The notes under the pieces are model-generated. The model made no database searches. It saw nothing but the letters and a program-made list of their open reading frames with translations, and was not told where the DNA came from. 49,303 nucleotides of DNA, taken from Sulfurimonadaceae bacterium (lineage in GTDB: Bacteria > Campylobacterota > Campylobacteria > Campylobacterales > Sulfurimonadaceae). Positions 1 through 49,303 of this stretch are shown piece after piece; the first letter of the stretch is position 1, and the number at the start of each line of letters is the position of its first letter. A program made the position numbers and the translations under genes. The stretch lies in assembly GCA_016744905.1 (NCBI GenBank), contig JADGDM010000009.1, forward strand, positions 1 through 49,303. The letters run 5' to 3'.

Positions 1-30
1 GAATGTAGGTCGCTGCCTAGTTTTTGGTTT
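1..30. repeat. Direct repeat, copy 1
   Basis: This 30-bp unit starts GAATGTAGGTCGCTGCCTAG and continues with a T-rich tail; it recurs exactly at 193-222. Inside it TAGG and CCTA can pair around a 6-nt loop and are followed by G and five T, so each copy could act as a weak terminator, or the unit may be a member of a dispersed repeat family. Two copies 192 bp apart are too few and too widely spaced for a CRISPR array. Confidence 0.75.
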
Positions 31-192
31 ATTCAATTACTTACTTCAAACTTCACAAACAAATCAAATCATAAATTACTTACTTAATCAAAACAATTAA
101 TATTTACTTGTTATTAGTTTACTAATCTTTCGTTACTCATAACAAAACGCAATCTTGTTGCCTTTTTTTATGAGATATCGTTTCAGGTGTGG

Positions 193-222
193 GAATGTAG
201 GTCGCTGCCTAGTTTTTGGTTT
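193..222. repeat. Direct repeat, copy 2
   Basis: Second exact copy of the unit at 1-30. It is followed at 235-244 by a degenerate partial copy (GTGTAGGTC), which hints at an older expansion or slipped duplication. Function unknown. Confidence 0.75.
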
Positions 223-266
223 TTCTGTATTGGGGTGTAGGTCTTGGTATGTATTTTTAATATTGA

Positions 267-308
267 TTGATGTCTATCATCACTTTATTTTTCTAGTTAT
301 GTTATATT
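267..308 (+). promoter_or_regulatory. FNR/CRP-family box with -10 element
   Basis: Positions 267-280 read TTGATGTCTATCAT, which matches nine of ten fixed bases of the FNR consensus TTGAT-N4-ATCAA. A -10-like TATATT sits at 303-308. With a start site about 7 nt after the hexamer (near 315), the dyad is centred near -41.5, the classical position for a class II activator of the CRP/FNR family. This suggests, but does not prove, oxygen- or redox-dependent activation of the gene at 330. Confidence 0.45.
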
Positions 309-329
309 GTCGCAATTTTAGGAGCTAAT

Positions 330-926
330 ATGAAATATCCAGATTTTTTTAATGATGTCGAAACAATTACTATGCTTGATCCACTATCAAAAGTTTTAGG
401 TAGCTTGGAAAATGGTTTGTGTGAGTTTACTTATTTAGATTCAGTGAAGGCAGCTGGACATAGTTGTCCAACGGTTGGTGGAGCTTATTTAATGACGTCA
501 CGTGCATTGCGTACACTTTATCCAGATAGTATGCCTATACGTGGCCAAATAAAAGTTGAGTTCTCTGAATCTATGGAAGAGGGCGTTGCTGGTGTTATTG
601 GGAATGTTGTTTCTAACATTACTGGGGCAACTGATAAAAGTGGTTTTAAAGGTCTCAATGGAAACTTTGCACGTCACTCTTTGATGTCTTTTAATGCAGA
701 TGTGAATGCCTCAGCGCGCTATACGCGTTTAGATACAAATACAAGTATAGAAGTAGTGTATAATCCCTCTTCAGTAATGCCAGATCCTGAAATGCAAGGC
801 TATATGAAAAAGGTACTAAGTGGTAGTGCTAATGAAGAGGATATTAAAACTTTTGGAACGCTTTGGCAAGAGAGAGTAAAAAGAATAATGATTGATAATA
901 GTGATAAGGTTATTATAGTTAAATAG
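330..926 (+). CDS. FmdE-like protein
   Basis: A 198-residue soluble protein without signal peptide or membrane segment. Residues 42-56 contain AGHSCPTVGGAYLM, which resembles the GHxCPG signature of the FmdE family (formylmethanofuran dehydrogenase subunit E domain), where His and Cys help bind metal. A downstream GATDKSGFKGLNG stretch (99-111) fits the glycine-rich part of that fold. FmdE-like proteins occur widely outside methanogens, often tied to molybdenum or redox metabolism, with poorly defined roles. The AGGAG at 320-324 supports the ATG at 330. It stands alone, convergent to the nuo operon, behind a possible FNR box. The family assignment is by motif only; treat the function as unknown. 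Confidence 0.55.
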   Translation: MKYPDFFNDVETITMLDPLSKVLGSLENGLCEFTYLDSVKAAGHSCPTVGGAYLMTSRALRTLYPDSMPIRGQIKVEFSESMEEGVAGVIGNVVSNITGATDKSGFKGLNGNFARHSLMSFNADVNASARYTRLDTNTSIEVVYNPSSVMPDPEMQGYMKKVLSGSANEEDIKTFGTLWQERVKRIMIDNSDKVIIVK

Positions 927-928
927 TT

Positions 929-950
929 ATCTTCTCTAGTTAGAGAAGAT
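929..950. terminator. Shared bidirectional hairpin between convergent genes
   Basis: ATCTTCTCTA (929-938), a GT loop and TAGAGAAGAT (941-950) form a perfect 10-bp stem. It begins just after the stop codon of the FmdE-like gene and contains the last codons and stop of nuoN on the other strand. The flanks are AT-rich but lack a long T run, so termination strength is uncertain. Confidence 0.5.
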
Positions 951-2435
951 ATAAAGTGATTCGATTACTAAGTGTGTGATATCTGTAATGGCATTGGCAC
1001 CTGGCATAAAACTGACCAGACCTGTTCCAATCCCTCCCCATAAAACCGCAACACTACTAAGCATAATAAATAAGAAACTATATGCCTCTCCATAAACTAC
1101 CTTTTCACCTTCTGCTTCATAAAAGTAGAGCATACTAATAACTTTAAAATAATAGTAGATAGATACAAAAGCAGCCAGTATTCCAAGCAGTGCTAAAAGT
1201 GTGTAGCCTGCTTCAATAGCACTGGTGAAAATATAGAACTTACCTAAAAAACCAATCGTTGAAGGGAAACCTGCGAGAGAAAGCATAAAAACAGTGAGTG
1301 CTGCACTTAAAAAAGGGTGTTGTCTCCCTAAACCTTTAAGTGAATCATAGGAAATCTCTTTTTCTACTCCATTTGAAATATAAGCCAATATTCCCAATGC
1401 ACCAGTGGCACTGATAAAATATGCGATAAGGTAAAAGAGGATACTTTGTGTGGCGTAGGTTCCAATCTCTCCAATAGAGCTAAGTCCAATAAGCAGATAA
1501 CCACTATGTACAATCGATGAAGCGGCGAGCATACGTTTGATGTTAGTCTGCACCATAGCTAAGAGAGATCCAGAAACAAGTGTAAGAATTGCAGAAGCAA
1601 CGATGAGAGGATCATAAAAATCCTTTATTTGTGCAAAGATACCGATAAATAGTCTTAGTGCAATGGCAAAAATAGCAATTTTAAACGTACCGGCCATAAA
1701 TGCTGTGATAGGTAAAGAAGCTCCTTCATATACATCTAAAACCCAAGCTCCAAAAGGCATGGCTGCAATCTTAAACATGATAGTTATCATTAATAATAGA
1801 CCACCTGCAACTATGAGATATATCTCTGAAATAGGATGGGTATACATAAACATGGCTATTTGATTAAAATGTGTTGAACCGACTTGTGCGTAGATGAGCA
1901 TCAGTCCTAAAAGATAAAATGAGCCTGCAAAAGAGCCAAGAAGTAAGTATTTAAAAAATGCTTCACTGGCACGTAGACTATGATGATGTATACCAACTAA
2001 GACATAAACGGATAGTGAGGCAATTTCGAGGGCAATAAAAGCACTTAAAAGCTCATTTGTCATGGCAAGCAGTATCATTCCAAAGAGTGAAAATAGAATG
2101 AGGCTAAAGGACTCTGGTGTGAATATATCTGATTTATAGATGTAAGACTTTCCAATACTTAATGATAGGAATGTTCCTAGAATAAAAAGTAATATAAAGA
2201 GGGTACTGTAGGTATCATAGATGAGCATTTCATTGAAAAGTTCTTTAAAAAGAAGTGTACTATGTGCCGTAGACAAGTCAGCACTTAATAGATAAACTAA
2301 TATTAAGAGGGTTATGACCGTTAAGCGATAGCCAATTTTTTTAGAATAGTACTTGGTTGTTCCCAGTAGTAAGATAAATAGTGCTGTAAATACAGGAACA
2401 GCAAGTATGATAATAATTGCAGGTAATCCAAACAT
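936..2435 (-). CDS. nuoN: NADH-quinone oxidoreductase subunit N
   Basis: This 499-residue polytopic inner-membrane protein is one of the three Mrp antiporter-like proton pumps of complex I. Roughly 14 hydrophobic helices are visible, and the conserved core around residues 220-235 (FKIAAMPFGAWVLDVYEG) carries the lysine and the PFxxWxxDVYEG signature typical of NuoN. Its start codon overlaps the nuoM stop as TAATG, and an AAGGAG lies at the right distance upstream. It is the last gene of the operon, as in most nuo clusters. Identification is secure; no anomaly is seen. Confidence 0.96.
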   Translation of the reverse strand: MFGLPAIIIILAVPVFTALFILLLGTTKYYSKKIGYRLTVITLLILVYLLSADLSTAHSTLLFKELFNEMLIYDTYSTLFILLFILGTFLSLSIGKSYIYKSDIFTPESFSLILFSLFGMILLAMTNELLSAFIALEIASLSVYVLVGIHHHSLRASEAFFKYLLLGSFAGSFYLLGLMLIYAQVGSTHFNQIAMFMYTHPISEIYLIVAGGLLLMITIMFKIAAMPFGAWVLDVYEGASLPITAFMAGTFKIAIFAIALRLFIGIFAQIKDFYDPLIVASAILTLVSGSLLAMVQTNIKRMLAASSIVHSGYLLIGLSSIGEIGTYATQSILFYLIAYFISATGALGILAYISNGVEKEISYDSLKGLGRQHPFLSAALTVFMLSLAGFPSTIGFLGKFYIFTSAIEAGYTLLALLGILAAFVSIYYYFKVISMLYFYEAEGEKVVYGEAYSFLFIMLSSVAVLWGGIGTGLVSFMPGANAITDITHLVIESLYIFSN

Positions 2436-3901
2436 TATTTAGCTCCTTGAATAGTTGCAGTTTTAGATATTGAGTCTAAGGCAGTTGGTTCTATTTGCTT
2501 TAAAAAATAATTAGGAAATACACCCATGATAACGATGAGTATTGCTATTGGTATCAGTGCAATTAACTCACTTTTACTTAAATCATAAAAATTTTCAGTC
2601 GCACTTTGTACTTTCGAATAGATGGTCTTTTGTAACATTGTAAAGACAAAAAGTATGGCTACCAATATAGAAGTGGCGCTGATAAAACCAACATAGATAT
2701 TGTAATTAAATGCACCTAGAATGATAAGTACTTCGGACACAAAACCAGCTGTCCCTGGAATTCCTACTGTTGAGAGTGCAAAAAATGCAAAGAGAAAACC
2801 AAATTGTGGTGCTTGTTTAGCTATTCCACCAAGCGCCTCAAGAGAGTGTGTCTTGGTTCTTTCATAAAGCATTCCGACCATCAAAAATAGTCCTGCACTG
2901 GAAAGTGCATGGGCAACAATAAAATAAGAAGAGCCTAGCAGCCCATAGACATCATAAATAAAGATACCCACTACAATAAGAGAGAGATGTGAAGCCGAAG
3001 AGAAGGCAAATAGACGTTTTAGATGACTTTGATGCATCGCCAGTATTCCAAAATAGATTAATCCAAAGAGACCCAGTATAATAAAGTACAGTGATAACTC
3101 ATTTGAAGTTGTCTCAAAGAGTGTAAATAAAAATCTCCACATGGCGTAAACACCGAGCTTTGCCATCAGTGCAGACATAACAACTACGGCTCCAGTTGAA
3201 GCAGAACGATAGGTGTCACTTAACCAAGTATGGAAAGGGAAAAGAGGTACTTTAATGGCAAAAGCAAGCATAAAAGCAAGAAATGTAAATAGAGACTCTT
3301 TTTCACTCAATACTACTTGACTCATATCATTAAGGGCAAAACTATATTCGCCAAATTGATTTTTATAAGCAATAGCTAAAAAGAGAATACCCAGTAACAT
3401 GATTAATGAACCAAAAATAGTATAAAGCGTGAACTTCATAGAGATAAAACTATTACGTCCATATCCGTATAGTCCAATCATAAAAAATATTGGCAGCAAC
3501 ATGGTTTCCCAAAAGAGATAAAAGAGCATTAAATCTAAAGAAAGTGCCGCACCCATTATTCCTCCTTGTGCAAGAAGGAGGTTCAACCAAAAACCTTTTT
3601 TATCACGATTAATGAGACCGATACCAATAAGTGGCATTAAAAGAGCCACCATCATTACCAAACCTAAAGAGACGCCATCAAGACCAATATGATAAGAGAT
3701 ACCATAACTCTTAATCCACGCATATTGTTCCACAAATTGAAGGGAAGAAATGGCTTGAAAGTCAGAGTAAACTTTTAGTGAAAGCAAAGCGACTATAGTA
3801 GAAGCAAGAAGTGAAATTATTTTAGTAATTCTCAAAGATAAGGGAATTATAAACAGTAAAATAGAGGTGATGATAGGAATAAAAATCATTAGACTAAGCA
3901 T
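2435..3901 (-). CDS. nuoM: NADH-quinone oxidoreductase subunit M
   Basis: A 488-residue membrane subunit with about 14 transmembrane helices, homologous to Mrp antiporters and forming one proton channel of the complex I membrane arm. Visible marks are YHIGLDGVSLGLV near residue 70, the pump core FAIKVPLFPFHTWLSDTY (about 217-234), with the conserved lysine and HTWL, and the glutamate in LFYLFWETMLLPIFFMIG around residue 130-145. The ATG overlaps the nuoL stop by one base (TAATG), which implies translational coupling. Length and order are typical. Confidence 0.97.
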   Translation of the reverse strand: MLSLMIFIPIITSILLFIIPLSLRITKIISLLASTIVALLSLKVYSDFQAISSLQFVEQYAWIKSYGISYHIGLDGVSLGLVMMVALLMPLIGIGLINRDKKGFWLNLLLAQGGIMGAALSLDLMLFYLFWETMLLPIFFMIGLYGYGRNSFISMKFTLYTIFGSLIMLLGILFLAIAYKNQFGEYSFALNDMSQVVLSEKESLFTFLAFMLAFAIKVPLFPFHTWLSDTYRSASTGAVVVMSALMAKLGVYAMWRFLFTLFETTSNELSLYFIILGLFGLIYFGILAMHQSHLKRLFAFSSASHLSLIVVGIFIYDVYGLLGSSYFIVAHALSSAGLFLMVGMLYERTKTHSLEALGGIAKQAPQFGFLFAFFALSTVGIPGTAGFVSEVLIILGAFNYNIYVGFISATSILVAILFVFTMLQKTIYSKVQSATENFYDLSKSELIALIPIAILIVIMGVFPNYFLKQIEPTALDSISKTATIQGAK

Positions 3902-5787
3902 TACATTGCCTCCAGTGCAAAATAGAGATAAATAAAGAGGCCACTAAGTCCAAAGACCATAAATAGAGCATACAAACGTACACTTCCATCATAAATAAGG
4001 CGATAATATGAGGCTATATAATAATAAAGCGCAATAGTTCGGTGGATTGAACTGTCAATAATTTTATGATTAATATATACGTCGAAACCTTTACTCATTT
4101 TATACAGTGGTTTCACAAACAAGATATGATAAAGCTCATCAATATAGAATTTATTACTAATGATTTTTTGATATCTATATTTGTCTACATCCTCTCTAGT
4201 TGCAGTCGCTGAACCGTATTTAAGATAGGCTACAAAGATAGCTACAAAGATGAAAAATGTATTAAGTCCTATGAGGGTGAACTCTGTGGTATGGTCTAGA
4301 AATTCGCGAATATCTGGAAGATTTAACCAAATACTGATAGATTCTGAACCACCAAAAGAACTAGGGACATTTAAAAATCCACTAAGGATAACACCTACAG
4401 CCAGTAAAGCAATAGGTATAATCATAGTTTTAGAAACAGCAACTGCTTTAATTTTCTCTTCTCCATAAAAGACAAAGAACAGCATTCTAAACATATAAAA
4501 TGCGGTGAGTATTGAAGTGAAGAGTGCGATACCATAGATGATATATGCATCACTGGCAAAGATATGACCCATGATGGCGTCTTTAGAAAAGAAACCATTA
4601 AGTGGAGCAATAGCACTGATTGATAGTGAAGCTATGAGCATCATTATAAAAAGCATTGGTAGGCTTTTACGTAAACCACCCATCTTTCTTATATCTTGTT
4701 CGTGATGCAGACTCATGATAATCGCCCCTGCACCCATAAAGAGAAGGGCTTTGAAAAAGGCATGTGTAAAGACATGGAAGATAGCAAATGAGTAAGCGCC
4801 TAAACCCTCAGCCATAAACATATATCCCAATTGTGACATAGTAGAGTAAGCAAGTATCTTTTTGATATCAAACTCTCGACTTGCCATAAGCGCAGCAATC
4901 AGCGCACTGAATGCACCAATATAAGCGATAAAAAGTGAAACACTCTCACTCATAGCATAGAGGTCACTGAAACGTGCCAGCATATAGACACCAGCTGTTA
5001 CCATCGTTGCGGCGTGAATGAGTGCAGAAACTGGAGTTGGCCCCGCCATCGCATCTGGTAACCAGACATAAAGTGGAAATTGAGCAGATTTACCCATCGC
5101 CCCTACAAAAAGAAGGGCTGCAATTAAATTAATACGTTCAGCACTCATCTCATGTAGATGCAGTTCAATCGTGCTAAAACTAAAACCATACTCTCCTATA
5201 CTGATAAAAAGTAACATCAGCGCGCTAAGAAATCCAAAGTCGCCTATTCGGTTTAAAATAAATGCTTTATTTCCTGCGGCAACATTTTTAGCATCTTCAT
5301 AATAGAAACTAATTAGTGCATACGAAGATAATCCTACACCTTCCCAACCTAAAAACATCATGATTGGGTTGTCTCCCAATACGAGCAGAAACATAAAAAA
5401 CATAAAGAGATTAAAGAGTGCAAAAAAACGTGGATACGAACTGTCATCTTTCATATAACCCAGTGCATAGACATGAATTAAAAATCCAACGGGTGCAACA
5501 AACAGCAGCATCAGAGAGCTTAGTGCATCAAGGTGTAGTGAAAATGGGATATGAAAAGCAGAAACAGATAACCAAGTAAATATTTCAGAATGAATATCGA
5601 TGCCATTAAAGTAATTTTCATAAATAAGTATAAGTGCTAAAAAAGCAGAGAGTAATGGTGCAAAAATAGCAAGTATAGAGTAAATTATTTTTGGTGAACT
5701 TGGTTGTGCCAGTGCAATTATTGCTATAAATAGTGCACTAAAAAATGGTGCTAAAAGTAATATATTTAATAAAATATCAAGAGGCAT
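3901..5787 (-). CDS. nuoL: NADH-quinone oxidoreductase subunit L
   Basis: At 628 residues this is the distal proton-pumping subunit. The core is the usual 14-helix antiporter fold, with LGWEGVGLSSYALI (about 148-161) and GKSAQFPLYVWLPDAMAGPTPVSALIHAATMV (about 234-265), the canonical NuoL signature including the pump lysine and the HAATMV helix. The C-terminal ~130 residues contain a long amphipathic stretch and a final membrane anchor, consistent with the lateral helix that runs along the membrane arm. A strong AGGAGA precedes the ATG. It overlaps the end of nuoK by 11 bp. Confidence 0.97.
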   Translation of the reverse strand: MPLDILLNILLLAPFFSALFIAIIALAQPSSPKIIYSILAIFAPLLSAFLALILIYENYFNGIDIHSEIFTWLSVSAFHIPFSLHLDALSSLMLLFVAPVGFLIHVYALGYMKDDSSYPRFFALFNLFMFFMFLLVLGDNPIMMFLGWEGVGLSSYALISFYYEDAKNVAAGNKAFILNRIGDFGFLSALMLLFISIGEYGFSFSTIELHLHEMSAERINLIAALLFVGAMGKSAQFPLYVWLPDAMAGPTPVSALIHAATMVTAGVYMLARFSDLYAMSESVSLFIAYIGAFSALIAALMASREFDIKKILAYSTMSQLGYMFMAEGLGAYSFAIFHVFTHAFFKALLFMGAGAIIMSLHHEQDIRKMGGLRKSLPMLFIMMLIASLSISAIAPLNGFFSKDAIMGHIFASDAYIIYGIALFTSILTAFYMFRMLFFVFYGEEKIKAVAVSKTMIIPIALLAVGVILSGFLNVPSSFGGSESISIWLNLPDIREFLDHTTEFTLIGLNTFFIFVAIFVAYLKYGSATATREDVDKYRYQKIISNKFYIDELYHILFVKPLYKMSKGFDVYINHKIIDSSIHRTIALYYYIASYYRLIYDGSVRLYALFMVFGLSGLFIYLYFALEAM

Positions 5788-6085
5788 TCTTTTCTCCTAA
5801 TAGATTAAAGATATCGGCATCAAGTGAACGTTTATTTCTAAAGAGCACAACAAAAAGTGCCATAAATAGTGCGGCTTCTGCTGCAGCTATAGCGATAATC
5901 ATTAAAACAATAACTTGACCTTCATTGCTTTGTAAAGTATTTGAGATAGCAACCAAAGAGATATTTACAGCGTTGAGTAGTAACTCAATTGACATATAAA
6001 TAACAATAATATTTTTTCGGCTCAAAACACCAATAATTCCAATACTAAAGAGAATAACGCTCAGTGTTAGGTAGTTACTTAACAT
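5777..6085 (-). CDS. nuoK: NADH-quinone oxidoreductase subunit K
   Basis: A 102-residue protein with three transmembrane helices. Acidic residues buried in helices 2 and 3 (Glu in MSIELLLNAVN and in AIAAAEAALFMALFVVLFR) are the proton-path glutamates of this subunit family. The start chosen is the ATG at 6085, because AAGGAGG lies about 8 nt upstream; an earlier in-frame start at 6115 would add ten charged residues with no family counterpart. It overlaps nuoJ upstream and nuoL downstream by about 11 bp each. Confidence 0.95.
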   Translation of the reverse strand: MLSNYLTLSVILFSIGIIGVLSRKNIIVIYMSIELLLNAVNISLVAISNTLQSNEGQVIVLMIIAIAAAEAALFMALFVVLFRNKRSLDADIFNLLGEKNAS

Positions 6086-6584
6086 CTTTGTCCTCCTTTG
6101 CCAAACTGACTGCACCGATAAGGGAGACGAGTAGTAAGATAGATATCAATTCAAAAACAAGAAGATAGTCATTGAAAATGACACTACCGATATCTTTTAT
6201 TCCTCCAAAGAGATCGTAAGGAAGTGCTTGATCAACTAAAGGACTTTTATTAATCAAGCTTATGAGTACAACAGTAAAAGGTAAAACGGCGAGTGTACTA
6301 AATGTTATATCTCTTTTTTTATGTGGCTCATCAGGCAGATTCTTGTCTTGAATATTTAAAAACATAATGATAAATAAAATCAAGGCTAAAATAGCACCAG
6401 CGTAGATTATAATCTGAGTAGCAAATAAGAAGCTACTTCCTTGTAGGGCAAATAGTGCCGCTATAGAGACTAAGGTGACGATAAAACTAAGAGCTGCGTC
6501 AATAGGACGACGTGCGCTTATTAAAACTAAGGCACTCACCAATATCAGCGCGCTGAGTATATAAAATAGAACCTCATTTAGCAT
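6075..6584 (-). CDS. nuoJ: NADH-quinone oxidoreductase subunit J
   Basis: A 169-residue membrane subunit with five hydrophobic helices. The central stretch FATQIIIYAGAILALILFIIMFLN (about 62-85) matches the pi-bulged helix 3 of NuoJ (consensus Q-x2-VYVGAVxVLFLFVVMxLN) that moves during the coupling cycle. The ATG at 6584 is preferred over one eight codons upstream since a GGAG lies just before it and the family starts at the first hydrophobic helix. The first helix encodes Ser-Ala-Leu through a copy of the dispersed CAGCGCGCTG palindrome at 6546-6555. The gene overlaps nuoI by 11 bp. Confidence 0.95.
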   Translation of the reverse strand: MLNEVLFYILSALILVSALVLISARRPIDAALSFIVTLVSIAALFALQGSSFLFATQIIIYAGAILALILFIIMFLNIQDKNLPDEPHKKRDITFSTLAVLPFTVVLISLINKSPLVDQALPYDLFGGIKDIGSVIFNDYLLVFELISILLLVSLIGAVSLAKEDKDVK

Positions 6585-7089
6585 GGCTGTTCTCCGATCC
6601 AAAAGCACCTTTGATGCTCAAAAGTTTCTCTTTGTCATATATAAAATCTTTTCGCTCGCGTTCGATGATGCTAAAAATACCGCTATCCATTCTAATGGCA
6701 TCACAAGGACAAGCTTCCACGCAGTAGCCACAAAAGATACATTCAAGTAAATCAATCTCAAACTTTTGAGGCATCTTCTCATCTATGTTGTCTTCTCTTA
6801 GCGTAGCTACAATATTGATACACTCCGCAGGACAAGCTGTCGCACACATAAAACAAGCTACACAGGCAATACTGTCATCAGCGCGCTTAGTCAGACGATG
6901 AACGCCTCTATATCGCGGTGTAATATCAGAAGGCATTTGTTCAGGATAACAAACATCTTGCATGTCATTGATATTACTGATATTTTTAGTAAAGTGACTC
7001 AGAGTTACTTTCATTCCTGCAAAGATAGCAGGAAGATACATCTTCTCTTTTAATGTATCACCATGTCTATGGACTACTTTTACACCCAT
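6574..7089 (-). CDS. nuoI: NADH-quinone oxidoreductase subunit I (8Fe ferredoxin)
   Basis: A 171-residue peripheral-arm subunit carrying clusters N6a and N6b. Two [4Fe-4S] motifs are intact: CVACFMCATACPAEC (about 77-91) and CIFCGYCVEACP (about 118-129). They relay electrons from NuoG to NuoB. The start at 7089 shares one base with the nuoH stop (TAATG) and follows AGGAG; a longer frame from 7161 would read into nuoH without a ribosome binding site and is rejected. Length is close to the usual 160-180 residues. Confidence 0.96.
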   Translation of the reverse strand: MGVKVVHRHGDTLKEKMYLPAIFAGMKVTLSHFTKNISNINDMQDVCYPEQMPSDITPRYRGVHRLTKRADDSIACVACFMCATACPAECINIVATLREDNIDEKMPQKFEIDLLECIFCGYCVEACPCDAIRMDSGIFSIIERERKDFIYDKEKLLSIKGAFGSENSHAK

Positions 7090-8351
7090 TAATTGACTCC
7101 TATGATGACGATTGCCGTAATGACAATATTTAAAATTGCAAGTGGAAGTAAAATATTCCATCCCAATTTTTGTGTTTGATCGTATCTAAAACGTGGAAAA
7201 GTCCAACGCACCCAGATATAGATAAAGTGTAGAGTGAATATTTTAGCGGCAAAGATACTAAACTGAATTAACATCACCCCGATATGTTTCTGATCATCAG
7301 AATAGCCTGCGTAGATAGAGTAGGCAATCAATGAAAAAAGTGAGAGTGAAAAAAGAACAATGGTAACCGCATAAATTTTTGTCTCGCGCTTACTTTTTTC
7401 ATTATAAGAATTATTTCGACGCATCCAACGTAAAAACAGAAACATAAAAATGAGTCCAAATCCGATAATCACACCACTTAAAATATCAAAGTGTGTTATT
7501 AAGTCTTGTGTTGTGAGCCAAGGGAGTTGATAACCACCAAAAAAGAGTGTTACCATCAGCGCGCCAGAAGCAGCCATGGCAATATACTCCGCTACAAAAA
7601 AGAGTCCAAATTTCATCGCACCATATTCAGTATGATAACCTGCAACAATCTCACTCTCTCCCTCAGCCGCGTCAAAAGGCGCACGATTGGTTTCTGCAAA
7701 TGAGGTGATGACAAATATCAATGTGGCTAAGGGTTGCATGATGATACCCCACGCCGGTATAAACCCAAAAAATGTCTGAGACTGATAGGTGACAATATCA
7801 TTTAGATGAATGGAGTTATATGTTAGTAGTAGTGAGACAATAGCCAATCCCATAGAAACTTCATAAGAGATAACTTGCGCGCTGGCACGTAGTGAACCTA
7901 GTATGGCGTATTTAGAGTGACTCGCCCAACCACCGATGATAATGCCGTAAACACTTAGACCTGCAAAGGCGATAAACCATAATATACCCAAATCGGTTGG
8001 TAGAGCTTGCATCACATATGAGGTGCCATTTAGCTCAAGATTATCGGCATACGGGATGACCATAAAGGTCAAAAACGAGGCGATGAAAATTAGTGATGGC
8101 GCAACAAGATAATAAAATCTATTTTTAATATGTGAAGGGGCAACTTCTTCTTTAAAAACAAGTTTCATCATGTCCGCAATGGACTGGATGATTCCCGCAA
8201 GACGAATACCTCCAACATGACAGCGATTTGGTCCATACCTATCTTGAATCAGTGCCGCAATTCTTCTTTCCATCCATACCAGCAGAGGTACAGTAGCTAG
8301 GGAGAAGAGTAGGGTGAGGATAAAAGGAGTTAAGATGAGTAACTCATGCAT
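7089..8351 (-). CDS. nuoH: NADH-quinone oxidoreductase subunit H
   Basis: A 420-residue membrane subunit with about eight to nine helices that forms, with NuoB and NuoCD, the quinone chamber. The signature VWMERRIAALIQDRYGPNR (about 25-43) and the acidic loop FVITSFAETNRAPFDAAEGESEIVAGYHTEY (about 214-244) are both present; the latter holds the glutamates at the quinone-cavity/E-channel entrance. The family is usually about 325-350 residues, so this version is somewhat long, with extra residues around 308-345 between late helices. It overlaps the end of nuoG by 8 bp. Confidence 0.96.
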   Translation of the reverse strand: MHELLILTPFILTLLFSLATVPLLVWMERRIAALIQDRYGPNRCHVGGIRLAGIIQSIADMMKLVFKEEVAPSHIKNRFYYLVAPSLIFIASFLTFMVIPYADNLELNGTSYVMQALPTDLGILWFIAFAGLSVYGIIIGGWASHSKYAILGSLRASAQVISYEVSMGLAIVSLLLTYNSIHLNDIVTYQSQTFFGFIPAWGIIMQPLATLIFVITSFAETNRAPFDAAEGESEIVAGYHTEYGAMKFGLFFVAEYIAMAASGALMVTLFFGGYQLPWLTTQDLITHFDILSGVIIGFGLIFMFLFLRWMRRNNSYNEKSKRETKIYAVTIVLFSLSLFSLIAYSIYAGYSDDQKHIGVMLIQFSIFAAKIFTLHFIYIWVRWTFPRFRYDQTQKLGWNILLPLAILNIVITAIVIIGVN

Positions 8352-9822
8352 TGTTGACTCCTTTTAACTTTGTACCCATTTTTTGGATATCAGAAAAGCC
8401 CAATCCAAGCTGTTTTGAGATGTAGCCTGACCAGAGTGTCTCTTGTGTTTTATACAGAGTGTTATCAATCTGTGTAAAGATATGATGCAGAGTGTTTTCA
8501 CTGTGTATATTGTGTAGTGATTTTGAGAATTTTTGAATGATATTATCACTGTTTATAAGTGTTCCATTTTCATGAGAGTATGAGGCAAAACTAACAATAT
8601 TTCGCATGTCTCCCATATCTTCAAAATCATGGGTAGTAAAGTGCATAATCTTTGCATGACTTTCAATATTCTCAAAAAGTAGAGGGTGATTGATATTAAT
8701 AAGCAGTTTAGAAGTTTGAGCCGCTTTTAAAAATGCTTCATAGCTACTTGATATCTCTAAAAACTCTAGCGCGCTGGCATTGGCACTGCGAACACTATTG
8801 CGTAACCAATCATCACCAAACGTTTCATCAACAATAGGTAATGAAAATAGTTCGATACTGTACTTGTCACAAAAAAGTTTTAAGATGCTGAGGTTTTCAA
8901 CACTCAAAGAAGCGTTTGCCAACATCACTTTCTTTGATTCATCTGTACACATGAGCGTACGTAGAGTGCTGGCATTGAAAGGAAAGTGACGTGATTTCTT
9001 ATTTTCTTTATGAAAACTAAGACGTCCTTCATCACACATAAAATAAGAATTTATCGCCATATTTCTTCTTGGACGATACCGATGGATACGGTCATTATCA
9101 AACTTAGTGGTGTTGTGATCAATCGTGATATTACACCCTTTTGAACAGCCATGACAGATACTCTCAACAGAATCTAAAAACCAGACACGTTGTTGAAATC
9201 TAAAATCTTTAGAGGTCAGTGCGCCAACAGGACAGAGATCGATAACATTCATGGCATAAGGGTTATTTAGTGGCTTATTGGGTGCACTAGAAACGCGCGC
9301 TTGATCACCACGTCCGATAATAAAAAGCTCATTGCTTTTTGAGATATTTTGCGTAAAACGGGTACAGCGTGCACAGAGTACACAACGTTCTTGATCCAGC
9401 ATCACGTTTGAGCCTAAGTCAACATGTTTTGCTTTTTTAGTTTTTTCTACACTGTGACGTGAACCATAAAGTCCAAAGTCCATATAGTAGTTTTGTAATG
9501 AACACTCACCTGCTTGATCACACACTGGACAATCTACAGGATGATTAATCAGTTCAAGTTCTAAAATCTCTTGTTTTACCTTGAGGATATTGGGGCTTTT
9601 AGTATGTACTTTAAGACCCTCTTTACATAAGGTATTACAAGCGATTTGAGGACGTTTAGCACCTTCAATCTCAACCATACACATTCGGCAATTGCCATCA
9701 ACTCCTAAGGCTTCATGATAACAAAAATGTGAAATCTCAACATCATTGTCTTGTAAAACTTTAATAAGCAGGGCGTTCTCTTCGACTTCAATTTTTTGAT
9801 TATCTACACTGATATTTACCAT
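8344..9822 (-). CDS. nuoG: NADH-quinone oxidoreductase subunit G, short form
   Basis: A 492-residue iron-sulfur subunit. In order it has a plant-type [2Fe-2S] domain (CYHEALGVDGNCRMC... with a fourth Cys at about residue 62; N1b), the His-Cys3 site HPVDCPVCDQAGEC (N5), a [4Fe-4S] site beginning CVLCARC (N4), and CHGCSKGC plus a distant Cys (residues about 222-263), which resembles the optional N7 site. The molybdopterin-oxidoreductase-like C-terminal half found in E. coli NuoG (about 900 residues) is largely missing. The stop overlaps nuoH by 8 bp, so this looks like a genuine short form and not a frameshift. Start at 9822 follows AGGAGG and overlaps nuoF by one base. Confidence 0.93.
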   Translation of the reverse strand: MVNISVDNQKIEVEENALLIKVLQDNDVEISHFCYHEALGVDGNCRMCMVEIEGAKRPQIACNTLCKEGLKVHTKSPNILKVKQEILELELINHPVDCPVCDQAGECSLQNYYMDFGLYGSRHSVEKTKKAKHVDLGSNVMLDQERCVLCARCTRFTQNISKSNELFIIGRGDQARVSSAPNKPLNNPYAMNVIDLCPVGALTSKDFRFQQRVWFLDSVESICHGCSKGCNITIDHNTTKFDNDRIHRYRPRRNMAINSYFMCDEGRLSFHKENKKSRHFPFNASTLRTLMCTDESKKVMLANASLSVENLSILKLFCDKYSIELFSLPIVDETFGDDWLRNSVRSANASALEFLEISSSYEAFLKAAQTSKLLININHPLLFENIESHAKIMHFTTHDFEDMGDMRNIVSFASYSHENGTLINSDNIIQKFSKSLHNIHSENTLHHIFTQIDNTLYKTQETLWSGYISKQLGLGFSDIQKMGTKLKGVNNA

Positions 9823-11075
9823 TAACACGCCTCCTCTTGGATACACGCAATAAACTCATCTTCAAAGTGGCGTAAAAAGCCATCAATAACATCACTACAC
9901 GCAGGCGCAAATACACAGATGGTCTTTCCATTCATGGTGCGTGAAACCGAGCGTAAAATTTCTAAGTCTTCATAAGTAGCGCGCTTATCGACAAACTTTT
10001 GCATCACTCTATCGGCCCAAGATGTTCCCTCTCGACAAGGTGTACACTGTCCACAAGACTCATGATGATAAAAATGAAGGAGATTTTTAAGGGCTTTTAC
10101 CATGTCGGTATCTTCATCCATAATAATCATTCCTCCTGTTCCAAGTGCAGAGTCAAAAGAACGTAGACTTTCATAATCCATCATCACATCTTTGATCAAG
10201 TGTGCAGGGATTATCGGGGTTGAGGCTCCTCCTGGGATAACAGCTTTGAGCTTTTTACCATTTTTAATGCCTCCACCAGTTTGTTCAATAAAGTCCAACA
10301 TAGAGTGACCAAAACTACACTCATACACACCAGGATTATTAATATGCCCACTCATTGCAAAAAGAAGGGTTCCTGGACTTTTTTCTGTTCCATGTGCCTT
10401 GTATGCATCTGCACCATTTTCTAGAATAAAAGGCACAGATGCAATGGTTTCTACGTTGTTAACAAGAGCCGGTTCTCCAAAATAGAACTCACTCTCTGGC
10501 TGATGAGGTTTTAGACGTGGATGACCACGGTTCCCCTCTAGTGACTCAATCAGTGCTGATTTCTCTCCACAGATATACGCCCCAGCCCCACGATGAACGA
10601 CGACATCGATATTGCCATATTTAGAATTTCCAAGAAATCCTTTTGCGTAGGCTTCATCAACTGCACCTTCTAAAATAGTGATAAATTCTTCATACTCACC
10701 ACGAACGTAGATGTAAGACGATTTTGCACCAATGGCGTGGCAGGTTAATATGATACCTTCTATGAGAAGGTGTGGATCTTTAGCGAGTATTTGACGATCT
10801 TTAAAAGTTCCGGGTTCACTCTCATCTGCATTGACAATAAGATAACGTGTACCAGATTCTGTTGGCTGATTGGCCGCAAGGTTCCATTTGTTACCCGCTG
10901 CTGCGCCACCACCACCTTTCCCACGTAAGTTACTCTCTATTATGATATCTCTGAGTTCTTTTGGTTCTTTCACAAGAGAATCTTCTAGCGCGCTGTATGC
11001 GCCATGCTCAAGTGCCACATCAATAGTATGTGCATTGGGAATATCAAATTTTTTACTGACTATTTTTACTAACAT
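9822..11075 (-). CDS. nuoF: NADH-quinone oxidoreductase subunit F (FMN/4Fe-4S)
   Basis: A 417-residue subunit that in most complexes binds NADH, FMN and the N3 [4Fe-4S] cluster. The cluster site ESCGQCTPCREGT (about 346-358), with a later conserved Cys near residue 400, and the flavin region NADESEPGTFKDR are intact. Unusually, the near-universal GxGGAGFPTGxKW loop reads GKGGGGAAAGNKW (about 52-64). The aromatic residues that stack on the NADH adenine in Thermus Nqo1 (Phe70, Phe78, Phe205) align by eye with Ala, Leu and Gln here. The fold is clear, but NADH as the physiological donor is less certain. It overlaps nuoE by 7 bp. Confidence 0.93.
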   Translation of the reverse strand: MLVKIVSKKFDIPNAHTIDVALEHGAYSALEDSLVKEPKELRDIIIESNLRGKGGGGAAAGNKWNLAANQPTESGTRYLIVNADESEPGTFKDRQILAKDPHLLIEGIILTCHAIGAKSSYIYVRGEYEEFITILEGAVDEAYAKGFLGNSKYGNIDVVVHRGAGAYICGEKSALIESLEGNRGHPRLKPHQPESEFYFGEPALVNNVETIASVPFILENGADAYKAHGTEKSPGTLLFAMSGHINNPGVYECSFGHSMLDFIEQTGGGIKNGKKLKAVIPGGASTPIIPAHLIKDVMMDYESLRSFDSALGTGGMIIMDEDTDMVKALKNLLHFYHHESCGQCTPCREGTSWADRVMQKFVDKRATYEDLEILRSVSRTMNGKTICVFAPACSDVIDGFLRHFEDEFIACIQEEAC

Positions 11076-11524
11076 TTTAACTCTTTTAAAATAGCTTCAA
11101 GTTTAGCATCATCTAAACTCTCTTTATATTTTCCATCAACAGCACACATCGGCGCACCACCACAGGCCCCTAGACATTCAACTTCAATGACTTCAACATC
11201 GTCATCGCATTTGTCATCAAAATAGGCTTTGACATCATCTGCACCATTGAGTGCGCATGAAAGTGTTCGACAGACTTCAATAAGATGTTTTTTTGGTTGC
11301 TCAAAAATAAACATCGTATAAAAACTGGCAACAGAATAAACATGCATATAAGGAACATCTAACTCTGTCGCAATAAACTGCATACCTTCTTCACTAAGAT
11401 AGGAGAGTTGATTTTGCACCATCCATAAAAGAGGTAAGACTATGGCTTTTTGCTCAGGATATTGCTTTCGTAGCGCGCTGAGTTTTTCTAAGTTTTGAGG
11501 ACTTAATTCAAATATTTTACGCAT
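11069..11524 (-). CDS. nuoE: NADH-quinone oxidoreductase subunit E (2Fe-2S)
   Basis: A 151-residue thioredoxin-fold ferredoxin of the electron-input module. The N1a [2Fe-2S] ligands are seen as CRTLSC (about residues 84-89) and CLGACGGAP (about 119-127), the usual C-x4-C and C-x3-C pair. The N-terminal helical bundle (SALRKQYPEQKAIVLPLLWMVQ) is typical. Its presence with NuoF separates this cluster from Helicobacter and Campylobacter, where E and F are replaced by unrelated small subunits. The ATG overlaps the nuoCD stop as TAATG. A palindrome copy (11472-11479) encodes Ser-Ala-Leu near the N terminus. Confidence 0.95.
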   Translation of the reverse strand: MRKIFELSPQNLEKLSALRKQYPEQKAIVLPLLWMVQNQLSYLSEEGMQFIATELDVPYMHVYSVASFYTMFIFEQPKKHLIEVCRTLSCALNGADDVKAYFDDKCDDDVEVIEVECLGACGGAPMCAVDGKYKESLDDAKLEAILKELKC

Positions 11525-13200
11525 TATCTGTCCATCTCCCCTGCAATGATATTTAAGCTCGCCAGTGTAATAACGGCATCAGCGAGTTGATACTCTTGAA
11601 TGATTTCTGGAAGGGCTGCAATATGTAAAAATGAGGGTGCACGTACCTTCATTTTATAAGGCGTCCCACTACCATCACTCACGACATAAAAACCAAGCTC
11701 ACCATTAACGGCTTCGATGCTTCCATAATACTCTTGAGGTTTGACTTTTATCCCTTCAAAAGTGAGTTTGAACTGATTCATTACCCCTTCTATGGACGTA
11801 TAAACCTCTTTTTTCTGAGGTAGGATAATACTTCTATCAGCGATGTTTATCTCGCCATCAATCAACGTTGCTTGAATTTGTTTAACTATCTTAATACTCT
11901 GTTCAATCTCTTCAAAACGTACCATAATACGGTCATAGACATCTCCATGACTTCCTAAAACAACATCAAAATCCAGTTCATCATAACCATAATAAGGTTT
12001 AAGATAACGCATGTCTGAATTCACACCACAGGCGCGCAGATTTGGCCCACTCCAGCCATAAGAGAGGGCATCTTTAGCTGAAATGATTCCTACATCTTTA
12101 GCACGATCATGAAAGATACGATTGTGCTTGATTAAGGCAAGTGCATCGGCACACCCTTTTTGTACATTGGTGATAATGGTTTGAAGATCCTCTTCGTATC
12201 CATCATACAGGTCATGACTCATCCCACCGATACGCATGTATGAGTTGGTCAAGCGCGCACCACTGAGTTTTGAGAGGAAGTTATAGACATCTTCACGTGG
12301 ATTGTAGAGGTACCAATAATTGGTTAATGCACCCATATCAACGAGTTGAGCAGCTAAAAATACAAGGTGATCCATAATACGTGAGAGTTCCATCAACATA
12401 ACACGAATCTGCTCAGCGCGTTTAGGAACATGAACGCCCAACATCTCTTCGAGAGTTTTAACATAGCCTACATTGTTCATCACTGCTGAACAGTAGTTTA
12501 GTCGGTCAGTATAAGGAATGACTTGAGAGTAGGTGTGATGTTCTGCACTTTTTTCAAAACCACGGTGAAGATAACCGATCTCAGTCACGGCAGCTTTAAT
12601 ACGCTCACCATCAAGCGCAACAAGTGTACGAATAGTTCCGTGACTCGCCGGATGAGATGGTCCAAGATTTAAAAACATATGTTCTTCATCTTTAAGGTTG
12701 TGTTTCTCTAATTGAACATCCATCTCATCCATCAGTGACTCCGCTATACTACAGTGTTGACCATTGGTGATGATATAGTCTTTACGTAGTGGATGACCCA
12801 CAAATTCGTGATGGTTAAGCACACGTTTAAGATTGGGATGGTTGGTGAATTTTATCCCGTATTGATCATACACTTCACGCTCTAACCAGTTTGCTGCCTT
12901 AAAAAGCTGAGTTATACTTTCTACTTCCTCGTTTATGATAAATGATTTTATAGTCAATAGCGATTTAAAGTCAGTTGAACGTAGGATATATACCATTGCA
13001 TAGCGTGCTACAGGGGTTTTTGGATAACTTAAGTAGTCTACTGCGGTAATGTCAACCAAATAGTCAAAGCCAGCAGACGCAGCAAATTCGATATTGTTGA
13101 ATAGGTTTTTAGCGTCAACTTCTATGCTTAAATCATCTTCACTCAGTGTCTGTTTCAGTGGAGATATTCGTGCAAGTAAAGGTGTGAAAATATTAGGCAT
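11524..13200 (-). CDS. nuoCD: NADH-quinone oxidoreductase, fused subunits C and D
   Basis: A natural fusion of the 30-kDa (NuoC, about residues 1-170) and 49-kDa (NuoD, about 180-558) subunits. The C part ends with [20 protein letters not shown] and LRKDY; the D part begins with [15 protein letters not shown] and contains [14 protein letters not shown] and the C-terminal GEMDR, all NuoD landmarks. The histidines of GPSHPASHG and the tyrosine region line the quinone site. The start at 13200 (MPNIF) overlaps nuoB by 8 bp and is preferred; an in-frame ATG at 13224 would add eight residues and overlap by 32 bp. Neither has a strong ribosome binding site. Confidence 0.95.
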
Positions 13201-13711
13201 CGAGTGCGCCTTTAAAGTTGGCATGACGATTAGGATTGTATTTTTTTTCTCTCAAATCTTTTTGTAAAAGTAGGAGTGCGTCGATCAGTGCTTCTGGACG
13301 AGGAGGGCAACCGCCGACATAAACGTCTACGGGAATCACTTCATCAATACCTTGCATGGTGGTGTAATTGTCATAAAAACCACCACTACTCGCACACGCA
13401 CCCATACTCACTACCCATTTAGGTTCACTCATCTGATCATAAATTTGTTTTAAGATAGGGGCTTGTTTGTAGGTAATAGTTCCAGCAACAATCATCAAGT
13501 CTGCTTGACGTGGAGAAAAACGTACGACTTCTGCACCAAAACGTGAGATGTCATATTTGCTTGCCGCCACACTCATAAACTCAATAGCGCAACACGCCGT
13601 TCCAAATACCATGGGCCAAAGAGAAGATTCTCTTGCCCAACCAACCGCTTCATCAAGTTTGGTGGTAATTACTTCATTTCCTAGAAGGTTTGTTGCGCCC
13701 TTTATGTCCAT
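13193..13711 (-). CDS. nuoB: NADH-quinone oxidoreductase subunit B
   Basis: A 172-residue peripheral subunit that holds cluster N2, the last iron-sulfur cluster before quinone. The ligands are visible as the tandem Cys40-Cys41 ([10 protein letters not shown]), Cys105 (SMGAC) and Cys134 ([10 protein letters not shown]), the complete and characteristic set. It overlaps nuoA by 10 bp and nuoCD by 8 bp, so the three are likely translationally coupled. Length is normal. Confidence 0.97.
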
Positions 13712-14064
13712 TTTAGCGCTCCTTTTTTATAGATATAAATCAGTCCTGCACCTAAAAGCCCCATAAAAACAAACATCTCTATAAGTCCAAAAAGTCCAAG
13801 CTCTCGTAAGTTTAATGCCCAAGGAAACATAAATAGAATTTCTACATCAAAAAGTACAAAGATGATAGCAACAAGGTAGTATTTAACATTAAAACGTTCA
13901 AAACTGTCTTTATGGGTGTTTTGTATACCACTCTCATAAACCTCATTTTGATTGTTTGTATTCATACTTTTTTCACCCAAGTATTTACTAAGGTGAAAAA
14001 GAAAGGGGATGGCGATAGTTGTTATGGTTATAACAACGAGAGGGAGATAGAATTGTTCGTTCAT
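13702..14064 (-). CDS. nuoA: NADH-quinone oxidoreductase subunit A
   Basis: First gene of the operon; 120 residues with three transmembrane helices. The loop after helix 1 contains [41 protein letters not shown] in several overlapping blocks, matching the NuoA signature (YESG, RFxVkfYlvAilFilFDvE); the acidic pair in FDVE lies near the proton path. The canonical loop cysteine after YESG is absent here (YESGIQNT). An 80-bp gap separates it from the LRR-kinase gene upstream on the same strand, so it likely has its own promoter. Confidence 0.95.
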
Positions 14065-14103
14065 TTATATTGACCTATTATTATTTTTAATACTTACATA
14101 TCT

Positions 14104-14120
14104 TAACACATACGGTGTTA
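14104..14120. promoter_or_regulatory. Dyad upstream of nuoA
   Basis: TAACAC and GTGTTA flank a 5-nt spacer (ATACG) in the gap ahead of nuoA. The dyad lies about 40-55 bp upstream of the nuoA ATG and is not followed by a T run on the minus strand, so an operator is at least as likely as a terminator for the kinase gene. No named regulator can be assigned from this sequence alone. Confidence 0.35.
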
Positions 14121-14144
14121 GGAGCAGTTTAAAATGAATACAAA

Positions 14145-15401
14145 TCAGAGTTTGATTTCAGAAAATAGAGGTCTTTTTTTATGCTCTGTATTGAGACAGT
14201 TTTGTGCGATTTGATAAAGTTTTTGATACTCGGAACTTTGCTTCTCTTGACAAAGGCTTAGTAGGTCATCTAAAAGACAGCCAAAGGCACGAATTTCTAT
14301 CTTTTCAAATAGCTCATGATGTTCAGTATAGAAGCTCGCTGCGCCAAAATCTCCCAAGTAGGTATGGTCTGCATCGTTAATCAAAATATTATGTGCATAT
14401 AAGTCTCCATGCATTATATTATTGTTATGAAGATGCTTGGCTGCAGATGAAATTGCCTTGGCAATGGTCGAAATACTCTCTATTGAAAATCTACTCTCTT
14501 TTTCAAATGTGTCTCGGGTACAGGTTTCAAAATTTGGGGGATTCCCTAGGTTTTTATAGATATTCGGGATAAGTTCTAAAAGTAAGCCAAGTTCATTTTG
14601 CGAAGAAATTTTTGCAAGAACTTTGATGAGGTTTGGATGTTCACCCGCACCCATACTTGCACTCATTTCATCTTTAGCGTAACCATCACTGGTGATAGCC
14701 CCTTTAAATATTTTGATAGCGTATTCATCTTGAGTATGTATATGTTTGGCTTTTGAAATATGTCCTGATGCCCCTTGGCCTAAAAGTTCTAATATCTCTA
14801 ATTCGTTTATATCCATCTCTTGTAGGCTGTGCGCTGGAGTGGGTGTAAAAGGATTCCCACTAAAGGCGAGCCATGAAAGACGTGGTAATTCTAAAAGTTC
14901 TAATGGTAGTGCGCTGAGGTTGTTGGCAGAGAGACGGATAAGTTCAAGGTTTTTACACTTTGAAATGGACTGTGGTATCTCTTCTATTTGATTACCGGCT
15001 AAGGCACACTTTTGAAGCAGATGTAAGTCTCCTATAGAGTTTGGGATTTTTTTGATTTTGTTATCTGTTAAAATAAGCCAAGAGATACTTAATGGTAAAA
15101 TATCTTCATCGAAAGCCTCAATTTTATTGGCTTTAAAACCTAACATATAGAGGCTTTTATTGGCTTTGAACTCATGGGGAACATGTGTAAAAAGATTGTT
15201 TGAAAAAAAAGCAATTTTTAATTTTTTCAATTGTGCAATTTCTTTAGGAATAGCACTTAAGTGATTTGAACTAAGGTCTAAAATTTCTAAGCTCTCAGAG
15301 AGACTGAGTATCTCTAGTGGAAACTCTTTTAAGTTTTCACTTAATGTGAGTCTTTTGATTCCTTTTAACTCTCCACTGCGTAACTGCTCTAAAGTATGCA
15401 T
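14145..15401 (-). CDS. Leucine-rich-repeat Ser/Thr protein kinase
   Basis: A 418-residue cytosolic fusion. Residues about 15-190 hold seven to eight bacterial-type LRRs (for example LEILDLSSNHLSAIPKEI and LELIRLSANNLSALPLEL). Residues about 203-418 form a eukaryotic-like kinase: glycine loop GQGASG (208-213), Lys230 in YAIK, catalytic loop HGDLYAHN (331-338) and DFG (351-353). HGDLYAHN replaces the usual HRDLKPxN but keeps the catalytic Asp and Asn; the same variant is known in bacterial LRR-kinases. Substrate and ligand are unknown. AAAGG precedes the ATG and a -10 TATAAT lies at 15418-15423. It sits upstream of nuo but is separated by 80 bp. Confidence 0.85.
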   Translation of the reverse strand: MHTLEQLRSGELKGIKRLTLSENLKEFPLEILSLSESLEILDLSSNHLSAIPKEIAQLKKLKIAFFSNNLFTHVPHEFKANKSLYMLGFKANKIEAFDEDILPLSISWLILTDNKIKKIPNSIGDLHLLQKCALAGNQIEEIPQSISKCKNLELIRLSANNLSALPLELLELPRLSWLAFSGNPFTPTPAHSLQEMDINELEILELLGQGASGHISKAKHIHTQDEYAIKIFKGAITSDGYAKDEMSASMGAGEHPNLIKVLAKISSQNELGLLLELIPNIYKNLGNPPNFETCTRDTFEKESRFSIESISTIAKAISSAAKHLHNNNIMHGDLYAHNILINDADHTYLGDFGAASFYTEHHELFEKIEIRAFGCLLDDLLSLCQEKQSSEYQKLYQIAQNCLNTEHKKRPLFSEIKL

Positions 15402-15417
15402 AATTGCCTTTTTTGAA

Positions 15418-15423
15418 ATTATA
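15418..15423 (-). promoter_or_regulatory. -10 element of the LRR-kinase gene
   Basis: On the minus strand these bases read TATAAT, a perfect sigma-70 -10 hexamer, placed 16 nt before the ATG at 15401. The predicted leader is only about 10 nt but still contains the AAAGG ribosome binding site. No clear -35 is seen, as is normal for Campylobacterota promoters. Confidence 0.5.
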
Positions 15424-15535
15424 ACATAGGGTTTTATGTCACTTCTTTATCACTCATATATAAATATAAGTTAAAGTAATTTAAAAATAGCCAATTTGAT
15501 ATTTAATTTTTAATAAGTCTTGGTTACAATAGAGA

Positions 15536-16345
15536 ATGTCACAAATAAAACAATACATAACAATACATATATTTTTACTGTTGACTTTTATTTTTAATGC
15601 TTGTGCTGCATTGACTGTTTCACTTGAGGGTGAGAAAAATATCAATGCAAATGAAGCATACTCATACCATGCAATTTTTAAAGACAATGAAAGTGTCATT
15701 GCTGATACCTACCATTGGAATGTTGTATCAGATGAACTCTCTTATCGTTTAAGCCATGATGATGAACATGATGTGATATTTAGAGCATTGGATACGGGTG
15801 CCTATACTTTAGCAGTACGCCTCTTTCATAATAATATTCTTTATAATTCAGAAATCAACATCTCTGTTCTTGGACCCATCATTGTCGCTGGACACAATGT
15901 CCCTCCTGCTCCAGATCCTATACTTAATAGTGACTCTTTAATCGGGATTGATAAAAATAGAGATGGTGTTCGTGATGATGTTGAGCGCGCTATCTATTTT
16001 CAAGACCTTAGACAGATTGAACGTGAGTTAATGATGCAAGAGGCACGACTGTTTCAGTCTATTTTAGTAGATAAAGAGTTAAACAGAAGACCAAGGGTTT
16101 CACTTTTAGACAGAAGTGATAAGGTAATGGGATGTACTTTTTATCTCTACCTTGAACACAATATGCGTTTTGGAAGAAACAGTGCCTATCTTGAAGAGAT
16201 TACTTTTAATACGGATGCGAGACGTTTGAGCTACTCTAAACATAAGGCTATTTTAAATAATAATAAGCAGCAGCTAAAACGTCAAAATAATACAGCCATT
16301 TCGTGTGAGTTTAATATTGCCAGAGCGCGTAAGGCAGATAGATGA
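15536..16345 (+). CDS. Exported protein with calcium-loop motif
   Basis: A 269-residue protein with an N-terminal signal sequence (hydrophobic residues about 9-25, ending FNACAA, a weak lipobox or a signal peptidase I site). The middle part (about 25-115) looks like an all-beta domain. Residues about 120-150 hold NVPPAPDP followed by GIDKNRDGVRDDVERAIY, a DxNxDGxxDD calcium-loop of the thrombospondin-type-3/dockerin kind. The C-terminal half is helical and charged. Proteins with this NVPPxPDP...DGVRDDVE arrangement recur in marine proteobacteria as hypotheticals. A TACAAT sits only 5 nt before the ATG, so the transcript may be leaderless. Function unknown; periplasmic or surface location inferred. 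Confidence 0.7.
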   Translation: MSQIKQYITIHIFLLLTFIFNACAALTVSLEGEKNINANEAYSYHAIFKDNESVIADTYHWNVVSDELSYRLSHDDEHDVIFRALDTGAYTLAVRLFHNNILYNSEINISVLGPIIVAGHNVPPAPDPILNSDSLIGIDKNRDGVRDDVERAIYFQDLRQIERELMMQEARLFQSILVDKELNRRPRVSLLDRSDKVMGCTFYLYLEHNMRFGRNSAYLEEITFNTDARRLSYSKHKAILNNNKQQLKRQNNTAISCEFNIARARKADR

Positions 16346-16349
16346 GCGC

Positions 16350-17285
16350 TTAAGGGATATAAACCTTATCCAACATCTCTTGATACTCGTTTTTTGCATC
16401 TGAATCGAGAGTGATTCCGCCACCACTTTTATAGACCAGCGCGCCAGAGTTGTTTTCTATAAAGCGAATCATAACGGCACTGTCAAAATTTTTCCCATCA
16501 AAAACACCAAAGACACCACTAAAATAAGCTCTTTCATACTCTTCTATCTCTTTTATCAGTTCAACGGTTCTTTTTTTAGGTGTACCACTGATACTACCAA
16601 CGGGAAGCAATTTTTGTAAGATCTCTTCTAAGTTTTCTATCCAATTTTCATCAAGCGTAGCACTGATATGTGAACTGACTTGTAACAGCTCTTTATCACC
16701 TGCTTTAATCTTCTCGACGTAACGAAACTTCTCTACTTTGATATTACGTCCGACTATCCCTAAATCATTACGTAAAAGGTCTACAATCATGACATGTTCG
16801 GCAATCTCTTTACTGTCTTGGAGTATCTTCTCTTTTGCATCTGGAAGAGATGCGTCAATAGTGCCCTTCATCGGAAAGGTTGATATGGTGTTGTTGGCGA
16901 TAGTAATAAAACGCTCAGGTGAGAAGCAGATAAATTCATCTTTATAGCGGAGTTTAAAAGGGGCGTTGGCTACTTTAAATATCTCTTTTAGACTCAGTGC
17001 GCTAGTAATAGGCGTCTCTTGAGTAAAGTTAAGAAGATAGGTGTGTCCCTCCTTAATCTTATCTATAATATGTTTGAATTTTTTGTGATACTCTTCAAAG
17101 TCGATGGGGAAAAGTGAAAGTTTATAGGGATGTTTTTTGTAGACATGGGTATCAAAAGAGAACTCAATATCCTCTTTTTCTAACTCATCAAGTTTATAAA
17201 CATGAATCTTTGACGCATCAAAATTGCTGATAAAGAGAAAAGGAGTTCGCTCTTTTGACAGCGCGCTGAGTTTGGAGTAGGGCAT
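16350..17285 (-). CDS. pabB: Aminodeoxychorismate synthase component I
   Basis: A 311-residue chorismate-utilising enzyme of folate synthesis that makes 4-amino-4-deoxychorismate, the precursor of p-aminobenzoate, with an amidotransferase partner encoded elsewhere. Signatures are GHTYLLNFTQETP (about 80-92), FSPERFI, FPMKGTI (about 135-141), EHVMIVDLLRNDLG, and LPVGSISGTPKKRTVELIKEIEEYERAYFSGVFG in consecutive blocks. FPMKGTI occupies the P-x-KGT position that marks PabB against anthranilate synthase. The N-terminal domain is reduced compared with E. coli PabB (about 450 residues), a common short form. The ATG overlaps the pyrB stop as TAATG. Confidence 0.88.
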   Translation of the reverse strand: MPYSKLSALSKERTPFLFISNFDASKIHVYKLDELEKEDIEFSFDTHVYKKHPYKLSLFPIDFEEYHKKFKHIIDKIKEGHTYLLNFTQETPITSALSLKEIFKVANAPFKLRYKDEFICFSPERFITIANNTISTFPMKGTIDASLPDAKEKILQDSKEIAEHVMIVDLLRNDLGIVGRNIKVEKFRYVEKIKAGDKELLQVSSHISATLDENWIENLEEILQKLLPVGSISGTPKKRTVELIKEIEEYERAYFSGVFGVFDGKNFDSAVMIRFIENNSGALVYKSGGGITLDSDAKNEYQEMLDKVYIP

Positions 17286-18163
17286 TAATGCGCTATGAGT
17301 CTTTTAAGTATTGCCATACGGATATTCACCCCATTGCTGACTTGATCTAAGACCTTACATCGTGGATCATCTAAAAGGGCATCGTCTATATCTATATTTC
17401 TATGAACGGGGCCAGGGTGCAAGATGATAATATCTCTATCCCCAACAAGCTTTTTAGTGATACAAAAGTCACTGGCATAATCTTTTAGTGAGGCATAGTT
17501 TTGTGTAGAGTGACGCTCTGTTTGTGTACGTAGACTCATGATCACATCGACCTTATCTACAATCTCTTCGAGTTTGTGTGTTGTCTTGAGTGTGGTGTGT
17601 GGTAAAAACTGAGGAGGAGCGACTAAGGTAATATCAAAACCAAAGCGATGAAGCAGTTCGATGTTAGAGTTTGCCACGCGTGAGTTTTTAATATCTCCTA
17701 CAATAGCAATTCTTTTTCCCTCTAATGCTTGTCCTTGAAAATGTTCTCTAATAGTATAGAGATCAAGTAGTGCTTGTGTTGGATGGGCATGCGCACCATC
17801 ACCTGCATTGATGATAGACGCTTTGGTATGTTTAGAGAGTATCTTCGGAACCCCTGCGTTTTGATGGCGTACGATAATGGCGTCGGGACCCATTGCATCA
17901 AGGTTCATGGCCGTATCAACAAGAGTTTCACCTTTTTTAGTTGAACTTTTCGCCACATCAAGGTGAACTACTTGCGCACCAAGACGTTTGATGGCTATCT
18001 CAAATGAACTTTTGGTTCGTGTGGAGTTTTCAAAAAATAGAGTGATGATAAGTTTATCTTTTAAGGTAGTGAAAAATTTTTTACTACCAAATGATTTGGC
18101 ATCGTCTAAGAGGGCTAATATTTCTTCTTTTGTAAAGTCATCAGTACGGATGAGGTGAGACAT
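17285..18163 (-). CDS. pyrB: Aspartate carbamoyltransferase catalytic subunit
   Basis: A 292-residue enzyme joining carbamoyl phosphate and aspartate in pyrimidine synthesis. The carbamoyl-phosphate motif [13 protein letters not shown] (about 46-58), [12 protein letters not shown] (about 127-138) and the aspartate-binding [12 protein letters not shown] (about 253-264) are intact. The ATG at 18163 follows AGGA; an in-frame TTG two codons upstream is less likely. No pyrI is present nearby. Its ribosome binding site lies in the 3' arm of a perfect 10-bp hairpin (18169-18192), which may regulate its translation. It is followed directly by pabB. Confidence 0.95.
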
Positions 18164-18168
18164 GTGCA

Positions 18169-18192
18169 AATCCTAAAATATTTTTTAGGATT
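18169..18192 (-). promoter_or_regulatory. Hairpin covering the pyrB ribosome binding site
   Basis: On the transcript strand AATCCTAAAA pairs perfectly with TTTTAGGATT around a 4-nt loop. The second arm contains the AGGA used by pyrB and ends 5 nt before its ATG. It begins shortly after the stop codon of the upstream hypothetical gene. No T run follows, so a role in translation control is more plausible than termination. This is inference from pairing only. Confidence 0.5.
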
Positions 18193-18200
18193 ATAGCTAA

Positions 18201-19034
18201 TTACTTCTTAGTAAATTTGAGAATATCTGTATGTGGTCGTTGAATCCATAGTTGCGTAGTAGAGATTTTTTTGATCTTATAGCTTTGTGTTAAAGAGGCA
18301 TGTCTGGTATGCGGATTTTTCCCTTTTTTACTTTGGGTGACAGAGACGATAGCGAGTGTGAAATTGCTGTTTTTAGCATTGTATGTGCCTGTTGAATCAA
18401 AAAGATAATACCCATCATCAGTACTCATAGAAAATGTATTGCCTTTTAGTTTCAGTGTATAGGTCTCTTTTTTAGTTTGTGCACTCCATAGTCCATTAAG
18501 GTTTTTACTTGTTCTTAGGTTGGCATTGGCCTTTTTCTTTTTATCTTTTGCCTTGTTCGCATTTTTCTTTTTCTCTTGAGTTTGAGTTTTTTTAAGCTGT
18601 TTATCGTACTTTGCCATTTTATTACGCAGTTTTTTATTGGTTTTAAATACTTCATGATTTGAACGTTTAAAATAGCGATAAGTTTGAGGCATCTTTTTAT
18701 CAATAATATAGTTCATTTTTTTAACAATAAGTTTTTCTAGTTTGAGCTCTTCTTTGATTAATGTGCGAAGATCTTTAACATATTTTGCACGCCGTTGTGC
18801 AATATCAGATGATTTTTTATTTTTATCACACCAAAAACCCTCTTTTTTTGTCTTATATGTTTTATTAATAAATGAGAGAAATTGAGGATTTTCTTGTTTA
18901 AATATTTTTGCTTTTGATAGATGAGTGAGGGAGGGAAGTGTTTTGTATAGAGGTGTTCCCATGGCACTGTATGTCCTTGGATACGCCGCAAAGAGATTTG
19001 CCAAGATAAAAATAAGTAATAGTAATGCTTTCAA
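18201..19034 (-). CDS. Secreted lysine-rich protein, lipocalin-like C terminus
   Basis: A 277-residue protein not recognised as a named family. A clear signal peptide (MKALLLLIFILANLFA, cleavage near residue 17) points to the periplasm. Residues about 75-175 are helical, very lysine-rich and probably coiled coil. The last ~95 residues start LNGLWSAQTKKETYTLKLKG and alternate polar and hydrophobic residues as in small lipocalin-like beta domains (GxW near the start). The start codon is TTG, supported by AAAGGA about 8 nt upstream. It lies ahead of pyrB and pabB, 37 bp away, and may share their transcript without sharing their function. Confidence 0.6.
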   Translation of the reverse strand: MKALLLLIFILANLFAAYPRTYSAMGTPLYKTLPSLTHLSKAKIFKQENPQFLSFINKTYKTKKEGFWCDKNKKSSDIAQRRAKYVKDLRTLIKEELKLEKLIVKKMNYIIDKKMPQTYRYFKRSNHEVFKTNKKLRNKMAKYDKQLKKTQTQEKKKNANKAKDKKKKANANLRTSKNLNGLWSAQTKKETYTLKLKGNTFSMSTDDGYYLFDSTGTYNAKNSNFTLAIVSVTQSKKGKNPHTRHASLTQSYKIKKISTTQLWIQRPHTDILKFTKK

Positions 19035-19154
19035 AAAATATCCTTTAAGAACATTCTAGCACAGCTTTTATATTTTTGAAGATGAGATATCTCAATTTAG
19101 AGAGACTGCTTAATAATTAAACAGTTTAGATGCTTATTATATTCACATATAGAC

Positions 19155-19160
19155 TATAAT
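19155..19160 (+). promoter_or_regulatory. -10 element of the siroheme reductase gene
   Basis: TATAAT, 30 nt before the ATG at 19191, in a very AT-rich upstream stretch (TATATTCACATATAGAC). The ribosome binding site is a weak AGGA at about 19180-19183. Confidence 0.5.
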
Positions 19161-19190
19161 TTCATCAATTACTAAATATAGGACTTTTAA

Positions 19191-21113
19191 ATGCAAGCAC
19201 TTCAAACCGCTTTTGACTTAAGAAATAAAAAACAGAATAAAATTGAAAAAGTAAAAATTTTAAAGACCCCAAAAGAGGCGCTTGAATCTTTAGAAAAATA
19301 TGCGGTTGAGGGATATGATTCGATTCCAGATGAAGATAAAAATTATTTTTTAAAGTGTTTTGGTATTTATGATAAGGACAGTCTAACGCCCAAACAATTT
19401 ATGATGCGTGTGCGAGTTCCTGGTGGGCAATTGAACCAAGATCAAGCACTGGTTTTAGGACATTGTGCAAGAGAATATGGAAATGACTACCTTGATATTA
19501 CAACACGTATGCAGGTTGAACTGCGATATTTAGATATTGAAAATATTCCAACTATTATTGAAAAATTACATAGTGTTGGGATAACTGCCTATCAAACAGG
19601 GGTGGATAATTTTAGAAATATTTTAAATGATCCTTTAGATGATTTAGGATTTGACAATATCTTACCATCGCAGCCATTACTACTTAAATTACAAGAGAAG
19701 TTTCTTTTTAATCATGATTGGATTTCAGTTCTTCCACGAAAATTCAATACCTCTATTACAGGCTCGATGTCAAATCGTTCAAATGCTTTTGGACAAGATT
19801 GCTGTTTTGTTCTCGCTCAAAAAAATGGGATGTATGGATATAACCTTTTTCTTGGTGGAAAAGTAGGAAAAATTGCGCAAAATGCCAACCTATTTTGTAA
19901 AGATGAAAATGAAGTAGAAAAGCTTTATGCGTCACTGATCATACTTTTTAGAGATTTTGGTTTTAGAGATAACCGTAATAAAAATAGATTACACTTTTTA
20001 ATCGAAGCCGTAGGGATGAACGCACTGACCAGCGCGCTACGTGAACACTCAGGTATCAATTTCGCTACAGCAGGTGAGACAATGACAAAACTTGACTTTA
20101 CTGATCCTGATCAAGGTAAGGTGATGCTTCGTGATAGAAGTTTTGCGATGCATGTGGTTGTACCCTCTGGTGTATTTAAAGGTTCTGATCTTCTTGACGC
20201 AGCTAAGGCTTCTGCAAAATATGGAAATGGTGAGCTTCGTTTTAGTGTTGAGCAGAGTCTTTATATCATGGGTGTCAAAAGTGAAAACCTAGACGCCATT
20301 TTGGAAGAAAATATTTTTCAAAACTATAAAAATTTACACTCGATTTATCATAATCACCTAATTGCTTGTGCGGGAACGGAACACTGTACCTATGGTGTAA
20401 TTCCTAATAAGCCTGATGCTATTAATATGGCAGATTATTTAGAAAAAACTGTACCGATGGAAGATGGCCGTCTACGTATGTACTGGTCAGCATGTGTAAA
20501 AGGTTGTGGAATTCATGGAATGGGTGATATTGGCTTTGAAGGCTGTAAGGCTAAAGTAGATGGTGTTAATGGTTATGGGGTACATATCTCATTAGGTGGA
20601 AAGCTTACCTCTTATGGGGTTGAGGGTTACAGTGTTGTTAAAGGTGCCCCATTGCAGGTTGCCCACCTATATGTGGAGACCTTAGCGAGAGAATATAAAA
20701 AACATAGAGAGCTTGAAGAGAGTTTTGAAGACTTTCATGATCGTATCTTACATCAGTACTCTCACGCAGCTATCGGTTTTATTATGATGTTACAAGCCTA
20801 TTTAAGAGATAAAAATATTGATTTGGATATTGGTTTTGAGAAGCGGGTAAAGAGTGGAAAAATTGAACATTTTGAGATCTTTGACTTGGGTAGAAAGATG
20901 TATTATAAATTAACGGGTAATGAAGCTTATTCAAGTGTTGAGATGTTTAGACCACTGGGCAGTGTGGCTCTTGATCCATTAAGTAAAACACATCCTGACG
21001 TTGATGGACAACTCTCAGAGATTATTCATAAGATGATTAATCCAAAAGAGACACAGCGCGCTGAAGCTTTTTCAGAGTTACAAGACTCTATACTTCTATA
21101 TAATTTAAAATAA
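19191..21113 (+). CDS. Ferredoxin-type nitrite/sulfite reductase
   Basis: A 640-residue siroheme/[4Fe-4S] enzyme that reduces nitrite to ammonium or sulfite to sulfide by six electrons. The two half-domains of the family are visible, with parasite-type substrate loops such as FMMRVRVPGGQL (about 65-76) and DITTRMQVELRYL. Cluster ligands are Cys393, Cys399 (CAGTEHC) and Cys435, Cys439 (CVKGC). The Gly two residues after the first Cys resembles nitrite reductases (C-T-G-x-x-x-C) more than sulfite reductases (C-P-A-L-P-T-C), so an assimilatory NirA-like role is favoured. A C-terminal extension of about 100 residues exceeds the usual family length. It has its own promoter and is followed 14 bp later by a transglutaminase-like gene. 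Confidence 0.85.
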   Translation: MQALQTAFDLRNKKQNKIEKVKILKTPKEALESLEKYAVEGYDSIPDEDKNYFLKCFGIYDKDSLTPKQFMMRVRVPGGQLNQDQALVLGHCAREYGNDYLDITTRMQVELRYLDIENIPTIIEKLHSVGITAYQTGVDNFRNILNDPLDDLGFDNILPSQPLLLKLQEKFLFNHDWISVLPRKFNTSITGSMSNRSNAFGQDCCFVLAQKNGMYGYNLFLGGKVGKIAQNANLFCKDENEVEKLYASLIILFRDFGFRDNRNKNRLHFLIEAVGMNALTSALREHSGINFATAGETMTKLDFTDPDQGKVMLRDRSFAMHVVVPSGVFKGSDLLDAAKASAKYGNGELRFSVEQSLYIMGVKSENLDAILEENIFQNYKNLHSIYHNHLIACAGTEHCTYGVIPNKPDAINMADYLEKTVPMEDGRLRMYWSACVKGCGIHGMGDIGFEGCKAKVDGVNGYGVHISLGGKLTSYGVEGYSVVKGAPLQVAHLYVETLAREYKKHRELEESFEDFHDRILHQYSHAAIGFIMMLQAYLRDKNIDLDIGFEKRVKSGKIEHFEIFDLGRKMYYKLTGNEAYSSVEMFRPLGSVALDPLSKTHPDVDGQLSEIIHKMINPKETQRAEAFSELQDSILLYNLK

Positions 21114-21127
21114 CACAAGGATAGAGT

Positions 21128-21706
21128 ATGCAAGACTTTACACCATTTTTAGAATCCACTGAGGTGGTTGACTTTAAAAACAGTGAGATACAAAGGCTTG
21201 CACAATCCTTGTGTTCTGAGAGCATTTCAAAAGAGCAAATCGCTAAAAACTGTTTTAATTATGTTCGCGATGAGATAGAACATACGGGTGATTTTAATCG
21301 AGAGTTTACTACCTGTAATGCCAGTGATGTTTTAAATCAAAAAACAGGCTGGTGCTACGCCAAAAGTCATCTTCTTTGTGCCCTCCTGCGCGCCAATAAT
21401 ATTCCCTGTGGATTTTCCTACCAAAGACTCAGTATCGACGACACTGGCGCGCCATACTCTCTGCATGGACTCAACGCACTCTACTTAGAACCATACGGTT
21501 GGTTTAAAATCGATGCAAGGGGAAATAAAGAGGGGATGTTCACCGAGTTCATAGCAGGAGTAGACGCCTACGCCTTTAAACTCAACCCTGATTACGAGGA
21601 GTACAACATCGAGGAGGTTTTAAGCGCACCACATAAAAAAGTACTCAGCGCGCTGAGAACGTATAAAACTACGGTAGAGATGAGAGAGAATTTTCCGGAT
21701 GATTAG
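21128..21706 (+). CDS. Transglutaminase-like domain protein
   Basis: A 192-residue cytosolic protein of the transglutaminase/cysteine-protease-like fold. The catalytic Cys is in TGWCYAKSHLLCALLRANNIPCGF (about 73-96), the His in LHGLNALYLE (about 113-122) and the Asp in WFKIDARGNK (about 127-136), so the triad is complete. Members of this family act as peptidases, amidases or unknown hydrolases. Its closeness to the siroheme reductase gene implies co-transcription, but a functional link is not evident. Its 3' part is richer in G+C and rare codons than its neighbours and carries a CTCAGCGCGCTGAG palindrome at 21644-21657. Confidence 0.8.
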   Translation: MQDFTPFLESTEVVDFKNSEIQRLAQSLCSESISKEQIAKNCFNYVRDEIEHTGDFNREFTTCNASDVLNQKTGWCYAKSHLLCALLRANNIPCGFSYQRLSIDDTGAPYSLHGLNALYLEPYGWFKIDARGNKEGMFTEFIAGVDAYAFKLNPDYEEYNIEEVLSAPHKKVLSALRTYKTTVEMRENFPDD

Positions 21707-21880
21707 GTTTGATTAACGGATATCAAAATATTCATAGTTTTGATTATTAGGGTTTAGTTTATAGGTAAATAGTAGACTAAATTTCAATTTTAAAAGGATA
21801 CCTTAGCATGAGGTAATAAAATTCACCTTGAGTAAATATTCTATTAATATACTTGCTAAATACATGGGGAGAAATAGAGA

Positions 21881-22591
21881 ATGGTTATAAATTCAGAAAA
21901 AAAATATTCATCAATAGAATTACAAATCGAGGAAGAATTTGTATATATTTCAGATTATATATGGAAAAATAATCGTTTAATATTGGAAGAAAAAAAACGC
22001 GAAGAAAAAATGTATAACATGTGTGAAAAATCTTCAAGTGCTGATATGGATATTGCAAACCTCAGATGGGAGCATGAATCATTTAAAATAAATAAAGTTT
22101 TCCCTTATCTTACAAATATTAGTAATTTATTTACACTCATTTCAATTCTTGAACATAATCTATTTAAACTTGCGAGTGAAATAGAAAAAAGAGATAACTC
22201 GTTACTAATTAAAGATATTAGAAAAACAGGATTAAATAAGTTTTTTGATTACTTTAGAAAAAAAGGTATAAGCTTAGAGAAAGTAAGTTTATTTCAACAA
22301 ATTCAGGCATCTATAAAAATTAGAAACTGTTTTTTTCATGCAAGTGGTGTAATATCGCAGTCTAAAGATGACGTTGAATTAAAGAATATAGTGAAAAATA
22401 AACTTTACTTTAACAAGAAGTACAAAGACAATCCAAGAATAAATACTGATAAGGAATGGATTATTTCAATAGTTGAATCAGATTTTGGTGAGCAATTGCA
22501 ATTAACACATAACTATACATTTGTTTTGTCTTTATATATTAAAGATTTTTTAAAGGACTTATGTGTAGTTATAGGTGATAAATATGAGTAA
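21881..22591 (+). CDS. Hypothetical protein, HEPN-like
   Basis: A 236-residue, lysine- and isoleucine-rich protein not matched to a named family. It is predicted mostly helical, with no signal peptide. Residues 146-156 read IKIRNCFFHAS, which fits the R-x4-H active site (Arg148, His153, with the Asn after Arg) of HEPN-domain ribonucleases, and the neighbouring genes are a HepT/MntA pair. Base composition is visibly more AT-rich than in the flanking genes and it carries no copy of the dispersed palindrome, both consistent with recent acquisition. A GGGGAG stands upstream of the ATG. HEPN membership is inference from one motif. Confidence 0.55.
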   Translation: MVINSEKKYSSIELQIEEEFVYISDYIWKNNRLILEEKKREEKMYNMCEKSSSADMDIANLRWEHESFKINKVFPYLTNISNLFTLISILEHNLFKLASEIEKRDNSLLIKDIRKTGLNKFFDYFRKKGISLEKVSLFQQIQASIKIRNCFFHASGVISQSKDDVELKNIVKNKLYFNKKYKDNPRINTDKEWIISIVESDFGEQLQLTHNYTFVLSLYIKDFLKDLCVVIGDKYE

Positions 22592-22629
22592 AATCATAAC
22601 AAGTATGAGGAAACTAATAGAGAATATAT

Positions 22630-23019
22630 TTACAAAACCTCTTTAACCGCCTCAATAAACTTTTTAAAGTCATCTGTGAGCTCTAAATAATCAAATAGTT
22701 TTTTATCATCTATCTTTATATATTCATGAATAAGCATATTTCTTAGACCTATGGCTGAGATGAGGTCGTGAGAGAGTTGCTCATTTATATAGTCATATTT
22801 GTATAGTTTTTCTATACATTCTACATAAGTTTGAGAAGTTCCGAGATTGTATTTTGAAGCGATATGACATGAGATGTCTATGATAATCTGTATGGACTCA
22901 AAAAGACCATAGCGCATTGCCCAGTCATGAAAACCGATGCTTTTATTAGATTCTATTTCTACTCTTAGCTCTTGAAGTTTTACAATGTTCTCTTCAAGGT
23001 TTTTAACACGTTTAAGCAT
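22630..23019 (-). CDS. hepT: HEPN-domain toxin HepT
   Basis: A 129-residue helical protein of the HepT (DUF86) family. The ribonuclease/AMPylation motif R-x4-H-x-Y is intact as Arg93, His98 and Tyr100 in GLRNMLIHEY. In characterised HepT/MntA pairs the toxin cleaves RNA and is silenced when MntA adds AMP to the tyrosine of this motif. The start at 23019 follows AGAGGA by 5-6 nt and overlaps mntA by 8 bp, so toxin translation is coupled to antitoxin translation. A longer reading from 23043 is rejected. Defence or persistence role is inferred from the family. Confidence 0.88.
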   Translation of the reverse strand: MLKRVKNLEENIVKLQELRVEIESNKSIGFHDWAMRYGLFESIQIIIDISCHIASKYNLGTSQTYVECIEKLYKYDYINEQLSHDLISAIGLRNMLIHEYIKIDDKKLFDYLELTDDFKKFIEAVKEVL

Positions 23020-23425
23020 AGTTCCTCTTTGCAAAAGATTCATTATTGATACGCTCTTTTAAATCTTGAATATTTAAATCAATGAGTGGTTTATGCTCTA
23101 GATAAGAGAGTTGTGCCTGTGTTTTAAATGTGATGTAACTATCTTCATTTTTGATGTTGATAATGGTGTGATTGTCTAAGATATTAAACGCTAAAAGAGG
23201 ATCGATATTTGGAAGATTGTATAAAGAGAGGGTATCTACTTTTTTATTGAGTAGACTCTCCAGCATGGCATTGTCATAACCAAGCCTTTTAAGAGGTAAA
23301 TCTTTTTTATACAAAGCGATATCTACGTCACTTAAAGGAGTGTCGCTGTGATTTGAAAAGGAGCCAAAGAGAAGAACAAAGTCATAATCTTTATCACTAA
23401 AATATTTTTTTAATTTTTCTATCAT
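23012..23425 (-). CDS. mntA: Minimal nucleotidyltransferase antitoxin MntA
   Basis: A 137-residue polymerase-beta-like nucleotidyltransferase. The active-site motif G-S-x10-D-x-D is complete: Gly21, Ser22, Asp33, Asp35. The family antitoxin inactivates its partner HepT by AMPylation. It is the first gene of the pair, encoded just upstream of hepT. A perfect TATAAT on the minus strand (23432-23437) ends only 6 nt before the ATG and no ribosome binding site is visible, so a leaderless transcript is likely. Confidence 0.88.
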   Translation of the reverse strand: MIEKLKKYFSDKDYDFVLLFGSFSNHSDTPLSDVDIALYKKDLPLKRLGYDNAMLESLLNKKVDTLSLYNLPNIDPLLAFNILDNHTIINIKNEDSYITFKTQAQLSYLEHKPLIDLNIQDLKERINNESFAKRNYA

Positions 23426-23431
23426 GAAAAT

Positions 23432-23437
23432 ATTATA
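23432..23437 (-). promoter_or_regulatory. -10 element of mntA-hepT, leaderless geometry
   Basis: TATAAT on the minus strand, preceded by GA. With normal spacing transcription would begin at or within a base or two of the mntA ATG. This explains the absence of a Shine-Dalgarno sequence before mntA, while hepT has a good one. Confidence 0.5.
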
Positions 23438-23520
23438 TCTTAGTTTTTATCATAATGTAATTATCCTCACAGAGTAGAGATTAATTTTTAGATATCATTC
23501 TAAAAAAATAGGAAATAGCA

Positions 23521-23961
23521 ATGATTAAAGTATTAAGTTTAGCAGTAACACTTTTTGTAAGCAGCGCGCTGGCGCAAAATAGTATGATTGAAGTGAAGTC
23601 TTCAAAAAGTGTGGATGAGTGTGTAAATACAATTGTTAAAATTATTGATAGTAAAAAAGCCTTGGGTCTTTTTACGGTGATTGATCATAAAAAAAATGCG
23701 ATTCAAGTGGGATTAAATTTACCTGATACTAAATTGATTGTTTTTGGAAACCCAAGAGCTGGTACCCTGTTGATGCAATCAGATTCTGCCATCGCTTATG
23801 AGTTGCCACTTAAGATATTGGTACGACAAACGGATACCAAGGAGATAACGGTGTCTTATAAAGATCCTGCGTATTATCCTAAAAATTATAAACTGGAAAG
23901 CTCAAAAATACCTTCAAAGATGACAGGGTTACTCAACAAACTGGCCTCTTCTTGTAAATAA
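23521..23961 (+). CDS. Exported DUF302 protein
   Basis: A 146-residue protein with signal peptide (residues 1-18, cleavage after SSALA) followed by a DUF302 domain. The stretch LGLFTVIDHKKNAIQVGLNLPDTKLIVFGNPRAGTLLMQ, seen here in blocks over residues about 47-86, is the family's signature (FxVIDH...GNPxxGTxLM). DUF302 proteins form small alpha/beta dimers; their biochemical role is unsettled. It is periplasmic by prediction. AGGAAA precedes the ATG, and an intrinsic terminator follows. A CAGCGCGCTG palindrome lies inside the signal-peptide codons (23562-23571). Confidence 0.8.
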   Translation: MIKVLSLAVTLFVSSALAQNSMIEVKSSKSVDECVNTIVKIIDSKKALGLFTVIDHKKNAIQVGLNLPDTKLIVFGNPRAGTLLMQSDSAIAYELPLKILVRQTDTKEITVSYKDPAYYPKNYKLESSKIPSKMTGLLNKLASSCK

Positions 23962-23975
23962 ACACTCTTAATTTT

Positions 23976-24790
<815 letters not shown>

Positions 24791-24829
24791 TCAAATAAAA
24801 AATAATAGAATTAAGCCAAAAGGAAAAAA

Positions 24830-25045
24830 ATGAGAACTGAAGAATTAACTGCAAAAGCACTTGGACGCGGAATTGATAGATATGAGTTAGCAATCGCTGT
24901 AGCAAAACGCTCTGTTGAACTAGATAATGGTAAACCAAGTAAGTTAAACGTTGATATTAGAACAAAGAAAAGTGCTGATATTGCACTTCTTGAACTTGCA
25001 GAGGGCTTGATTACTATTAAGGGTTTTGTTCCTATAGAGAAATAA
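24830..25045 (+). CDS. rpoZ: RNA polymerase omega subunit
   Basis: A 71-residue protein. RYELAIAVAKRSVEL (about 17-31) is the omega signature, where the helix clamps the C terminus of the beta-prime subunit. AAAAGGA precedes the ATG. It sits between pyrH and the ppGpp enzyme, the usual linkage of omega with spoT; in other bacteria omega contributes to ppGpp binding by polymerase, so the linkage is functionally sensible. Confidence 0.95.
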   Translation: MRTEELTAKALGRGIDRYELAIAVAKRSVELDNGKPSKLNVDIRTKKSADIALLELAEGLITIKGFVPIEK

Positions 25046-25074
25046 TTACACTTCTTTAAATTAAAAGGCCTTCT

Positions 25075-27225
25075 TTGACTCAATTAGACATTAACAAGAT
25101 TAAAAATATTAATGGGGTTGAAGAAGCCACTTCTTACCTCTTCGAATTTATACCTCAATCAGAAAAATTAACACTCGCACTTGAATTTGCAAGCATCGCA
25201 CACTCTTTACAGTTCCGTCGTAGTGGTGAGCCTTATATTGTACACCCTATTTTAGTGGCTACAATTGTTGCCTCTTTAACAGGTGATATGGCTATGGTTA
25301 TTGCGGCACTTTTACATGATGTTGTGGAAGACACTGAAATTAGTATTGAAGTTATAGAACAAAATTATGGAAAAGATGTTGCGCACCTCGTAGAAGGTTT
25401 GACAAAAATCGACAATATTCGTGATGCAGAACTCATTCCATCAAACTCAGATGAGAAATTGATTATCAGCGCGCTGACATTTAGAAAGATGCTTTTAGCA
25501 TCGATTGAAGATGTTCGTGTCTTGGTGGTTAAACTATGTGATAGATTACATAATATGATGACGCTTGATGCCTTAAGACCTGATAAACAGCATCGTATTG
25601 CAGAAGAGACCTTGGTTGTTTATGCGCCAATCGCACACCGTTTAGGTATCTCTTTTTTAAAAAATTTACTTGAAGATTTTAGTTTTCAGTACCTTTTCCC
25701 ACATGAAAAAGAGAAAATAGATCTCTACTTAGAAGAGAACTATCATGCGACAGAGTTAAAGCTTAACTCTATTTTGCAAAAGATTAATAAACTATTTTTA
25801 CTTAACGGCTTTAGTGAAGATGAATTTGAAATCATCTCTAGAGTTAAACACCGTTACTCGATTTATTTGAAAATGCAAAGAAAAGGGATTAGTATTGATG
25901 AAATACTTGACCTTTTAGCACTTCGAATTATAGTTAAAAATCCTATTGATGCCTACAGAGCATTAGGCTTGGTTCATCTAAATTATCAACCATTAAGCTC
26001 ACGTTTTAAGGATTACATTGCTATTCCTAAGGACAATGGATATCAGACGCTTCATACCAGTGTTTTTGATGAGACAGCTATATTTGAAGTACAAATTCGT
26101 ACAGAAGAGATGCATCAGACTGCTGAGTTGGGTGTTGCAGCGCATTGGAAATATAAAAGTGGTGGAAGTGATAATGTTAACCTTGATTGGTTACATAACT
26201 TACAGTTTCAAAATGAGTCTGTTGAAGATTTTTATGAGTTAATTAAAAATGATCTTTATAGTGAAGATATCAGTGTCTTCTCTCCACGGGGTAAGGCATA
26301 TACTCTGCCACGTGGCGCGCTGGCACTTGATTTTGCTTACGCAGTACATTCAGAAGTGGGTGACTGTGCGCAAGGTTGTTTAATCAACAAAGAAAAAGCC
26401 AGTCTTTTAAGCGAACTTCAAAATGGAGATATTGTCAAAATAGATGTGTCACATAGTGAAATAACGCGCTGTTCATGGATTGATTCAGTTAAAACTTCAC
26501 GAGCAAAATCACATATGAAGATGACTTGTAATAACCGTATTAATGCTATTGACAGTGAAAGTGCGGTAAATATTCTTGCGACTATTATGGGATTTAAATC
26601 CAGTGACGTTGAACAGTGGTTGATAGAGCAAAACTGTGATGAATTCTCTTACTCTGCAGCACGTGATGTTGATCGTCTTCGTGAAATGGTCTCTAAGTAT
26701 CTCGAAAGTGTTCGTGGGCATAGTCGCTTTCCAGAGTTTTTTACGCGCAATAGATTTAAGCTTAAAGAATACAGTTTTAATTCACTTGAAGTATATTCCA
26801 ATCAAAAAATAAATGATATGGTTTTTGATTACTGTTGTCACCCTAAAAAAGGGGATGAAGTTGTGGCTTTTTTAGAAAATGGCAAGGCACATGTCCATCA
26901 TAAAATGTGTCAAAATGCTTCTAAAATGATGGAACAACATCGTGATATGCTTTTTGTCAATTGGAAAAGACAGAACAGCTATCATTATCATATTATAATT
27001 AGTATGCATAATGCGAAAGGTGCTTTGGCAGAAATCTTGACACATTTAGCGAAACATGGTTTAGATATTATGACCATAGAACTTGGTAAAGAGAAGGCTG
27101 AACATGTCAAATACTGTGAGATAGAATTCCAGAGTTCAGAAGCAGATATTAACCAACTGCGCGGTAGAATCGAAAACAAAACTAAAATCATCTCATTTAT
27201 TAGAACAGATGATGCTTATAGATAA
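25075..27225 (+). CDS. spoT: Bifunctional (p)ppGpp synthetase/hydrolase
   Basis: A 716-residue RelA/SpoT homologue that makes and breaks the stringent-response alarmone. The hydrolase HD domain is intact (His57, His81-Asp82 in LLHDVVEDT, later KLCDRLHNM). The synthetase domain shows RVKHRYSIYLKMQRKG and RFKDYIAIPKDNGYQTLHT. TGS (VFSPRGKAYTLPRGALALDFAYAVH, about residues 400-425) and a C-terminal ACT domain (about 640-716) complete it. Translation starts at TTG (25075) after AAAGG; no ATG fits. As the only such gene typical of this phylum it is probably the sole long RSH enzyme. Confidence 0.95.
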   Translation: MTQLDINKIKNINGVEEATSYLFEFIPQSEKLTLALEFASIAHSLQFRRSGEPYIVHPILVATIVASLTGDMAMVIAALLHDVVEDTEISIEVIEQNYGKDVAHLVEGLTKIDNIRDAELIPSNSDEKLIISALTFRKMLLASIEDVRVLVVKLCDRLHNMMTLDALRPDKQHRIAEETLVVYAPIAHRLGISFLKNLLEDFSFQYLFPHEKEKIDLYLEENYHATELKLNSILQKINKLFLLNGFSEDEFEIISRVKHRYSIYLKMQRKGISIDEILDLLALRIIVKNPIDAYRALGLVHLNYQPLSSRFKDYIAIPKDNGYQTLHTSVFDETAIFEVQIRTEEMHQTAELGVAAHWKYKSGGSDNVNLDWLHNLQFQNESVEDFYELIKNDLYSEDISVFSPRGKAYTLPRGALALDFAYAVHSEVGDCAQGCLINKEKASLLSELQNGDIVKIDVSHSEITRCSWIDSVKTSRAKSHMKMTCNNRINAIDSESAVNILATIMGFKSSDVEQWLIEQNCDEFSYSAARDVDRLREMVSKYLESVRGHSRFPEFFTRNRFKLKEYSFNSLEVYSNQKINDMVFDYCCHPKKGDEVVAFLENGKAHVHHKMCQNASKMMEQHRDMLFVNWKRQNSYHYHIIISMHNAKGALAEILTHLAKHGLDIMTIELGKEKAEHVKYCEIEFQSSEADINQLRGRIENKTKIISFIRTDDAYR

Positions 27226-27246
27226 AATTGAATATAGAGGACAAAG

Positions 27247-28446
27247 ATGTTAGAAGAAGCTTTACAAGAGATATCACGCGGTAGTAGTGAGATTATTGAT
27301 AATGAAAGAGTTGAAAAACTGGTTAAGAGATTTTTAGAAACAGGTGAAACTTATACAGTTAAAGCGGGTTTTGATCCCACCGCTCCTGACCTACATTTAG
27401 GACATACGGTACTGTTACAAAAACTGGCAGCTTTTCAAAAATTTGGGGGACGTATTCAGTTCCTCATCGGTGATTTTACAGCACAAATCGGAGATCCAAC
27501 AGGTAAAAGTGAGACCAGAAAACAACTGACACCTGAAAAAATTAAAGAAAATTCAGTGAGTTATACTGAGCAAGTATTTAAGATTTTAGATAGAGAAAAA
27601 ACTGAGGTCGTTTTTAATTCAGAATGGATAAATCCCCTTGGAGCGGTAGGTATGCTGGAATTAACTACACAGTATAATGTAGCGCGTATGCTTGAGCGTG
27701 ATGACTTTGAGAAACGATACAAAGGTGGTGTTCCTATCTCTGTCTCAGAGTTTATCTATCCACTTCTTCAAGGTTATGATAGTGTGTTTTTAAAAAGTGA
27801 TATAGAGATTGGTGGAACAGATCAAAAGTTCAACCTATTAATGGGCCGTCATCTTCAGCGCGCTTATGAAGTTGGTAAAGAACAAGCGGTCTTAATGATG
27901 CCAATTTTAGAAGGTCTTGATGGTGTTCAGAAGATGTCTAAGAGTCTAAACAATTATATTGGGGTCAATGATGAAGCCAATGATATGTTTGGTAAAATCC
28001 TTAGTATCTCTGATGATTTGATGTGGAGATATTATGAGCTTTTAAGTTCAAAATCACTCACCGAAATTGCTGAAATTAAAGCAGGCGTGGATAATTCTAG
28101 CCTACATCCGAAAAAAGTGAAAGAATCTTTAGCACTTGAAATAGTTGAGCGTTTTCATTCGAAAGAGCTCGCAGATGGAGCGAAGATCGAGTTTGAAAAA
28201 GTTCACGCTAAAAGTCAGATTCCAACAGATATTGCCGAGTTTGAACTTGAGGGTCCAATTTGGATAGCAAAAGCGTTACAAGAGTGTAAAATTTCACCAT
28301 CAACTTCTCAATCTCGCAGAGATATTAAGCAAGGTGCTGTTAAAATAGACCAAATCAAAGTAGAAGATGAGCAACTCCAGTTAGAAACTGGTGAGTATAT
28401 TCTACAAGTTGGAAAAAGAAAATTTGCAAAAGCAAAGGTAAAATAA
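27247..28446 (+). CDS. tyrS: Tyrosyl-tRNA synthetase
   Basis: A 399-residue class I aminoacyl-tRNA synthetase. The HIGH-type motif is PDLHLGHTV (about 46-54), the ATP loop is KMSKSLNN (about 228-235), and the final ~60 residues form an S4 RNA-binding domain (SPSTSQSRRDIKQGAVKI). This is the TyrRS-TyrZ type found in many proteobacteria. It follows spoT by 21 bp with AGAGGA before the ATG, and its stop overlaps the next gene as TAATG. Confidence 0.96.
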   Translation: MLEEALQEISRGSSEIIDNERVEKLVKRFLETGETYTVKAGFDPTAPDLHLGHTVLLQKLAAFQKFGGRIQFLIGDFTAQIGDPTGKSETRKQLTPEKIKENSVSYTEQVFKILDREKTEVVFNSEWINPLGAVGMLELTTQYNVARMLERDDFEKRYKGGVPISVSEFIYPLLQGYDSVFLKSDIEIGGTDQKFNLLMGRHLQRAYEVGKEQAVLMMPILEGLDGVQKMSKSLNNYIGVNDEANDMFGKILSISDDLMWRYYELLSSKSLTEIAEIKAGVDNSSLHPKKVKESLALEIVERFHSKELADGAKIEFEKVHAKSQIPTDIAEFELEGPIWIAKALQECKISPSTSQSRRDIKQGAVKIDQIKVEDEQLQLETGEYILQVGKRKFAKAKVK

Positions 28447-29537
28447 TGAATTTTGAAGCACTTAAAATTGGAAAATACACTATCCCTAAGCCTATCGTTC
28501 AAGGTGGTATGGGTGTTGGTATCTCTTGGTCAGGTTTAGCAGGAAATGTATCTAAACAAGGTGGATTAGGTGTTTTAAGTTCAGTAGGTACAGGGTATTA
28601 TAAAAACAAAGAGCTAACTGGAAAGTTGGTTTCAGGTCGTCCACTTGATGCAGCAAACTTTTATTCTAAAGATGCTTTTGTTCAAATGGTAAAAGATGCT
28701 CGTGACATTTGTGGTGATGCTCCAATCGCAGCTAATGTTCTTTATGCAAGCGTTGATTATGGACGTATAGTTAAAGATGCTTGTGAAGCAGGTGTAAATA
28801 TCATTATCACAGGTGCGGGCCTTCCAACTAATATGCCTGAGTTTACAGAAGGTTATCCTGAGGTTGCTCTAGTGCCTATTATCTCTTCAGCAAAAGCACT
28901 TAAAATTATCTGTAAAAGATGGCAAAAACGTTATAACAGATTGCCAGACGCCGTTATTTTAGAAGGTCCTAAAAGTGGTGGTCATCAAGGTTTTACCTAT
29001 GAGCAATGTACGATGCCAGAAAATCAGCTAGAAGTTCTAGTGGAGCCAGTTGTAGCAGAGGCTGCAAATTGGGGTGGAATTCCTGTTATCGCTGCTGGTG
29101 GTATTTGGGATAAAAATGACATCGAAGAGATGATGGGGTTAGGTGCACAAGGTGTTCAGATGGGTACACGTTTTATCGGTACACATGAATGTGACGCACA
29201 TGCTAATTTCAAAAAAGTAATCATTGAGTGTAAAGAAGAAGATATTGAATTGATGGGATCCCCTGTTGGATATCCAGCGCGTGGTGTTCGTACAAACCTT
29301 ACAGGTCTTATTGACACACGTACAGGTCCAGATATCAAATGTATCTCAAATTGTGTTGCCCCTTGTAATCGTGGGGTTGAAGCAAAAGAAGTTGGTTTTT
29401 GTATCGCTGATCGTTTAAGTGATGCCTATCTTGGAAATGAAGAGTTGGGTCTTTTCTTTACGGGAACAAATGGATATAGAGTAAAAGAACTTATCTCTGT
29501 TGAAGAACTAATGAACAAACTTACACAGGGCGAATAA
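28446..29537 (+). CDS. NPD family flavin oxidoreductase
   Basis: A 363-residue FMN-dependent TIM-barrel protein of the nitronate monooxygenase (2-nitropropane dioxygenase) family. PIVQGGMGVGISWSGLAG (about 15-32), EGPKSGGHQGF (about 174-184), VIAAGGIWD and GAQGVQMGTRF (about 234-244) are the flavin- and phosphate-binding landmarks. Nitronate oxidation is the textbook activity, but many members have other, unknown substrates. Near the C terminus, CISNCVAPC (about 299-307) and another Cys around residue 319 make an unusual cysteine group that could bind metal or be structural. It is coupled to tyrS by a one-base overlap and lies 6 bp before the amidase gene. Confidence 0.88.
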   Translation: MNFEALKIGKYTIPKPIVQGGMGVGISWSGLAGNVSKQGGLGVLSSVGTGYYKNKELTGKLVSGRPLDAANFYSKDAFVQMVKDARDICGDAPIAANVLYASVDYGRIVKDACEAGVNIIITGAGLPTNMPEFTEGYPEVALVPIISSAKALKIICKRWQKRYNRLPDAVILEGPKSGGHQGFTYEQCTMPENQLEVLVEPVVAEAANWGGIPVIAAGGIWDKNDIEEMMGLGAQGVQMGTRFIGTHECDAHANFKKVIIECKEEDIELMGSPVGYPARGVRTNLTGLIDTRTGPDIKCISNCVAPCNRGVEAKEVGFCIADRLSDAYLGNEELGLFFTGTNGYRVKELISVEELMNKLTQGE

Positions 29538-29543
29538 GCGTAA

Positions 29544-30953
29544 ATGCTTCGCCTCTGGCTCTTTTTAACCCTTCTCTTTTTATCCTTACATGCGATAACT
29601 AATCAAGAGATACTACAGCGCGCTGATGTGTCTGCTAAAAGTAACTCTAAGAGTGATAATTCTCGTGCCTACAATGATTACAAAAATCTTTATCTCCGCT
29701 CTATTATGAAAAATAACGAAGTTCTTAAAGTATCATCATTACGTGGAATTGTAAAAATGGGTAAGCGTTTACACATCGATGTAGCACGATATGAGAGTGA
29801 GTTAAAAACGCTGGATAAAAAGAAAGTTGAGAAAAAAAAGACAAATGTAATAAAACCTAAAAAAGTACCACCTAAAAAAAAGACTAACGCATCAAAGTCT
29901 AATAAAAAAGTACAGATAAAATCTTTACATAAGTTAAAATCATTACGTTGGAAAGATGGGCGTATTGTTCTTAAGTTTGATAAAAATTTAAAACAACATC
30001 ATGTAAATTATTTTAAACTCTATGATAAAAAGAAAAAACGTTATCGCTACATTTTTGATATAAAACCCTCTATGATCACTTCAAGACAAACTTTAAAACA
30101 TAAAGATCTTAAACGAATATCTTTGGCGCAGTATAAACCTGACACTTTACGTCTAGTGATAGAAAATGATAAAAAAATTAAAGTAAACTTTAAAAGAGAT
30201 CATGAACTTTTAGTCATTAATTTAGGTCTGAGTAATGTTCAGTCACCAAGGTCTGTATCAAACAAGCCGCTTAGAAATGATAAACGTATTATTGTTATCG
30301 ATCCAGGTCATGGGGGAAAAGATCCCGGGGCTGTTGGATATAAAAAATACAGAGAAAAAATAGTGGTGATGCAAGTGGCTGCTAAACTTACTAAGATTCT
30401 TAAGCGCGCTGGGCACACAGTTTATTTGACACGATCTTCAGATAAATTTATAAAACTTAAAAATAGAACAAAATTGGCCAATAATAAAAATGCAGATATC
30501 TTTGTCTCTATTCATGCCAATGCTGTGCCAAAGCGAAATGCAAAAAAAGCGCATGGAATAGAGACATACTTTCTCTCTCCTGCGCGTTCAAAACGTTCTC
30601 AAAATGCTGCGGCTAAAGAGAACTCTGCGGATTTAAGTGCGATGAATACCTATGGAAAACAGAGTTTTCTAAACTTTTTAAGTCGAGAGAAAATATTGGC
30701 TTCTAATAAGTTGGCTATTGACCTTCAACAAGGAATGCTTTCCAAGGTGAAGAAACAATATAAAATCAAAGATGGTGGAGTTAGACCAGGACCATTTTGG
30801 GTTCTAGTTGGTGCCCAAATGCCAGCAGTATTGGTTGAAATTGGATTTATAAGTCATCCAACAGAAGCAAAAAAAATGGTTAATAGAAAGTACCAAGACC
30901 AGTTGGCTCAAGGTCTTGCGGAGGGAATAGAACGATATTTTCGAAAGAATTAA
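29544..30953 (+). CDS. N-acetylmuramoyl-L-alanine amidase (AmiC type)
   Basis: A 469-residue exported murein hydrolase. A signal peptide (LWLFLTLLFLSLHA) is followed by a lysine-rich linker, an AMIN domain (about 130-230) that targets peptidoglycan or the septum, and an Amidase_3 catalytic domain (about 248-469). Zinc ligands are the His of VIDPGHGGKDPGA, the Glu of YREK and the His of SIHANAV; the catalytic Glu is in VEIGFISHP. It splits daughter cells by cleaving the lactyl-alanine amide bond. No clear ribosome binding site precedes the ATG, so it is likely coupled to the upstream gene. Confidence 0.9.
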   Translation: MLRLWLFLTLLFLSLHAITNQEILQRADVSAKSNSKSDNSRAYNDYKNLYLRSIMKNNEVLKVSSLRGIVKMGKRLHIDVARYESELKTLDKKKVEKKKTNVIKPKKVPPKKKTNASKSNKKVQIKSLHKLKSLRWKDGRIVLKFDKNLKQHHVNYFKLYDKKKKRYRYIFDIKPSMITSRQTLKHKDLKRISLAQYKPDTLRLVIENDKKIKVNFKRDHELLVINLGLSNVQSPRSVSNKPLRNDKRIIVIDPGHGGKDPGAVGYKKYREKIVVMQVAAKLTKILKRAGHTVYLTRSSDKFIKLKNRTKLANNKNADIFVSIHANAVPKRNAKKAHGIETYFLSPARSKRSQNAAAKENSADLSAMNTYGKQSFLNFLSREKILASNKLAIDLQQGMLSKVKKQYKIKDGGVRPGPFWVLVGAQMPAVLVEIGFISHPTEAKKMVNRKYQDQLAQGLAEGIERYFRKN

Positions 30954-30967
30954 AGCCCTTAGGCTTT
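30952..30967. terminator. Convergent hairpin containing both stop codons
   Basis: AAAGCC, loop CTTA, GGCTTT. The hairpin spans the last bases of the amidase stop and the stop and last codons of the convergent DHH gene, giving a compact bidirectional element in a 5-bp intergenic space. The T run is only the three bases of the stem, so efficiency is unsure. Confidence 0.45.
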
Positions 30968-32032
30968 GAATTCTAACTTACCTGCTACAGACTCACATCT
31001 GTCAATTAAAGATTGAATCTGTTTCTTCACTAAAGAGTATCTAAACTGCTCTTTAAAGCCTTGAATACGACCTCCTGATGCATTAGGATGTCCTCCACCT
31101 TTTGCCCACTCACCAGCGATAATAGATACATCTACCTTATTATTTGCGCGCAGACTCATCGTTCCTCTAGGACTGATATCTACAATAAAGTCATAATCAT
31201 CATCATACTTGGTTAAAAAGCCATTTCCAATGATTGAAGTATTTCCAATTCCGTACGATAAAAATCCTCTATACCCTTTATAGTATATGGTCATATCAGA
31301 ACGTTTCTCACCAAAAAGTTTGACGATGAAAGCAGTTGCTAGATTATCTAAGGTATTATCAGCATCAACTCTATAGTACTCTTTTTTCATTTTATGAATT
31401 TTTTCATCAAGTAAAATTGGAGCATTTGCTTCATTAACCATCATGGCTGCTTGTTCAAGTAGAGTGAGTTTGTATTTTCTATCTTGTGTTGAAAAAACGA
31501 CACGACTAAGTTCACGTGTTTCAGTGACAAGACGCATACAGACCTTACCATACTCAAAGTTTTCAACTTCATCTTGATGCCAAAGATCCACAGCATTTAC
31601 AACATCAACAAACTTAGCCAACCAAGTAGAGTCCTCTAGCTCAAAATGCTCTTTAGCATACTCATACACTATTTTAGTTGCACAGCGTGCTGTATCTAGA
31701 TAATACCATTCATACTTGTCTGCAGATACTTGTCCACTTCCATGATGATCAAGGAGCTTGATTTTAACACTACGTGCGCCTTGATTTAAGCTCTCCACAT
31801 CTCTGTTTAACATTCTTGACTCATCAGGTGTAAGATTCAAGTCTGAGATTAGGATGAGAGCATCTTCTTTAGTCGCTTTAATTGCTTCTAAAATTTCATC
31901 AATTCGTGCAGGAACTTCGGCTCCATAGTTGGCATTAAAGCTTGTGATCTCATAGGGAGTGTACTGCATAACAAGTTGGCATGAATAGCCATCTAGGTCG
32001 ATGTGTGATAGGTGATAGATATGTGGTTTCAA
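30959..32032 (-). CDS. DHH/DHHA1 phosphoesterase (NrnA-like)
   Basis: A 357-residue cytosolic phosphoesterase. Metal-binding motifs are HIDLDGYSC (about 10-18), an Asp in ISDLNLTPDE (about 62-71) and LDHHGSG (about 93-99); the DHHA1 substrate motif GGGHPNASGG is near residue 313. Relatives degrade nanoRNA, pAp or cyclic-dinucleotide products. The gene next to flhA in Helicobacter pylori belongs to the same superfamily, so the linkage is conserved. The start is TTG at 32032, supported by AAAGGA 8-9 nt upstream. It follows flhA by 23 bp. Confidence 0.88.
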   Translation of the reverse strand: MKPHIYHLSHIDLDGYSCQLVMQYTPYEITSFNANYGAEVPARIDEILEAIKATKEDALILISDLNLTPDESRMLNRDVESLNQGARSVKIKLLDHHGSGQVSADKYEWYYLDTARCATKIVYEYAKEHFELEDSTWLAKFVDVVNAVDLWHQDEVENFEYGKVCMRLVTETRELSRVVFSTQDRKYKLTLLEQAAMMVNEANAPILLDEKIHKMKKEYYRVDADNTLDNLATAFIVKLFGEKRSDMTIYYKGYRGFLSYGIGNTSIIGNGFLTKYDDDYDFIVDISPRGTMSLRANNKVDVSIIAGEWAKGGGHPNASGGRIQGFKEQFRYSLVKKQIQSLIDRCESVAGKLEFKA

Positions 32033-32055
32033 AAATATTTCCTTTTGTATTTAAT

Positions 32056-34263
32056 TTATGATTGTAAAGTAATAGAACCCATGACTTCAAATTTTGCATT
32101 AGAGTCAATTTCTGCATGAGAAAGAGTGATGACATCTAGGCTAAATCGTTCATAGATCTCTGCCAATGATTTTCTAAGTTGTGGATCAACGATAATAACA
32201 ACAGGAGAGACATTACGTTGAAGTAACTCGGTTGCCTTTTCACTGGTGACTTGGATAAGTTGATTGATTTCTCCAACACTGAGCATCAGGTTCCTCACTC
32301 CATCACGCTCTTGGAGTTTTTCTAAGAGGCCTTGTTCACTTTGTGTATCAAAGGTAAGTAGTCGAATAACACCCTCTTCATTTTTATACATATTGGTGAT
32401 GATACGTGAAAGTTTAGCGCGCACTTGTTCAGTAATTATATCTACATTCTTTGTATATTCTGCAACATCTGCAATGGTTTCAAAGATAGTAAGCATATCT
32501 TTAAGAGGAATGTTCTCTCGAAGTAGTGCTTTAAAAACACGCTGAATAAGTCCTACATTCGCTACCTTAAGTAGATCATCAACGATAACAGGAAAGTCAT
32601 CACGTATTTTATCAATAAGTGTTTGTGTCTCTTGCCGTGTTAACAGATCTTCAGCGTACTTCTTCACCAACTCACTCATATGTGTTGAAATAACAGTTGC
32701 AGGATCAACAACAGTGTATCCATTCATGATGGCATCTTCTTTTAGCGCTGGATTAATCCATAATGCGTCAAGGCCAAAGGCAGGCTCTTTTGTCGGACTA
32801 CCTTCTATATCTCCTGTAGCCATACCGGAGTCCATGGCTAAAAATTTATCTGGCTGAATATCGCCTCTGCCAATATCAACACCCTTAAGAAGGATTTCAT
32901 AGTTGTCTGGTTGAAGGTGTAAGTTATCTCGAATACGTACTTGTGGCATTAAAAAACCGAAGTCACTGGCTATTTTACGGCGCATTGAGCGGATACGTTC
33001 TAAGAGATCGCCCCCTTGATTGGAATCGGCGAGTTTAATAAGTTGATAACCAAGGGTGAGTTCCAACATCTCTACTTTTAAGATATCATCCAGTGCACTC
33101 TCTTCTTCTTTAGCAATCTGTTCAGGTGATTTTTTAGGCGCAGCTGCTGGTACACTGGATGTTGGAGTAACTGGATTACCACTGGCATCAACCTTTGGTG
33201 CTGCTGCTTTTTTATCACTAACATCTTGTTTTACTTCTTGAAGTAGGGTGAATTCACCACGTTGATATTTATACAAAGCGTAACCAAGAGAGAGGAATAT
33301 TAGACCAACAAAGCCCATCGAAAGAGTAGGTAGACCAGGGACCAAGCCAAAGATAATCATAATAAACCCGACAATAATCATGGTTTTAGCATTACCAATT
33401 AACTGATCAACTGTTCCATCAGCAAAACTTGATCCATCATCACTTGAACGCGTAATCATAATACCGGTGGCTGTTGACATTATCAGTGCTGGAATTTGAG
33501 AGACCAAACCATCACCAATGGTTAAAATAGTAAAAATAGAAGCACTTTGTGAAACAGTCATATCATGTTGAAAAACACCAATTAAAAATCCAGCGATGAT
33601 ATTAATTAGCGTAATGATAATTCCAGCAACGGCGTCACCTTTTACGAATTTAGAAGAACCATCCATTGCTCCATAAAAGTTAGCATCTTGTAAGATACTT
33701 GCACGACGCTCTTTGGCCTCTTTATCATCAATAAGTCCTGCATTTAAATCTGCATCAATGGCCATCTGTTTACCAGGCATTGCATCGAGAGTAAAACGCG
33801 CTGCAACTTCGGCAACTCTACCAGAACCTTTCGTAATAACCATAAAGTTAATTAAAACTAAGATGAGGAAAATAATAATACCAATAACCATATTTCCGCC
33901 AACAACAAAGTCACCAAAACTTGAGATGATAGAACTGACTGCGTCAGGCCCTTCATTCCCATGAGAGAGAATCATCCTTGTTGTAGCAATATTAAGTGAA
34001 AGTCTAAATAGGGTTACAATAAGTATAAGGGTAGGAAATGTGGTTAGATCAGTTGGTCTTGGTATATATAAAGAGATCAGAATGATTAAAATTGAGAGTG
34101 CTATTGAAATGGTAAGCATAAAGTCTAAGATCGCACCGGGTAAAGGAACAATAATAATTGCCAAAACTGCAATTACAAAAAATACAACACTAAGGTCTTT
34201 CGACTGTATTATAAGGTTGAGTAATCTTTTAACGGGATCAGTTATTGACTTGTTTTTTGACAA
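32056..34263 (-). CDS. flhA: Flagellar export apparatus protein FlhA
   Basis: A 735-residue membrane component of the flagellar type III export gate. The N-terminal ~330 residues have about eight transmembrane helices and the FHIPEP-family block [16 protein letters not shown] (about 88-103) and [31 protein letters not shown] (about 146-176). A Pro/Ala-rich linker (about 340-385) leads to the cytosolic ring domain. The likely start is TTG at 34263, 2 bp after the rrf2 stop, with only a weak AAGAA upstream, so translational coupling is probable. In Campylobacterota FlhA also feeds the FlgSR/sigma-54 checkpoint (family knowledge). Confidence 0.95.
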
Positions 34264-34265
34264 GA

Positions 34266-34670
34266 CTATTCTTCTAGTAGATTTCTTAGGGTCAAACCAT
34301 CTAAAAAGTTGTCAATTTTACCTTGAAGACGATTTAAAAATGGCCATAACCCACACGTAGATGCCTTGTCTGAAGGACAGTCACTTTGAGAAGTTGCACA
34401 GTCAAATACTTGTGGTGATTTGGCTTCTACCGCACAAAGAATACTTAGAATAGAATTGTCAAGGGTACTCTCTTTTAATGCAAATCCACCATTGACTCCT
34501 TTGAATGAGTCAATAATTTGTGCGCGCGCTAAGGCTTGAAGGATTTTAGCAAGAAAAGATCTTGATATATCAAGTTCACGTGAAAGCGTGTCCGTATCAA
34601 GTGGCTTGTCCGCTTTTGCAAGAACGATAAGAGATAAAAGAGCGTATTCACTAGCGCGTGTCATTAACAT
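34266..34670 (-). CDS. Rrf2 family transcriptional regulator
   Basis: A 134-residue winged-helix regulator. The helix-turn-helix covers about residues 25-50 ([20 protein letters not shown]) and the wing carries GVNGGFAL, both diagnostic. Cys91, Cys98 and Cys106, plus Cys79, lie where IscR/NsrR-type members bind an iron-sulfur cluster, so sensing of iron-sulfur status, oxygen or nitric oxide is plausible. It lies between divergent rpsO and flhA, an order also known from Campylobacter. AAGGA precedes the ATG at 34670; a second ATG two codons on is possible. Confidence 0.88.
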
Positions 34671-34712
34671 CTAAACTTCCTTACTTATTTAATATATTTT
34701 AAATTAGTAGAC

Positions 34713-34718
34713 ATTATA
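34713..34718 (-). promoter_or_regulatory. -10 element of the rrf2-flhA operon
   Basis: TATAAT on the minus strand within GGATATAATG, 42 nt before the rrf2 ATG. It is divergent from the rpsO -10 at 34753-34758, so the two promoters share a short AT-rich control region. Confidence 0.5.
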
Positions 34719-34752
34719 TCCTAGAAAACTTAGTTATTTAAAAATATTCTGC

Positions 34753-34758
34753 TATAAT
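34753..34758 (+). promoter_or_regulatory. -10 element of rpsO
   Basis: A perfect TATAAT 64 nt before the rpsO ATG, leaving a leader of about 55 nt in which S15 could autoregulate; no particular leader structure was established. Confidence 0.55.
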
Positions 34759-34822
34759 TCCGACCACCAAAATAGTCAACAGATGTTGCTTTGGAATTTA
34801 ATATACCAATCAGGAGGTCATT

Positions 34823-35098
34823 ATGGCTTTAGATACGGCGAAAAAAGAAACAATAGTTAAAGAGTACGGTCGCAAAGAAGGCGATACAGGTTCATCAGAA
34901 GTTCAAATTGCATTACTTTCTACAAGAATTGCAGAGTTAACTGAGCATTTAAAAATGCATAAAAAAGATCATGCTTCACGTTTAGGTCTTTTAAAATTAG
35001 TTGGACAACGTCGTCGTTTGATGCGTTACCTTAAGCGTACTCAAAAAGAGTCTTACCTTAAGCTTATTGCTGCTTTAGAAATTCGTGATAACATCTAA
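34823..35098 (+). CDS. rpsO: 30S ribosomal protein S15
   Basis: A 91-residue primary 16S rRNA-binding protein. [24 protein letters not shown] (two blocks, about 20-43) and [14 protein letters not shown] (about 58-71) are the S15 signature. A strong AGGAGG (34812-34817) precedes the ATG. A hairpin follows the stop codon. No pnp gene follows, unlike in E. coli. Confidence 0.98.
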
Positions 35099-35109
35099 AT
35101 TTCTATCTC

Positions 35110-35133
35110 GATAGAGCGATTTATCGCTTTATC
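35110..35133 (+). terminator. rpsO terminator
   Basis: GATAGAGCGAT, a TT loop and ATCGCTTTATC give an 11-bp stem with a single G-U pair, 12 bp after the rpsO stop. The tail is AT-rich but not a clean T run. Confidence 0.55.
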
Positions 35134-35362
35134 ACATTTATTTGATACATTCCCTCTTTTAAAAAAAAACTCCGAATATTACTTCAAATTGTCTAAAATG
35201 TGATTATATTTAATTATCATAAATATTTATAATTTTATCCTTAATAGCGCCTGTTTATGGACTTTTTAGAATTTCATTTTGTAACACTACGTCTCACCAC
35301 AACAATTAAATATGATATAAATAACTCAAAATGTTAATTTTAATTTACTTTTAGAGTAAAAG

Positions 35363-35368
35363 CGATAT
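35363..35368 (+). promoter_or_regulatory. Possible sigma-28-type -10 of the chemosensory operon
   Basis: The hexamer CGATAT matches the CGATWT -10 reported for FliA-dependent genes in Campylobacter, placed 39 nt before the first ATG. A TAAA lies just upstream, but the spacing to a proper -35 is poor. This is a weak guess; no alternative sigma-70 or sigma-54 site stood out. Confidence 0.25.
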
Positions 35369-35406
35369 GCTTACCTCAGAAATAAATATTTTGAGAGGTT
35401 TTCAAG

Positions 35407-35826
35407 ATGGCAAATCAAGAAGCAATTAAAGGACTAACATTCCTTGATGATGGAGAATGTTTGTATGATGATATTTACTTACTTTCTGAAACAGACGAAA
35501 AGGGTATCGTTACTTATGCAAGCGAATCGTTTTTAAGAGTAGCAGGTTGGAAGTTTGAAGATTTGATTGGACAACCGCATAATGTGGTCCGTCATCCAGA
35601 TATGCCGCGTGCTGCATTTAAGTCTCTTTGGGATGATGCAGAAGGTAAAGGTTTCTGGACTGGTATTGTTAAAAATGCACGTAAGGGTGGCGGATTTTAT
35701 TGGGTCTTTGCAACTGTATTACGCTCAGTTGATAAAAGTGGCGCTATTAAATACGTATCTATTCGTACCAAACCTTCACGTGAAGAGATAAAAGCTGCGC
35801 AAGAACTTTACGCAACATTAGATTAA
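35407..35826 (+). CDS. PAS-domain sensor protein (Aer/CetB-like)
   Basis: A 139-residue single PAS domain. The block QPHNVVRHPDMPRAAFKSLW (about 58-77) is the hallmark of the Aer/CetB group, whose PAS pockets bind FAD to sense redox or energy state, and GFWTGIVKNARKGGGFYWV follows as usual. It lacks membrane segments and a signalling domain, so it must act through a partner; the next gene, 18 bp downstream, encodes the receptor. This mirrors the split CetA/CetB energy-taxis receptor of Campylobacter jejuni, except that this partner is also soluble. AGAGG precedes the ATG. First gene of the operon. Confidence 0.85.
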   Translation: MANQEAIKGLTFLDDGECLYDDIYLLSETDEKGIVTYASESFLRVAGWKFEDLIGQPHNVVRHPDMPRAAFKSLWDDAEGKGFWTGIVKNARKGGGFYWVFATVLRSVDKSGAIKYVSIRTKPSREEIKAAQELYATLD

Positions 35827-35844
35827 GAAGAGAGGAAGATAGAG

Positions 35845-37731
35845 ATGGCATTAGTTAAAAAAAGTGGAAATAGCGCAGTAGTATCGAACGGAGCTGGTGG
35901 TGGCGATAAGCGTCGTCAACGTACACTAGCAAAACAACAACAAATTTCAGAGAGTATCTCTGGTGTTGCAATAACTATTCTTGATAACGCTCAAGAGAGT
36001 GTAAGTGCAATTGAACAGCTTAAGTCTTCAATGGAACAGATTGCAACAGCAGCTGAAGAGAACAGTGGTGCAAGTGAACAAGCACTTAAAAATGTACGTG
36101 GAATTAATAGTAACATTAGTCGTATGACGACTACTATTAATACAGTAATTACTTCAACTCTGGCTGCTGGTGATAATATCATGAATGCAGTAGGTACAAT
36201 TAATGACTCAGTAGATGGAATGATTGAAGCAGTTGTTGTCGCTGAATCATCATCAAAAAAATCAGAAGAGTTAAAAACATCGTCTGAAAACATTGGTGAA
36301 GCAGTTGGCTTTATTGCAAAAATTGCAGATCAAACAAATCTTTTAGCATTGAATGCAGCCATTGAAGCAAGTCGTGCTAAAGAGCATGGTAAAGGTTTTG
36401 CAGTTGTGGCTGATGAAACTAGAGCTTTAGCTGGTGAGAGTGAAAAAAATGCAGAATTTATATCTGAACTGGTCAATAAAATTCAAGAGAGTATTGATAA
36501 GATTATTAAAAGTATTGTTAATACAACAGGAATTATTGATGCGACTGGTAGTAGTGGTAAAGGGCTTAGCCTTAAAATGGAAGAGCTAACAAAAATTGCT
36601 GTATACACGGTTGAAGCTTCAAGAAGTATCAGCTCATATACTCAAGATTTAGGAACTATTTCTCAGCGTGTTAGTGATGGAAGTCAAGATATCGCTGCTG
36701 CTTCAACAGATATTGCACTCTCTGTTGAGAAGACACTAAATGGCATTGATGTCCAATCGAATGCATTGTCACAAACTGAAGATGATATTAAAGAACTTTC
36801 AAATCTATCTGAAGAGTTAAAATACTCAACAGATACTACAAAATCAGCAGAAGACATTGCCTCTTCAGCTGACGCTATTGGTGGCTCTATGGAAGACATC
36901 CAAAGTGCACTTGAAGAAGTTACAAATGCCTTAAATACTATTGAGTCATCTTCTCACACAACCAATCAAAGTGCTTTAAGTAACCAAGAATTAGTTGAAG
37001 GTGGCTTAGTTAATGCAAAAGATATTGATGCATTGATCGCAATTTCTCGTAAGAACTTTGATCTTCTAAAAACTTCATTTGGTGAAGTTCGAGCTTCGCT
37101 TATTCAAATTAAGGGTGACTTTACAGATTCTATTGCTGAGGGTAATCAAGCCAGTGGTGAGTTAGAGATTATTGTAAAAGAGACAAAAAGTGTTGATAAA
37201 ACTGTTGGTAATATTTCAAATTCAATTATTCAATTAAATATGTTGGCAATTAGTGGTTCTATCGAAGCTGCACGTGCGGGTGATTTTGGTAAAGGCTTTG
37301 CTGTAGTTTCTGCTGATATTAGAAACTTGGCCAAAGATTCTGAGCAAAATACGGATAAAATCAACGACACTATTGAGTCAATGAATGCAGAAATCGTAAC
37401 AGTTAACACAGACTGGTTAGATCTTCTTCATGGTCAAAATAATGGAAGTAAAAATATTGATTCATTGATTAATGATATTAATAAAATTACGGATATGTTG
37501 GTAGACCTTCTTGATAGATTTACAGGATTAAAAGCTATTAATGATCAAAATATTGAAGGCATTAATCAAGTACTTATTGGTATTAGTGAAATTCAAAAAG
37601 CAGTTGAACTCTCCGCTAGAAATGCTATGGAGTCAAGAAAAGCAAGTGAGTTGATTATTGATACTATTTCACATATTAGTGAGGGTGTTGAAGAGTTGGC
37701 TGTTATGGCTGATGAGTTACAACAAGGATAA
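35845..37731 (+). CDS. Soluble chemoreceptor with two signalling domains
   Basis: A 628-residue, almost wholly helical methyl-accepting protein with no transmembrane segment and no ligand domain. It contains two receptor tips: the first is canonical (QTNLLALNAAIEASRAKEHGK, in part residues about 164-184; GFAVVADE follows), the second, 300 residues later, is diverged (LNMLAISGSIEAARAGDFGK, about 463-482; GFAVVSADIRNLA follows). Each has about 130 helical residues on both sides, so two full hairpins exist in tandem. Such double-headed receptors are represented by DosM of Vibrio cholerae, which bridges two CheA/CheW layers in cytoplasmic arrays. The PAS protein upstream probably supplies the sensory input. 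AGAGGAAG precedes the ATG region. Confidence 0.88.
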   Translation: MALVKKSGNSAVVSNGAGGGDKRRQRTLAKQQQISESISGVAITILDNAQESVSAIEQLKSSMEQIATAAEENSGASEQALKNVRGINSNISRMTTTINTVITSTLAAGDNIMNAVGTINDSVDGMIEAVVVAESSSKKSEELKTSSENIGEAVGFIAKIADQTNLLALNAAIEASRAKEHGKGFAVVADETRALAGESEKNAEFISELVNKIQESIDKIIKSIVNTTGIIDATGSSGKGLSLKMEELTKIAVYTVEASRSISSYTQDLGTISQRVSDGSQDIAAASTDIALSVEKTLNGIDVQSNALSQTEDDIKELSNLSEELKYSTDTTKSAEDIASSADAIGGSMEDIQSALEEVTNALNTIESSSHTTNQSALSNQELVEGGLVNAKDIDALIAISRKNFDLLKTSFGEVRASLIQIKGDFTDSIAEGNQASGELEIIVKETKSVDKTVGNISNSIIQLNMLAISGSIEAARAGDFGKGFAVVSADIRNLAKDSEQNTDKINDTIESMNAEIVTVNTDWLDLLHGQNNGSKNIDSLINDINKITDMLVDLLDRFTGLKAINDQNIEGINQVLIGISEIQKAVELSARNAMESRKASELIIDTISHISEGVEELAVMADELQQG

Positions 37732-37734
37732 CAC

Positions 37735-39114
37735 ATGCAGATCGAAGAGGTACTAATCGTAATTAACAATAATGTCAAATATGGCATAGATACATCTGTG
37801 ATCCAGCAGATATTACATGTACCTAATTTGACAGCAATTCCTTATGCTCCAAAATATACTAAAGGGCTATGCTCAATTAGTGGCTCTGTTATCAGTGCTG
37901 TAGATTTTAACCTTTTATTAAATGACAAATGCGTAGATTTGAAATCAGATCGTTCACGTGCTATTGTAATTAATAATGAAGGTACCTTGAGTGCATTGCT
38001 TGTCTCAGAAGTCATTAATTCTATTACATTAGACACTACGCTAATGGATCAAATAGACAGTGGTGACAGTGCTAATAAAGGTACTTATAAACATGCAGAT
38101 GGTCTTATACAGATTTTAGATATATTTGAACTGTTTAATCTAATTGAAGCTGAAAAAATAGATTCAAAAGAGGTTTTAAATGGTGTGAATAGGGATAAGG
38201 TTAGTGAATCAAAAAATATTGATTTACAACGATATCTGGTTTTCTTAATGGGAGAAGAGCAGTTTGCATTAAAAGTGGATTACCTTCAAGAGATTATTGC
38301 TGTTCCTTATATGTTTACATATATTGCAGGTTCACAGAATTATGTCGAAGGTATGATCTCTCTACGTGATGAACTTTTAGTTGTTAATGATGTTCGATGT
38401 TATTATAACTATGCTGTTAGTAAAAGTGACAAAAATAAAATTTTAGTTGCAGAAATTAATAAGAAAAAACTGGGTTTAATTGTTGATGAAATTATAGATA
38501 TAAAAGATTTTGAAAATTCTAGTATTGATGATATGCCAGCTAATTTTCAAGATGAAAAAGTTTCCGGTGTTATACATGATGGTGATCAGCTGATCTCTAT
38601 TCTAGGTGAAAATATCTTAGTGAAAATGATGAAAGAAAATGATAGGTTTGCAGAAGACACACAACGAGAAACAGAGTTAAATGAAGAGAAAGATATAGAA
38701 TTTGAAGTAGTTATTTTTAAGTTACACGATATTGAGTATGCACTAGATATAGATCATGTTGATGAAATCATTGATATGGCACATATTACTGCAGTAGTAG
38801 ATACTCCTGATATAGTAGAAGGTTTAATTAATATTCGCGGTAAAATTGTTACTATGGCTTCCTTATTTAACTCATTAGGGTTAGAGACAAAAATGAATAC
38901 GACTCAGAAAATATTAATTTGTGAAGTTGGTTCGAATAAGATTGGTTTTAATGTTGATCAGATTACCGATGTAATGGGTGTATATCGGAACGATATTAAA
39001 GCTGATAGTGAAGAAGATTCATATTTTTCAAATATATTACACTTAGACAGTGGCAATCGCCTAGTCTTGATGGTTGATATTGAAAAAGTGATGAGAATAG
39101 AGGAAACATTATGA
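37735..39114 (+). CDS. Triple-CheW adaptor
   Basis: A 459-residue protein made of three consecutive CheW-like beta-barrel domains, about residues 1-140, 165-305 and 325-459. The second and third show the standard pattern (YLVFLMGEEQFALKVDYLQEI, then VEGMISLRDELLVVND; VVIFKLHDIEYALDIDHVDEI, then VEGLINIRGKIVTM). The first is more diverged. CheW couples receptors to CheA; a triple version could crosslink several receptor or kinase sites in an array. No kinase or receiver parts are present. AAGGA precedes the ATG; it lies 4 bp after the receptor gene and overlaps cheB as ATGA. Confidence 0.85.
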   Translation: MQIEEVLIVINNNVKYGIDTSVIQQILHVPNLTAIPYAPKYTKGLCSISGSVISAVDFNLLLNDKCVDLKSDRSRAIVINNEGTLSALLVSEVINSITLDTTLMDQIDSGDSANKGTYKHADGLIQILDIFELFNLIEAEKIDSKEVLNGVNRDKVSESKNIDLQRYLVFLMGEEQFALKVDYLQEIIAVPYMFTYIAGSQNYVEGMISLRDELLVVNDVRCYYNYAVSKSDKNKILVAEINKKKLGLIVDEIIDIKDFENSSIDDMPANFQDEKVSGVIHDGDQLISILGENILVKMMKENDRFAEDTQRETELNEEKDIEFEVVIFKLHDIEYALDIDHVDEIIDMAHITAVVDTPDIVEGLINIRGKIVTMASLFNSLGLETKMNTTQKILICEVGSNKIGFNVDQITDVMGVYRNDIKADSEEDSYFSNILHLDSGNRLVLMVDIEKVMRIEETL

Positions 39115-40184
39115 GTAAAAAAGTACTAATAGTTGATGACTCCGCACTGGTAAGAAAACAGTTAAAAGAGTTGATTTCCACACTAGACTTTGAGATTTCA
39201 ATTGCTAAAAATGGTAAAGAAGCTGTGGATATGGCAATAGCAGAACAATTTGATGTTATCACTATGGATGTTAATATGCCTGTAATGGATGGATTGACGG
39301 CAGTTAAAGAGATTATGGAAGCAAGACCAACAGCAATTTTGATGGTGAGTTCACTAACTTCTGCTGATGCAACGACAACGATGGATGCTTTAGACCTTGG
39401 TGCAATTGATTTTATAGCAAAGCCTGGTACGATGAATATTGGTAAAAATGAGAATAGTGAAGAAATTCTACAAAAAGTGACTTCATTAAGTCGTATTCCA
39501 AAAAGAAGATTACAACCTTCTACAAGACGTAGAACACCAGCACCAAGACGTGAACGTCCAGCGCGAACTGAACGAGACAATACACTTACTGTGAAGACGA
39601 GCTCTTTAGATGTTAAAAAAGTTGTACTGATAGGTTCCTCCACTGGTGGGCCAGGTTTGATTGAACAAATTTGTGCGGCACTTCCTGAATCTTATCCTTA
39701 TCCAGTTTGTATAGTTCAGCATATGCCAGCACAGTTTACAGCTGCTTTTGCTACAAGATTAGACAGAGTTAGTGCCTTACAGGTTCAAGAAAGTTCTAAT
39801 AATATGGAACTTTTACCGGGTAATATTTACGTGGCTAAAGGGGGGACACATTTACACTTTGCTAAAAAAGTCTCAGGAAAAATTGTTTTACGAGAAGATA
39901 CAGGAAGAGAGAAACGATTTTTTATGCCAAGTGTCGATGAAATGGTATTCAGCGCACTGGATATTTTTGAACCACGTCAGATTATAGGTGCTATTTTAAC
40001 GGGCATTGGTGATGATGGAGCAGCAGCCTTTGTTAAAGCTAAAAAAGGTGGTGCCTATACTTTAGGTGAAAGTGAAGAGAGTTGTACTGTTTATGGGATG
40101 CCTCGAGTAGCATTTGAAAATGGTGGAATTAGCGAGCAGTTACCATTTAATAAAATTTTAAAAACCCTAGCAACATTAAAATAA
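39111..40184 (+). CDS. cheB: Chemotaxis protein-glutamate methylesterase CheB
   Basis: A 357-residue adaptation enzyme. The receiver (1-120) has the acidic pair 9-10, phospho-acceptor Asp53 and a KPG motif at about 104. An unusually arginine-rich linker (about 124-155) leads to the methylesterase domain, with catalytic Ser in IGSSTGGP (about 173-180), His in VQHMPAQFT (about 202-210) and Asp in LTGIGDDGA (about 298-306). It removes methyl groups from, or deamidates, receptor glutamates when phosphorylated by CheA. It overlaps the triple-CheW gene by 4 bp. Confidence 0.96.
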   Translation: MSKKVLIVDDSALVRKQLKELISTLDFEISIAKNGKEAVDMAIAEQFDVITMDVNMPVMDGLTAVKEIMEARPTAILMVSSLTSADATTTMDALDLGAIDFIAKPGTMNIGKNENSEEILQKVTSLSRIPKRRLQPSTRRRTPAPRRERPARTERDNTLTVKTSSLDVKKVVLIGSSTGGPGLIEQICAALPESYPYPVCIVQHMPAQFTAAFATRLDRVSALQVQESSNNMELLPGNIYVAKGGTHLHFAKKVSGKIVLREDTGREKRFFMPSVDEMVFSALDIFEPRQIIGAILTGIGDDGAAAFVKAKKGGAYTLGESEESCTVYGMPRVAFENGGISEQLPFNKILKTLATLK

Positions 40185-40193
40185 GGATAGACG

Positions 40194-40817
40194 ATGGCAT
40201 TAATTAAAAAGCATGTTGAACAAATTGAAGATGAATTTCCATCATTTTCTAGTTTGGATGAAGCTGTTGAATTTTTTAATAGTAATTGTGATTTTGATTG
40301 TCAATCACATGTTATTGATGAGATGCAATCTTTAGAAGGTTATGCAAAACAGTATGTTGAATTTTTAAAAGATCCCACTACCTCAAAAGAGATCTCTTCA
40401 AGAATGGCATCGACGCTCTCTAGTATGGATCCAAAATTAGCGCCTATTGAAGAGATTATGGAGTTGCTGAAACTCAATAATGCTTATACCCGTAATTTAG
40501 GTATTTCAATGTTACGTGACTTTGGTGACTCAATCAAATATTATATTGTTAAGTTTTTAATTGGAGATGATAGAGATCTCCGAATTTTTGCTATCAATGT
40601 CCTCGGAGATGTGACTTTTGCAGAATCTCGAGATATGCTCTTAGAACTTTTAGAGACGGAAGAAGATATTAATGTTGCTATGACGGCAGTAGATTACCTG
40701 GCAGAAATTGGTGAAATAGAAGATATTAAACTTTTGAAATCTCTTAAAGAACGTTTTGTTGATGATGCTTATGCCGCTTTTTCTATAGACAATTGTATAA
40801 AAATGATTGAAGGATAG
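40194..40817 (+). CDS. HEAT-repeat protein of the chemosensory operon
   Basis: A 207-residue all-helical protein. From about residue 85 onward repeats such as NAYTRNLGISMLRDFGDSIKYYIVKFL and DRDLRIFAINVLGDVTFAESRDMLLELL (blocks about 93-160) fit HEAT repeats, scaffolds for protein-protein contacts. The N-terminal 80 residues are helical without a known domain. It is cytosolic by prediction. HEAT proteins occur in some non-flagellar (ACF-type) chemosensory operons; here it sits between cheB and cheR, so a role in receptor modification or array assembly is possible but unproven. Its stop overlaps the cheR start region (TAGTGATG). Confidence 0.75.
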   Translation: MALIKKHVEQIEDEFPSFSSLDEAVEFFNSNCDFDCQSHVIDEMQSLEGYAKQYVEFLKDPTTSKEISSRMASTLSSMDPKLAPIEEIMELLKLNNAYTRNLGISMLRDFGDSIKYYIVKFLIGDDRDLRIFAINVLGDVTFAESRDMLLELLETEEDINVAMTAVDYLAEIGEIEDIKLLKSLKERFVDDAYAAFSIDNCIKMIEG

Positions 40818-40819
40818 TG

Positions 40820-41650
40820 ATGAGCCGATTACTTTCTAAAGAAAATTTTATTAAAATTGGTGAGTATATTTATCGTAAAAGTGGTATCTATTTAGAAGAA
40901 GAGAAGCACTTTGATAAAATCTCGAAATATATTGATAAACGTGCGCAAGAGATTGAAGTAGACTCTTTTCGTAAGTACTTTTTTAAACTCCGTTTTGAAG
41001 ATAAAGAAGGCAGTGAGTTTCAAGAATTAATGAATGCAATTACGGTTAATGAGACATATTTTTTTAGAGAAAAAAACCAGTTTGAAGTTTTAGTAAATAG
41101 TATATTGCCTGAGCTGCACGCATCTAAACCCGCTGGAGTGCCATTAAGGATTTTATCTTCTCCCTCATCAACAGGAGAAGAACCTTACTCAATTGTACTG
41201 CATATTGTAGAAGAAGGAAAGGTTGTTGAAGAGCGCGATATCGAAGTAGTTGGAATTGATATTGACTCGACAGTGATTAAAAAAGCACAAGCTGGTTTCT
41301 ATAGTGATCGTTCTATTCATGCGATTCCAAAGGATATCTTACACAGATGGTTTGTGAAAAAACCTTTAGGGTATCAACTGGGTGAGGACCTCTTAGGTAG
41401 TGTTGATTTTAGTGTTCGTAATGTATTTGATAAAGCTGATATGCGAAAACTAGGTAAGTTTGATGTTATTTTTTCAAGAAATATGTTGATCTATTTTGAT
41501 GATGCAAGTCGTAAAGAAGTGGCAATGACCTTCTATGACATGTTAAATCCAGGTGGCTATGTTCTTTTAGGACACGCTGAATATATGAGCCGTATTGTTT
41601 CGGTTTTTAAAGCCAAGAAAGTTGGCGACACATTAATTTATCAAAAATAA
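40820..41650 (+). CDS. cheR: Chemotaxis methyltransferase CheR
   Basis: A 276-residue S-adenosylmethionine-dependent enzyme that methylates receptor glutamates. It has the short helical N-terminal domain and the Rossmann domain, with TVNETYFFRE (about 76-85), the SAM-binding LRILSSPSSTGEEPYSI (about 108-124), VVGIDID and FDVIFSRNMLIYFD (about 214-227). The glycine-rich motif usually reads SAxCSTGEEPYS, so SPSSTGEEPYS is a slight variant. The ATG at 40820 is well placed after AAGGA; a GTG immediately before it is possible. No VWF or TPR extension is present. Confidence 0.95.
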   Translation: MSRLLSKENFIKIGEYIYRKSGIYLEEEKHFDKISKYIDKRAQEIEVDSFRKYFFKLRFEDKEGSEFQELMNAITVNETYFFREKNQFEVLVNSILPELHASKPAGVPLRILSSPSSTGEEPYSIVLHIVEEGKVVEERDIEVVGIDIDSTVIKKAQAGFYSDRSIHAIPKDILHRWFVKKPLGYQLGEDLLGSVDFSVRNVFDKADMRKLGKFDVIFSRNMLIYFDDASRKEVAMTFYDMLNPGGYVLLGHAEYMSRIVSVFKAKKVGDTLIYQK

Positions 41651-41659
41651 GGAAAAAAT

Positions 41660-42031
41660 ATGCCATTAGTAATATTCGTAGACGATAGTGAAACAGCATT
41701 AGCATCAACCAGAATGGTTACAAGCAGTATGCCAATCGAGGTTAAGCAGTATACAGAAGCACAAACAGCATTAGCAGAGATTCAAGCGGGAATGACGCCT
41801 GATTTAATCATCACTGATTTAAATATGCCTGTGATGAATGGTTTTGAGTTTTTAGCGGAAATTCGTAAACACCCAACTACTAAGAGAACACCAACATTGA
41901 TGTTGACAACTGAAACAAAAGATGAGATGAAAGCACAAGGTAAAGCTTTGGGGCTAACTGGATGGATTGTTAAACCGTTTAATCCAGCACAGTTAAAACA
42001 AGCAATTACAAGAGTATTGCGTTTAAGTTAA
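41660..42031 (+). CDS. CheY-like response regulator
   Basis: A 123-residue stand-alone receiver with Asp8-Asp9, phospho-acceptor Asp53 (IITDLNMPVMNG), Thr in LMLTTE and Lys in VKPF (about residue 105). All phosphorylation residues are present. It differs from the second receiver downstream, so the operon may run two phospho-branches, for example output and phosphate sink. Its stop overlaps an ATG of the next frame. Confidence 0.92.
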   Translation: MPLVIFVDDSETALASTRMVTSSMPIEVKQYTEAQTALAEIQAGMTPDLIITDLNMPVMNGFEFLAEIRKHPTTKRTPTLMLTTETKDEMKAQGKALGLTGWIVKPFNPAQLKQAITRVLRLS

Positions 42032-42042
42032 TGGAGTTACCT

Positions 42043-42438
42043 ATGAAGTTTCTAAACTCAATTAATGATCTGTTGGATCATATTAAAAATGTTGAAAATG
42101 ATACGATTGAACTTTCACGTGACTCATCTATCAAAATAGCATCTTTTATCGAGCGGAACAAATTAGAAGTAGATGATGATGTGGCGGAAGCCTTACAGTA
42201 TCAAGATATTATCTCTCAACAGTTAAGTGCAACTATTGAAGCGATAGAGAGTGTTCAATCAAGTATTAATCTATTTGAACACTCGTCAAAGAATGATGAA
42301 GTGATAGCCATTGAAAGTATTGGTAAGTTACATAAAAAGTTAAATGATTCATTAGAAAAAGCAAAAGATAGAAGAAAAGCATTTTCAGGTAAGGTATTGG
42401 CTGAAGATGATGTAGAAGATGGAATAGAATTTTTTTAA
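42043..42438 (+). CDS. Minimal CheZ-like phosphatase
   Basis: A 131-residue helical protein that I assign tentatively to the CheZ group. LQYQDIISQQL (about 51-61) matches the CheZ catalytic segment, with Asp55 and Gln59 in the D-x3-Q arrangement that positions water for CheY-P hydrolysis. The acidic, hydrophobic tail (EDDVEDGIEFF) resembles the C-terminal CheY-P docking peptide of CheZ, joined by a charged flexible linker. It is much shorter than E. coli CheZ (214 residues). The start at 42043 follows GGAG; an ATG at 42031 overlaps the previous stop but has no ribosome binding site. It lies between two CheY genes, as expected for their phosphatase. Confidence 0.6.
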   Translation: MKFLNSINDLLDHIKNVENDTIELSRDSSIKIASFIERNKLEVDDDVAEALQYQDIISQQLSATIEAIESVQSSINLFEHSSKNDEVIAIESIGKLHKKLNDSLEKAKDRRKAFSGKVLAEDDVEDGIEFF

Positions 42439-42450
42439 AAGGTTGATGTT

Positions 42451-42816
42451 ATGTCTGTAGTAATGGTAGTAGATGATTCGAAAACAGTAAGATCATATCA
42501 CGGATCGATTTTAGGTCAACTTGGAATTGAAGTTGTAGAAGCTGAAAATGGTATGGAAGCGTTAGAACGCTCTTTAGATAATAAAATTGATCTTTACCTT
42601 GTAGATGTAAATATGCCGATTATGGATGGATACTCATTTGTTCAAGAACTAAGAAAGCAAAGTAATAACACGGATACTCCTGTTATTATGATTACTACAC
42701 AAGCAAAAGATATTGATAAAGAAGAAGCTTATAAAATGGGTGCAAGTTTGTTTGAAACTAAGCCAATTAAACCAGACCAATTAAAAGCATATATACAGTT
42801 ATTGATTAGAGATTAA
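42451..42816 (+). CDS. cheY: CheY-type response regulator
   Basis: A 121-residue single receiver with Asp8-Asp9, phospho-acceptor Asp52 (LVDVNMPIMDG), Thr in IMITTQ and Lys in TKPIKP (about 103). It lies between the CheZ-like gene and cheA and is the likely direct substrate of this CheA. Whether it targets the flagellar motor or another output cannot be told from sequence. Confidence 0.92.
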   Translation: MSVVMVVDDSKTVRSYHGSILGQLGIEVVEAENGMEALERSLDNKIDLYLVDVNMPIMDGYSFVQELRKQSNNTDTPVIMITTQAKDIDKEEAYKMGASLFETKPIKPDQLKAYIQLLIRD

Positions 42817-42827
42817 GGGATTTAAAA

Positions 42828-45620
42828 ATGGATGCATTATTAGAACAATTTTTACAAGAAGCACGAGAAAATCTGGCTTTTATTGATCAAAATATAGAAG
42901 ATATCGGTGGCGATGATCCTGAACTGCTTAATTCAGTTTTTAGAGCAGCGCATACACTTAAAGGTGGATCGGGTATTGTTGGATTTGAATCTGTTAAAAA
43001 TATTACGCATCACGCAGAAGATCTACTTGACATGTTGCGCGCTGGAAAAATAGATTTTGATCCTGCTATGGTTGAAGTTTTATATGATGCATTTGACGAA
43101 GTTTTAAATCTTGTTGAAGCGGCTGAAGAGAGTGAAGAAATTGTTGATGCAGATGAAGATCGTGTAAATGAAATTGTAGGCTTACTCAGTGCCCAAATGG
43201 GTAAAGGTGATGAAGTAGAAGTCTGGAGTGCACCATTTGATACAGGTGTTGATAGTAGCTATGTCATTAATATGCCAATGCCATATTTAAAAACTATGCA
43301 GCAAAATTTGGTCTATCAATTAGGCGAGATAAATCAAGATATTATCTCCGCACCACAACTGTATGCAGTTGTTTTTGATATTGATGAATCTTGTATGGTT
43401 TATGGGAATGATCCTATTTATACACTTTCCCTTTTAGGAGAAAAAGTACTACATATACATACTTGTATGGGAGAAACCTCTGCCAAGTCAGTTTTAAGTG
43501 GTCTTGATGATCCAGATGGTCTTCTGCTTGCTACTGAAATTACAGCATTTATTTATACTACTTATGAAGATATTTCAGATGTATTGTTTAATTTTTTAGA
43601 TGAATTACAGTTTATTCCTCTTGATGTAGAAAAGCTTTTAAACATTACTGTAGGTGAAGAAAATCACCAACTTGATGTGCTAAAAGAGTTGAGTCAAAGT
43701 GCTGCGGCACATTTGAAAAGTACTGATATTGAATCTTTGAGTAATGAATTAGAAAAAACGATAGGTATGATAGGTTCAGATACTATTCAAGCTTCTCAAC
43801 TACAACGTGTTTCTGATGTTATAAATGTAATGGACAGTAGTGATTATACTTTTTTACTAAAGTTATTTAATTCGCTCCCTCAAGGTATTGTGTTTTCTAA
43901 AATGGAAGAGGTAAGTTCGGTAGAAACAGAAGAAGAAACTTCATCTACAGTCATAGAAGTAGATGAACATATTCGTACAAGTATTGATGAAATATTACTT
44001 CAACAAAAAAGATCTTTAGAAATTAATGAGGATGAAAAAAATGTCACCCGAGTTGCTGCTATCTTAGAAAAAATAAGACCTTATTATAACTCTATGCCTA
44101 GTGCTTTGGACTCTAAAGAGAATATTGTTTCTTGGATAGCTTCTGTATTAAACGGGTCTGAAGAACTTAATGAAGTTGTTGAAATACCTAAGGCTGAAGT
44201 AGAAATTGAACCAAAAATTGAAGAAAAAGTTGTTGTGGAAAAAGTGACAGTGGCTCCTAAAATTAAGATAGAAACACCTGTTAAGAAAGTTGAAGTTATT
44301 TCAAAAGCAGCTGAAATACCAGATACTACAGTTGATGAAGTCGTTAAAGTTGAAGTTGTTAAAGATGCAAAAGAAACACCAAAGACAGCATCAAAAGAAC
44401 CTGCGAAAAAGCCAGTGATTGGTAAAACAGTTAAAATTGAACAAGAGTCTATTGATAGTTTGATGAATATTATTGGTGAGTTGCTTGTTGCAAAAAATTC
44501 ACTTCCATATCTTGCCGATACGGTGGCTGATATGAATACAGATATGATTAAACGCGCTATTATGGAAAAATATACTTTCATTAATCGTTTGTCTGAGCAA
44601 CTACAAGATTTGATTATGGGTATGCGTATGTTACCTATCTCTTATGTGTTTGATCGATATCCTAAGTTAGTACGTGATATTTCTAAAAATATGGGAAAAA
44701 AAGTAAAACTTAATATGGAAGGTGGAGAGACAAAGCTTGATAAAAATATGATTGAGATGTTGGCTGACCCGATGATCCATATTATGAGGAATTCACTTGA
44801 TCATGGTGTTGAGATGCCAGATGTAAGAGAACAAAAAGGAAAAAATGCTGAGGGTACTGTAAATTTACGTGCTTTTGCACAGTCTGATAAAATTATTATT
44901 GAAATAATAGATGATGGAGCAGGTATTAATGTTGATAAAGTTATCAATAAAGTTCTTGAAAAAGGATTATTGACACATGAACAAATTGACGCGATGGGTG
45001 ATAATGAACGTGCTGAGTTAGTGCTTCTACCTGGCCTATCTACTGCGGATGAAATTACTGAATATAGTGGTCGTGGAGTAGGTATGGATGTTGTTAAAAA
45101 ATCAATAGAAGGTTTTGGTGGTAAAATAAGTATCACTACCAAGGCGAACCAAGGTACTGTTATTACACTTGCTATCCCTGTTTCTCTTGCTGTTTCAACT
45201 CTCTTACATGTCTCTATGGATGCTATTCACTATGGCTTCCCGATGGACAATGTGGCAGAAACTGTTAAAATTGAAAAAAGTGAAATTGAGTATCTTCATA
45301 GTGAACCTTTTGTCTATATTCGTGGAGAAGTTATCCCATTACTTTTTATTGAGTCTATGCTTGATGCTAGCGCGCTGGAAAATAAGCCACTATCTATAGT
45401 TGTTTTAAATATTAAAGATAACTTGGTTGCAGTTGTCGTAAATGAGTTACTTGGTCAACTTGATGTTGTGCAAAAACCTTTAGAAGGTTTAATGGAAAAT
45501 CATCCTCTATTTAGTGGCACCGCACTACTTGGAAATGGTCAAATTATTATGGCAATTGATCCTCTAGGATTACTCTCCATTGCGCATGAGATTAAATCTT
45601 TAATAGAGCAAGCAAGTTAA
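42828..45620 (+). CDS. cheA: Chemotaxis histidine kinase CheA
   Basis: A 930-residue kinase. Domains in order: Hpt (1-110, phospho-His42 in AAHTLKGGSG); an alpha/beta segment at about 130-270 that may be a P2-like regulator-binding domain; a helical stretch (270-440); an acidic/lysine-rich linker (445-530); dimerisation domain (starting near KIEQESIDSLMNIIGELLVAKN, about 540); ATPase with N box HIMRNSLDHGVE, G1 DDGAGIN and G2 GRGVGMDVVK; and a CheW-like C terminus (about 780-930). All catalytic motifs are intact. E. coli CheA has 654 residues, so the middle is greatly expanded. It is the hub of this operon. Confidence 0.95.
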   Translation: MDALLEQFLQEARENLAFIDQNIEDIGGDDPELLNSVFRAAHTLKGGSGIVGFESVKNITHHAEDLLDMLRAGKIDFDPAMVEVLYDAFDEVLNLVEAAEESEEIVDADEDRVNEIVGLLSAQMGKGDEVEVWSAPFDTGVDSSYVINMPMPYLKTMQQNLVYQLGEINQDIISAPQLYAVVFDIDESCMVYGNDPIYTLSLLGEKVLHIHTCMGETSAKSVLSGLDDPDGLLLATEITAFIYTTYEDISDVLFNFLDELQFIPLDVEKLLNITVGEENHQLDVLKELSQSAAAHLKSTDIESLSNELEKTIGMIGSDTIQASQLQRVSDVINVMDSSDYTFLLKLFNSLPQGIVFSKMEEVSSVETEEETSSTVIEVDEHIRTSIDEILLQQKRSLEINEDEKNVTRVAAILEKIRPYYNSMPSALDSKENIVSWIASVLNGSEELNEVVEIPKAEVEIEPKIEEKVVVEKVTVAPKIKIETPVKKVEVISKAAEIPDTTVDEVVKVEVVKDAKETPKTASKEPAKKPVIGKTVKIEQESIDSLMNIIGELLVAKNSLPYLADTVADMNTDMIKRAIMEKYTFINRLSEQLQDLIMGMRMLPISYVFDRYPKLVRDISKNMGKKVKLNMEGGETKLDKNMIEMLADPMIHIMRNSLDHGVEMPDVREQKGKNAEGTVNLRAFAQSDKIIIEIIDDGAGINVDKVINKVLEKGLLTHEQIDAMGDNERAELVLLPGLSTADEITEYSGRGVGMDVVKKSIEGFGGKISITTKANQGTVITLAIPVSLAVSTLLHVSMDAIHYGFPMDNVAETVKIEKSEIEYLHSEPFVYIRGEVIPLLFIESMLDASALENKPLSIVVLNIKDNLVAVVVNELLGQLDVVQKPLEGLMENHPLFSGTALLGNGQIIMAIDPLGLLSIAHEIKSLIEQAS

Positions 45621-45630
45621 GGATTAGTAG

Positions 45631-46407
45631 ATGACAAGTTATATTTTATTTAGAGTGAATAACCTTAAGTATGCTTTTCCATTAGAAAATATACATCGTA
45701 TAGATATGGCAAAAGATGTGACAAAGAGTAACTCTGGAGAAAAGACATCTGAGGGGATTATGAGTTTTGAAGATGATGTTATTGAAATTTTTAGTTTTCG
45801 CGCAATGATTGGTGCGCAAGTGTATAGTGATTATCTTAAAGCATTATTTGAAGATTTAAAAGGACAACATAAGGCTTGGGTGGATGCCTTGATTTATGCG
45901 GTTGAAAATAGTAGTGAATTTACCAAAACAACCAATCCTCACATGTGTCACTTAGGAAAATGGATAGACTCTTTTAATCCTTATAGTGATGAGATATTAA
46001 ATATATTAAATCAATTAAGCACACACCATAAAAAGTTACATTCAAGTGCTATTGATGTTCTTGAAAAACGTGAAAAGAGTTTAGAAGAAGCATTAGATTG
46101 GATTCATACCCACGTAAAAGATATATATACTCAGACAATTTGGCATATAGAAGAGATGGCAGCAAAATCGGATGTTATTGCTCATGAGTCTCAAAAGCTT
46201 ATGATTGTCCTAGATGGCGATAATAAGTTTGGTATCCATGTTGATTCTATTGATGATATAGTACATATTGAAGATCAAGAAATTAATAGTAATGAAAATT
46301 TGGTTAGAGATGGTGAATACTTACGTGTTGGAGGTGTTTTAAAACATAAAGATGAGTTGAGTTCGCTCATTACTAAAATCAAATGCCATTCAAGCCTGAA
46401 AGAGTAA
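45631..46407 (+). CDS. CheW adaptor split by a CZB zinc domain, copy 1
   Basis: A 258-residue protein. Residues 1-62 (YILFRVNNLKYAFPLENIHRI, EGIMSFEDDVIEIFSFR) are the first half of a CheW barrel, and about 188-255 (KLMIVLDGDNKFGIHVDSID) the second half. Between them lies a chemoreceptor zinc-binding (CZB) domain that fits the family pattern exactly: His80-x2-Trp83, Cys106-x-Leu-Gly-x-Trp111, His133-x3-His137. CZB domains sense zinc and, through the zinc-thiolate, hypochlorous acid. Zinc state could thus change adaptor geometry and CheA activity. The gene starts 10 bp after cheA and is a tandem paralogue of the next one. Confidence 0.85.
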   Translation: MTSYILFRVNNLKYAFPLENIHRIDMAKDVTKSNSGEKTSEGIMSFEDDVIEIFSFRAMIGAQVYSDYLKALFEDLKGQHKAWVDALIYAVENSSEFTKTTNPHMCHLGKWIDSFNPYSDEILNILNQLSTHHKKLHSSAIDVLEKREKSLEEALDWIHTHVKDIYTQTIWHIEEMAAKSDVIAHESQKLMIVLDGDNKFGIHVDSIDDIVHIEDQEINSNENLVRDGEYLRVGGVLKHKDELSSLITKIKCHSSLKE

Positions 46408-47175
46408 ATGATGATAGATTTAATTATATTTAAAGTTAAAGACTCTACCTATGCCGTTGATATAGAAAATATTCAGCGTATAGTACAGTCTGGAGAGTTG
46501 ACGCATATTCCTAATGCACATCCCTTTGTTGATGGAATGATGTCATTTGAAGATAAGGTAATAAAAATTATTAACTTTCGTAAGATGTTGAGTTTTGAAA
46601 GTTATAATGTTGAACTCAATGCAAAGTTTAAAGAGTTAGAAGAGCAGCATACTGTCTGGATAGAGGCACTAAAAAAGAGTGCAGAAAACTCTATGACTTT
46701 TAATAAAACTTTAGATCCTCATGCCTGTGAATTAGGTGTGTGGTTAGATGCCTTTACATCATATGATGATGAAGTAAGCAAGGTACTAAAAGAGCTGAAC
46801 TCTTATCATAAACGTTTGCATAAAAGTGGGCATGAAGTATTGGATCTAGCCAAAACCGATAATAGTTTAGCCCTCGCTTTTTTCAATAAAGATGTGATGG
46901 AAATCTATGTAAATACTATGCGTTGTTTAGATACGTTTATTAACAATTTAGAAAAGGTGTCATCTTCTTTACAAAAATTACTTCTTTATCACACAGATGA
47001 GGGAGACTTCGCTATAAAGGTTGATACTATTTTAGATATTGCCCATGTTGAAGAGAGTGAGCTTAAAAGATCTACAGATAAAAGTCAAAGTAGTGAGTTC
47101 TTAGAACTTGATGGTGTTTTAGAATTGAATGGAACACTAATAAATGTTATAAAATCAATTAAAATGCCCAACTAG
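46408..47175 (+). CDS. CheW adaptor split by a CZB zinc domain, copy 2
   Basis: A 255-residue tandem paralogue of the preceding gene with the same nested plan: CheW first half (1-62), CZB (about 75-170) and CheW second half (about 185-253). Zinc ligands are His81 (with Trp84), Cys107 in CELGVW, and His134 and His138. The two copies have diverged widely outside these motifs, so they probably have distinct partners or zinc affinities. The ATG directly follows the previous stop codon; the second codon is also ATG. No Shine-Dalgarno of its own is obvious, consistent with translational coupling. Confidence 0.85.
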   Translation: MMIDLIIFKVKDSTYAVDIENIQRIVQSGELTHIPNAHPFVDGMMSFEDKVIKIINFRKMLSFESYNVELNAKFKELEEQHTVWIEALKKSAENSMTFNKTLDPHACELGVWLDAFTSYDDEVSKVLKELNSYHKRLHKSGHEVLDLAKTDNSLALAFFNKDVMEIYVNTMRCLDTFINNLEKVSSSLQKLLLYHTDEGDFAIKVDTILDIAHVEESELKRSTDKSQSSEFLELDGVLELNGTLINVIKSIKMPN

Positions 47176-47184
47176 GAGTAGTAT

Positions 47185-47454
47185 ATGTCAATGAAAATAG
47201 AAGAGTCAAAAGTTACTTTTGATTCAGTAATATATGAAGATGAAATAGAACCTTTGAGAGAATATCTGCAGACTCGTGCGCCAGAGAGTGTTGATTTTGA
47301 TTTTTCAGCCTGTGATGATCTTCATTTAGCTGTCATGCAATTAATAATGGCGTATAAAAAACTTTATACTTGTAGTTATGAGTTTGGTGATAAAGATAAG
47401 TTATATAAAATGACATTGGAAGGTTTCAATATTAGTGAAAACTGTTGTAGTTAG
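47185..47454 (+). CDS. Small STAS-like protein
   Basis: An 89-residue protein with no membrane segment. DFDFSACDDLHLAVMQLIMAYKKL (blocks about 37-60) looks like the beta-alpha signature of STAS domains (DLS...sSaGlqlLlalk), with Asp in place of the usual phospho-acceptor Ser/Thr region, followed by a final beta-alpha pair. STAS proteins bind nucleotides or act as phospho-switched partners. AGGAG precedes the ATG. It ends 20 bp inside the ParA-like gene. The family call is tentative. Confidence 0.5.
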   Translation: MSMKIEESKVTFDSVIYEDEIEPLREYLQTRAPESVDFDFSACDDLHLAVMQLIMAYKKLYTCSYEFGDKDKLYKMTLEGFNISENCCS

Positions 47455-48178
47455 TAATAGAAAAGGTGGGTCGGCTAAGACGACTACCGCTGTAAATTTA
47501 GCAACTGAATTGGCAAAAAAACACTCTGTTTTATTGATTGATTTTGATACACAAGGTCATGCTTCTATTGGAGTAGGGTGTGAGCCTTCTGAATTAAGAG
47601 GTGCTCATTCAATATTTTTAGGGCAAAATTTAAGTGAAAGTTTCATCCCTACGGTACATAAAAACTTAACACTTGCTCCTGCTTTGGAATTTTTTGATGT
47701 TTATGAGTATGCTGATCTTCGAGGGGTACTAAAAAATCGTTTTAAACGTGAACATATTGCAGATTTCTTTGATTATTGTATTATTGATACTCCTCCTACT
47801 TTTGATGCAATGTTGAAAAACTCTTTAGAGGTTGCTGATGCGGTTGTTATCCCATTTGTGCCACACCATCTGGGGGTAGTGGCAGTCAATCAGATGTTTA
47901 GAGCAATATTGCAAAGCGCTAACTCTTTCAATCAAAAGATTGCAGAAATCGGGATTTTACCAGTCATGTTTAATCCTCATATTAATGAACACAAAGAATC
48001 TTTAAAAAAGGTGGAAACACTTTTTGGTTCTTCTAAACTTTTTACACCTATTGGGGTAGATATTAAACTATCTAAGATGTTTGAATTCGGTTCGCCTATT
48101 GTTCTAAATGAGAAACGCTCAAAAGGAATGAAAGACTATAAACTATTTACTACTGAGCTATTAAAGCGCCTCTCATGA
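47435..48178 (+). CDS. ParA/MinD-type ATPase of the chemosensory operon
   Basis: A 247-residue deviant-Walker ATPase. KGGSAKTTTAVNLA (about 11-24) has the signature first lysine, DFDTQGHAS (about 37-45) is the Walker A-prime region and IIDTPPTF (about 117-124) the Walker B. ParA relatives encoded in chemotaxis operons (ParC of Vibrio, PpfA of Rhodobacter) position polar or cytoplasmic chemoreceptor arrays, so array segregation is the likely role. The start is GTG at 47435, 20 bp inside the preceding gene, with GGAAGG upstream. No parB or parS lies nearby, which argues against plasmid or chromosome partition. Confidence 0.88.
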   Translation: MKTVVVSNRKGGSAKTTTAVNLATELAKKHSVLLIDFDTQGHASIGVGCEPSELRGAHSIFLGQNLSESFIPTVHKNLTLAPALEFFDVYEYADLRGVLKNRFKREHIADFFDYCIIDTPPTFDAMLKNSLEVADAVVIPFVPHHLGVVAVNQMFRAILQSANSFNQKIAEIGILPVMFNPHINEHKESLKKVETLFGSSKLFTPIGVDIKLSKMFEFGSPIVLNEKRSKGMKDYKLFTTELLKRLS

Positions 48179-49303
48179 CTTATGACGAACTTTTAAATTC
48201 TGAACTTAACATATTAATATGTGACGCAGACGAGAGAGTTCTTAAACGAATGAATGTTTGGATACATGCCATGGGTAAATCTGTCTATGCAACTTCAAGC
48301 GGGATAGAAGCTTTAGAGATTTATAGTACTCAACATATTGATATTATTATCTTATCAGATGATATTAATGAAATTGGTACGATTGAGTTGATAGAAAAAA
48401 TCAAAGAGTATAATGAAAATCAAGTTATTGTATTGATTATTAAAGAGTTTAAGTCAAATGTTTTTAAACGTTCGATAGAACTTAGTGTTGATAAGTATCT
48501 CAACTCTCCTATTGATGCTAAAACACTGCTTAATGTAGTTGAGACACTGGCCAAAGAGAAAATTTGGCAACGTGAATTTAGTGAGCAAAAAATTCTTTTA
48601 GAAGAGTATAAACAAGCTATCGATAAATCATTTATCGTTTCTAAACACAATGCTGATGGAACCATTATCTTTGTTAATGATGCTTTTTGTACATTGATGT
48701 CACTCAAACCTGATGAAGCTCTTGATGGTGGAAAAAATCCTTTAGCACATGAAGATGTAGTAGAATCAAGAGTTTTATGGGAAACCTTGGGCAAGAAAGA
48801 AATTTATAAAGGTCGTCAGGACTATATCGTTAATGGGCAAGAGCTTATTGTTGATATAAGTGTAGTACCTATTTTAAATGCTGATAATGAGATTGATGAG
48901 TTTATTGTATTTATGAATGATGTTAGTGAAGTAGTTCATGCAGGTAAAAAACTGCAAGAAGCAAAAGTAAATCAAAAACTTGATGCATTACGTACTCAAA
49001 AAACTCATAATGAAGAGATAAATAAGATGAAAGACTCTTTTCTTACGGTCTTTACACATGAGCTAAAAACACCACTTAATGCTATTATTAATTTCTCAGA
49101 ACATGTTACTAAGCACTTGGGAAAAGAAGATTTTGCTAAGAAAGATCGATTAGTTGGCGAAGTTGTTGAAATTAAACAAGCCGGCGTAACTATCTTAGAT
49201 ATGATTAATAATGTTATGTCTGCTATAAAATTACGTGAAAGTAAAGATATATTTGATCGTAGAGAACTGTTCTTTAATGATATTATTACTGAGGCTATTC
49301 AGA
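48175..49303 (+). CDS. Receiver-PAS-histidine kinase, cut by window end
   Basis: An open frame of 376 codons running off the right edge, so the product is incomplete. Residues about 10-125 are receiver-like (ILICDADERV; DIIILSDDINEIG) but the phospho-acceptor position aligns with Ser61 or Asp62 and the conserved KP near the end is replaced by SP (YLNSPID), so this may be a pseudo-receiver. A PAS domain follows (about 145-265, GTIIFVNDAFCTLMSLKPDEAL), then a coiled linker and a HisKA domain with the H box FTHELKTPLNAI (about 295-306). The ATPase domain must lie outside. The ATG overlaps the ParA stop as ATGA, making it part of the operon. Confidence 0.85.
   Translation, partial: MTYDELLNSELNILICDADERVLKRMNVWIHAMGKSVYATSSGIEALEIYSTQHIDIIILSDDINEIGTIELIEKIKEYNENQVIVLIIKEFKSNVFKRSIELSVDKYLNSPIDAKTLLNVVETLAKEKIWQREFSEQKILLEEYKQAIDKSFIVSKHNADGTIIFVNDAFCTLMSLKPDEALDGGKNPLAHEDVVESRVLWETLGKKEIYKGRQDYIVNGQELIVDISVVPILNADNEIDEFIVFMNDVSEVVHAGKKLQEAKVNQKLDALRTQKTHNEEINKMKDSFLTVFTHELKTPLNAIINFSEHVTKHLGKEDFAKKDRLVGEVVEIKQAGVTILDMINNVMSAIKLRESKDIFDRRELFFNDIITEAIQ

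Follow-up and report, generated by a model that had tools for sequence, protein, structure and literature searches.

Chemosensory systems of the F9 class are defined by DosM together with a triple CheW (PMC9321776). In Vibrio cholerae, the F9 system forms double-baseplate arrays, with a spacing of 35 nm, that are held by DosM (PMC9321776, PMC7534058, PMC3964821). The F9 array is known structurally, while reviews leave its input, output and purpose unclear; according to the published survey, almost all DosM proteins are devoid of sensor domains and extra sensory proteins are needed. In Campylobacterota, only partial F9 sets have been described, in Nitratiruptor and in one Nautilia (PMC9321776; also PMC9239204). 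The cluster of Rhodobacter sphaeroides with PpfA and TlpT also comes close to the locus described here, with which it would share a cytoplasmic double-baseplate array, and shares a ParA homologue and a basic N-terminal extension (on TlpT). To our knowledge, it has neither DosM nor the triple CheW, CheW3.

The window analysed here is a stretch of 49,303 nucleotides from a Sulfurimonadaceae bacterium (GCA_016744905.1 JADGDM010000009.1:1-49303), which is part of contig 76 of a draft genome of 3.0 Mb. Its positions 35407-49303 hold 15 tightly packed ORFs, all on the + strand. The junctions between them range from -20 to +18 nt (in order: +18, +3, -4, +9, -1, +9, -1, +12, +11, +10, 0, +9, -20 and -4 nt). 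The operon is cut by the end of the window and extends on the contig to about 51094. An earlier note on this DNA had described a tightly packed chemosensory operon with many overlaps, and its account of gene content, packing and overlaps was borne out by the ORFs, the Pfam matches and the junctions, with corrections for the STAS-like and CheZ-like proteins and the kinase that are given below.

Gene content, order and conservation were computed. The survey of gene order across Campylobacterota that the earlier note had proposed found the full order in about 20 further genomes, and the arrangement is therefore not due to chance. The conserved order is PAS-DosM-CheW3-CheB-HEAT-CheR-RR1-(CheZ-like)-RR2-CheA in the first half and CheW(-CZB)-small protein-ParA-(kinase)-receiver protein after CheA. 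It is permuted in two clusters (L145 and L146), and single genes are missing from some others. Most of the named relatives in which the operon occurs are assemblies of Sulfurimonas or of unclassified Campylobacterales, which suggests a Sulfurimonas-like organism. Within the family, 82 of 228 genomes encode DosM (48 of the 139 good ones; 11 of 18 genera), as against just 11 of 397 in a sample of the whole phylum. The position of the operon, following flhA-rrf2-rpsO, is common to many relatives and argues for vertical inheritance in the family. A scan of viral contigs with CheW3 gave no match. Overall, the system is genuine, conserved and clearly identified.

Receptor, triple CheW and gene order agree in placing the operon in F9, the class of the V. 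cholerae DosM double-layer array, and this assignment is well supported by the sequence comparisons. The receptor contains two MCPsignal stretches and two tips that are 300 residues apart. CheW3 (37735..39114, 459 aa) consists of three tandem CheW domains (Pfam CheW, three stretches, E=1.4e-67) and is 30-43% identical to its relatives. The cluster comprises its own CheA, CheB, CheR and CheY, in the same order as in the plasmid-borne F9 clusters of Sphaerotilus (L151) and Methylobacterium currus (L152). With about 150 residues flanking each tip on both sides (22 heptads x 7 = 154) and a match to 2ch7, the receptor may belong to the 44-heptad type of the F9 class.

When compared by description with cluster I of V. 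cholerae, the operon shares with it double-tip DosM, triple CheW, CheB, CheR, CheY and CheA, as well as a cytoplasmic location and a double layer, both presumed here from the genes alone. It differs by a stand-alone Aer-type PAS protein, CheW-CZB adaptors and a CheZ-like protein. It also differs by having no second receptor gene; V. cholerae arrays need one, which counts against the two-layer reading and against the self-contained array of the earlier note. The Sphaerotilus and Methylobacterium clusters have the same order DosM-CheW3-CheB-HEAT-CheR-RR-CheA-small protein, and the spacing of their DosM equals that found here. ParA is also part of the Methylobacterium cluster, whereas no ParA gene adjoins that of Sphaerotilus. 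Both clusters end in a membrane receptor with a C-terminal CheZ-like QFQD helix and an IELF tail, a receptor that is missing here, and both are without PAS protein, CheW-CZB and separate CheZ-like gene, all three of which are peculiar to the present lineage. Since the HEAT protein, the small protein and ParA occur in proteobacterial plasmid clusters too, they look like old parts of F9. The F9 clusters of Deferribacterota (Denitrovibrio, L045; Seleniivibrio, L044) likewise comprise ParA, DosM, CheW3, CheB, HEAT, CheR and CheA, but contain an Hsp70-like gene after ParA and a weakly STAS_2-like gene. The structural idea is thus that of a known class, and it is the sensor, adaptor and positioning parts and the geometry of DosM that are new. 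As only partial sets had been published, the finding that the full F9 class is common in one family of Campylobacterota extends the existing survey (PMC9321776), as far as the literature that we found shows.

We consider it likely that the operon is a complete F9-class system that builds a membrane-free, two-layered array, with the inputs, the positioning and the non-FliM output proposed here. From its parts we infer array formation, sensing, phosphatase activity, the role of ParA and the output. The DosM dimer, with its two hairpins end to end, would be a rod of fixed length spanning two opposing CheA/CheW base plates, each of which would be tiled by CheW3. Because DosM has no sensor domain, signals probably enter elsewhere. 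Redox or energy state would enter through the stand-alone, FAD-binding PAS protein of the Aer/CetB type, and a zinc or oxidant signal through the CheW adaptors with their inserted CZB bundle. CheA would phosphorylate the response regulators RR1 and RR2, CheB and CheR would adapt the receptors, and the CheZ-like protein, a putative phosphatase, would remove the phosphate. ParA would probably position or segregate the array over the nucleoid, activated by the basic tail at the N-terminus of DosM, of the HEAT protein or of both, and the output would probably be other than direct control of FliM. The operon names candidates for several F9 functions: the FAD PAS and CheW-CZB proteins for input, the CheZ-like protein for shut-off, ParA and the conserved DosM tail for positioning, and the conserved terminal receiver protein for output. 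The presence of candidate sensors makes the unexplained input of the F9 array testable.

DosM (35845..37731, 628 aa) was characterized with Pfam, AF2 and Foldseek. It contains two MCPsignal stretches (173.7 bits), with tip 1 at about residues 156-200 and tip 2 at about 456-500, and no membrane helix is predicted in it, in agreement with the earlier description of a membrane-free receptor with two signalling hairpins. The AF2 model is all-helical (pLDDT 88.8) with a break at 328-330, and matches the hairpin of a Thermotoga chemoreceptor (2ch7_A, TMt 0.82 over 301 columns). The earlier note had considered that its reading would fall if the second hairpin were not a receptor tip; both the two MCPsignal matches and the AF2/Foldseek match to 2ch7 identify it as one. 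Together with the F9 signature proteins and the gene order, the two tips and the hairpin match give good support to the DosM double-layer reading.

The geometry of DosM was computed from the position of the tips. From the conserved N-terminal KQQ to tip 1 there are 152 residues, from tip to tip 300, and from tip 2 to the end 147. Of 26 distinct DosM proteins (from 28 rows, in which two genomes appear twice), 24 have this spacing. They come from Campylobacterota and from alpha- and betaproteobacteria, and even the most distant of them, with only about a third of their residues identical, share it; in Methylobacterium, the distance from tip 2 to the end is 148. The two Deferribacterota proteins read 152/402/147, with an insert of 102 residues, in which a CZB domain was seen in Denitrovibrio. 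Across phyla, DosM keeps its length down to the single residue, as one would expect if it served as a ruler between two plates. When DosM was matched to itself, tips excluded, the best offset was 300 in Sphaerotilus and Methylobacterium (26-27% identity), most clearly in Sphaerotilus (1.11 per residue versus a mean of -0.30, SD 0.27). In the DosM of the window the offset of 300 was weak, yet still the best, and in that of locus L147 it was not the best. As the internal repeat has a period of 300, DosM is most simply read as a receptor hairpin joined in tandem to its own copy.

Conservation in DosM peaks at both tips and in patches at about residues 21-35, 321-342 and 616-628. If the rod is extended, these three patches meet at mid-rod, at equal height, which makes mid-rod a third conserved site besides the two tips. 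We considered the possibility that DosM folds back at the mid-rod break, which would place both tips in one layer and cross-link a single base plate. The AF2 model breaks very close to the midpoint between the tips (about residues 181 and 481), and the half-lengths of 152/150/150/147 residues fit the folded-back form as well as the extended one. Yet, the DosM fitted in V. cholerae is an extended rod whose two ends each bear a tip (PMC7534058), and an end-to-end fusion of receptors fits two opposing layers. The sequence data are compatible with folding back and it is on account of the V. cholerae tomography that we read the rod as extended; a folded-back DosM appears to us very improbable. A straight helix of 300 residues would measure about 45 nm from tip to tip, compared with a plate spacing of 35 nm in V. 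cholerae. This mismatch is partly expected, since the plates sit behind the tips, and the two values may agree.

The tips of DosM read ASRAKEHGKGF..DETRALA and AARAGDFGKGF..ADIRNLA, and a site scan found a single strict methylation site, E71/E72. Both tips differ from the 22-residue tip sequence of nearly all other receptors of the genome, which bears on another arrangement, in which DosM and its adaptors would join or cross-link the membrane arrays of other CheA systems instead of forming a separate cytoplasmic array. The genome indeed contains two other CheA genes (three in total with that of the operon) and about 20 further receptors, and where an F9 set is only partial, it is believed to use the CheA of a different class (PMC9321776). 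The operon, however, brings its own CheA, CheB, CheR and regulators, besides tips that depart from the common type, and we hold such sharing of membrane arrays to be quite unlikely.

As to the inputs of the proposed cytoplasmic array, the stand-alone PAS protein (35407..35826, 139 aa; Pfam and PDB profile match) is of the Aer/CetB type. Its best PDB match is the PAS domain of E. coli Aer (8dik, E=3.2e-32). Its R62, H63, D65, W75 and R120 correspond to R57, H58, D60, W70 and R115 of Aer, whose FAD-binding residues are described (PMC2628428, PMC9668731), the first three pairs being the FAD residues of Aer/CetB. Wherever the contig extends far enough, the gene is the immediate upstream neighbour of DosM, and several further CetB-like proteins are encoded elsewhere in the genome. 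With its FAD residues intact, the PAS protein lends strength to the redox input suggested earlier. In Campylobacter, the receptor CetA is served by a FAD-type PAS domain that resides in a protein of its own, CetB (PMC2628428). The present pair has the FAD-type PAS in common with CetA/CetB and with Aer, and like CetB the PAS is separate from the receptor, but DosM differs from these receptors in having neither a membrane helix nor HAMP, Pfam having found MCPsignal domains only. Strictly speaking, PAS-DosM is therefore no CetA/CetB pair, and as Aer-type PAS domains are thought to signal through HAMP, the coupling must differ.

Two CheW proteins with a nested CZB domain follow CheA. The first (45631..46407, CZB at 45868-46059) was recognized by Pfam as CheW in two stretches plus CZB, and the second (46408..47175, CZB at 46648-46842) by Pfam, AF2 and Foldseek. 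The AF2 model of the second shows strands, a helical bundle at residues 66-188, and strands again, with a moderate pLDDT of 72. It matches CheW 2ch4 over 247 columns and the CZB domain of DgcZ (3t9o, TMt 0.76). As modelled, CZB is nested in the CheW fold and not fused end to end. CheW-CZB is a known architecture, accounting for 1.4% of CZB proteins (PMC8262984), and CheWS senses SAM at the array (PMC10653840). The present adaptors share with these a sensor domain fused to CheW; they differ in that CZB lies inside the CheW fold and is genetically tied to DosM arrays. The H/C/H/H zinc ligands (three His, one Cys) are complete in both proteins of the window and in most relatives, supporting a zinc or oxidant input as put forward in the earlier note. 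The ligands are lost in the CZB inserts of L025 and L146, and plain CheW occupies the slot in L033, L036, L041, L140 and L142, so that zinc sensing is not essential. CZB is linked with DosM elsewhere too: inside DosM itself in Denitrovibrio, and in an adjoining CheW in two other Campylobacterota genomes, where the cluster has no CheW3.

The signalling core further comprises CheB, a methylesterase with a receiver (39111..40184; Pfam), the methyltransferase CheR (40817..41650; Pfam) and the kinase CheA (42828..45620, 930 aa), which has Hpt, H-kinase_dim, HATPase_c and CheW domains. The CheZ-like protein (42031..42438, 135 aa) was recognized by its motif and a profile match. It contains a LQYQDIISQQ helix and a C-terminal EFF tail, and its residues Q56, Q58, D59, Q63, Q64, F134 and F135 are invariant; D59 and Q63 correspond to the catalytic D and Q of the [FY]QDxxxQ motif. 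The F3-type CheZ of relatives reads QYQDIHRQ, and the CheZ-like family matched it by hhalign with E=8e-5 and a probability of 61. No Pfam match was found, CheZ included, and a PDB profile search with the family gave no credible match. The earlier label is tentatively supported by the motif and the profile match to the CheZ of relatives, but gets no support from Pfam. The CheZ-like QFQD helix near the C-terminus of the receptor that closes the proteobacterial F9 clusters suggests that a CheZ-like function may be split off here or fused there.

RR1 (41660..42031; Pfam) and RR2 (42451..42816; Pfam) both keep the phosphorylation site. RR1 has W106, L58 and A119, and RR2 has F106, V58 and Y119. Residues at these positions have been used to predict FliM binding (PMC9321776), and both regulators lack the W58 and K119 of the FliM set, with W or F at 106. 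Because of this, and because the genome has two other CheA genes, the output is probably other than direct motor switching, which is consistent with the output beyond the flagellar motor that the earlier note had considered. The operon could instead be a flagellar chemotaxis branch for energy taxis that feeds directly into the motor, as suggested by the Aer/CetB-type PAS, by its place beside flhA-rrf2-rpsO in many relatives and by K91 of CheY, which is retained in RR1. Yet, the adjacency to flhA is weak evidence, since rrf2 and rpsO lie between, F9 has been argued to be unlikely as a main motility system (PMC9321776), and the residues at 58, 106 and 119 speak against it. We therefore judge such a branch unlikely.

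For the non-motor output that we favour, the best candidate in the operon is the terminal receiver protein (440 aa, about 49772-51094 of the contig, beyond the window), which has a receiver and an unassigned C-terminal part. It is kept in most relatives, with a nearly invariant LDDIFDF tail, and a PDB search matched receivers only, with no match for the C-terminal part. In L022, the one relative examined for its next gene, this is a GGDEF-EAL gene. The receiver-PAS-HisKA kinase that precedes it (48175..49303, with the end of the ORF at about 49386; Pfam) is accessory, and its gene is absent in several relatives. The hybrid kinase of the earlier note is present as far as its receiver, PAS and HisKA domains are concerned, but its reading frame is interrupted in the present assembly: the ATPase domain is encoded in a different frame, past the end of the window (contig ORF at about 49337-49765). 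It is split here into ORFs of 403 and 142 aa, while in relatives it is one ORF of 503-517 aa (one long ORF in L027, L031 and L034).

The ParA/MinD-type ATPase (47435..48178; Pfam AAA_31 and CbiA) has a deviant Walker A motif with the signature lysine, KGGSAKTT, and shares 31% identity with its counterpart in the F9 cluster of Methylobacterium (E=1e-40). Almost every Campylobacterota cluster has its gene in this position, L037 being a cluster without it. The HEAT-repeat protein (40194..40817, 207 aa; Pfam HEAT_2) holds the same slot in the Sphaerotilus and Methylobacterium clusters. DosM starts with a basic tail (35845..35931) made of MALVKK, a variable S/A/G linker and KRRQRTLAK, and the N-terminus of the HEAT protein, MALIKK, matches this start although the two proteins are unrelated, which is kept in nearly all relatives. 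Among the 612 ORFs of the loci, 58 start with M-[AGPS]-[LF]-[VIML]-[KRNTH], DosM and HEAT proteins accounting for 56 of them; the pattern was drawn up with the sequences already in view and is descriptive, not a blind test. The start is also kept in alpha- and betaproteobacterial DosM (MPLVKK, MALVTK). Across the genome, a start of the MALVKK type occurs at six sites, three of which begin long ORFs: those of DosM, of HEAT and of an unrelated PAS protein (MALIRK), so that the motif alone is no marker of chemosensory genes.

Short basic N-terminal extensions are common in activators of ParA, TlpT of R. sphaeroides included (PMC7993993). The tails of DosM and HEAT are candidate ParA-activating peptides, and the basic tail common to both would plausibly serve this function. 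In a self-positioning array, the DosM tail would be the cargo adaptor of ParA, with sensing moved to the CheW-CZB base plate and the flavin PAS; this whole scheme is tentative and, taken together, somewhat unlikely. It is quite conceivable, if short of probable, that the DosM and HEAT tails bring the array straight to DNA or share some other binding partner, ParA having a different task. FrzCD of Myxococcus xanthus is bound to the nucleoid through a basic N-terminal tail (PMC5716589), and the tail is kept where ParA is not adjacent, in Sphaerotilus (L151) and in Campylobacterota L037, two observations of which the latter counts against a link between ParA and the tail. On the other hand, the slot of ParA is conserved in almost every Campylobacterota cluster and ParA is present in Methylobacterium F9, and basic tails are a recurrent mark of ParA activators.

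The small protein (47185..47454) was identified by its homology to the correspondingly placed proteins of other F9 clusters (Sphaerotilus, E=4e-7), the only ones to which it is homologous. H47, Q52 and G80 are invariant in the alignment. It had been called STAS-like, a label that gets no support from Pfam or the PDB, neither of which gave a match, STAS included.

The C-terminal tails of the CheZ-like protein (EFF), of the receiver protein (LDDIFDF) and of the proteobacterial F9 receptor (IELF) are alike, and the ELDFF ending of a 155-aa protein in another CheA cluster resembles them. This likeness suggests a candidate common docking tail.

The operon is adjoined on its upstream side by three genes (window 32056-35098), which by family we take to encode FlhA, a regulator of the Rrf2 type and ribosomal protein S15, and this arrangement is the same just upstream of the operon in many relatives. 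At the window's end, a receiver-PAS-HisKA kinase (48175-49303, running on to about 49765 in contig 76) is frame-broken: a 403-aa ORF holds HisKA and an overlapping 142-aa ORF the ATPase domain, the counterpart in relatives being a single ORF of 503-517 aa. The break within 48175-49765 may be either a real lesion or an assembly error.

Beyond the kinase lies a conserved receiver protein (contig 76, about 49772-51094; L021:4773-6095), whose structure matches were limited to the receiver, with none for its 300-aa C-terminal part. This protein ends in DDIFDF (L021:6074-6095). Similar acidic-aromatic C-terminal tails were found on different chemosensory proteins of the same genome, namely IEFF (window 42421-42435), ELDFF (L150:12952-13419, at another CheA cluster) and EDLFF (L190:1706-3364), and they possibly represent a shared docking tail. 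The membrane receptor closing the proteobacterial F9 clusters on the Sphaerotilus (L151:18879-20153) and Methylobacterium currus (L152:19891-21174) plasmids ends in IELF and has, close to its C-terminus, a CheZ-like helix with QFQD.

Other Campylobacterota (L147:12029-16805 and L148:4626-12445) have a DosM system of a second kind, which lacks the triple CheW and contains CheA, DosM, CheW-CZB, CheB, CheR and an RR. In the Denitrovibrio F9 cluster, ParA and DosM flank an Hsp70-like gene (L045:6142-7644).

Follow-up and report, generated by a model that had tools for sequence, protein, structure and literature searches.

The open reading frame at 35845-37731 on the + strand of the window, that is, of the whole 49,303-nucleotide stretch analysed here, encodes DosM, the receptor that characterises chemosensory class F9. 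The two signalling heads of this protein are unlike each other, and the same difference is seen in each of the 97 family members under comparison, so that the heads probably do different jobs and may be regarded as two specialised heads. The protein is likely to act as an F9 rod that joins two CheA/CheW3 layers, with head 1 as an ordinary head and head 2 as a specialised anchor. DosM is already known as a kind of protein, to which the window adds a member; the second type of head, with its few fixed residues and a swappable charge pair, would offer a handle on how two-layer arrays are built and on whether their layers are equivalent.

DosM and the F9 operon

The gene starts with ATG at the position originally proposed, and its 628-aa product is matched twice by PF00015 (E 9.6e-31 and 7.2e-21 in a Pfam search of its own genome), with no other domain above the Pfam cut-off. 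The maximum 19-residue Kyte-Doolittle mean is 1.1, in agreement with the original prediction that a membrane segment is lacking; the accompanying statement that there is no ligand-binding domain holds in Pfam for the DosM chain itself, but a separate, stand-alone PAS protein, a candidate trans-acting sensor, is encoded only 19 bp upstream (35407-35826, + strand; PF08447, E 7.7e-11), and the same gene precedes dosM in 10 of 10 Campylobacterota F9 loci. The identification as DosM is based on the two PF00015 matches, the orthologues, and the operon context, and the assignment to class F9 follows from the published signature of this class, a triple CheW next to a soluble receptor that has two signalling domains: here, two tandem MCP signalling domains are found in one soluble chain devoid of a sensor domain, the adjacent gene encodes an adaptor with three CheW domains, and a full set with its own CheA, CheB, CheR, and CheY is arranged in the conserved order.

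This operon, headed by dosM, reads DosM-CheW3-CheB-HEAT-CheR-CheY-CheA, with all its genes on the + strand. The F9 adaptor gene cheW3, with three concatenated CheW domains (37735-39114; PF01584 in three stretches, E 1.4e-67), is followed by cheB (39111-40184; PF01339 and PF00072), a gene for a HEAT-repeat protein that occupies the same slot in many F9 operons (40194-40817; PF13646, E 1.3e-10), cheR (40817-41650; PF01739, E 1.5e-48), two genes for CheY-like response regulators (41660-42031 and 42451-42816; PF00072, E 4.7e-23 and 1.3e-27), and cheA (42828-45620), whose 930-aa product carries Hpt, dimerisation, ATPase, and CheW-like P5 domains in Pfam. The glycine of the NLRG motif has been lost family-wide from domain 2 of CheW3, whereas domains 1 and 3 retain it. 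The two response regulators flank a gene for a 135-aa protein to which Pfam gives no credible match (42031-42438); this protein contains the stretch LQYQDIISQQ, which we take to recall the CheZ phosphatase motif, and is present in 10 of 10 Campylobacterota F9 loci and absent from the other F9 loci examined.

Downstream of cheA, two CheW-CZB proteins (45631-46407 and 46408-47175, + strand; PF01584 and PF13682) are encoded, in which a zinc-binding CZB domain interrupts the CheW fold between its two halves (for the second protein, CheW at 5-67 and CZB at 81-145). Their genes were found in all nine Campylobacterota F9 loci whose contig extends far enough and in none of roughly 60 other F9 loci; judged by this distribution, the pair is a lineage-specific addition outside the F9 core. 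A ParA-family ATPase, a candidate partitioning factor for a cytoplasmic array, is encoded at the operon end (47435-48178, + strand; PF13614, E 2.7e-29). Elsewhere in the genome, CheW and CheA matches are found mainly in three separate clusters (contigs C13, C35, and C76), and the organism therefore probably has three chemosensory systems.

Two halves of equal length and two unlike tips

The claim that two tips lie 300 residues apart, one canonical and one diverged, proved right, including the tip sequences originally quoted: QTNLLALNAAIEASR starts at residue 163 (tip 1) and LNMLAISGSIEAAR at residue 464 (tip 2), and the equivalents of Tsr A382 are residues 171 and 471, exactly 300 apart. The hairpin of head 1, equivalent to Tsr 352-421 and with the canonical tip QTNLLALNAAIEASRAKEHGKGFAVVADETR, is encoded at 36265-36474 (+ strand), and that of head 2, with the diverged tip QLNMLAISGSIEAARAGDFGKGFAVVSADIR, recognised by sequence comparison, AF2, and superposition, at 37165-37374 (+ strand). 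The spacing is 300 aa in 96 of the 97 homologues and 299 in the remaining one, and tip 2 is near-invariant across 17 orthologues, which together place the two-tip layout far from chance.

Profiles of the two halves, built from 87 sequences, align with each other without a gap over 298 columns (E 8.8e-50), so that DosM, by profile-profile alignment, is one MCP signalling domain duplicated in tandem over its whole length, with halves of equal heptad length. The suggestion that the two heads might fall into different heptad classes is not borne out, since a gapless alignment means one length class by the standard of the original prediction itself. When the other MCPs of the genome were aligned as single sequences to assign heptad classes, the gaps were multiples of seven but shifted in place, and no clean class resulted. 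An AF2 model of the monomer, built on a 40-row alignment (pLDDT 89.5, compared with 45 for the single sequence), is made up of long helices that turn at tip 1 and are broken at residues 328-330. In this model, half 2 superposes without gaps on the signalling domains of Tm1143 (2ch7; 304 residues, 2.8 Å) and Bacillus subtilis McpB (9a65; 306 residues, 2.4 Å), and it is on account of these superpositions that half 2 is also predicted to form a hairpin. Tm1143 and McpB, presumably 44H receptors, have a hairpin as long as each DosM half and a single canonical tip, and McpB, unlike DosM, is a membrane receptor.

Across the 87 sequences, tip 1 retains the canonical residues, whereas tip 2 has M377, G382, D402, and K363 (Tsr numbering) in all 87, together with V/I380, mostly S383, F/Y392, and I403. 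K363 is paired with D/E415 in 86 of the 87 tip 2 sequences, so that the usual sign pattern is reversed; this +/- arrangement of the 363/415 pair was found in none of the 87 tip 1 sequences and in none of 40 other MCPs. The originally noted difference between the tips is thus real, consists of substitutions fixed in tip 2, and is located at positions of contact with the trimer and with the adaptor. Positions 377, 380, and 402, we assume, also contact CheW or CheA P5. Tsr D363/R415 and E402/R404 are reported to be salt bridges that stabilise the trimer (PMC6746300), and the substitution I377P stops trimer formation (PMC4692393).

All 44 tip 2 sequences sampled fall in one clade (support 0.997), and the divergence is therefore no oddity of the genome under study; as far as this phylogeny can be followed, tip 2 represents a second kind of head, monophyletic and found throughout the family, whose divergence arose once, before the present DosM families split, and was then kept. 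The accessible text of the DosM reviews makes no mention of a family-wide inequality of the heads.

A proposed rod between two layers, or a folded chain

The protein in the window shares with DosM of Vibrio cholerae (VC1403), as published, its solubility, two tandem signalling domains, and the lack of a sensor domain, as well as the coding context with a triple CheW, CheA, CheB, and CheR and the proposed function of a bridge between two baseplates. In V. cholerae, DosM belongs to cluster I with CheW3 (VC1402) and CheA (VC1397), according to the accessible parts of two papers (PMC7534058, PMC9321776). The first of these describes DosM, from subtomogram averages, as a rod that extends from one CheA/CheW3 baseplate to a second, with a domain at either end, and a membrane-free two-layer array stabilised by DosM together with other cytoplasmic receptors (PMC7534058, as accessible); the accessible part of the second also presents DosM as an inter-baseplate rod (PMC9321776). 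By analogy, the window DosM would bridge two layers built from its own CheA and CheW3. Head 1, whose contact residues are ordinary, could enter trimers of dimers together with ordinary receptors. Head 2 may be a specialised anchor, which either packs for the most part against other head 2s or docks on CheW3/CheA in a different manner, its contact chemistry being provided by M377, V/I380, G382, F/Y392, D402, I403, and K363 with D/E415. Since the DosM chain has no sensor domain, its input would probably be supplied by other receptors or by the PAS protein encoded upstream. A more specific version, to be taken as tentative and rather doubtful, is that F9 arrays are polar, with one ordinary and one dedicated head per DosM, head 2 trimers held by a contact of reversed charge from which ordinary receptors are excluded, and functionally different baseplates, one mixed and sensing and the other made of DosM heads only.

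Some observations count against a rod. A straight helix of 300 residues would measure about 44 nm from tip to tip (1.48 Å per residue), longer than the 35 nm measured between V. cholerae baseplates (PMC3964821), though this length alone is not decisive. The junction ELKYSTDTTKSAE (residues 324-336; 36814-36852, + strand), which separates the two signalling domains, is near-invariant, with the consensus ELKxSTDxxKSAEE and with L325, S328, T329, D330, K333, S334, and E336 each conserved in 85-94 of 96 sequences, and the AF2 helix break at 328-330 falls inside it. The AF2 monomer, a lone chain with no partner, appears folded back, with compact matches spanning both halves. The break in the conserved junction and the compact matches would also be expected if the signalling domains of one chain pair, so that tips 1 and 2 lie together at the same end, as in a heterodimer built into the chain, in which case the difference between the tips would separate an inside subunit, in contact with the trimer, from an outside subunit, in contact with CheW and P5. 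The identical lengths of the halves would hold the tips in register, and natural soluble tandem MCPs were read as single-chain receptors in an earlier paper (PMC4692393). Such a fold-back is nonetheless unlikely: the subtomogram averages of V. cholerae were read as a rod with one domain per end in the accessible text of PMC7534058, an AF2 run on a monomer itself favours folding back, and the reciprocal 363/415 charge reversal inside head 2 suggests a contact of head 2 with head 2. A coevolution test of the register expected from the rod and from the fold-back (94 sequences, Neff 41) lacked power: the signal mostly reflected heptad phase, and the positive control failed.

The original prediction had also proposed that each head may have an adaptor set of its own, for example CheW3 for one and CheW-CZB for the other, so that unlike baseplates are bridged. 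The heads do differ at contact positions, and head 2 of the Campylobacterota, which carry CheW-CZB in the operon, shows the additional changes T375L, V380I, and N381S. However, head 1 of the same lineage has changed too (A387S, G390K, and V403T), and these changes thus give no head-specific link to CheW-CZB. Synteny leads to the rejection of CheW-CZB as the explanation of tip 2, and this adaptor split is very unlikely: head 2 is diverged in every DosM examined, including those in the non-Campylobacterota loci, from which CheW-CZB genes are absent. What stands of the proposal is the bridging, which matches the published V. cholerae DosM; the unlike baseplates do not, as both layers there are described, in the accessible part of PMC7534058, as composed of the same CheA (VC1397) and triple CheW (VC1402). 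Finally, that head 2 is a decaying duplicate with a purely structural coiled coil, as its departure from the receptor consensus at otherwise invariant positions could imply, is scarcely credible and was rejected on conservation, because its core is nearly as conserved as that of head 1 (mean entropy of about 0.34-0.62 bits in core windows), it is monophyletic and present in all 97 sequences, and its fixed new residues are unlike decay.

A basic N-terminus and ParA

At the N-terminus, nearly all DosMs have a basic motif with the consensus [RK][RK][RK]ARTLA[KR]QQQxAE, and 92 of 96 sequences keep the R that precedes T; in the window protein, it reads KRRQRTLAKQQQISES (residues 22-37; 35908-35955, + strand). 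The motif could contact ParA or the nucleoid, and a ParA gene is found near 28 of 69 F9 loci examined. Rhodobacter sphaeroides TlpT, a soluble receptor of a cytoplasmic cluster, like DosM but with one tip only, works with the ParA homologue PpfA (PMC6829392), and ppfA is common in che operons (PMC2829493); Myxococcus FrzCD, likewise a soluble receptor of a cytoplasmic cluster with one signalling tip only, binds DNA via a basic N-terminal tail (PMC5716589) and is like DosM in having a basic N-terminus. The conserved N-terminus, the nearby ParA genes, and these precedents make a role in partitioning plausible.

Distribution and related systems

Orthologues about 65-78% identical to the window protein were found in 16 of 60 related genomes. 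In a scan of genome contigs, all the loci that could be read through were DosM; among the best 80 loci listed, the closest relatives with a name are MAGs of Sulfurimonas and Sulfuricurvum, and the gammaproteobacterial DosMs of Alteromonas, Rheinheimera, and Chromatium are homologous to that of the window. The F9 gene order is identical on plasmids of Sphaerotilus, Methylosinus, Eleftheria, Azospirillum, and Methylobacterium, and recurs, among the loci listed, in Proteobacteria, Actinobacteria, Firmicutes, Acidobacteria, and other phyla. In wider class scans, DosM was present in 9 of 369 and 5 of 385 genomes, in agreement with the published value of about 2%.

In the Sulfurimonas family, complete F9 systems are frequent: 13 of the 37 genomes searched, the genome under study among them, have one, whereas the published survey of Campylobacterota, as far as its text is accessible, has only partial sets. 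The Nitratiruptor and Nautilia sets reported there (Mo et al. 2022, PMC9321776) share with the present one a campylobacterotal DosM with CheW3 and CheB/R, but are described in that text as clusters without cheA and cheY, in contrast with the complete cluster found here and in related Sulfurimonas MAGs, which extends the accessible account of these authors to the full F9 set in Sulfurimonas-type genomes. Compared with that published for V. cholerae, the operon of this lineage has in addition the PAS protein, the CheZ-like protein, and the CheW-CZB proteins. Tip 2 of this lineage carries extra changes (QLN, AISGS).

Two further loci deviate from the common pattern. A Burkholderiales genome (PBB6, locus L058) has two back-to-back F9 operons on opposite strands, each led by dosM (5253-7250 and 8867-10897). 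In one further related genome, from another family of the order, a DosM-like protein 28% identical to that of the window is encoded (locus L018, 1501-3258), in which both heads look altered: tip 1 is shortened by four residues (DQTN), and tip 2 reads SISINGALEAIRLG.
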